Source: Planctomycetota bacterium
Lineage (GTDB): Bacteria > Planctomycetota > J058
DNA: 33,067 bases
Direction of reading: 5' to 3'
Assembly: GCA_003695705.1 (NCBI GenBank)
Contig: RFHU01000054.1
Span: 1 to 33,067, forward strand
Below, in pieces: positions 1 through 33,067 of this stretch (within the stretch, counting starts at the first letter, position 1; the number at the start of each line of letters is the position of its first letter). The translations under genes and the position numbers were made by a program. The notes beneath the pieces are model-generated. The model was not told where the DNA came from. It ran no database searches and worked only from the letters and a program-made list of their open reading frames with translations.

Positions 1-110
1 CGGTAGCCCGCCAGGGCGAGCATGGCTGCGAGGTTCACCGAGACGACGGTTCGCCCCACGCCCCCCTTGTGCCCTCCGACGACGATGACCGGCGCCCCGC
101 CTGCAGCCAT
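1..110 (-). CDS. ParA/MinD-type P-loop ATPase, N-terminal fragment
   Basis: The gene is cut by the left window edge, so only about 36 N-terminal residues are seen, reading leftward from an ATG at 110. After a short start the peptide runs VIVVGGHKGGVGRTVVSVNL, a beta strand followed by the deviant Walker A loop (KGGxGRT) of ParA/MinD/Soj ATPases. These proteins bind ATP, dimerise, and position chromosomes, plasmids, division proteins or polar complexes. The loop has Arg where most family members have the second Lys before Thr; this is a known variant but would be worth checking. The next gene diverges from it. Which ParA subfamily it is cannot be told from this fragment. Confidence 0.7.
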   Translation of the reverse strand, partial: MAAGGAPVIVVGGHKGGVGRTVVSVNLAAMLALAGY

Positions 111-247
111 GCCCGGAGTCTACCGCGCCGGAGGCGCCTCGGTCGCGGAGAGCGCCGGCAGTGGGCTTCGCGCGGGCTGGTTTGCCGCTGCCCTCCCCCT
201 CGGCTAAAGTGGACCCGTCGAGTCCGAATCGGCGCAGGAAGGCCTCC

Positions 248-970
248 ATGAAATACGCCCTCGTCTCCGACATTCACGGCAACCTAGAGGCCTTCACCGC
301 CTGCCTGAAGGTGATCGAAGACGAGGGCTGCCAGAAGATCGTCTGCTTGGGCGACATCGTCGGTTACGGCGCAAACCCGCGCGAGTGCATCAAGCTCGTG
401 CGCGAATACGACATGGCGACCATCGCCGGCAATCACGACTTCGCCTGCATCGGCAAGACGAACATCAACTACTTCAACAGCTACGCGAAGGAGTCCACCC
501 TCTGGACACGGAAGGTCACCACCACCGAGGACAAGGAATTCCTCAACAGCCTTCCGCTGGTGGACTACCACGAGGACTTCACCGTCGTTCACGGGACCCT
601 CTACAGCCCAGAGCTGTTCGACTACATCCAAACCACCTACGACGCCTACCTCTCCTTGCAGCTCCTCGAGAATCAGGTGTGCTTCCTGGGCCACTCGCAC
701 GTACCGATCACCTTCTTCCAGGGCGACATGATCAGCTACATCCTCCACCCGGAGATCACCCTCGAAGACGGGGTGCGCGCCCTGGTGAACATTGGCTCGA
801 TCGGTCAGCCGCGGGATGACAACCCGCGCGCTTCCTTCGCCATCTACGACACCGAGGAGCGGAAGGTCCGCATCGTGCGCGTGGAGTACGACGTGGAGAC
901 CGCGGCCGAGAAGATCCGCAAGGCAGGCCTCCCCGAACCCCTCGCCGAGCGCCTCAAGTACGGTCGCTAG
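248..970 (+). CDS. Calcineurin-like metallophosphoesterase
   Basis: A 240-aa cytoplasmic protein with the complete metal-binding signature of the calcineurin-like superfamily: SDIHGN (D8, H10), LGDIVGYG (D36), AGNHD (N62, H63), VVHGT and a C-terminal GHSHVP. Its length and the YGANP sequence fit the small COG0639/YfcE-like group, which hydrolyses phosphodiesters, phosphoproteins or nucleotides with two metal ions; the true substrate cannot be read from sequence. An upstream in-frame ATG at 161 exists, but the start at 248 is preferred because AGGAAGG lies just upstream and the family begins with this MKYALVSD strand. It converges on lptG with only 18 bp between the stops. A role in reversing the local Ser/Thr kinases is conceivable but unsupported; those usually pair with PP2C enzymes. 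Confidence 0.9.
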   Translation: MKYALVSDIHGNLEAFTACLKVIEDEGCQKIVCLGDIVGYGANPRECIKLVREYDMATIAGNHDFACIGKTNINYFNSYAKESTLWTRKVTTTEDKEFLNSLPLVDYHEDFTVVHGTLYSPELFDYIQTTYDAYLSLQLLENQVCFLGHSHVPITFFQGDMISYILHPEITLEDGVRALVNIGSIGQPRDDNPRASFAIYDTEERKVRIVRVEYDVETAAEKIRKAGLPEPLAERLKYGR

Positions 971-988
971 CCGGTTGGGTCCGCCCCT

Positions 989-2035
989 TCAAGTGCGGGC
1001 GCTGAGACGCCAGCGCAGGAGGCCCGCCACGACGAGGCTGCAGGCGAGGGGCGCGAAGGCGGCCAGGACCGGAGGCAAGGCCCGCCGTCCGCCGAGGTCG
1101 AAGCAGACGGCGGAGAGGACGAAGTAGCCGCCGGCGAGGAGCACGGCGCCGAAGAAGCGGAGGAGGGCCCGCCCCGCGGGGTCGAGGACCAAGGGCAAGG
1201 ACACCACGAGCAAGGCGAGCCCCGCGAGGGGCTGGGCGTAGCGCTCGTAGAACTGCACCTCGAGGTGCTGGAAGGCGGGGCTGCGGGCGATCTGCTCGCG
1301 AAGCTGCGCCGCCGAGAGGAAGCTGCGCGACTCGCTCAGCGCCTCGAAGTCGCGCGGCCGCACCGAGGTTTCCAGCGCAAGGCCCTCGGCCGCGAAGGGC
1401 TGCACGGCGTCGGGTGCGCCCTCCTCTCCGCGCGCGATCGCTACGCCGACACAAAAACGCCAACCCGTGGGGGTGGCCTGGGCTTCCTCGGCGAGCACGG
1501 TGTAGGCTTCGCCTCCATCGGCCCCGAAGCGAACGTAGCGCGCCTCGCGGAGCACTCCCTCGCCAAGCACGTAGGCGTGGCCGCTGAGCACCCCGCCCGA
1601 GGCGTCGGCGAGGGGACGCGCGGCGACGACCTTCCCCCGTGCGTCGGCCAGGCGCAGCGCCCCCACCGCGGGGAGCAGCCACTCGCGCTCCAGCCAGCTC
1701 GCCGCTGCGAGGAGGAGGGCCGCCGCGAGGAGGGGGAGGGCGAGCTGTCGCGGAGAGCAGCCCGAGGCCTGCAATACCGTCAGCTCGTGGGCCCGCCGCA
1801 GCCCGGCCACCACCCAGAGGCCCGCCATGAGGATGAGGAAGGGGGAGAGGAGGTAGTAGATCTCGGGCAGCATGTGGCCGTAGCGTTGCCAGCAGCGCGC
1901 GAGGAAGTCCTCCGCAAGCAGCTTGCGCAGGTTGACCAGCCCGTCGATGGCCAGGAACACGAGCAAGGTGGTGGCCGCGAGGGTCAGGTACGCCTTGAAG
2001 AAGCGCCGCAGCAGCCAGCGGGAGAGCGTGCTCAC
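989..2035 (-). CDS. lptG: LptG-like permease of the LPS export complex
   Basis: A 348-aa inner-membrane protein of the LptF/LptG (YjgP/YjgQ) family. The complex with LptB and LptF extracts lipopolysaccharide from the inner membrane and passes it to the periplasmic bridge. The sequence shows the family layout: a basic N-terminus (STLSRWLLRRFF), a first helix around residues 14-34, two helices at about 65-125 including HELTVLQASGCSP, a long periplasmic beta-jellyroll region, and three C-terminal helices ending near the stop. The start is a GTG whose last two bases form part of the TGA stop of the upstream lptF (GTGA overlap), which implies translational coupling. LptG rather than LptF is inferred from order and its pairing. 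The ATPase gene lptB is not in the window. Confidence 0.85.
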   Translation of the reverse strand: MSTLSRWLLRRFFKAYLTLAATTLLVFLAIDGLVNLRKLLAEDFLARCWQRYGHMLPEIYYLLSPFLILMAGLWVVAGLRRAHELTVLQASGCSPRQLALPLLAAALLLAAASWLEREWLLPAVGALRLADARGKVVAARPLADASGGVLSGHAYVLGEGVLREARYVRFGADGGEAYTVLAEEAQATPTGWRFCVGVAIARGEEGAPDAVQPFAAEGLALETSVRPRDFEALSESRSFLSAAQLREQIARSPAFQHLEVQFYERYAQPLAGLALLVVSLPLVLDPAGRALLRFFGAVLLAGGYFVLSAVCFDLGGRRALPPVLAAFAPLACSLVVAGLLRWRLSART

Positions 2036-3111
2036 GTGCGTCGCCTTGCGAGGAGTCCCAGCAGGCCAGCGCCGAGGAGGGAGGCCGGGATGCCGGTGTA
2101 GGCCAGTGCGCCCACCCCGGAGGCGCGGGCGAGGAAGTCGGCGACGACCGTTGGCCCCAGGAACAAGGCCAAGGCCGTCGCCGTGGTCAGGCCGAAAGAA
2201 AGGAGGGCGTTCTCCAGCCGCAGGCAGAAGGGAAGGGGCAGGGCGAGGAGCGTGAGGAGGAGGGGCGCGAGGGAGAGGGTGGTGCGCCGGCCCAGGGCGA
2301 CTTCGGCCTCGATGCGCCCCGCTTCGTCGGCTCCTTGGGCGCGCGCGCGCAGCTCGGTCGAGGAACGTTCGAATTCCTTGACCCTGCGCCGTCCACCGAG
2401 GGCGAAGGCTTGCACGTAGCGGGCCAGGTGGGCGCGGACGGGCGGCTCTCCGACCGGCAGGTAGGTGGCCACGGCGTCTTCGAGTTCGAGGACCAGGCGC
2501 TCGTTCCCTGCTTCTGCCCCCAAGCGTCCGGCTCGGGCCGTGAGCTGCAAGCGCAGGGCATGCCCGCCGCGCCGGAGGCCGTGCGTATGGAGGACCACCC
2601 CCTCGAAGCGCGCGCCGCGGTAGCGGCGCACGTAGATCGAGAAGCCCTGTCCTTTGAACTTGCGGCTGAAGTGTTCCCCGGCGCCCAGCTCGAAGAGCTG
2701 CTGGAAGTCGTGGCTCATGGTGGCCTTGCGCTGCTGCTGCGCGTAGGGGACGAGGGTCGCGCTCGCCCAGGCCAAGGGGAAGACTTGCAAAGCGCCGAGG
2801 AGCACCGCCGGCCAGGCGAGGGAGCGCGCCGGGATGCCCAGGCTGCCGAAGGCCAGCGCCTCGCCCTCGGCCACCAGGCGCGCGTAGACCAGCGCCACGG
2901 CGATCAGGTAGGCGATGGGCAGCAGGTAGGGCGCGAGGAAGGGGAGGCTCCAGGGGAGGATGAGGGCGACCTGTCCCAGGGAAAGGCTTTCGTCCTTGAG
3001 GAGCTGGTAGGTGGTCCCAAAGGAGAAGAGGAAGCCCACGCCCAGGCCGACGATGGGCCAGAGGACGAGCAAGCGCTTGAGGATGAGGCGGTCGCTGCGG
3101 TAGGTGAGCAC
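2032..3111 (-). CDS. lptF: LptF-like permease of the LPS export complex
   Basis: A 359-aa inner-membrane permease of the LptF/LptG family, partner of the gene that follows it with a GTGA overlap. It has six predicted helices: one near residues 15-38, two between about 48 and 130 (with VAEGEALAFGSLGIPARSL, the family's cytoplasmic coupling segment that contacts LptB), and three C-terminal between about 275 and 355. The central 140 residues form the periplasmic jellyroll (for example FSIYVRRYRGARFEGVVLHT). It starts with GTG at 3111. The pair indicates a diderm cell with LPS-like lipid. Assignment to F rather than G rests mainly on position in the pair. Confidence 0.82.
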   Translation of the reverse strand: MLTYRSDRLILKRLLVLWPIVGLGVGFLFSFGTTYQLLKDESLSLGQVALILPWSLPFLAPYLLPIAYLIAVALVYARLVAEGEALAFGSLGIPARSLAWPAVLLGALQVFPLAWASATLVPYAQQQRKATMSHDFQQLFELGAGEHFSRKFKGQGFSIYVRRYRGARFEGVVLHTHGLRRGGHALRLQLTARAGRLGAEAGNERLVLELEDAVATYLPVGEPPVRAHLARYVQAFALGGRRRVKEFERSSTELRARAQGADEAGRIEAEVALGRRTTLSLAPLLLTLLALPLPFCLRLENALLSFGLTTATALALFLGPTVVADFLARASGVGALAYTGIPASLLGAGLLGLLARRRT

Positions 3112-3227
3112 GGAGCCTTGGGCGGGGCCTGGGACCCTCTTCGCAGCCTACCCCACCCCAGAGGACGTGGTCGTCCAAGCGTGTCAAGGAAGGTCAAGGC
3201 CGCGCTTCGGCCGGGAAGACTCGCGGC

Positions 3228-4604
3228 TTAGAAGTCCAGGCGTGCGCCGCGCTCCGCGAGCAGCGGAGCGAGGCGCTCGTCGATGAGCGCCTCGGCGCGG
3301 GCGAGGTCGACCCGCTCGGGGTCTTCGAGTCCCTCCGCCAGCTCCGCGAGGATCGTCTGCTGCACGAGGCCGGCGTCGAAGCAATCGCGGTAGGGGATGG
3401 AGCTGTACATGACCATGGCGTAGCGCGAGCGGTACTTGTGGGACAACCGCCGGTCGAGGATCGTCTCGATGGCCTTGCGCTTGACCCACTCGGGGTCCGC
3501 CACGCGCTCGCGCATTTCCACGAAGTTCTCCAGCGCCATGTCGGCGATGGCGTCGGCGTTGGGCTTGCGCTCCCGCACGAAGGCGGCGAAGGCCTCCGCG
3601 AGGTCGTCGCCGTGCTCGTCGAGGAGACGTGCCAGGACGGCGCAGTCCTCGAAGCCGCAATTGAGCCCCTGCCCGAAGAAGGGCACGATGGCGTGGGCCG
3701 CGTCGCCCACGAGGAGAACGCGGTCCTCGAGGTTCCACCGGTTGCAGCGCACTGTCCCCAGCGTCCCCGTGGGGTTCGCGAGGAACTCCGACAGGTCCGC
3801 GAGGAGGGGAATGGCGTCGGCGTAGTGTTCCTCGAAGAAGGACCGCACGCGGGCGCCGTCGCTCAAGGAAGCGAAGCTGGGTTCGCCCTCGCGCCGCAGG
3901 TAGAGAGTTCCGGTGAAGGAGCCGTCCCGGTTCGGGAGACCCATGAGGAAGTGGTCCCCCCGCGGCCAAATGTGCAACGCGCCCCCGTCCATGGCGAAGC
4001 CTCCTCCGGCGGCGGGCGGGAAGGTGAGCTCCTTGTAGCCGTGCTCGAGGGGGGTCAGCGAGTCCTCGTAGCCGGGGCGGCGGCAGAGGGCGGCGCGTAC
4101 GGCGCAGGGCGCGCCGCCGCAGCCGTAGACGCGCGCGGCCTCGACTTCGTGCTCGCCCTCGGGGCCGCGGAAGCGAAGGCGCATGGCGTCGAAGTCGGCG
4201 TCCACGAGCTCTTCGCGGAAGCGGATCCGCACGCCACGAGCTTCGGCCTCGTCGAGCAGGCGCATGTTCAGCTCTCCTCGTGAGACCGAGTAGTTGCACT
4301 CGCGCTCGTCCTTGCCGTAGGGCTGAAAGCGCGCTTCGCCGCCGCCCGGAGGATGGATGCGGCGACCCAGGACCGGGACGGTGAGGGCGAGGACCTGTCG
4401 CTCGAGGCCGAGGAGTTCCAAGGCCCGAAGGCCGCGCCGGGTCAGCACGAGGTTGATGGAGCGCCCCGCGGAGATGGACTCGCGCCGCATGTCGGGTCGC
4501 TTCTCGTAGACGACGACCTCCTCGCCGCGCCGAGCGAGGAGGGAGGCGAGGACGCAACCGACGGGTCCGGCGCCGACGACGACGGTGGGGGCGGCTTCTG
4601 GCAT
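3228..4604 (-). CDS. kmo: Kynurenine 3-monooxygenase
   Basis: A 458-aa FAD-dependent aromatic hydroxylase that converts L-kynurenine to 3-hydroxykynurenine with NADPH and oxygen, in tryptophan degradation or de novo NAD synthesis. The FAD Rossmann loop is VVGAGPVGCVLASLLARRG at residues 8-26, followed by the acidic end of the second strand (YEKR). Hallmarks of KMO rather than generic hydroxylases are GRSINLVLTRRGLRAL, YGKDERECNYSVSR, LVGDAAHAIVPFFGQGLN and, near the C-terminus, MVMYSSIPY. Length matches bacterial KMO. ATG at 4604 is chosen because GGAGG sits 5 bases upstream; a GTG lies one codon earlier. No kynureninase, tryptophan dioxygenase or quinolinate pathway gene is next to it. It is on the strand of the radical SAM gene upstream and lptF downstream, with gaps of 159 and 116 bp, so co-transcription is uncertain. 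Confidence 0.93.
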   Translation of the reverse strand: MPEAAPTVVVGAGPVGCVLASLLARRGEEVVVYEKRPDMRRESISAGRSINLVLTRRGLRALELLGLERQVLALTVPVLGRRIHPPGGGEARFQPYGKDERECNYSVSRGELNMRLLDEAEARGVRIRFREELVDADFDAMRLRFRGPEGEHEVEAARVYGCGGAPCAVRAALCRRPGYEDSLTPLEHGYKELTFPPAAGGGFAMDGGALHIWPRGDHFLMGLPNRDGSFTGTLYLRREGEPSFASLSDGARVRSFFEEHYADAIPLLADLSEFLANPTGTLGTVRCNRWNLEDRVLLVGDAAHAIVPFFGQGLNCGFEDCAVLARLLDEHGDDLAEAFAAFVRERKPNADAIADMALENFVEMRERVADPEWVKRKAIETILDRRLSHKYRSRYAMVMYSSIPYRDCFDAGLVQQTILAELAEGLEDPERVDLARAEALIDERLAPLLAERGARLDF

Positions 4605-4694
4605 CACGACCTCCGAGGGGCCGACCTTACCCGCTGCTCGGAGGCCGGGCGAGGCGCGGAGGCACGGGGTCCTGCCCTTGGTCCGGGCGGGCGT

Positions 4695-4711
4695 CGCCCG
4701 CAGCGCGGGCG
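4695..4711 (-). terminator. GC-rich hairpin after the radical SAM gene
   Basis: The arms CGCCCGC (4695-4701) and GCGGGCG (4705-4711) are perfectly complementary around a 3-base loop, about 52 bp past the stop of the leftward radical SAM gene. A second, overlapping pairing with GCGGGCG just to the left is also possible. There is no clear U-tract, so it could be a weak or factor-assisted terminator. Inference from base pairing only. Confidence 0.4.
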
Positions 4712-4763
4712 TTGTGTCCAGGGCGTTGCCTTGGAGCGGAAGCCCGTCGCCGGAGCCAGTCCT

Positions 4764-5828
4764 TTAGAACAAGCGAAGCTGCGCTCCGGGGCGGCGGAAG
4801 GCAGCGGTGGAGAGCTGCGGGGGCTCGGCGGAGAGCCCGAGACGCCGCCGCCAAAGCTCGAACAGAGAGGCGATGGCGGCCGCTCGCGCGCCCTCGCCGC
4901 GCTGCCGGCGTCCGAAGCGCGCGTCGTGGAGCGCGCCGCCGCGGGTGCAGCGAATCTGGGCCAACACCTTGGCCGCCCGCTGGGGCCTGCGGCGCTCCAG
5001 CCAGGCAGAGAAGAGCTCGGAGACGCCGTGGGGCAAGCGGAGGAGAAGCCACTGCGCGTGACGAGCGCCCGCCGCCGCCGCCGCCTCGAGCAGGTGGGGG
5101 AGTTCGTGGTCGTTGAGCCCCGGCACGACGGGCGCGACGAGGACTCCGGTCGGTACCCCGGCGGCGGCCAGGGAGCGCAGGGCGGCCAAGCGCCGCTCGG
5201 GCCGGGCGGCCCGCGGCTCGAGGTCCGCCGCGAGGGCGGCGTCGAGGGTCGTTAGCGAGAGGCTCACGCTCGCCGCCCCCTCGGCCGCCAATTCGCCCAG
5301 CAGGTCGAGGTCGCGCGTGACGAGATGGCTCTTCGTGACGACGGCCACCGGGTTGCGGAACTCGGCGAGGACTTGCAGGCAGCGACGCGTGAGCTCCAGC
5401 CTCCGCTCGACGGGCTGGTAGCAGTCGGTGTTCCCGCTCAGCGCAATCGGCTGCGGAGTCCAGGAGGGCTTGGCGAGCGCGCAACGCAGCAGTTCAGGGG
5501 CGTTCTCCTTGGCCACGATCCGCGTCTCGAAGTCCAGGCCCGCGGAAAGGCCCAGGTACTCGTGGCTGGGCCGAGCGTAGCAGTAGGCGCAGCCGTGCTC
5601 GCAGCCCCGGTAGGGATTGAGCGAGGCGGCGAAGGGGAGATCGGGACTTTGGTTGAAGGAGAGGATGGTGCGAGCGCGTTCGAAGACGACCTCGGTGCTC
5701 GGGCCCGCGCCTTCGTCCTCGGTGCCGTCCCCTGCGGCCTCGTAGCGGAGGCCCGCGAAGCGACTGGGGGGGCTCTCGAGAAGTCCGCGCCCCGTGGCGA
5801 GCGGGAGGGATCGACGCGCGCGCGGCAT
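4764..5828 (-). CDS. PA0069-type radical SAM protein
   Basis: A 354-aa protein of the radical SAM superfamily. The [4Fe-4S]/SAM-binding motif is in NPYRGCEHGCAYCYARPSHEY (CxxxCxxC, near residue 80), with the strand context typical of the PA0069/SplB-like group: GRGLLESPPSRFAGL at the start, LSGNTDCYQPVERR and VVTKSHLVTRDLDLL in the middle, VVPGLND later. The family is widespread and related to spore photoproduct lyase, but its substrate is not established, so no reaction is assigned. The start at 5828 is chosen because family members begin shortly before the GRG motif; longer in-frame starts exist up to 5948 but would overlap the divergent kinase. The 82 bp to the kinase GTG must hold both promoters. 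Confidence 0.85.
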   Translation of the reverse strand: MPRARRSLPLATGRGLLESPPSRFAGLRYEAAGDGTEDEGAGPSTEVVFERARTILSFNQSPDLPFAASLNPYRGCEHGCAYCYARPSHEYLGLSAGLDFETRIVAKENAPELLRCALAKPSWTPQPIALSGNTDCYQPVERRLELTRRCLQVLAEFRNPVAVVTKSHLVTRDLDLLGELAAEGAASVSLSLTTLDAALAADLEPRAARPERRLAALRSLAAAGVPTGVLVAPVVPGLNDHELPHLLEAAAAAGARHAQWLLLRLPHGVSELFSAWLERRRPQRAAKVLAQIRCTRGGALHDARFGRRQRGEGARAAAIASLFELWRRRLGLSAEPPQLSTAAFRRPGAQLRLF

Positions 5829-5910
5829 GGGAGTCGATGCTGCCTCATGCCCCCGACAGGGCACCTGCCCCCCACTGGCCGGATCGCCCTGCCCGCGCCA
5901 TGGTGGGAGG

Positions 5911-8325
5911 GTGAACCACGATCCCCTCTCCAGCCGGCGACGCCCCAACGGCGGCGTCGCCCAGCCCGCGAGCGCCGGCAGCGCGCTCGAAGCCGACGAG
6001 GACGCCTCGCAGGACCTTCCCTCGGGGCCCCCTCCCGCCTCCTCCTCGGGAGGCGAAGAGGACCCGGAGCCCCTCGACGGGGAGCCCCGTGCCGGCGACC
6101 GCCTCGGCGACTACGTGCTCGCCGAGCGCATCGGCCGAGGGAGCATGGGCGAAGTGTGGCGCGCCCAAGGGCCGGAGGGAGAGGTCGCGGTCAAGATTCC
6201 TCGGAGACCGGCCTTCCTTCGCCATCTGCGACGCGAAGGCTTTCTCCTCGCGGCGGTGGAGCACCCGAACGTGGCCCGCTTCATCGCCGCCGAACTGGAG
6301 GGTCCGCGTCCTTTCCTGGTGACCGAATGCGTACGCGGGCGTCCGCTGCGCGCGCTGTGCACGGGGACCCTCCCGCCGAGCGCCATCACCCGCCTGGGAG
6401 ACCAGATCCTCGCGGGCCTCGAGGCCATCCACGCCGCGGGCGTCCTGCACCTCGACCTCAAGCCCGAGAACGTCATCGTGCCCGAGGACGGAGAGCGCGG
6501 CGGACGGCTGAAAATCGTCGACCTCGGGTTGGGCAAGGCCACCACCCGCCTCATGGAGGAGCTCTACCTGTCGGTCTCGCTCGCTTCCCGCAACCCGGCG
6601 GTGGCCGGGACGCTGGCCTACATGTCCCCCGAGCAGCGCCGCGGCCGCGCGCTGGACGTCCGCTCCGACTTGTTCGCCTTCGGGATCCTCCTCCACGAAC
6701 TCCTCACCGGAAGGCTTCCCGAACCCGGTCGCGCCGTCATGGACCTACGCCCGGGCCTCGCTCCCCGCTGGGACGTGCTCGTCAGCCGCCTGACGCATCC
6801 GGATCCCGCGCGGCGGCCGGCGAGCGCGCGCGAGGTGCGGCACCTCGTGGCCTACACCTTGGCGGAGAAGCTCCCCGTGCACGCGCCGGCCGGCGGCGTG
6901 GAGCCCCGCGACCTGTTCAGCCTCGACGAGGCCTCCTTCGCCGAGGCCTCCCCCTACCTTGCCGGCATGGTGGTGGGCGAGGGCTACGAACTCGAGGCTC
7001 CGCTGGGCCGTGGGGGCTTCGGAGAAGTCTGGCGAGCTCGCCGTGGAGAAGACGCCGTAGCCCTCAAGCTGATCCTTGGCGAGGAGGCCCGCGCAGGGCT
7101 CGTCCACGAAGCGGAGGCAGCGCGCCGCGTGGTGCACCCGAGCGTCGCCCGGCTCCGCGAGGACCGAAGCGACGCCGACCCGCCGCACCTGGTCTTCGAG
7201 CTGATCCGCGGCCGCAGCCTGCGCCTCATCCTCCACGAGCGAGAGCAACCCCTCGAATTGCCGCGCGCCCTGGCCATCTTCGACGGCATGCTGGAAGCCG
7301 CCGAAGCCTGCCACGCGGCAGGCGTCGTGCACATGGACCTCAAGCCCGAGCACTTCCTCGTGGACGAGCCCCCGGGCGGCCCTCCCCGCGTCCGCCTCAT
7401 CGACTTCGGGCTGGCCACCCTCTGCGAACGCCCGTCCGTCGCCGGGAGCATGGCCAGCCGACCCCAGGTGCGGGGAACCCTGGACTACATGGCGCCGGAG
7501 CAGCGCGAGGGCCGCGCCGGCCCCCCCGTCGACGTCTACGCCCTTGGGCTCTGCCTCTTCGAACTCCTCACCCTCAACCTGCCCAAGGGGCCCCAGCGGC
7601 TGCGCGTCCTCCGCCGCGACGCGCCGCCCGAAGTCGACCGCCTGGCCCACGAAATGCTCTCCCCTCACCCGGCCGCGCGACCGAGCGCGACCCAGTGCCG
7701 CGCGCTCCTCGCCCGTGGCCTCCGCCGCCTCCGCGGCGAGCTCGCGGAGGGACGACGCCTCCCGCTGTCCGTGAGCCTCTTCGCCTGGCTCTTCCACCGT
7801 CTCCGGAGCCCCTTCGGCTCGCTCCCGCCGCGCCTGTGCGCAAGCGCAGTGGGAGGCCTCCTCGCGGCGCTCCTCTTGGGGGGACTCTTCGCGCCGAACG
7901 CCTTCTTCGCTTACCGCGCCCGCTACTTCGCCGATGCCACGGTGGAGCAATTCGGCCGGGTGGACTACCTGGCCCGCGAGCCACTGCTCGAACGCGGAGT
8001 CCCGCCGCGGCGCGGGCCGGTGCTGGTTCTGCTGGCCCCCTTTCCCCCACGCCTCACCGGGAACGCACGCTTCCCCGCGCGCATCGATCCGAGCTGGTAC
8101 TGGCTCGACGCCAGCCTGCGTGCGCAGCGCCCCGAGGAGGTGCGGACCGTGGTCGTTCTACGGCGCGCCGGCCGGCGCGCCGTGCTTTGCGTCTACGACC
8201 TCGTCGACCAGCGCCTCGTCGCACGCTACGAAGTCGACGGCTACCCCGACTTCCACCTCCCCGGAGTGGGGCGCACGAACCTCTTGGACTTCGTCCAGCG
8301 AATGCCCCTCCGTCCCGCGCACTGA
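5911..8325 (+). CDS. Membrane protein with two tandem Ser/Thr kinase domains
   Basis: About 804 aa from the GTG at 5911 (start uncertain; there is no ideal ribosome site and the first 60 residues are low-complexity). Kinase domain 1 covers about residues 65-318: GRGSMGEVW loop, VAVK (K95), HLDLKPEN (D182), DLG in place of DFG, and SPEQ. Kinase domain 2 covers about 354-610: GRGGFGEVW, VALK (K386), HMDLKPEH (D476), DFG and APEQ. Both lack the Arg of HRD, and domain 2 has His481 where the metal-binding Asn is expected. One membrane helix follows at about 642-662 (GGLLAALLLGGLF), then about 140 residues outside the cytoplasm of unknown fold. It is likely a signalling receptor in which one kinase domain may regulate the other; the ligand is unknown. 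It converges on the M16 gene. Confidence 0.88.
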   Translation: MNHDPLSSRRRPNGGVAQPASAGSALEADEDASQDLPSGPPPASSSGGEEDPEPLDGEPRAGDRLGDYVLAERIGRGSMGEVWRAQGPEGEVAVKIPRRPAFLRHLRREGFLLAAVEHPNVARFIAAELEGPRPFLVTECVRGRPLRALCTGTLPPSAITRLGDQILAGLEAIHAAGVLHLDLKPENVIVPEDGERGGRLKIVDLGLGKATTRLMEELYLSVSLASRNPAVAGTLAYMSPEQRRGRALDVRSDLFAFGILLHELLTGRLPEPGRAVMDLRPGLAPRWDVLVSRLTHPDPARRPASAREVRHLVAYTLAEKLPVHAPAGGVEPRDLFSLDEASFAEASPYLAGMVVGEGYELEAPLGRGGFGEVWRARRGEDAVALKLILGEEARAGLVHEAEAARRVVHPSVARLREDRSDADPPHLVFELIRGRSLRLILHEREQPLELPRALAIFDGMLEAAEACHAAGVVHMDLKPEHFLVDEPPGGPPRVRLIDFGLATLCERPSVAGSMASRPQVRGTLDYMAPEQREGRAGPPVDVYALGLCLFELLTLNLPKGPQRLRVLRRDAPPEVDRLAHEMLSPHPAARPSATQCRALLARGLRRLRGELAEGRRLPLSVSLFAWLFHRLRSPFGSLPPRLCASAVGGLLAALLLGGLFAPNAFFAYRARYFADATVEQFGRVDYLAREPLLERGVPPRRGPVLVLLAPFPPRLTGNARFPARIDPSWYWLDASLRAQRPEEVRTVVVLRRAGRRAVLCVYDLVDQRLVARYEVDGYPDFHLPGVGRTNLLDFVQRMPLRPAH

Positions 8326-8335
8326 GCAGGATCCA

Positions 8336-8358
8336 CGCGCGGCCTTCGCGGCCGCGCG
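8336..8358. terminator. Hairpin between convergent genes
   Basis: A perfect 9-bp stem, CGCGCGGCC (8336-8344) with GGCCGCGCG (8350-8358), around the loop TTCGC. It lies between the stop of the rightward tandem kinase (8325) and the stop of the leftward metallopeptidase gene (8383). This position suits a bidirectional terminator. No U-tract is visible on either strand. Confidence 0.55.
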
Positions 8359-8382
8359 CAGGCTGTCGAGGCCGCCGGGCGC

Positions 8383-10986
8383 CTACGGTCCGTTCGGTTC
8401 GAGCCAGCGGAGGAGGACGCGGGTCCCGTGTCGCTCGGCTTCTGCGCGGCGCACCCCCGGCAGCGCTCCGACCGCTTCGGGCGCGACGGCCGCGAAGCGG
8501 TCGGCACTGCGCGCGTCGGAGAACTCGAGCCACCAGCGGTGGGCTTCCCCCTCGGGCGTGAGCAGGCGGTGTTCGAGGTCGCCCCGCAGGGCTCCGCCGA
8601 GTTCCACGGCCACGGGCCGCGTACGCGGCGAGCGGCTGAGGAAGAGGCGCAGGCCGTATTCGCCGCGCGCGGCGCTCTCGAGCAGCACGGAGTCGGGGAG
8701 GCGCGGCGGGGGCTCATCGATCCGGGCAGGGTGCCACCCGCGCAGGTAGCGCTCGGGATGGAAGACTTCGGCGGTCGTCCGTGGGGGGTGCGCGAAGGCG
8801 GCCCGGACTCCCTCCCAGCCTCGGGCTTCGCGGACGGCCCGGATGAACTGCAGCCCGCTCCCGTAGTGGAACACCTTCTCGAAGCGCTCCACGTCGAGTT
8901 CTCCTTCGGCGGGGATCTTGGCGTGCCGGGCGAAGTCGTAGTTCATGAGCTCCTGCACGGCCAGCATGGCCTCTCCCTCGATCAGCGCCCGCAGGGCACG
9001 CTCGGCTTCGGGCGTCTTGGCCCCCTCGTGGAGCCGCACCAGGTCGTAGTGCTGGTCCTGCAGGGCGTGGAACATTTCGTGCAACATGGTTCCGCGGCCG
9101 AAGCGTTCGCTCCCGCGCAGGGTGACCACGAGGCGCTTGGTCGTAGGCTCGTACCACCCGGCGGGACCGTCCTTGCGCTCGGGGAGGAATTCCACCACCA
9201 GGTCGCGCGTGAAGGGCAGTCCGCGCCAGGCCTCGAGGCGCCCCATGACCTCGGTGCCTTCCGCCGCCCACGCCGGGGGCGGCGCGCCCTCGGTCCCGAC
9301 CAGCCGATGGCCCGAGGGACTCGTCGGCCGCGCGCTGGGCCTCGACTCCGGTCGTGCGCTGGGCTTCGACTCCGGTCGTGCGCTGGGCCTCGACTCCGGT
9401 CGTGCGCTCGGAGCGTCGGGCTCGGGGGCGCCGCCGCGGGCGATCTGGGCCTCGACCTGCTCGAGCAGCTCGCGCAAGGCCGGGTATTCGACCACCTTCA
9501 ACCCGGCGAGGAGTTGCCGTCGCGCCTCCTCGAGGTGCCCCAAGCGACGGTTGAGCGCTCCGAGCTGGTAGCGATAGATCACCGTGTTCACACGGCCCGG
9601 CCGCTTGGTGAGGAGCTTCTCGTAGGCCGCGATGGCCCGCGGGTAGTCTCCGCTGGCCTCGGCCCTCTCGGCTACTTTGCGCAGCGAGGGCACGTCGTCG
9701 GGCAAGGCGCCCGAGGGCGCAGCGGCCGTGGGCCGATAGCGGAGGACCAGCCGCCGCTCGGGGGACAGCCAACGTCGGGCCGCCGCGATGAGCCGCGCGC
9801 GGTCCAGCGCGTCCACGCGGGCCGGGAGTTCCACCGCGTAGTCCGCATGCCCCGACGCCACCAGGGTCGCCACCCGCACGGCGAGCGAGAAGTACGGCCG
9901 CGCCCGTAGAGGAAGCGAGGCGAAGTCGTCCCGCAGGCGCTTCTTCGCGCGCGCCAATGCCTCGTCGCTCCACTCGCCCTTGCGGAGGAAGGCGTAGGCT
10001 TTCTCCACCTCGCGCGTGGCTTGGGACCCGGTGGCCCCCACGACGAACAAGTCGGGGCCCAGGCGCCCCCCCTGCCACACCTCGATGGGCGCGCCGTCCT
10101 CTGCTTTGAGGTCGTCGGCGAGTTCCGCGAGGAGGAGCAGGGCGAGGCGGTCCTCGGCTTCTCCGAGCGCGGGGCCGACCCAAACCCACTCAAGGCGCGG
10201 ACGGCTGAGGGGGACCTCGAGGGTCCGCTCCCCTGCGCCGAGGGCCGGCGCCTCCAGGGAGGGCGGTCGGGGACCCGCCGGGAGCTGGGCGAAGGCCCGT
10301 TCGATGGCGTCGAGGGCCTGACCTGGCCGCGGTCCGACCACCACCACGGCGGCGTTCCGCGGCCAGTACCAGGTGTCGTAGAAGGCCCGCGCCTGCGCCA
10401 AGCTCAGCTTCGGTCCGCGGGAGTTGCCGTGCTCGTCGAAGACGCCCGCTCCGTAGCCTCTTCCGGCCCACACCGCGTAGGCCCTTCGGGCCGCGAGCTG
10501 CAAGTCCGCGTTGCCCGAGTGTTGCTCCTCTACGCGCAGCCGCTCTCGCTCGTGGAGGAAGTCCTCCTTGCGCCAGGAGAGGTTGCGCATTCGATCGGCC
10601 TCGAGCGCCAAGACCTCTTCCAACCGCGCTGCGGGGATGCGGTGGGCGTAGTAGGCCGTGTAGTCGGCGCGGGTGTAGGCGTTGCTCTCGCCGCCCATGG
10701 CCTCGATCCTGGCGTCGTGGGCGCCGCTGGGGGTCGTGGGTGTCCCGGTGAACAGCGCGTGCTCGGTGAGGTGGGCCAGCCCCGTGACTTCCTCGGTCTC
10801 GGCGCGCGTCCCCACCGCGTAGACGGTGAACACGGTCACCCGCTCGTCCTGGCCGTCGTCCACGGCGAGGGCCTCGAGCCCGTTGGGGAGGGTCCGGCGG
10901 TGGAAGACGTGCTCTCCCACCCGCAGGGTGGTGATGGGGCTGAGCAGGGTGAGGGACGCGGCCAGGCCGCAGAGCAGGGCAGTCAC
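8383..10986 (-). CDS. Exported M16 peptidase fused to an HExxH metallopeptidase domain
   Basis: An 867-aa protein beginning at a GTG (10986) with GGGAGG 7 bases upstream. The N-terminus (TALLCGLAASLTLLSP) looks like a signal peptide. Residues about 25-440 form an M16 (pitrilysin/insulinase-like) unit with the inverted zinc motif HLTEH at 72-76 and a Glu in RVEEQ 77 residues later, followed by the inactive-type second half. A TPR-like helical stretch (about 445-525) and a Pro/Ser/Arg linker with a short repeat (SARPESRP) come next. Then a second domain has HEMFHALQDQHYD (H636, E637, H640) and LIEGEA about 30 residues on, the classic gluzincin layout. Two different zinc active sites in one exported chain is unusual. 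Substrates cannot be predicted. It stands alone on its strand, after a kinase pseudogene. Confidence 0.85.
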   Translation of the reverse strand: MTALLCGLAASLTLLSPITTLRVGEHVFHRRTLPNGLEALAVDDGQDERVTVFTVYAVGTRAETEEVTGLAHLTEHALFTGTPTTPSGAHDARIEAMGGESNAYTRADYTAYYAHRIPAARLEEVLALEADRMRNLSWRKEDFLHERERLRVEEQHSGNADLQLAARRAYAVWAGRGYGAGVFDEHGNSRGPKLSLAQARAFYDTWYWPRNAAVVVVGPRPGQALDAIERAFAQLPAGPRPPSLEAPALGAGERTLEVPLSRPRLEWVWVGPALGEAEDRLALLLLAELADDLKAEDGAPIEVWQGGRLGPDLFVVGATGSQATREVEKAYAFLRKGEWSDEALARAKKRLRDDFASLPLRARPYFSLAVRVATLVASGHADYAVELPARVDALDRARLIAAARRWLSPERRLVLRYRPTAAAPSGALPDDVPSLRKVAERAEASGDYPRAIAAYEKLLTKRPGRVNTVIYRYQLGALNRRLGHLEEARRQLLAGLKVVEYPALRELLEQVEAQIARGGAPEPDAPSARPESRPSARPESKPSARPESRPSARPTSPSGHRLVGTEGAPPPAWAAEGTEVMGRLEAWRGLPFTRDLVVEFLPERKDGPAGWYEPTTKRLVVTLRGSERFGRGTMLHEMFHALQDQHYDLVRLHEGAKTPEAERALRALIEGEAMLAVQELMNYDFARHAKIPAEGELDVERFEKVFHYGSGLQFIRAVREARGWEGVRAAFAHPPRTTAEVFHPERYLRGWHPARIDEPPPRLPDSVLLESAARGEYGLRLFLSRSPRTRPVAVELGGALRGDLEHRLLTPEGEAHRWWLEFSDARSADRFAAVAPEAVGALPGVRRAEAERHGTRVLLRWLEPNGP
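9333..9404. repeat. Three tandem 24-bp repeats in the M16 fusion gene
   Basis: Three direct copies of a 24-bp unit (begins CGCTGGGCCTCGACTCCGG) lie at 9333-9356, 9357-9380 and 9381-9404, with one base differing in the middle copy, then a partial fourth. The unit is a multiple of three and encodes an eight-residue Ser/Ala/Arg/Pro/Glu repeat in the linker between the peptidase domains, so copy number can change without shifting frame. It is a coding minisatellite, not a CRISPR. Confidence 0.9.
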
Positions 10987-11096
10987 ACGGGCACCTCCCA
11001 GGAAACCGGGCCGACCATACCCGACCGGAGGCGACCGGTCAGGCACGGGCAGGGGACTGCGCCCAGGGAATGGACCTCGCTCTGGGGCGTGGCGGT

Positions 11097-11690
11097 CTAC
11101 GGACCGAGGAGCAGCTCGGGAGCCCTGCCGAGCGGAGTGCCGATCCGCTGCTCCTCCACGGTCGGGTCGAGCCCCGCCCGTCGGTCCTTCGCGAGGCCGA
11201 AGTCGGTCCGGACCGGACGGCCTCCTTCGAGGAGCACCACCTTCTCCGGCTCGACGTCGCGGTGGAAGACCTGGTGGGCGTTGGCGTAGGCCAGCGCCTC
11301 GCAGAGCGCCCCCTCCACCGAGACGGTCTCCGGCCCGCCGAGGGGAACGCGCTCGGCGAAGAAGGTCTGCGAGGTTCGACCCGGCGAGGAAGACCATGAC
11401 GAACCAGAGCAGGCCGCGCTCCGCGCCCGCGTCCTGGCGCCGAACGATGCCGGGATGCGAACGGCGCGCCAGGGTCCGCGCCTCCTGCACGAGGCGCGGG
11501 CGAACCTGTTCGCTGGGCGCAGCGTCCCCGAGGACCTCGATCGCGCGTGCGTTGGCCTCGCCGGCGCGGCGCACCCGGTAGACCACGTCGTAGTTCCCGG
11601 CCGCGACGAATTCGAGCACCTGCCCGGCGCCGAGTCGAAAGCCTTCGCCTGCGGAGGAGACACCGAGCCGGGCACGCACCGCTTCGTCCT
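11097..11690 (-). pseudogene. Frameshifted, truncated Ser/Thr kinase
   Basis: Kinase sequence is spread over two frames. The first, from about 11690 to about 11360, has FRLGAGQVLEFVAAGNYD, VVYRVRRAGEANARAIEVL and LVQEARTLARRSHPGIV, the N-lobe, but the glycine loop and the VAIK lysine are lost (Glu in its place). The second, from about 11380 to the stop at 11097, has LCEALAYANAHQVFHRDVEP, then TDFGLAKD and RIGTPLGRAPELL, and stops after the APE motif without the rest of the C-lobe. One frame change near 11345-11385 joins them. This looks like a decayed relative of the neighbouring kinases. A sequencing error could explain the frame change but not the missing N-lobe residues or the short end. 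Confidence 0.75.
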
Positions 11691-12062
11691 CGGGGGAGCT
11701 TGCGCAAGGGGCCGCGCCCCGGTCGCTGCCCGAAGCCGTCGCCGCCTTCGCCAGGGATCCCAGCCTGCGACGGCGCGGCCGCGGATGACGTCGCGTCGCG
11801 TGAGGGGCGCTCGAGCGGCACGACCAGCGCGGACCTTCGGGAGCGGGTCCGGCAGGAGGCCGGCGCGAAGTGCCTCGCCGGATCCGCGGGGCCGGGTGCA
11901 GAGGCCAGGGGGCGGTGCCGGCGCCCGGGCGGCCGCCCCGCGCTCCTGCGGTGCAGCCTGCCGAGTCTCTCCTCGGCGGCGTGCGCGGGAAGGAACGTGC
12001 GGCAGGCGCACGCTTCTTTCCAGGCAGGAGACGACCGCGCGACGCGCTGCTACTCTGCCCCA
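11691..12062. other. Gene-free stretch between kinase pseudogene and kinase gene
   Basis: About 370 bp with no convincing coding region in either direction. Open frames here are long only because of base composition and give low-complexity Arg/Pro/Ala peptides. It probably holds the promoter of the rightward kinase gene at 12063 and the lost 5' end of the leftward pseudogene. No clear -35/-10 pair, operator or strong hairpin was recognised. Confidence 0.5.
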
Positions 12063-14411
12063 ATGAGCGCGGCCACGCCGCAGCACGTAGGTCCCTACGC
12101 CGTCTTGGAAGAGCTCGGTCGCGGCGGCGCGGGGGTCGTGTATCGCTGCCGCGACCCGAGGAGCGGCGCCGACGTCGCCGTCAAGCTCCTCACGGCGCAG
12201 GGCAAGGCGTCTCCTCATCAACTCGCCCGTTTCCGGCGCGAGGTGCGCGCACTGAAGGCTCTCCTGCATCCGAACCTGGTTCGCCTGCTCGACGCCGGCG
12301 AGCATCAGGGTCGACCCTACTTGGTGCTCGAATACCTGCGCGGTCGCGACCTGCAGGAGCGCCTCGATCGCGGCGGTCCGCTCCTTCCCTGGGTGGCGGC
12401 GAGGATCGTGCACAAGGTGGCTACTGCGCTCGCCGTCGCCCACGCCCAGGGCCTGGTCCACCGCGACGTGAAGCCGGCGAACATCCTCCTCGTCCGCGCC
12501 GGCGAACCCGTCCTCCTCGACTTCGGCCTGGTGCGAAGCCTCGACCCCGCGGCCTCGCGGCTCACGGCCACCGGCGTGTTCGTGGGGACGCCCGGCTACT
12601 GGTCCCCCGAGCAGGCCGCCGGGAGCAAGACCGTCGGACCGCCCACCGACGTCTATGCCCTCGGAGCGACCCTCTACGCCGCCCTCACCGGCAGGCCGCC
12701 CTACGCGGGGGGAAACCTAATGGAGATCCTCCAAGCCATGCAAGCGCCGATTCCTCCGCCCTCGACCCTCGCCCCCGGCCACGTGCCCGAGCGCCTCGAA
12801 GGCGTCGTCCTGCGCGCCCTCGCCCGCGATCCTCAGGATCGCTATCCCCACGCCGGCGCCCTCGCCGACGCCCTTGCCGACGCCCTCGCCGTCCGGTCCG
12901 TGCGCCACCGCGCTGGCACGCCCGTTTCTTCGTTGTCCTATGCCTTGGCTGGCGCGGCCCTGGCTCTTGCCCTGATCGGTGGGGTCCTTCTCGTCGCCTC
13001 CGGCGGCGACCGCGGCACGCCCGGGGTTGCCTCGCGGACCGAGCACGACCCGGCGCGCGCCCCCCCTGGCGCCGACGACCCCGCGTCGCCGCGCGCCGAC
13101 GACCCGGAGGAGGAGCGCCCCGGAGCGCCCCGCGCGGCAGAGGGTCCGCGCACGGCCGGAGCCGAGCCTGCGCGTCCCCGCGCGGCGGCGAGCCCCCGAC
13201 CGTCGGTTCTGCTCCCCGCAAACGGCAGCTCCGAGCCCGAAGCCGCAGCCCGTCCCCGCTCCGGAGACGCCGCGGGAGGAGCTGTGGCCCCGCGGACCGA
13301 AGCGCTCTCCGAAGCCGCCGAAGTCGGCGCACCGTCGGCGCCGGCGGTGGAGGAGGCGGCGGACGAGGGGCCCGGCTCGCTGCGCCTGCGGGTGGAAGTC
13401 GAGGCCGCCTTCGCCCGGCGGGAGCTGCTCGAGGGCGTGGGCGCCCTCCCGCACTCGAACATGACTCCGGGGGCGGTGCACGTGTTCGGCCCGCGCGCCT
13501 TCGCCGTGCTCACCGGCCGCGCGCGGCAGGGGGGCGTGGCGGCTGCTCTCGTCGGCGCGGCCTTCGCCGGGAAGGGCCGTGCGCTGGCCCTTGGCCACGA
13601 CGCCTACCTCAAAGCCCAGGGGCAAGGGAACGGCTGGCAGGTCTCCTCCGAGACCCGGCGGTTCCTCCTCAACGGTCTTCGCTGGCTGTGCAAGGACCGC
13701 CCACTCGCAGGAATCCGCGTGGCCCTGACCGGCCCCTGCGAGCTGGTGGACTTCCTCGCGCGCCAGGGTGCGCGGCCGCTGCGCGTCTCGGCCCGCGCGC
13801 CGAGCCTCGCCGGCTGCGACCTCGTCGTCGTTCCCCACACGACCGTTCATCCGCTTCCCCCTGCCGCCGTCGCTGCCCTGCAGGACTTCGTCCGCGGCGG
13901 CGGCGGCTTGCTCACGGCCGTCACTGGCTGGGGCACCCAGCAGGTCTTGGAGAAGAAGGGGCCTTTCGTCCTTCGTCGCGACTTGCCCGCGCAGCGGATC
14001 CTCGCGCCCTTCGGTCTGGCCTTCGACGCGGACACCTACGTCGATCCGGTCGGCGGCCCCGGCTACCTCGTCGCGCGCTCGGAGGCCGAGCGCGTTCATA
14101 CCGGCAACGACCTCGAAGACATGGCCGCAGCCCGTCCGCTGCCCAGCGCCGACCGGCGGGCGGCGCTCTTGCGGGTGATCGCCTTGGCCGAGTGCAGCGC
14201 GCCCGATGACCCCCTCTTCGTGCCGCGCCTCCGCGCGCTGGCCTCCTTCCGCGCCTCGGCGGACGACCGACTGGCGACGGCGGTCCGCAGCGCCTTCCTC
14301 CAACTTCTCGAACAGCGCGATCGCGCCGACCGCCAGCTCCGAGGCGACGGACGCGGAGGGCGCCGCGTCCCGAGGTCGCGTCGCGGGGGCGTCGACGGAC
14401 GGAGGGACTAG
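12063..14411 (+). CDS. Membrane Ser/Thr kinase with TCAF/M60-like C-terminal domain
   Basis: A 782-aa protein from ATG 12063. The kinase domain (about 12-270) is complete: GRGGAGVVY, VAVK (K41), HRDVKPAN (D135), DFGL, GTPGYWSPEQ. A membrane helix follows at about 290-316 (ALAGAALALALIGGVLLVA), then an Ala/Pro/Glu-rich spacer to about 440. The rest (about 440-755) resembles the glutaminase-like domain of TCAF proteins and M60-type metalloproteases: GKGRALALGHDAYL, FLLNGLRWL, LQDFVRGGGGLLTAVTGW and ILAPFGLAFD. The M60 HExxH catalytic part is absent. So a cytoplasmic kinase is linked to an extracytoplasmic domain that may bind ligand or glycan. The last nine codons and the TAG stop lie inside the adjacent IS110-type repeat, so the native C-terminus is probably lost. 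The TCAF assignment is from remembered family patterns. Confidence 0.82.
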   Translation: MSAATPQHVGPYAVLEELGRGGAGVVYRCRDPRSGADVAVKLLTAQGKASPHQLARFRREVRALKALLHPNLVRLLDAGEHQGRPYLVLEYLRGRDLQERLDRGGPLLPWVAARIVHKVATALAVAHAQGLVHRDVKPANILLVRAGEPVLLDFGLVRSLDPAASRLTATGVFVGTPGYWSPEQAAGSKTVGPPTDVYALGATLYAALTGRPPYAGGNLMEILQAMQAPIPPPSTLAPGHVPERLEGVVLRALARDPQDRYPHAGALADALADALAVRSVRHRAGTPVSSLSYALAGAALALALIGGVLLVASGGDRGTPGVASRTEHDPARAPPGADDPASPRADDPEEERPGAPRAAEGPRTAGAEPARPRAAASPRPSVLLPANGSSEPEAAARPRSGDAAGGAVAPRTEALSEAAEVGAPSAPAVEEAADEGPGSLRLRVEVEAAFARRELLEGVGALPHSNMTPGAVHVFGPRAFAVLTGRARQGGVAAALVGAAFAGKGRALALGHDAYLKAQGQGNGWQVSSETRRFLLNGLRWLCKDRPLAGIRVALTGPCELVDFLARQGARPLRVSARAPSLAGCDLVVVPHTTVHPLPPAAVAALQDFVRGGGGLLTAVTGWGTQQVLEKKGPFVLRRDLPAQRILAPFGLAFDADTYVDPVGGPGYLVARSEAERVHTGNDLEDMAAARPLPSADRRAALLRVIALAECSAPDDPLFVPRLRALASFRASADDRLATAVRSAFLQLLEQRDRADRQLRGDGRGGRRVPRSRRGGVDGRRD

Positions 14412-14422
14412 GGTCCGCCTCG
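14408..14422 (+). repeat. Left inverted repeat of IS110-type copy 1
   Basis: CTAGGGTCCGCCTCG, matched perfectly in reverse complement at 14998-15012. Its TAG (14409-14411) is the stop codon of the TCAF-like kinase gene. The same sequence is present in copy 2 at 32534-32548. Confidence 0.9.
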
Positions 14423-14441
14423 CGCTGGTGCGGTGAAGGGT

Positions 14442-14467
14442 GCGTCCCTGGGGGCTTGCAGGGACGC
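14442..14467. ncRNA. Candidate guide RNA hairpin in the IS non-coding end
   Basis: Within the roughly 125-bp non-coding end beyond the transposase remnant, GCGTCCCTG (14442-14450) pairs perfectly with CAGGGACGC (14459-14467) around an 8-base loop. In copy 2 the matching arms (32568-32576 and 32585-32593) keep CCCTG/CAGGG, but two bases of the outer stem have changed. IS110-family elements encode a structured bridge (or seek) RNA in a non-coding end, in the IS1111 subgroup downstream of the transposase gene, which is where this lies. Expression and true RNA ends are unknown. Confidence 0.35.
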
Positions 14468-14534
14468 TCGTCGCCATGAGTCTGCTTCGAAAAGTTCGGT
14501 TGCCCCTGCCCCGTCGCGTCTTCGCCCGCGCGAG

Positions 14535-15008
14535 CTAGCCGGAGACGCTTCGAGGCGGACCTGAGGCCCGAGAGGCTGGAGGCGTGCGACGAGCCTGCGA
14601 GTCACAGGGAATCGCCCTCGAGAGGTGGTGCCGGATCGCATTGAGGATCGAGTGGGCGACGGCGACCTGGGCGCGCATGCTGCCGCGCTTGGAGGCGACC
14701 CCGCGGTATTGGCTCGAGAGATAGCCCTTGGTTCGGCGGAGGCCAAGCGCACCCATGACCCGTGCGCTGCGGAGCCACTTGTTGCCCTTGGTGGTCTTGC
14801 CGCTGAGCCGCTTGCCGGCGGACTGGTTGTTCCCAGGGTCGGCGTCGGCAGGGTCAGGGGCGTCGGAGAAGAGCGGGAGGTCGTCGGGAGGAGGCGGGGC
14901 CGGAGGCGGCGCGTTGAGCTCCAGGATCCGCTCGTCGATCTTGGCGGTTGAATTCCGATACGTGTCGATCCGCGGTGCGAGGGGCGATGGTCCACCTCGA
15001 GGCGGACC
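14535..15008 (-). pseudogene. IS110-family transposase C-terminal remnant, copy 1
   Basis: On the minus strand the frame reads a coiled linker (IDTYRNSTAKIDERILELN), then the Transposase_20 signature: PGNNQSAGKRLSGKTTKGNK, WLRSARVMGALGLRRTKGYL and RAQVAVAHSILNAIRHHL. This is the C-terminal helical domain of IS110/IS116/IS902 transposases, which holds the catalytic Ser in the family (the NNQSAG Ser here). The expected last segment, TRRLVARLQPLGPQVRLEA, appears only in the +1 frame, so a frameshift lies near 14625. The N-terminal RuvC-like DEDD domain is absent. The upstream in-frame stop is the same TAG that ends the 13-haem cytochrome gene, so readthrough would fuse the two. Confidence 0.85.
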
Positions 15009-15012
15009 CTAG
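14998..15012 (-). repeat. Right inverted repeat of IS110-type copy 1
   Basis: Reverse complement of the left repeat at 14408-14422, 15 of 15 bases. Read leftward its TAG (15011-15009) is the stop codon of the 13-haem cytochrome gene. Just inside it only about 20 codons of linker separate it from the recognisable transposase domain, which marks the internal deletion. Confidence 0.9.
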
Positions 15013-17753
15013 CGGCCCCCGTGCTGCGCTCCGGGCAAGACGATGGGCCGGCCCGGCTCGGCGCCCTCGGGGTGACAGTCGGCGCAGCCGCGGGGGGTGG
15101 AGAACTCGTGGGGCAGCGACGGTGCCACCGGCGGCGGGTACCCCTCCCCGTCGGGGTCGTGGTGGGGGACGAAGCTCGTGTCGACCTTCCCGTCGCGCCC
15201 CACGTAGGTGAAGTGGACTTCGCAGCCCGGAATGTGCGGATTGAGTCGCCCGCTCCGGTCGAGGCGCACGTCGGGCGGTCCCCAGATCAGCGCACGACCG
15301 CCCAGGGGACGCGGGTCGGCGGCTCCCGGGGTGAAGACGGCCCGCTGGCGCAGGGACCGCGTGTCGTAGTCCAATGCGCTGAGGAGCCAGTCCTGCGCGA
15401 ATTCTTCGGAGAAGTAGGTGGTGTGGCACGGGAGGCAGCGGGGAGCCTGTTGGTTGTGGCAGGCAGAACAGGCGAGCCGGTCGTGGCGTGCGTCCCGCGC
15501 CGCGGAGCAACCTCCCGAGGGCGCCGCCGGGGGGGTGGTGGCCTTGGGCGCCTTTGCCGCGGCGTCGCGCAGAAGCGGCGCCACGTGCTCGCGGCCGTCG
15601 AGGAAGGAGCGGACCACCACCCGCTCCCCCTCGCGTCGCCAGTTCGAGCGCGGGTTTCCGCGCGAGGTGAGGAGATGGCGCACGCCCTCGCGCTCGTAGA
15701 CCCCGCGCGGAGAGGTCCCCGCCGCCGGGGTGCCGTGGCCCACGGGCAGTTCCCAAGGCGCTGCTTCGCGGGTTCCGTGGCAATCCTCGCAGCGAACTTC
15801 GAGCTGGTGCGGAATCGCACCGTAGATGTTTCCGTCGCCGTGGACGTCGATGGAGGTGTGGCAGTCCACGCAGCCCACGCCCGCCTGCTGGTGGACGTCG
15901 CTGTGCAAAGTGAGTACGCCGCGCGTGTGGCAGTGGTTGCACTGCTCCTCGGGGATCGCCAGCACCAGGCGGTGCCGGAGGGGATGCCCGGGGCGGTCGT
16001 CGGGGACCGTGGGGTCGTCGTCGAAGGTTTGCCCGTCGGGTGCGTTCAGGACGTGGCAGGCCGAGCACCCCGAAGAGCGCCGTTCGCCGGTGGCCGCCTT
16101 CCCCTCGCCCCACAGATGGCAGCGCGCGCAGTCTTTGCGGTAGGTGTCGGCGTAGGCCGCCTGTACGGGATTCCCGGTGAGGGCCTCCGCCTCCTCGAAG
16201 GTGGGGTAGCCCTGGCCGCGATCGAGCCGGAGCAAGAAGCCCTGTTTCTCGGCACGAGCGATGAACTCGCGGTAGGCGGGGCTGCCGACGCAGGGAACGG
16301 CGCCGTCGGGGTCGTCGACGGCGAAGTCGGTGAAGCGGGGGCGGTCCTTCACCAGGCCGGCCGAGGCGGAGACGAGGAAGGCTTTGCCGGTCTCCTGGGC
16401 CATGAGCGCCCGCTGGATGCGGTACGCGTGGTTCCTTCCGCTGGCCCCGCTGGGGTCGGTCTGGCGTGAGACCACGCTCATGAGGGAGCCGCCGGTGGGC
16501 TCGGGCAGGGGCCGCCCGTGGAGGGTGGTCAGGGCCCCGCGGTCGGAGTGGCACTTGCCGCAGCCCAGGCCGATGCTCGTCGCCCACAGGCTGCCGGGGT
16601 TCGCCACGAGGCCCTCGTGCGCGCGTTCCTTGCTCGCCTCGCCGGCCCGTCCCTCGTGGCAAAGCACGCACTCCCGCTCGGCGTCGCCCCCCGAGAAGGC
16701 TGCGAGGGCCTCGGCCATGGCGCCGCTGGCGATGGCGCTGATGCCCTCGTGGCAGGCGAGGCAACCCTGCCGGCCGCCGGGCGCGCGGGAGAAGTATTCC
16801 GAGCGGGCAGGCTCCCAGCGCTCCTCGGACGCGCGGACCTCGCGGCGCGGTGCGGCGCGCGCCGCAGCCCGCCGCGCCGCGAAGAAGCGGTCCCAGGCGG
16901 CGCGGCGGGCCGCGTCGCCTTCGCGCACCAGGCGCTCGACGTGGGCCGCGAGGGCCCACAGGTCCTCTGCCGGGAGGTCGGAGGCGCCGGCCATCTTCGT
17001 TCCGGGACGGCCCAAGTAAATGGAACGCGCGATGTCTTCTTGGCGTGCTCCCCCGCGCAGCACCGCGGGGCCCCGTCGCAGGTCGGTGGGCGGACAGGGG
17101 CGTCCCTCGGCGTCGGCGAGGTCCTTCGCCGCAGGCCCGCGTCCGTCGCCGTCCGCTCCGTGGCAGAACGCGCAGCGCGCGGCGAAGACCTCCGCCCCCC
17201 GGGACGGATCGATGCGCTGGGGACGGGCCGGCAGCGGCGTCGGGCGGGCGAGGGCGGCGTCTTCCCCGCGCAGGGCGAGGACGAAGGCCACCAGGCTCCA
17301 GCGTTCGAAGGGCGAGAGGTGGGCGAAGGCCGGCATGCCCTGCGCGGGGGCGCCGGCGCTGAGGACGCGGTAGAGCTCGGAGGGCGCGATGGGGCCCTCG
17401 CGGTCGCGAGTCCGTAGCGCGCCGCCGGCGAGGTCTCGGGGGGGACGCACGAGCGACGAAGCGAGCGGCCCGTCGCCGCGCCCTCCGTTGCCGTGGCAGG
17501 CGGCGCAGCGGAGCAGGAAGGTGGCCTGCCCCGGGCCGACCCAGGCCGCCAGCGCCTGCGACGACGGGATCGCGCCCACTTCGATTGCCCAGGGAGTGGG
17601 GCGGGGCTCGTTGGTGGTCAGCCAGGCCAGCTCGGGCGCGGGTCGCGGTGGCGACTCCTGCGCGCAGAGGGGGGCGAGGACTGCGGTCGTCCCGAGCGCG
17701 ACCGACGCGCACAGAACGGTCCGCAGCGAACCCAGGCAACGGGTCACGTGCAT
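15009..17753 (-). CDS. Thirteen-haem periplasmic cytochrome c
   Basis: About 914 aa with a signal peptide (LRTVLCASVALGTTAVLAPL, then LCAQE). Thirteen CxxCH haem sites occur in order: CAACH, CAFCH, CLACH, CVLCH, CGKCH, CARCH, CSACH, CNHCH, CVDCH, CEDCH, CSACH, CLPCH, CADCH. The first two sit in class I-like monohaem domains with downstream Met candidates (AQGMPAF; GTKMAG); the other eleven form a multihaem part that is not a recognised enzyme (no CxxCK site). It should carry electrons in the periplasm between the NrfD/ferredoxin complex upstream and NapA or another acceptor. ATG 17753 is very close to its GGAGG; the GTG at 17747 has a better 7-base spacing and may be the real start. The stop codon lies in an IS repeat. 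Confidence 0.88.
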   Translation of the reverse strand: MHVTRCLGSLRTVLCASVALGTTAVLAPLCAQESPPRPAPELAWLTTNEPRPTPWAIEVGAIPSSQALAAWVGPGQATFLLRCAACHGNGGRGDGPLASSLVRPPRDLAGGALRTRDREGPIAPSELYRVLSAGAPAQGMPAFAHLSPFERWSLVAFVLALRGEDAALARPTPLPARPQRIDPSRGAEVFAARCAFCHGADGDGRGPAAKDLADAEGRPCPPTDLRRGPAVLRGGARQEDIARSIYLGRPGTKMAGASDLPAEDLWALAAHVERLVREGDAARRAAWDRFFAARRAAARAAPRREVRASEERWEPARSEYFSRAPGGRQGCLACHEGISAIASGAMAEALAAFSGGDAERECVLCHEGRAGEASKERAHEGLVANPGSLWATSIGLGCGKCHSDRGALTTLHGRPLPEPTGGSLMSVVSRQTDPSGASGRNHAYRIQRALMAQETGKAFLVSASAGLVKDRPRFTDFAVDDPDGAVPCVGSPAYREFIARAEKQGFLLRLDRGQGYPTFEEAEALTGNPVQAAYADTYRKDCARCHLWGEGKAATGERRSSGCSACHVLNAPDGQTFDDDPTVPDDRPGHPLRHRLVLAIPEEQCNHCHTRGVLTLHSDVHQQAGVGCVDCHTSIDVHGDGNIYGAIPHQLEVRCEDCHGTREAAPWELPVGHGTPAAGTSPRGVYEREGVRHLLTSRGNPRSNWRREGERVVVRSFLDGREHVAPLLRDAAAKAPKATTPPAAPSGGCSAARDARHDRLACSACHNQQAPRCLPCHTTYFSEEFAQDWLLSALDYDTRSLRQRAVFTPGAADPRPLGGRALIWGPPDVRLDRSGRLNPHIPGCEVHFTYVGRDGKVDTSFVPHHDPDGEGYPPPVAPSLPHEFSTPRGCADCHPEGAEPGRPIVLPGAQHGGR

Positions 17754-17778
17754 GCCTCCGGGCTTCGAGACGGCGCCG

Positions 17779-17806
17779 GCGCGCGCGGAGCCGAAGCCGC
17801 GCGCGC
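17779..17806 (-). terminator. Strong hairpin between nrfD-like and 13-haem genes
   Basis: A perfect 10-bp GC stem, GCGCGCGCGG (17779-17788) with CCGCGCGCGC (17797-17806), loop of 8 bases. It sits in the 161-bp gap between the nrfD-like stop and the 13-haem start. It could partly terminate the upstream transcript or act as a processing site, so lowering expression of the last gene. No U-tract follows. Confidence 0.45.
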
Positions 17807-17914
17807 CTGCCGAAGGTAGCGTACTCCGTCGGCGCAGGCCCCCCTTGCCGCGATCGCAGGGGCGAGTGCGCTGAGGTCCGCACTCCTCGGCGCGGGCCGC
17901 TCTGCGCGCCCGGC

Positions 17915-19189
17915 TCAGGCGCCCTCCGCTCCTCCGACGCGCTCGTCTCCCTGCAAGACCGGGACGGCCACCTTGAGCGCCACGGTGAAGACCATCAGGC
18001 CCAGGGCCCAGATGCCCGCCGAGATCTGCCACTCCACCAGGCTGGGGACGTACTCCACGACTTCGTGCAGGGTCGAGGGAATGAAGCCGGGAATGATGAG
18101 CCCCATGCCCTTCTCGATCCAAATGCCCACGAAGGAGAGGGCGCAGGCTGCGAGGAGGGGCCGGGGCCGCTCCGCCACACCGGGGAGGAGGAAGAGGAGC
18201 GCGCTGGCGACGCTGAACAGTAGCGAGGTCCAGGTCCAGGGAACCAGCGCGTGGTGGCCTTCGATTCCGAAGAACAGGTAGCGCGCCGAAGCGGTGTGGC
18301 TGCCGCCGGCGTAGAAATCGGTGAACGACTCCGAGACGAGCATCAGCAGGTTGATGAGCACGGTCACCCGGCAAATGTTCGTGAGCACCGAGATTGCTCC
18401 GGGGCGAACCGTGAGGCTGCCCCAGCGACGAAGGACCGCCAAGGAGACGATGAGGAAGGCCGGACCGGAGACGAAGGCCGAGGCGAGGAAGCGGGGCGCG
18501 AGGAGGGCGGTGTTCCAGAACGGCCGTCCGCCCAGCCCGCAGTAGAGGAAGGCGGTCACCGTGTGGATGGAGATGGCCCAGAAGATCGACACGAACACGA
18601 AGGGCAGGTACCAACGCTTCTCCGGCGTGCGTCCGAGGAAGCGCATGTAGAGCTGGTAGCCGCAGATGTGCAGGTTGAGGAGCAGGTAGCCGCCGAGGAC
18701 GATGACGTCCCAGGTGAGCATCGAGATCGGCCAGTTGAACCGGCCCACACCGGGAACGATGTGCCAGAAGCGGTCCGGGCGACCGAGGTCGACGGTCACG
18801 AACGCGAGGCACATGACGATGGCGGCGATGGCGAGGAGTTCGCCCACGATGGCGACGGAGTGCACGTCTCGGTCGTCGTAGAGGTAGGCGGGGATGACCA
18901 TCATCACGCCGCCCGCCGCGAGCCCGACCAGGAACGTGAAATTGGCGATGTAGAGCCCCCAGGAGACGTGATCGCTCATGTTCGTGACGATCATTCCGTC
19001 GCGAACCTGAACCGCCCAGGCGTGGGCGCCGACGAGGGCGACGGCGGTGAGGATCGTCATCCACGCGTAGAAGGCCGGGCTGCCTTCCGTCGCCAACCAG
19101 AGGGAGCGGAGCAAGAAGCGCGGGTAGTTGGTCGCGTGCGAGGGAGGCTCGCCGGAGGCGGGGAGTGCGTCGGCCGCGGAGGTGGTCAT
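17915..19189 (-). CDS. NrfD/PsrC-family quinol-interacting membrane subunit
   Basis: A 424-aa inner-membrane protein with about nine or ten helices. Family features include the N-terminal amphipathic start and first helix (FYAWMTILTAVALVGAHAWA), SWGLYIANFTFLVGLAAGG, the acidic VTVDLGRPDRFWH segment, and WPISMLTWDVIVLGGYLLLN. NrfD-type proteins (NrfD, PsrC, DsrP, HmcC, ActC) bind quinol within the membrane and exchange electrons with a partner ferredoxin subunit, here encoded directly upstream with a 2-bp gap. The long form with extra C-terminal helices is closest to DsrP/HmcC/ActC-type subunits. In this locus it most likely oxidises quinol to feed the cytochromes. Whether it also pumps protons, as proposed for some relatives, cannot be seen. 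Confidence 0.9.
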   Translation of the reverse strand: MTTSAADALPASGEPPSHATNYPRFLLRSLWLATEGSPAFYAWMTILTAVALVGAHAWAVQVRDGMIVTNMSDHVSWGLYIANFTFLVGLAAGGVMMVIPAYLYDDRDVHSVAIVGELLAIAAIVMCLAFVTVDLGRPDRFWHIVPGVGRFNWPISMLTWDVIVLGGYLLLNLHICGYQLYMRFLGRTPEKRWYLPFVFVSIFWAISIHTVTAFLYCGLGGRPFWNTALLAPRFLASAFVSGPAFLIVSLAVLRRWGSLTVRPGAISVLTNICRVTVLINLLMLVSESFTDFYAGGSHTASARYLFFGIEGHHALVPWTWTSLLFSVASALLFLLPGVAERPRPLLAACALSFVGIWIEKGMGLIIPGFIPSTLHEVVEYVPSLVEWQISAGIWALGLMVFTVALKVAVPVLQGDERVGGAEGA

Positions 19190-19191
19190 GG

Positions 19192-20109
19192 CTACTCGTC
19201 GAAGAAGTAGAAGAACTTGGGGCGCGTTCCCAGGTCTTCCTTGAGGACGTAGACCCGCTTGTTCTCGAGTACCCAGCGGATCTCGGAGGAAGGGTCCTGG
19301 AGGTTGCCGAAGACGCGGGCCCCGGTGGGACACGCTTCGAGGCATGCGGGCAGCCGGCCCACGCGGGTGCGGTGGAGGCAGAAGGTGCACTTCTCCATCA
19401 CGCCCTTGGGGCGAATTCGGTTGGAGAGGTAGCCCTGGTCGGGGTTGATCTCCTCGCTGGGGATCTCGGGCGCTTTCCAGTTGAAGCGCCGGGCGTGGTA
19501 GGGGCAGGCTGCTTCGCAATAGCGGCAGCCGATGCACCACCCGTAGTCCACCACGACGATTCCGTCGGGCTCCTTCCAGGTCGCCTCCACCGGGCACACC
19601 GCGACGCAGGGGGGATTCTCGCACTGGTGGCACTGCACCGGCATGTAGAACTTGTCCGGCTGCGGCACCGGGTGGTCGTAGTGGGCGTTGCCGCGCTCGA
19701 GGTCGAGCGATCCCTTCTCCATTTCCAGCACGCGGATGTAGCTGTTGCCGCTGGACCGGTCGTGGTTGTTCTCGCGGTGGCAGGCCTCCGCGCACTTGCG
19801 GCAGCCGATGCAAATGCTGAGGTTCAATGCGTAGGCGAAGGTGACCCCCTCCGTCGGAGCGGGGTCGTTGATTCGGACCTCCACGCCGTAGCGCTCGCGG
19901 GTTTCCTCCTCGAGGCGCCGGAAGAGTCGCTCCTTGTCCTCGGGAGAGAGTTCCTTGTAGTGCCTCTGGAGGAAGTCCTCGGCCGAGACCTCCTCGCTCC
20001 AGGCCGCGAGGGGGGCTAGGGCCTTGGCGAAGGCCGCCGCGCCGAGCGTCGCGCCCACGCCCTTGAGTACGGTCCGCCGATTCGCCAGCGGCAAGCGCCT
20101 ACTCGTCAC
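19192..20109 (-). CDS. Tat-exported four-cluster ferredoxin subunit (DsrO/HmcB/NrfC type)
   Basis: A 305-aa iron-sulfur protein. The N-terminus has a twin-arginine export signal (ANRRTVLKGVGATLGAAAF). Four cysteine groups for [4Fe-4S] clusters follow: CIGCRKCAEAC, CHQCENPPCVAVCP, CIGCRYCEAACPY and CTFCLHRTR plus CLEACPTG. The pattern and length match DsrO/HmcB/NrfC/PsrB subunits, which sit on the periplasmic face of an NrfD-type protein and pass electrons from quinol to a cytochrome. The gene begins at a GTG that overlaps the end of the tetrahaem cytochrome gene by 11 bases and ends 2 bp before the nrfD-like ATG, so the three are tightly coupled. The Tat signal means folded export with clusters inserted. 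Confidence 0.92.
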   Translation of the reverse strand: MTSRRLPLANRRTVLKGVGATLGAAAFAKALAPLAAWSEEVSAEDFLQRHYKELSPEDKERLFRRLEEETRERYGVEVRINDPAPTEGVTFAYALNLSICIGCRKCAEACHRENNHDRSSGNSYIRVLEMEKGSLDLERGNAHYDHPVPQPDKFYMPVQCHQCENPPCVAVCPVEATWKEPDGIVVVDYGWCIGCRYCEAACPYHARRFNWKAPEIPSEEINPDQGYLSNRIRPKGVMEKCTFCLHRTRVGRLPACLEACPTGARVFGNLQDPSSEIRWVLENKRVYVLKEDLGTRPKFFYFFDE

Positions 20110-20731
20110 CGTGCGCTCCTTCGGAGGGTCGGCCGTCGCGGGGCGGGAAGACCGGGAGGACCCGCGGGTAGGCGGGCGCGTGCGGGTCGTGGCAGTCGGT
20201 GCAGCCGTTGCGGACGCGGTCGCCGCGCGAGAGGTCCCAGAAGCCGGTCATGCCGCCGTGCGATCCGTGCCGGTAGTCGCGAGTTTGCGGTCCGTGGCAC
20301 TGGCCGCAGACCTGCATGACCTCTTGGAAGGGCACCGAGATCCCGTCGGGGCGGCGTAGGGAGTCGTAGTCGCCCGGGTCGTGGCACGCCAGGCAGCCCA
20401 CGTCTCCGTGGCGCACGACGAGTCCGCGGTGCATGCGGTCGAGGTCTTCCGAGCGCCTCGTTTCCGGGCGTGGCGGGCGCGTGGCGTGGCACGACGAACA
20501 CGCCACGCGGACCGGCTCGCCGCGCGCGTTCCGCCGTCCCGTGGCGACCGTGGGAGGGCCGGCGGGGCGGTGAATGCGTACTCGTCCGGTTGCCTTTCGG
20601 CCAGGCGCTGGGTTCCGCGCGGGCCGCCTCGGTTCTTGCGACCAGCCCAGGGTGCCTCCCACGCCGAGGGCGAAGAGGGCGGGGACGGCGAGGGCGACTC
20701 GGCGGCGCCAAAGGCTCGCGGCGGTCTTCAC
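20099..20731 (-). CDS. Tetrahaem periplasmic cytochrome c
   Basis: A 210-aa protein starting at a GTG with GGAGGTG 8 bases upstream. The N-terminus (WRRRVALAVPALFALGVGG) is a signal peptide or anchor. Four haem sites are present: CSSCH, CLACH, CGQCH and CTDCH, with nearby His residues (HRGLVVRH, RHGSHGGM) that could be distal ligands. The pattern resembles the small tetrahaem subunits next to NrfD/ferredoxin pairs rather than NapC/NrfH quinol dehydrogenases, because there is no NapC-type fold or membrane helix beside the first haem. It is the first gene of the leftward operon and should link the ferredoxin subunit to other cytochromes. Confidence 0.88.
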   Translation of the reverse strand: MKTAASLWRRRVALAVPALFALGVGGTLGWSQEPRRPARNPAPGRKATGRVRIHRPAGPPTVATGRRNARGEPVRVACSSCHATRPPRPETRRSEDLDRMHRGLVVRHGDVGCLACHDPGDYDSLRRPDGISVPFQEVMQVCGQCHGPQTRDYRHGSHGGMTGFWDLSRGDRVRNGCTDCHDPHAPAYPRVLPVFPPRDGRPSEGAHGDE

Positions 20732-20961
20732 GGACGGTCACCTCCGCGCGGCCCTTCGCAAACCGTGGGCCCGAGCCAAAGGCGCCGCGGACCGCCTCAA
20801 CGCGGCGGATGCGGCGAGGAGGCGTCACGTTCGTCGGACCTCGGGGTCCAGTGAGGAGCCGCCGCGTATCGTCTCCGCGACCCGGACGAGCCCCCATGCG
20901 CTGGCCGTTTGCCGAACGCCGCCCCGCGGTCGCCTCCGCGGCCGTTCCACGAGCGTGACAA

Positions 20962-21001
20962 GATCGCATCCCTTCGCTGTCCAAGGGGCAGCGTAGCGAT
21001 C
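20962..21001. promoter_or_regulatory. Compound inverted repeat in the nap control region
   Basis: Outer arms GATCGC (20962-20967) and GCGATC (20996-21001) enclose inner arms CGCTG (20975-20979) and CAGCG (20989-20993). A competing pairing, CCCTT (20970-20974) with AAGGG (20983-20987), excludes the inner stem. This could be a leader RNA able to switch or an operator for a dimeric regulator. It lies about 160 bp before napD. Confidence 0.4.
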
Positions 21002-21047
21002 GCGGTCGCCGGCACGTCTCCTGCTATTCCGCGCAGCCGACCGAGCG

Positions 21048-21082
21048 GTCGCGGAGCTCCTTGCCCCTGGAGCCTGCGCGAC
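21048..21082 (+). promoter_or_regulatory. Leader hairpin upstream of napD
   Basis: GTCGCG (21048-21053) pairs with CGCGAC (21077-21082), and inside it CTCC (21057-21060) pairs with GGAG (21069-21072), leaving the loop TTGCCCCT. It ends about 76 bp before the napD start, probably in the 5' leader. Function unknown; seen only as base pairing. Confidence 0.3.
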
Positions 21083-21158
21083 GTGCGGACAGCGGGGCGG
21101 GCCGCGGAGGCCTTTGCTCCCCACGACGAAGCGGCGAAAGAGCAACGGAGGCAGCCTC

Positions 21159-21407
21159 GTGCCCGTCAGCTCCCTACTCCTGCACCTCCCTCGCGAAGAG
21201 GAGCGCGCGCGCGCGCTCTTGGAGGAACTCGCGGCCCGCCCCGAATTCTGGGTGGGCCCGAGCGAGGGCCGACGCGCCGCCCTCGTCCTCGACACCCCAT
21301 CCGAGGAGGCCAACCGCCGCGCCTGGCGGTGGCTCCGCGATCACCCGGCGGCCGTCCACGTGGACGTCCTGGCCATTCACTTCGAAGACGCCGAGGCCGA
21401 ACGATGA
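21159..21407 (+). CDS. napD: NapD-like chaperone of the nitrate reductase
   Basis: An 82-aa cytoplasmic protein starting at GTG 21159 with GGAGG 7 bases upstream. The opening PVSSLLLHLP matches the NapD signature (VSSLVVH), and the rest fits its ferredoxin-like alpha/beta fold: a helix (REEERARALLEELA), strands ending in AALVLDTP, a second helix and a last strand (AVHVDVLAIHFED). NapD binds the twin-arginine signal of NapA and holds back export until the molybdenum cofactor is inserted. Its stop overlaps the napA start as ATGA, which suits one-to-one coupling with its client. An in-frame ATG at 21114 would add a charged extension not found in the family. Confidence 0.82.
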   Translation: MPVSSLLLHLPREEERARALLEELAARPEFWVGPSEGRRAALVLDTPSEEANRRAWRWLRDHPAAVHVDVLAIHFEDAEAER

Positions 21408-23827
21408 GCGACATGGACCGGAGGACCTTCCTGCGCAACGCCGCCATGGCGACTGCGGCCGCCGCCGTCGGCTCGACCTGGCCCGTCCGCGGCCAGGACC
21501 TCGAGTCCCGCGGCAAGCGCCTCCCGGGTGCCGAGGGCGTCGCCCCCTTGCCGGGCGTCGAGTGGCACAAGGCGCCGTGCCGCTTCTGCGGCACGGGCTG
21601 CCACGTGCAGGTCGGCGTCAAGGAGGGCAGGGTGGCGGCCATCGCCGGCGATCCCCAGGCTGCTGTCAACAAGGGCCTGCTGTGCGTGAAGGGCTACCAC
21701 GTGGGCGGAATCCTCTACGGAGAGGATCGCCTTCGCGAGCCGCTCCTGCGCAAGAACGGCAAGCTGGTGCCCATCGGGTGGGACGAGGCGATCGACATCA
21801 TCGCCCGACGCATCCTGCGCGCCCCCGAGAAGTTCGGCTTCTACGGCTCGGGGCAATGGACGATTCCCGAGGGCTTCGCCGCGCAGACCTTCATGAAGGC
21901 CGGCCTCTCGAACAACAACATCGAGCCCAACGCGCGCCTTTGCATGGCCTCGGCCGTCACGGGCTTCTTGAGCACCTACGGCGTCGACGAGCCCGCGAGC
22001 TGCTACGACGACCTGGACGTGTGCGACGTCGTCATCATGTGGGGGAACAACCCCGCGGAGATGCACCCGGTCCTCTTCAGCCGCATCGTCGATCGCCGCT
22101 CGCGCGGCGAGACGGTGCAGATCGTCGACCTGACCACCCGCACCACGCGGACCTCTCAGCAGGCGGACCGGGTCCTGTTCTTCGAGCCCGGCAGCGACTT
22201 GGCCGTCGCCAACGGCATCGCCCACATCCTCATCCGCGACGGCACCTGGGATCGCGAGTTCGTCGAGCGCTACTGCAACTTCCGCGGAGACTCGGACCCT
22301 CGGACGCTGTGGGGCAAGCCCATCACCTTCGACGAATACAAGGCCTTCGTGAGCGAATACACCCCCGAGAAGGTCGCCAAGATCTCGGGACTCTCGGTGG
22401 AGGACGTGGAGTTCCTCGGCAAGCTCTTCGGCGACCGCGAACGGAAGATCGTCAGCCTCTGGTGCATGGGCATGAACCAGCACACCCAAGGGACGGCCAT
22501 CAACAACCTGGTGCACGCCGTTCACCTGTTGAGCGGCCACTGGGGCAAGCCCGGAGACGGACCCCAGAGCCTCACCGGGCAACCCGCGGCTTGCGGCACC
22601 GCCCGCGAAGTGGGCACGCTCTGTCACGCGCTCCCCGGCGGCCGGGTGGTCATGAACGCCAAGCACCGCGAGCAGTGCGAGAAGCTCTGGAACGTCCCCC
22701 CGGGCCGGATCAAGGGAAAGCCCGGCCTGCACACCCTCGCCCTCTGGCGTGAGTTCTGTACTCCCGGCGGCGCCGTGGACACCATCTGGGTGCAGGTCAC
22801 CAATCCCGGCCAAAGCCTGCCGAACGCCCACGAGCTGTTCCTCAAGAAGAAGGATCTGCCCGAGAAGTTCCTCATCGTCAACGAGGTCTATCCGACGAAG
22901 ACCACCGAGCTGGCCGACCTGGTGCTCCCCGCCTCCCTGTGGGTGGAGAAGAACGGCGTCTACGGCAATTCGGAGCGGCGCACCCAGCAGTGGTTCAAGA
23001 TGGTCGAGCCGCCGGGGCAAGCCCGCGACGATTGCTGGACGACCATCGCGGTCGCCCATCGGCTCTACGAGCTCGGCTTCCCGGGCATGAAGGACAAGGA
23101 CGGAAAGTTCCTCTTCCGCGTCGAAGACGACGCAGGGAAGGAAGTCCCCGTGTGGAAGTGGGAGCACTACTACGACGTCAACGTGGACGAAGTCCTCTAC
23201 GAGCGCTACCGGCCGTTCACCCACATGAAGCACAAGAACGTGGCCCCCTACCGGGAACTGGTCAAGGCGCGCGGGCTCCGCTGGCCGGTGGTGGAGCAGC
23301 GCGACGGGAGCTGGCGCGAGACGCGCTGGCGCTTCGTCGAGGGCGATGACCCCTTCGTGGAGAAGGGCAAGGGGATCCAGTTCTACCACTCGCGCACCAA
23401 GGACGACCGGGCCTTGATCTGGTTCCGACCCTACGTACCGCCGCCCGAGGTCCCGGGCGACGGCTACGACATGTGGCTCTGCACGGGTCGCGTCCTCGAG
23501 CACTGGCACACGGGGACGATGACCGGGCGGGTTCCCCAGCTGCAGCGGGCCATGCCGCGCGCCTACGCCGAACTGCATCCCGAGGACGCCCGCGCCTTGG
23601 GGGTGAGCAACGGCGACGTGATCACCATCAGCACCCGGCGGGGCGAGATTCGCCTGCCGGTGTGGATCAACGGCCGGGGGAGGCCGCGCAAGGGCTCCAT
23701 CTTCGTTCCCTTTTTCGATGCGGAGACGCCCATCAACGAACTCACCAACGACGCCCACGACCCCTTCTCCAAGCAGCCCGACTACAAGAAGTGCGCCGTG
23801 CGCGTCGGGAAGCGAAGCCCCGAGTAG
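21404..23827 (+). CDS. napA: Periplasmic nitrate reductase catalytic subunit
   Basis: An 807-aa molybdopterin oxidoreductase. It has a Tat signal (DRRTFLRNAAMATAAAAVG), the [4Fe-4S] ligands CRFCGTGC (C59, C62, C66) and C94 in NKGLLCVKG, and the NapA-type stretch ARLCMASAVTGF with C180 as the probable molybdenum ligand, then CYDDLD and WGNNPAEMHPVLF. Late features are LPASLWVEKNGVYGNSERR, LEHWHTGTMTGRVP and the bis-MGD-binding C-terminal domain. These match NapA rather than formate dehydrogenase or NasA, and length is near the usual 800-830. It reduces nitrate to nitrite in the periplasm with electrons from NapB-type haems. A different oxyanion cannot be ruled out for a divergent member. The neighbours support nitrate respiration or electron disposal. 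Confidence 0.93.
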   Translation: MSDMDRRTFLRNAAMATAAAAVGSTWPVRGQDLESRGKRLPGAEGVAPLPGVEWHKAPCRFCGTGCHVQVGVKEGRVAAIAGDPQAAVNKGLLCVKGYHVGGILYGEDRLREPLLRKNGKLVPIGWDEAIDIIARRILRAPEKFGFYGSGQWTIPEGFAAQTFMKAGLSNNNIEPNARLCMASAVTGFLSTYGVDEPASCYDDLDVCDVVIMWGNNPAEMHPVLFSRIVDRRSRGETVQIVDLTTRTTRTSQQADRVLFFEPGSDLAVANGIAHILIRDGTWDREFVERYCNFRGDSDPRTLWGKPITFDEYKAFVSEYTPEKVAKISGLSVEDVEFLGKLFGDRERKIVSLWCMGMNQHTQGTAINNLVHAVHLLSGHWGKPGDGPQSLTGQPAACGTAREVGTLCHALPGGRVVMNAKHREQCEKLWNVPPGRIKGKPGLHTLALWREFCTPGGAVDTIWVQVTNPGQSLPNAHELFLKKKDLPEKFLIVNEVYPTKTTELADLVLPASLWVEKNGVYGNSERRTQQWFKMVEPPGQARDDCWTTIAVAHRLYELGFPGMKDKDGKFLFRVEDDAGKEVPVWKWEHYYDVNVDEVLYERYRPFTHMKHKNVAPYRELVKARGLRWPVVEQRDGSWRETRWRFVEGDDPFVEKGKGIQFYHSRTKDDRALIWFRPYVPPPEVPGDGYDMWLCTGRVLEHWHTGTMTGRVPQLQRAMPRAYAELHPEDARALGVSNGDVITISTRRGEIRLPVWINGRGRPRKGSIFVPFFDAETPINELTNDAHDPFSKQPDYKKCAVRVGKRSPE

Positions 23828-23830
23828 GCC

Positions 23831-24676
23831 ATGAGCGACGAAGCGCCCCCTTCTTCTGCCGAGTCCTCCACCGCGGACGCCCCCGATCCCGCCCCGGCGG
23901 ACGCCGCCGAGCCCGCCGCCCCGGACCGCAAGGCCCCAGGGTCCGCGTCCCCTCGGAGATCCCTCAAGGCCTACGGACTGATCGGCTACGGGGCCCTCTG
24001 CGTCGCCTTGGCCGGCTACGTCACCGGCCTTGCGCAGCTGAAGGAGCCGCCGCAGCGCAGCTTCTCCGCCCCGCCTCCGTCGCTTTCGGAGGAGGGCCTG
24101 CTCCCTGCGCCCAGCTACCGCGAGCTGCCCAATCTGCGCCGAGGCCCCAACGCCTCCTTCGAGAGCCGCATCGACGAACTGCGGGAAGACGTCCCCGCCC
24201 CCACCGACCCGGTCGTAGTCGATGAGGACCAGCGGCGCGCGGCGGCCGCAGCGCTCGCGGACCGCCGCGCCTACGAGGGCGCGCCGCCGCTCGTTCCGCA
24301 TCCGGTGGACGCCCAGGACGTCGCCGCGTGCCTGGTCTGCCACGAGGCGGGCAAGGACGTCGACGGAGTGCTTGCCCCCGCGGTCCCCCACGGCCACGAG
24401 CTGGGCAACTGCACGCAGTGCCACGCCCCGCCGGCCCCCACCTTCTTCGCGGCGGCCGAGCCACCGCCGGCCAACACCTTCGAGGGTGCGCGCGCTCCCC
24501 TCCACGGCGAACGAGCGCACCCGCTCGCGCCGCCGGTGATTCCCCACGCCACGCTGATGCGCGAGGACTGCCGGGCCTGCCACGGCGTACGCGCCCGACC
24601 CGGCCTCCGCACCACGCATCCCTGGCGGGTCAACTGCACGCAGTGCCACGCCTCCGGCACGGGCTTCGCCAGGTGA
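23831..24676 (+). CDS. Membrane-anchored tetrahaem NapB-like cytochrome
   Basis: A 281-aa protein 3 bp after napA. A Pro/Ala/Glu-rich cytoplasmic tail (about 45 residues) leads into one membrane helix (YGLIGYGALCVALAGYVTGL), and the rest lies in the periplasm. Four haem sites come in two pairs: CLVCH and CTQCH, then CRACH and CTQCH. The second pair, with PPVIPHATLMREDCRACHG and RTTHPWRVNCTQCH, is the canonical diheme NapB core; the first pair (VPHGHELGNCTQCH) resembles it. Classical NapB is soluble with two haems, so this looks like a duplicated or extended, anchored form that could replace both NapB and the haem part of NapC. It should donate electrons directly to NapA. The stop overlaps the next gene as GTGA. 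Confidence 0.88.
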   Translation: MSDEAPPSSAESSTADAPDPAPADAAEPAAPDRKAPGSASPRRSLKAYGLIGYGALCVALAGYVTGLAQLKEPPQRSFSAPPPSLSEEGLLPAPSYRELPNLRRGPNASFESRIDELREDVPAPTDPVVVDEDQRRAAAAALADRRAYEGAPPLVPHPVDAQDVAACLVCHEAGKDVDGVLAPAVPHGHELGNCTQCHAPPAPTFFAAAEPPPANTFEGARAPLHGERAHPLAPPVIPHATLMREDCRACHGVRARPGLRTTHPWRVNCTQCHASGTGFAR

Positions 24677-25311
24677 CCGCCTTTCGTCGCCGCGAACTGC
24701 TGGGAGGAGCCTTCCTCCGCCGCCTGGCGGCGCAGCGAGTCGCTTCGCGCCCGGCGACCGGCAACGCCACGCGACCGGCGCCGGTGGCCCGCGTCGGGGC
24801 CCCGGCCCGCAGAGCCCGCGTCCTGCCCCTCCTCCGACCGCCCGGCGCCATCGCGGAAGAGCGCTTCCTCGAGCGCTGCACCCGCTGCGGCGACTGCCTG
24901 AGCGCGTGCCCGACCGGTGCCCTGCGGCCCTTGCCCCCCGCGCGCGGGCCACGGGCCGGCACCCCCGTCCTCGACTTCGAGCACGGCCCCTGCGTCCTGT
25001 GCGCGGACCGCCCCTGCGCGGCGGCCTGCACGCCCCGCGCCCTCGACCCCCTCCTCCCCGCGGACATGGGCCGGGCGCGCATCGACCCCCTCTCCTGCCT
25101 GGCCGCGGCCGGCAGTCCCTGCTCGATTTGCGCGGAGCGTTGCCCCATCGAGGGAGCTCTAACCCTAGACAGAACAGGGCCTCCCCAGGTCTCCCCCGCT
25201 CTGTGCACGGGTTGCGGCGTTTGCCAGCATGTCTGTCCCGCGCCGCAGAATGCGGTCATGATCTTGCCGGTCGCACAACGGCCCGAACCCAGGGAGGAAC
25301 GGATCGCGTGA
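24673..25311 (+). CDS. napF: NapF-like polyferredoxin
   Basis: A 212-aa protein starting at a GTG overlapping the preceding stop. A basic opening (FRRRELLGGAFLRRLA) and a linker end in RPPGAIAEERFLERCTRCGD, typical of NapF. Four cysteine groups are visible: CTRCGDCLSACP, CVLCADRPCAAAC, CSICAERCP with a Cys nine residues earlier, and CTGCGVCQHVCP. NapF is a cytoplasmic ferredoxin linked to NapA maturation or cluster loading; the related NapG is exported. The RRRELLGG sequence could be a Tat signal, though no clear hydrophobic core or cleavage site follows, so a cytoplasmic NapF is preferred. No membrane ferredoxin NapH is encoded. The stop overlaps the next start as GTGA. Confidence 0.82.
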   Translation: MTAFRRRELLGGAFLRRLAAQRVASRPATGNATRPAPVARVGAPARRARVLPLLRPPGAIAEERFLERCTRCGDCLSACPTGALRPLPPARGPRAGTPVLDFEHGPCVLCADRPCAAACTPRALDPLLPADMGRARIDPLSCLAAAGSPCSICAERCPIEGALTLDRTGPPQVSPALCTGCGVCQHVCPAPQNAVMILPVAQRPEPREERIA

Positions 25312-25628
25312 CGGTCGAGTTGCCTGAATTGCAGCAAGAGATCATCGATGCCTCCACGCTCGAGCGCCTGCTCGACGACCTGGCCGCTTGCGCCGAGGAC
25401 CTCGAGGTCCTCCCCAAGCGGGGTCGTCACCGGCCCTGCGAGCCCGGAGGGAGCGAGTGGACCCTCGCCGCGACGCGGGAGGCCCTGCTCTGCGGCGAAC
25501 TGCACGGAGTGCAGTTCCGCTACCGCCATCAGGGACAAGCCTGGTGCGACACGGTCCTCCCGGCGCCCGGTGGCTGGCGGCTGACGCGCATGGCGCTCGG
25601 CGCCAGCAGTCCGCCCGGAACGCCCTGA
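25308..25628 (+). CDS. Uncharacterised 106-aa protein ending the nap operon
   Basis: Not recognised. It starts at GTG 25308 inside the napF stop (GTGA), so it is coupled to napF. There is no signal peptide or membrane helix, so it is probably cytoplasmic. The first half is acidic and helical (LERLLDDLAACAEDLEVLPK); the second has short strands (HGVQFRYRHQGQAWCDTVLP, then GWRLTRM) that could form a small beta sheet. Three or four Cys residues do not make a standard cluster motif. Position suggests an assembly or regulatory role for the reductase, but that is inference. It converges with the gene at 25882. Confidence 0.72.
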   Translation: MTVELPELQQEIIDASTLERLLDDLAACAEDLEVLPKRGRHRPCEPGGSEWTLAATREALLCGELHGVQFRYRHQGQAWCDTVLPAPGGWRLTRMALGASSPPGTP

Positions 25629-25881
25629 CCGCTTCCGTCCGCCGCCCAGCGGCCGAAGGCGGTCGGGCCGCCTCGTCAGCCCCTCCACGGCCTTTGCGAG
25701 CGGGTCCGAACCTTGGCCTCGAAGCGGCGGCCTCTCCGGGCTAGGAACGAGTGTGCCTCCTCGACGCCCCCCGGAGGGCCCTGGCGCCTTTGGCCTCGCC
25801 GGGGCGCGCGGCGGGCGCGACGGACACGAACCTGCAGTGCGCGACGGTGGCTCCGCTCCGAGTTCCCGGCGCCGTGCGAAG

Positions 25882-27375
25882 TCAAGAACGCGCGCCGGTG
25901 CGCGGACGGGAGCCGGTGCGCGGGCGCGCTCGGATCTTCTTCTTGCCCTTCTTCCTGCCCTTTCCGCCGCCGAGGAGCGCGGGCAGGTTCCCCTTGTGCA
26001 GGGTCAGGATCAGCACGTAGGTCGCCGTGGTCCAGCGCGGACCGACGGTGCGGTCGGTGTTGTTCCTCAGGCTGCGCGACTCGTGGGTCGGCGTCGGCGC
26101 AAAGGAACCATCCGGCTTGCGCACTCCCATGACGTGGGTCCGGTAGGTCTTCCAGTAGGTCTTCCAGGCGCTCTTGCCCAGCACGTGGGCCGCCATGGCC
26201 CCCGCGAGGAGGTGCATGGCCGGCGATACGTGTCCTGCGGGGAGCTTGCGCAAGTTGCCCTGGTAGAAGCCAACCATCTTTCGGAAGAAGGGATGCCGCT
26301 CGGCCCCCAGAGCCTGGAACGCGACGATGGCGCCCGCGGTGCGACCTGCGTCGCCGAAGCCCTTCTGGCCCGGCCGCGTGGAGTAGCCGACGCCCCCCGT
26401 GCCACCGCTCGTCTCCTCGATCCAGGACAAGGCCTTGGAGAGCTTGGCGGCATCGAGTTCGACCCCCAGCCCGCGGGCCGCGGCCATGCCGAGCAGGGCG
26501 TAGTTGGAGACGATCTCGAGTTCCACGTAGCCGAGTGCGTTGGGGCCGCCCGGCCCGTGGGCCCAGCCACCCGAGGCTTCCTGGGTGCGCTCGAGGGCCG
26601 TTACGAGTTCGTGGCACTTCTGCAAGAACTCCGGGCGGCCCGTGCGGTGGGCCATCTCCGCCAGGAACATCAGCCCGTAGGCGAGTTCCCAGTTGACCTG
26701 GTTCCAGTTTCCCCCGCCGGCGCCCGCCAGAGGCGACGCTTCCTCCTTGCCCACGTGGGAGAGAACGTAGCGCGCGGCGCGATCGAGCGGTCCGCCGCGC
26801 CCCGGCTTGACCCCCGCCGACAGGAAGGCCAGGCCGCCCAGGGAGGTGACGACGACCTTGCCCGTCTTGCCGCCTAGGTCGGTGGGGAACTCCCCGCTCG
26901 GCCCCTGCGTCCGGGCCAGGAAGGCCAGGCCCTGCTCCACCACCCGCGCGCACTTCTTGCACTTGGAGGGGCAGGAGCGCGAATGCTTGCCCAGGTAGGG
27001 GACCCGCACGCTCACCTGCACCTCTTCGGCGCCGCGGCGGACGGCGAGCACCACGACCGGCTTCTTCTTGGTCGCTTCGGCCCGCTCCACCGCGGCGATC
27101 ACCTGTTCGACCGGACCGGCCAGGGGGTCCGCAGTCTTCTGGAGGCGGGCGCCGGCGACGCCGACGATGACGTCTCCCACCCGCAAGCCCGCCTGGGCCG
27201 CAGGCCCACCCGGGAGGACGAGGCGCACGGGGAGAGTCTCCTCCTGCACGTCGACGCCCGCCCCCAGGACGCCGAGGTTGACGACGTCGGGCTCTTGCTT
27301 GCCGAAGCCGAAGCCTTGAGCGGCGGTCGGCGCCGCGCAAGCGAGCGCAAGGAGCACCACTGCGATGCGCACCAT
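25882..27375 (-). CDS. Exported PDZ plus alpha/alpha-toroid protein (DUF6288-like)
   Basis: About 497 aa with a signal peptide (RIAVVLLALACAAPTAAQ). A PDZ domain covers about residues 35-125 (VRLVLPGGPAAQAGLRVGD, VIVGVAGARL). A short cysteine cluster, CPSKCKKC, is followed by a helical repeat region (about 140-465) with Gly/Trp motifs such as TQGPSGEFPTDLGGK, ASGGWAHGPGGPNALGY and GYSTRPGQKG, the pattern of prenyltransferase/squalene-cyclase-like toroids. This matches DUF6288-type proteins seen often in Planctomycetota; catalytic residues of cyclases are not evident and the function is unknown. The tail is basic (GRKKGKKKIRARPRTG). ATG 27375 follows GGGAAGG; a GTG at 27399 would add eight residues. 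Confidence 0.8.
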   Translation of the reverse strand: MVRIAVVLLALACAAPTAAQGFGFGKQEPDVVNLGVLGAGVDVQEETLPVRLVLPGGPAAQAGLRVGDVIVGVAGARLQKTADPLAGPVEQVIAAVERAEATKKKPVVVLAVRRGAEEVQVSVRVPYLGKHSRSCPSKCKKCARVVEQGLAFLARTQGPSGEFPTDLGGKTGKVVVTSLGGLAFLSAGVKPGRGGPLDRAARYVLSHVGKEEASPLAGAGGGNWNQVNWELAYGLMFLAEMAHRTGRPEFLQKCHELVTALERTQEASGGWAHGPGGPNALGYVELEIVSNYALLGMAAARGLGVELDAAKLSKALSWIEETSGGTGGVGYSTRPGQKGFGDAGRTAGAIVAFQALGAERHPFFRKMVGFYQGNLRKLPAGHVSPAMHLLAGAMAAHVLGKSAWKTYWKTYRTHVMGVRKPDGSFAPTPTHESRSLRNNTDRTVGPRWTTATYVLILTLHKGNLPALLGGGKGRKKGKKKIRARPRTGSRPRTGARS

Positions 27376-27562
27376 TGCCTGCCTTCCCTTCTTCCCCACG
27401 GCCAGGCTTCGTCGTCGCAGGCGACGCGAGGCCGCCCGCCGAGGGACGGATCCTTCCTCGGTGGGGAGCCTAAGGACCGCCGCGCGCCGAAGGGTCTCGG
27501 TTCTGTAACGAACGACTCCGCCAATGGATACGCGCCGGAGCGCCGCGCGTTAGACTGCCCCC

Positions 27563-29329
27563 GTGCTGAGGGCCACGGACGTCGTTGCGGGGAAGATCGT
27601 GGTGCAGATGGGCCTCTGCCCGCCGGACACCGTGCGCGAGGTCCTCCGCCTCCTCGACCAAGACGCCGATCCGCGCTGGGACCTGGTCAACGGGTTGGTG
27701 CACCGCGGCGCCCTGGATCCGAGCGCCGTGGCCTTCGTCCGCCATCGCACCGCCCTCTACGAACACGTGCGGCGCGAGGCGATCTACGTGCGTCTCCTCG
27801 AACGCGACACGACCATCAAAAAGGAGAAGGTCGCCAAGCTGCTCGCCCAGCTCGAGCGCGCCTCCTTCCGCCGGCGCCTCGGCGACGTCCTCGTGCGGAG
27901 AGGAAACCTCCGCCCCGAGGACGATCGGGACCTCGTCGACGAGCAGCAGCGCGTCCTCGCCCGAGACGACGAACGGGTCCTCTCCCGTTACCGACGCGAG
28001 GACTTCGCGGGGGTCGAGAAGCCGCTCGTTCCCGGCAGCCGCTCCCTCGACCCGGAGGAATTCAAGATCTCGACTCTCTTTCGCTCCAAGGCCACACGCG
28101 CGCTGGTGGACAAAGCCGAGCTCGAGCTGCTGCGCGAGGTCGCCCGCCGTCGTGGGGCGGCGCACCCGCCGTCCGCGAAGGACGCCGACCGGCCAACGGG
28201 CCAGGCCCCCGCCGTCGATCCGTACGCCGAGACGGCCAAGGTCGATCCGCAGGCGGTGGCCGCGGCCAAGGCCGACGCAGAGGCCGGGGTGAGCTCGGCC
28301 GCTCCCGCCGCCGGGCTCCCCTCGGCGCAGCCCGTCCTCGCCAGCCCCGACGACGTGCGCAAGCTGCAGCGCATCGGAGACTACGGCGTCGTCGAGGTCC
28401 TGGGGGTGGGCGGCATGGGGGCGGTCTTCCTCGGCCAAAAGGACGGGGCGGGCGAACTCGTCGCCATCAAGGTCCTCCTCAACCAAGCTGCCAGCGAGGA
28501 GGAGAAGGGGCGTTTCCAGAGGGAAATCGACCTCACCCGGCGCGTCCAGCACCCCAACGTGATCCACATCATCGAGACCGGGACGACCCCCAGCGGGCTC
28601 AGCTACGTGGTGGTTCCCGCGCTGGCGGGCCGAGAGCTGCGCGATCTGCTCGAGCAGGCGGGCGGACAACCGCTCAATCCCGAGCTCACCGCGCCGATCT
28701 TCACGCAGATCCTCGAGGGCATGCAGGCCGTCCACGAAGCCGGCATCGTCCATCGCGACCTCAAGCCGGAGAACGTGTTCGTCGTGGCCGGCGGGCAGCA
28801 CGAGGTGAAGATCATGGACTTCGGCCTGGCCAAGCCCACGACCGAGCGCCAGGACGAACTCAACGTCTTCCTCACCAGCACGGGAGAGGTCAGTGGCTCG
28901 CCGGCCTACATGGCACCCGAGAGCGTGACCAACGACCCCATCGACGGGCGCACGGACATCTACTCGCTGGGCGTGATGCTCTTCGAGCTGCTCACGGGGA
29001 AGCTGCCGCTCGAGTCCGAGACCAGCCAGGGCTACCTCAGCCAGCACCTGATCTGTCCGCCGCTGACCCTCGTGGAGGCGCGCCCCGAGCTGGAGTGGCC
29101 GGCGGAACTCGAGGAGCTCGTGGCGAGCATGCTGGCCAAGACGCGCGAGGAGCGGCCTCCGAGCTGCCGCGCGATCCTGGAGCGCTTCGGCGCCGGCCTG
29201 GCCATCAAGATCCGAGAGCTCCGGCCCGCAGCCGACGCAGAGGACACGGGCCTCGACCTCCAGAGCACCCCCCAGCTCGACGGCTGGGGCTTCAAGGGCT
29301 TGCTCGGGCGGCTCGTTGGCCGCCGCTGA
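27563..29329 (+). CDS. Soluble Ser/Thr kinase with N-terminal helical domain
   Basis: A 588-aa protein without a membrane helix, starting at GTG 27563. Residues 1-160 hold helical repeats, of which RRLGDVLVRRGNLRPEDDRDLV resembles the LGdiLvrrGlLt pattern of MshEN/PilB-type N-terminal domains that bind nucleotides such as c-di-GMP; this likeness is weak. A Pro/Ala linker follows to about 265. The kinase domain (about 272-545) is complete and canonical: GVGGMGAVF, VAIK (K303), HRDLKPEN (D399), DFGLAKP and GSPAYMAPES. All catalytic residues are kept, unlike the tandem kinase at 5911. It precedes a secreted HEAT/TPR protein on the same strand after 169 bp. The substrate is unknown. Confidence 0.88.
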   Translation: MLRATDVVAGKIVVQMGLCPPDTVREVLRLLDQDADPRWDLVNGLVHRGALDPSAVAFVRHRTALYEHVRREAIYVRLLERDTTIKKEKVAKLLAQLERASFRRRLGDVLVRRGNLRPEDDRDLVDEQQRVLARDDERVLSRYRREDFAGVEKPLVPGSRSLDPEEFKISTLFRSKATRALVDKAELELLREVARRRGAAHPPSAKDADRPTGQAPAVDPYAETAKVDPQAVAAAKADAEAGVSSAAPAAGLPSAQPVLASPDDVRKLQRIGDYGVVEVLGVGGMGAVFLGQKDGAGELVAIKVLLNQAASEEEKGRFQREIDLTRRVQHPNVIHIIETGTTPSGLSYVVVPALAGRELRDLLEQAGGQPLNPELTAPIFTQILEGMQAVHEAGIVHRDLKPENVFVVAGGQHEVKIMDFGLAKPTTERQDELNVFLTSTGEVSGSPAYMAPESVTNDPIDGRTDIYSLGVMLFELLTGKLPLESETSQGYLSQHLICPPLTLVEARPELEWPAELEELVASMLAKTREERPPSCRAILERFGAGLAIKIRELRPAADAEDTGLDLQSTPQLDGWGFKGLLGRLVGRR

Positions 29330-29400
29330 TCCGCCGCAACCTGCGCGTAGCCTCCGAAGGCCTTTCTCCGAGCGGGCTCCAGCGCGCGCGAGGTATAGTG

Positions 29401-29415
29401 GCGGGCGCGGCCCGC
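29401..29415. terminator. Hairpin downstream of the soluble kinase gene
   Basis: GCGGGC (29401-29406) pairs with GCCCGC (29410-29415) around GCG, with further overlapping pairings in the next dozen bases. It lies about 70 bp past the kinase stop. A TATAGT (29394-29399) directly before it could be a -10 box for the next gene, with no clear -35. Both readings are tentative. Confidence 0.3.
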
Positions 29416-29498
29416 GGCCCCCGCGGGAGCGTCGACCGAGGCGCGTGACAACCGGATGACCCCCGCCGGCGACCATGCTCGCTTCGCCGGAGAACCCT

Positions 29499-31511
29499 AT
29501 GAGACCTCCGCTCCTCCTGGTGCCCATCCTCCTCCTCGCCGCCGGCGCAGCGCGCGGGGACACCGTCTACCTCAAGGACGGCCGCGTCCTCAGCGGTCGG
29601 GTCGTCGACCAAGGCGACCGGCTCTTCGTCGAGCACCCGAAATACGGAGGAATCTCCGTCGACCGCGAGGACGTGATCCGCGTCGACCGCGACGCCGCAG
29701 ACGAACCCGCCAAGCGCGAGGCGGACGAAGTGCTCCTCAAGGACGGGCGCGTGGTCCGTGGCGACGTGCGCCTCTCACCCGACGGGACCCAGGTCATCGT
29801 CGCCTTCGGCGACCGCGGAGAGGTCCGCCACCCGCGCACCGCCGTGGACACCATCACCTGGCGAGACGGTCGCCGCGAGAAGGCCTCCCAAGGGCTCCCG
29901 GAGGGAGGCGGCACCGAGCTCGAGCGCAGAGTTCGCCGCCTCGTCGAGGACCTTGCCAAGGTCGACGAAACGGGGGCGCCCGACCTGCGGACGCGCGGCG
30001 CGGCGCGGAAGGCCCTCATCGGCCTGGGCGTCTTCGCCCGCTCCTACTTGGAGACCCTCGAAGGCGAAGCCGCCGAGCGGGTCAAGCCCGTCCTCGATGT
30101 TCTCGACCGTCTCGAGGCCCTGCGCCGTGTCCTGCCGGGCAAAGTGGAGAAGAAGCACGAGCGCATCGGCGAGCGGCTGATCAGCGAGGACCCGAGCGAG
30201 CGCATGTCCGCGCTCCGCCTGTGCGTCATGGAGGCCCCGCACCGCGTCGGCCCCCTCCTCCTCCACGTGGTGAAGACGGATGCCGACCCGCAGATCCGCG
30301 CCTTCTGCGTCAGCCAGATGTCGGCCCTGCGCAAGTTCGAGGAGCTTGCCGAGGTGTTGCGTCTCCCCGAGGGACCGTTGCGCCTGGCCGCAGCCTTCGC
30401 GCTGGGGGACGCAGGGATCTACGCAGGGGTTCCCATTCTCATCGAGGCCCTGCGCCTCAGCGATCCGGAGATCCGCCGGGCGGCGGTCCACAAGCTGCGC
30501 GAATACACCGGCCAGACCTTCGGCTACCTCCCCGGGGGCTCCAAGCAGCAGCGCGAGGCGGCCATCGCCAAGTGGAGTGCGTGGTGGAACGAGAACGGGC
30601 GCGACCTGGTGCGCAAGGGCATCCGCGAGGTGGCGCCCAACCTCGAAGGCGCGCGGCTCACCGAGGAAGAGCGCCAGGCGGCGCGTCGGCTGTGGGCCCA
30701 AGCGGCCGAGATCATCGCCCGCGACCCGGCAAGAGCCGAGGAGCCTGCGGCGAGCCCGAAGGAACTAGCCCAGCGGCGGCTCCAGCTCGAGCGTGCCTTG
30801 GACCTCCTGCGCCGGGCGCTGGACATCGACCCTTCGCTCTCGAGCGCCCGCATGACCCGGGCGGTGCTCCTCTACGAGGAACTCGAGCGCATGGAGGAGG
30901 CCCGGGCCGAGTTGCATCGGATCATCGACCGAGCGGACTTCGATGCCGGAGACCCCGACGAAGCGCGGAAGTTCGCCTACTACCACCTGGGCCAAATCGC
31001 GCTTCGCGAGCAGTCCTACCGCAAGGCCATCCTCGCCTTCAGCCAGGCGCTCAGCTACGACGAGGACTACTTGGACGCCTTGGTGGGCCAGGCCGACGCC
31101 TACCTTGGCAACGCTCTCGACGATCGTCCCGGCGAGCGCCTCCCCACCGCCAAGCGGTTGGAGGCCCTTAGCTCGGCTCGGGTCGCCTTCGACCGCGCCC
31201 TCGAGACCCTGGAGCGACGAAGCAAGGAGCTGCTCGAGACCGTGCGGGAGCTCGACGCCAAGGGCACCAAGACCCTCGAGGAGGGACAAGTCATCCAAGC
31301 CGTGCGCCGGAGTCGACGCGTTCTCGAGCTGCAAAAGGCCGCGGTCCACTTCAAGCTTGGACGACTCGAAGCGGCTCGCCAGAAGGACGAACTCGCCCTG
31401 GAGCACTACCGAGCGGCGGCGCTCCTCGACCCAGGCAACGCCGAGTACGAGCAGGCCCGCGCCTTCTGGGAGCGCCTCGCTCGACAGAAGCAGGGCGCGG
31501 GGGGCTCCTAG
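29499..31511 (+). CDS. Secreted HEAT- and TPR-repeat protein
   Basis: A 670-aa exported protein; the signal peptide is PPLLLVPILLLAAGAARG. Directly after it, two similar beta units occur, TVYLKDGRVLSGRVV and EVLLKDGRVVRGDV, a motif common at the start of planctomycete surface or periplasmic proteins. Residues about 235-345 form HEAT-like repeats (for example PQIRAFCVSQMSALRKFEEL, then LRLAAAFALGDAGIYAGVPI). Residues about 420-660 form TPR-like repeats (ALDLLRRALDIDPSLSSARM; YRKAILAFSQALSYDEDYLD; ALEHYRAAALLDPGNAEYE). It is likely a scaffold for protein contacts outside the cytoplasm. ATG 29499 has GGAG 6 bases upstream; an ATG at 29475 would add eight residues. It is followed after 38 bp by a lipoprotein gene, probably the same transcript. 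Confidence 0.85.
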   Translation: MRPPLLLVPILLLAAGAARGDTVYLKDGRVLSGRVVDQGDRLFVEHPKYGGISVDREDVIRVDRDAADEPAKREADEVLLKDGRVVRGDVRLSPDGTQVIVAFGDRGEVRHPRTAVDTITWRDGRREKASQGLPEGGGTELERRVRRLVEDLAKVDETGAPDLRTRGAARKALIGLGVFARSYLETLEGEAAERVKPVLDVLDRLEALRRVLPGKVEKKHERIGERLISEDPSERMSALRLCVMEAPHRVGPLLLHVVKTDADPQIRAFCVSQMSALRKFEELAEVLRLPEGPLRLAAAFALGDAGIYAGVPILIEALRLSDPEIRRAAVHKLREYTGQTFGYLPGGSKQQREAAIAKWSAWWNENGRDLVRKGIREVAPNLEGARLTEEERQAARRLWAQAAEIIARDPARAEEPAASPKELAQRRLQLERALDLLRRALDIDPSLSSARMTRAVLLYEELERMEEARAELHRIIDRADFDAGDPDEARKFAYYHLGQIALREQSYRKAILAFSQALSYDEDYLDALVGQADAYLGNALDDRPGERLPTAKRLEALSSARVAFDRALETLERRSKELLETVRELDAKGTKTLEEGQVIQAVRRSRRVLELQKAAVHFKLGRLEAARQKDELALEHYRAAALLDPGNAEYEQARAFWERLARQKQGAGGS

Positions 31512-31549
31512 GACGCCGCCCCTCCCTCGCCAGGGCAGGAAGGAAGCGC

Positions 31550-32425
31550 GTGCTTCGCCAGCGGACCGTTCCCACCCTCGGGCTCGTGGCCCTTGCCGGC
31601 TGCGTGAGCACCGTCCGCCCGCTCGATCCGGAGCCGGTGGCGTCCGCTGCTCCCTGGCTGGGGCGCTGGGACCAGGCCCAGGAACGCCTCGATGCCACGG
31701 GCGAGCGAGCCGTGGAACTGTCCTTCTTCGAGGGCATGCACATGCAGATCGGGGCGCTGCGCGCCTCAGGACGCCTTCCTCCGCCTGCGGAGGCCGCAGC
31801 AGAGGTCCTCGTCGTCACCGAAGGGCAGGGAATCTTGGAGGCCGGCGGCCAGCGCGTTCCCCTCGACCCCGGTTGCTTGGTGTTCCTCCCCAAGGGGGCG
31901 CGCGGCGCGCTCCTGGGGGACGCGCGCGCGCCGGTCTACGCCCTCGTCGCGCGCCGTCCGCGAGCCCCCGTCGGAGGCGCCGTTCGCGTACTCCGTAGCG
32001 AGGAGGCCTTCCCGCGCGACGTGGTGGCTGCGCCGGGCGGGAACGCGGCGCGCGTTCTGGCCGAGCTTCCCGGGGCCTTCACGGCACGCTTGCTCGGCGT
32101 CTCGGGCGTCGTCGACCGGCACCTCCATCGCCGACACGACGAACTGTGGTTCGTCATCAGCGGTTGGGGAACCCTCGGCGTCGGCAACGAGGGCACCGCG
32201 CGGAACTTCATCAGCCAGCCCTTGCGCGAGCGGAGCCTGGTCTACTTGCCTCCCCTGCACCCCCACAGCTTCGCCGACGAGGGAGGACGAACCATCCTCC
32301 TCGCCCTTGACGCTCCGCCCCTGCCGCGCCTCGAGGAGGACACCGTCGCGGTGCCGACGCGCGAGAAGGCGAACAACGGGCGCCCTGCGTTCCCCGAGCA
32401 GGTCGCGCCCCGTCCACCCCGTTGA
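31550..32425 (+). CDS. Bicupin lipoprotein
   Basis: A 291-aa protein starting at GTG 31550 after AGGAAGGA. The N-terminus RTVPTLGLVALAGC carries a lipobox (LAGC), so it should be a lipid-anchored envelope protein. Two cupin barrels follow. The first (about 60-130) has EVLVVTEGQGILEAGG and LVFLPKGARG but no metal-binding His. The second (about 180-260) has RHLHRRHDELWFVISGWG and LPPLHPHSF, giving two His, a Glu and a third His as in metal cupins. It may be an enzyme or a sugar/small-molecule binder; cupins are too varied to assign. It is the last gene before the second IS110-type repeat. Confidence 0.82.
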   Translation: MLRQRTVPTLGLVALAGCVSTVRPLDPEPVASAAPWLGRWDQAQERLDATGERAVELSFFEGMHMQIGALRASGRLPPPAEAAAEVLVVTEGQGILEAGGQRVPLDPGCLVFLPKGARGALLGDARAPVYALVARRPRAPVGGAVRVLRSEEAFPRDVVAAPGGNAARVLAELPGAFTARLLGVSGVVDRHLHRRHDELWFVISGWGTLGVGNEGTARNFISQPLRERSLVYLPPLHPHSFADEGGRTILLALDAPPLPRLEEDTVAVPTREKANNGRPAFPEQVAPRPPR

Positions 32426-32488
32426 CCCAGAGCGGACGTGCCGCGAGTTGCCCCAGCGGCGAGCGCGTCGGCGCTCCAGCGAACGCGG

Positions 32489-32509
32489 CGCCGTCGGCGC
32501 CCGACGGCG
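32489..32509. terminator. Hairpin after the bicupin gene
   Basis: A perfect 9-bp stem, CGCCGTCGG (32489-32497) with CCGACGGCG (32501-32509), loop CGC, 64 bp past the stop. It ends one base before the conserved IS110-type repeat begins at 32511, so it may be both a terminator and the insertion target. No U-tract follows because the repeat starts there. Confidence 0.5.
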
Positions 32510-32510
32510 T

Positions 32511-33067
32511 GGGGGCGTCGACGGACCGAGGGACTAGGGTCCGCCTCGCGCTGGTGCGGTGAAGGGTGCGTCCCTGGGGACTTGCAGGGCTGCTCGTCGC
32601 CATGAGTCTGCTTCGAAAAGTTCGGTTGCCCCTGCCCCGCCGCGTCTTTGCCCGCGCGAGCTAGGCCGGAGACGCTTCGAGCCTGACCTGATGCCCGAGA
32701 CGCTGGAGGCGTGCGACGAGCCTGCGAGTTACAGGGAATCGCCCTCGAGAGGAGGTGCCGGATCGCATTGAGGATCGAGTGGGCGACGGCGACCTGGGCG
32801 CGCATGCTGCCGCGCTGGGCGGCGAGCCTGCGGTATTGGCTCGAGAGGTAGCCCTTGGTTCGGCGGAGGCCACGCGCAGCCATGACCCGTGCGCTGCGGA
32901 GCCACTTGTTTCCCTTGGTGGTCTTGCCGCTGAGCCGCTTGCCGGCGGACTGGTTGTTCCCAGGGCCGGCGTCGTCAGGGTCAGGGGCGTCGGAGAAGAG
33001 CGGGAGGTCGTCGGGAGGAGGCGGGGCCGGAGGCGGCGTGTTGAGCTCCAGGATCCGCTCGTCGATC
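32511..33067. mobile_element. IS110-family element, copy 2, cut by window end
   Basis: It matches 14385-14940 with about 23 substitutions and one inserted base. It has the same left inverted repeat (32534-32548), the same non-coding end and the C-terminal part of the transposase. The window ends inside the transposase, so whether the catalytic N-terminal domain and the right end exist cannot be told. Confidence 0.85.
32661..33067 (-). pseudogene. IS110-family transposase C-terminal part, copy 2
   Basis: The minus-strand frame reads from the window edge through IDERILELN, PGNNQSAGKRLSGKTTKGNK, MAARGLRRTKGYLSSQY and RAQVAVAHSILNAIRHLL. Then, as in copy 1, the conserved end (TRRLVARLQRLGHQVRLEA, stop at 32661) continues only in the +1 frame. 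Without the shift the frame would run on far past the element. Residues here fit the family slightly better than copy 1 (RRLAAQRG versus RGVASKRG), so copy 2 may be less decayed. Its N-terminal domain lies outside the window, so full inactivation is not proven. Confidence 0.75.

Follow-up and report, generated by a model that had tools for sequence, protein, structure and literature searches.

Nap, the periplasmic nitrate reductase, is generally taught to take its electrons from NapC or NapGH. The types described in these terms, such as those of E. coli (napFDAGHBC) and of Paracoccus or Cereibacter (napEDABC), share with the locus analysed here the order napD-napA-napB, a NapA with a Mo-Cys and a [4Fe-4S] cluster, and a NapF/G-family ferredoxin. 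Our locus lies in a 33,067-nucleotide stretch of DNA from a Planctomycetota bacterium (the window, by which we mean the whole stretch analysed) and departs from them in that no NapC or NapH was detected, NapB is tetrahaem rather than dihaem, NapA falls in a clade of its own, and a DsrOP-type triad (a tetrahaem cytochrome, TET, a DsrO-like ferredoxin and a DsrP-like membrane protein) and a gene named orfX are added. Its cytochrome-ferredoxin-NrfD order, and the proposed direction from quinol to a periplasmic cytochrome, are like those of E. coli NrfABCD (pentahaem NrfB, ferredoxin NrfC, membrane protein NrfD), but the terminal enzyme is NapA and not NrfA, the cytochrome is tetrahaem and not pentahaem, and the DsrP-type membrane subunit, with its ~10 TM helices, does not match E. 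coli NrfD by BLAST. The cytochrome-O-P order likewise resembles J-O-P in the DsrMKJOP complex of sulfate reducers and sulfur oxidisers, whose DsrJ carries three haems where the window cytochrome has four, and whose DsrM, DsrK and DsrJ are absent from the window cluster. In D. desulfuricans-type NapCMADGH and in Caldithrix abyssi Nap a tetrahaem cytochrome (NapM) is linked to NapA, as here, and C. abyssi also lacks NapC; unlike the window, these systems, for which Rieske/cytochrome b is listed too, keep NapGH, are missing NapB and have no NrfD module (PMC5317091).

The closest precedent is a single sentence on the Oslofjord Planctomycetota MAGs OFTM8 and OFTM33 (loci L100 and L099 in the present set), which places an NrfD-type cluster downstream of nap and reads it as part of an ACIII-like cluster, without a Nap type, distribution or electron route (PMC10732223). 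Our literature search, which covered sources outside subscription journals, returned no other description. The suggestion of an earlier note on this DNA that the Nap type may be undescribed is supported, with that sentence as the one precedent found, and the type proved to be widespread.

Gene content of the locus

Two gene sets diverge from one 427-bp gap, with the nap genes running rightward and the triad and a 13-haem cytochrome gene leftward:

15009..17753, minus strand: MHC13, 13-haem c-type cytochrome (13 CXXCH)
17915..19189, minus strand: DsrP-like NrfD-family membrane protein (Pfam NrfD, NCBIfam DsrP)
19192..20109, minus strand: DsrO/NrfC-like ferredoxin, predicted four [4Fe-4S] (four Cys motifs, Tat-like start)
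20099..20731, minus strand: TET, tetrahaem c-type cytochrome (4 CXXCH)
20732..21158, no strand: divergent intergenic region separating both gene sets
about 21159..21407, plus strand: napD, NapA signal-peptide chaperone (homologues match Pfam NapD)
21404..23827, plus strand: napA, catalytic Mo-bisPGD/[4Fe-4S] subunit (NapA profiles, PDB match)
23831..24676, plus strand: napB-like electron-transfer subunit, four haems (Pfam NapB)
24673..25311, plus strand: NapF/NapG-family ferredoxin (NapG/NapF profiles, both below cut-offs)
25308..25628, plus strand: orfX, conserved unnamed protein of ~100 aa (last gene of the nap operon in many loci)

All the genes named in the earlier note are open, at these positions and in the directions it gave. 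Absent from its list was orfX (25308-25628), a further conserved gene that closes the operon. The intergenic region contains one imperfect hairpin (20793-20824), and an Rfam scan of the window gave no match.

The napA product has a Tat start, an N-terminal [4Fe-4S] site and the Mo-Cys motif NARLCMASAV, is 44% identical to E. coli NapA and has this protein as its best PDB match (2nya, 7e-218); NAPA models score it at 840-869 bits, slightly under their equivalog cut-offs of 904-931 (PRK13532 NapA, 869 bits against the curated 904). The window NapD alone gives no Pfam match, and 11 of its 16 aligned homologues match Pfam NapD. The napB-like product is over the Pfam NapB cut-off (37.5 bits) with four haems instead of the usual two, and four CXXCH motifs recur in 93/98 homologues. 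The last ferredoxin, previously called napF, is of the NapF/NapG family and closer to NapG (94 bits) than to NapF (64 bits), with both scores below cut-offs; no export signal is visible at its N-terminus. Pfam and NCBIfam searches with orfX, which is present in 64 examined loci, found no family, and a fold search of its AF2 model (pLDDT 85.6) against the PDB gave nothing below E = 0.1.

By sequence, the NrfD protein is DsrP-like and its ferredoxin DsrO-like. The former (Pfam NrfD, 1.1e-36) reaches 429 bits with NCBIfam DsrP, above the equivalog cut-off of 350, has about 10 predicted TM helices and, as an AF2 model, finds its best Foldseek matches in ActC of alternative complex III (TM 0.70). 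It is the sole full-length copy in the window genome, which elsewhere holds one distant NrfD-family relative. The ferredoxin (19192-20109) scores 184 bits with DsrO, slightly under the cut-off of 200, so that of the DsrP and DsrO pair of DsrMKJOP one is over and the other near its cut-off; it is 34% identical to E. coli NrfC, starts with the Tat-like NRRTVLKG, and 120/126 homologues have the RR motif by a simple pattern. TET has a membrane anchor or signal at its N-terminus, where some relatives begin with a lipobox-like sequence, and 116/119 homologues retain four CXXCH; its match to an NrfB profile (95% probability) is weak and driven mostly by haem motifs.

MHC13 combines two cytochrome c/cbb3-type domains with an 11-haem ExtM-like part (Pfam Cytochrome_CBB3/Cytochrom_C and C7; 141 bits with ExtM, below cut-off). 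It adjoins or sits near DsrP in just three genomes of one family and is found elsewhere in other genomes, a distribution that rules it out as a core part: MHC13 is a lineage-specific neighbour. The conserved core comprises 4 + 4 haems together with the four clusters of DsrO and the single one of NapA. The one chain of 21 haems and at least eight iron-sulfur clusters envisaged before is not supported, since MHC13 is not core and no export signal is visible in the NapF/G-like ferredoxin.

Linkage and phylogeny

The same arrangement was found again in dozens of genomes and is therefore not a chance layout. For an unbiased view of linkage we used 80 loci fetched with DsrP as the sole query: 67 contain a window-type napA and one more (L145) napD, 11 run into the end of their contig, and in the last (L137) an octahaem cytochrome of the HAO family stands in place of nap. 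The linkage spans Planctomycetota, Verrucomicrobiota, Myxococcota and Sumerlaeota in three relative gene orders: divergent in most loci, co-directional in 12 (DsrP-to-napA distance 299-544 bp), and napA first in Prosthecobacter-type loci. Conversely, DsrP is present in 30 of the 32 phylum genomes with window-type NapA, and in the other two the nap contigs end before reaching it. Cultured carriers include Rhodopirellula, Adhaeretor, Haloferula and Archangium, with the genes divergent in Haloferula rosea and co-directional in Adhaeretor mobilis. The NrfD and NapA trees that the earlier note had called for group the triad-linked NapAs into one supported clade and cluster the nap-linked DsrPs too. 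In these trees, from quick searches and with SH-aLRT as the sole support measure, window-type NapA forms a clade of 61 rows (SH-aLRT 100) separate from NapC-type NapA, every examined member being accompanied by the triad, and the nap clade of DsrP has 91 rows (SH-aLRT 98), whose members are nap-linked or at a contig end, except L137. DsrP linked to octahaem cytochromes forms a separate clade.

Searches for NapC, NapGH and other enzymes

No NapC or NapGH is encoded in the window, and elsewhere in the genome no protein scores above the NapC or NapH cut-off, which counts against a NapC-dependent or NapGH-dependent Nap; a napC could have been missed, since the assembly is 88% complete. NapH is over cut-off in 0/392 phylum genomes. 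At E <= 1e-6, 13 of the 32 genomes with window-type NapA have no NapC/NirT match, among them the single-contig, 99% complete G152 and G367; the other 19 have a NapC/NirT-family protein somewhere, many of NrfH size. Of six weak NapC/NapH matches in the window genome (L001-L006), all but L003 read as other proteins: the lone weak NapC match is a 22-haem cytochrome (L001), and the others are a polyferredoxin with TPR-like repeats (L002), a larger fused membrane polyferredoxin (L004), a CcoG-like protein (L005) and a cytochrome b-type protein (L006). NrfA, octahaem HAO and dsrA were not found in the window genome, nor DsrM, DsrK or trihaem DsrJ in the cluster; a sulfur (DsrMKJOP) role is rejected because DsrMKJ and dsrA are missing.

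Alternative electron routes

Of the candidates for the quinol dehydrogenase, the NrfD module, as the earlier note supposed, is the most likely one, with its linkage conserved and NapC/NapH not detected, and we consider it quite likely that the locus represents a distinct Nap type in which the tetrahaem-DsrO-DsrP triad replaces NapC/NapGH. A tentative alternative, which we rate as appreciably less probable, makes the triad a general electron port that supplies more than one periplasmic acceptor (Nap, a nitrite/hydroxylamine reductase of the octahaem HAO family, here perhaps MHC13), with Nap one client among several and perhaps served by other donors too. The planctomycete sister loci L175-L183 fit this, having the triad and then an octahaem HAO-family cytochrome (PDB 4qo5 match, 180 bits) without napA, as do L063-L065, L072 and L073, where triad, octahaem and napA occur together, and the window itself, where MHC13 occupies the octahaem slot after the triad. 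Earlier caution that one end might serve another acceptor was thus sensible as regards the sister loci. However, octahaem-linked and nap-linked DsrPs fall in separate clades, a hint of specialisation; searches of the window genome found neither an octahaem cytochrome nor NrfA, and the adjacency of MHC13 is confined to one family.

We regard it as unlikely that the donor to NapA/NapB is a bc1-type complex, alternative complex III or some NapC analogue that escaped recognition, with the leftward genes belonging to a respiratory or sulfur-type system of their own and sharing the promoter region alone. Most loci are indeed divergent, a layout that does not prove co-expression of both arms; NCBIfam labels the membrane subunit a DsrMKJOP component, the genome has its distant NrfD-family relative, and a soluble carrier could in principle run from a bc1 or ACIII-type complex to NapB. 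Yet at least 12 loci have the genes in a co-directional, single-operon order and others show a third order, triad and window-type nap co-occur near-exclusively, and no DsrMKJ adjoins the triad in a genome that has no dsrA. Still more improbable is TET as a NapC-type quinol dehydrogenase with DsrOP accessory: the window protein is indeed a four-haem cytochrome with a membrane segment at its N-terminus, and a single homologue out of 12 matches NapC/NirT weakly (4e-6), but TET scores 12.9 bits with Pfam NapC/NirT, far under the cut-off of 24.1, its homologues in L042, L119 and L127 have a lipobox-like start and no transmembrane helix, and it adjoins DsrO in nearly all loci.

Proposed mechanism and implications

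For the triad as quinol dehydrogenase the direction and route of electrons and the quinone type are inferred, as would be any proton translocation by DsrP. Menaquinol would be oxidised at DsrP and its electrons would enter the exported DsrO-like ferredoxin, cross its four clusters and move on, via the membrane-tethered tetrahaem cytochrome, to tetrahaem NapB and then through the [4Fe-4S] cluster of NapA to its Mo, where nitrate would be reduced to nitrite. NapD and the probably cytoplasmic NapF/G-like protein would act in maturation, and MHC13, a lineage-specific extra rather than a link to NapA, might be a second outlet of the triad. About evenly balanced, in our judgement, is the broader proposition of a separate Nap class in at least four phyla, whose NrfD-type (DsrP) module would couple nitrate reduction to the oxidation of menaquinol, perhaps with energy conservation, in contrast to NapC, and would be exchanged between nitrate reductase and octahaem nitrite/hydroxylamine reductases.

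Many Planctomycetota, Verrucomicrobiota and Myxococcota encode Nap next to an NrfD/DsrP-type module and a four-haem cytochrome, and such genomes risk being annotated with a partial Nap or a sulfur-type DsrP, though their quinol-nitrate chain may be complete and merely of another kind. Being compact and found in cultured species, the gene set is accessible to experiment. Members of the NrfD family are candidate energy-coupling proteins (PMC8076601), and QrcABCD is electrogenic (PMC13059093). Estimates of how much ATP these abundant bacteria gain from nitrate respiration may therefore be too low, and with an NrfD/DsrP module beside Nap, not NapC/NapGH, models of nitrate energetics probably need revision.

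Gene content of the window

All the reading frames named in the earlier note were found in the window, together with a small gene missing from its list, orfX. The two divergent gene sets are separated by a gap of 427 bp:

15009-17753, leftward: 13-haem c-type cytochrome (MHC13)
17915-19189, leftward: NrfD-family membrane protein
19192-20109, leftward: ferredoxin, four cluster motifs, Tat-like N-terminus
20099-20731, leftward: tetrahaem cytochrome
about 21159-21407, rightward: napD
21404-23827, rightward: napA
23831-24676, rightward: tetrahaem NapB-like gene
24673-25311, rightward: NapF/G-family ferredoxin gene
25308-25628, rightward: orfX, small gene

The window NapA scored 840-869 bits against NapA models, slightly below the equivalog cut-offs, and retains the Cys ligand motif of Mo; its closest solved structure is E. 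coli NapA (2nya, 7e-218), and on sequence grounds it is a genuine NapA in kind. The NapB-like protein exceeds the Pfam cut-off for NapB yet has four haems, as do 93 of 98 homologues. The window NapD on its own went unrecognised, and 11 of 16 homologues match Pfam NapD. The conserved OrfX protein, about 100 residues long and encoded by the last gene of the nap operon in the window and 64 related loci (three phyla), gave no match in the family searches; D19, Q64, Y67, W74, D76, T77 and R89 are near-invariant, and it is a candidate new Nap maturation factor.

The membrane protein scored 429 bits against NCBIfam DsrP (NF045798, cut-off 350), a model that 18 of 18 nap-linked homologues tested also matched (E <= 1e-20). 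About ten membrane helices are seen in its AlphaFold2 prediction (pLDDT 73.8), for which ActC of alternative complex III was the top structural match (TM 0.70). The ferredoxin is DsrO-like (184 bits, cut-off 200). Ser156 and Asp161 of the DsrP-like protein, invariant across 18 aligned homologues, have the spacing of S124 and D129, the proposed quinone-site residues of D. vulgaris DsrP1 (PMC8076601); compared by spacing without the D. vulgaris sequence in the alignment, they are a motif-level hint of a quinone-site counterpart. The tetrahaem cytochrome, whose N-terminus is hydrophobic in the window and lipobox-like in three other loci (L042, L119, L127), is probably tethered to the membrane. 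NF045798 is the equivalog of sulfate-reduction DsrP; since the Nap-linked protein exceeds its curated cut-off, automatic annotation would label it as a component of DsrMKJOP even where the genome has no dsr.

Linkage of the triad to nap

The tetrahaem cytochrome, the DsrO-like ferredoxin and the DsrP-like protein are here called the triad. The earlier note had suggested searching genomes for NapA near an NrfD/DsrO pair. With DsrP as sole bait, one scan of named genomes gave 80 loci in Planctomycetota, Verrucomicrobiota, Myxococcota and Sumerlaeota, including the isolates Rhodopirellula sallentina, R. maiorica, Adhaeretor mobilis, Stieleria tagensis, Haloferula rosea and Archangium violaceum. 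Window-type napA was present in 67 of the 80; a further one (L145) has napD where the contig ends, 11 are interrupted by a contig end, and L137, where an octahaem HAO-family cytochrome adjoins the triad, is the only full-context locus without nap. Counting every locus examined, with some genomes contributing more than one, 72 were divergent, 16 co-directional with DsrP first (DsrP-to-napA distance 299-544 bp in 12) and 7 had napA first; the same partners in differing orders argue for function, not merely shared ancestry of one layout.

The trees that the note had also proposed agree with this linkage. In quick searches, triad-accompanied NapAs formed one clade (61 rows, SH-aLRT 100), separate from NapC-type and other planctomycete NapAs, and nap-type DsrPs another (91 rows, SH-aLRT 98), whose members, L137 excepted, are nap-linked or at a contig edge. 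Its sister clade (14 rows, SH-aLRT 95) mostly has an octahaem cytochrome after DsrP.

Searches for NapC and NapGH

The window's own genome (564 contigs, 88% complete) gave no match above cut-off for either NapC/NirT or NapH. A weak NapC/NirT match there was a 22-haem cytochrome, and the weaker NapH matches, where readable (all but L003), proved to be different polyferredoxins or a protein of cytochrome b type. Among the 32 genomes of the phylum with window-type NapA (> 1000 bits), DsrP was present in 30, the nap contigs of the other two stopping before its position, and NapC/NirT at E <= 1e-6 was absent from 13, including two single-contig, 99% complete genomes (G152, G367). As NapH at cut-off was likewise absent from all 392 phylum genomes, window-type NapA occurs without detectable NapC or NapH.

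The 13-haem cytochrome

The proposal of 21 haems in one chain found no support. MHC13 homologues occur in 34 of 372 phylum genomes; the window and L038 are the only loci where MHC13 adjoins DsrP, in L044 it lies 3 kb from DsrP, and elsewhere it is located away from nap. This scattered distribution and rare adjacency indicate a lineage-specific neighbour. Standalone cytochromes from other families of the phylum (f45, f93, f97) share 36-46% identity with the 11-haem portion of MHC13; such homologues occur in L223, L225 and L226 (f97, f45), in the latter two near thioredoxin-like and radical-SAM genes. In L044, ScdA/RIC-like and hemerythrin-like genes read from the sequence (about 8300-9800) lie between DsrP and the 13-haem gene and point to NO stress near the operon. 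In the window, one copy of a 540-bp direct repeat (14402-14940 and 32528-33067, 96% identical), resembling the C-terminal portion of an IS110-family transposase, adjoins the 13-haem gene, and the second is at the contig end.

Proposed route and possible other acceptors of the triad

Electrons would pass from menaquinol through DsrP, DsrO, the tetrahaem cytochrome and NapB to NapA. The triad may couple this to energy conservation; we make no claim on this point, because electroneutral, electrogenic and energy-driven operation are all possible for NrfD-family modules (PMC13059093). In the cultured planctomycete ZRK32, cited here for its nap genes only, napA and napB transcripts rise with nitrate (PMC10945688). 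Within literature outside subscription journals, the closest description of triad-linked Nap that we found is one sentence on OFTM8 and OFTM33 (PMC10732223), our L100 and L099; a review of the NrfD family does not mention Nap (PMC8076601).

In L175-L183 the triad is followed by an octahaem cytochrome of the HAO family (PF13447; 4qo5 is the top PDB match at 180 bits, HAO proteins scoring no more than 67 bits). Triad, octahaem and napA share one locus in five cases (L063-L065, L072, L073), and five others (L067, L068, L070, L071, L075) have octahaem and napAB with no triad nearby. In the window genome, searches found neither an octahaem match nor NrfA. The triad-octahaem loci, with or without napA (L137 among them), include family f45, possibly the anammox group. 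Triad and octahaem are predicted to form an undescribed quinol-linked nitrite/hydroxylamine reductase arrangement. Occurring beside octahaem, napA or both, the triad appears to be a portable quinol-electron module, which suggests that it passes quinol electrons to various N-oxide reductases.
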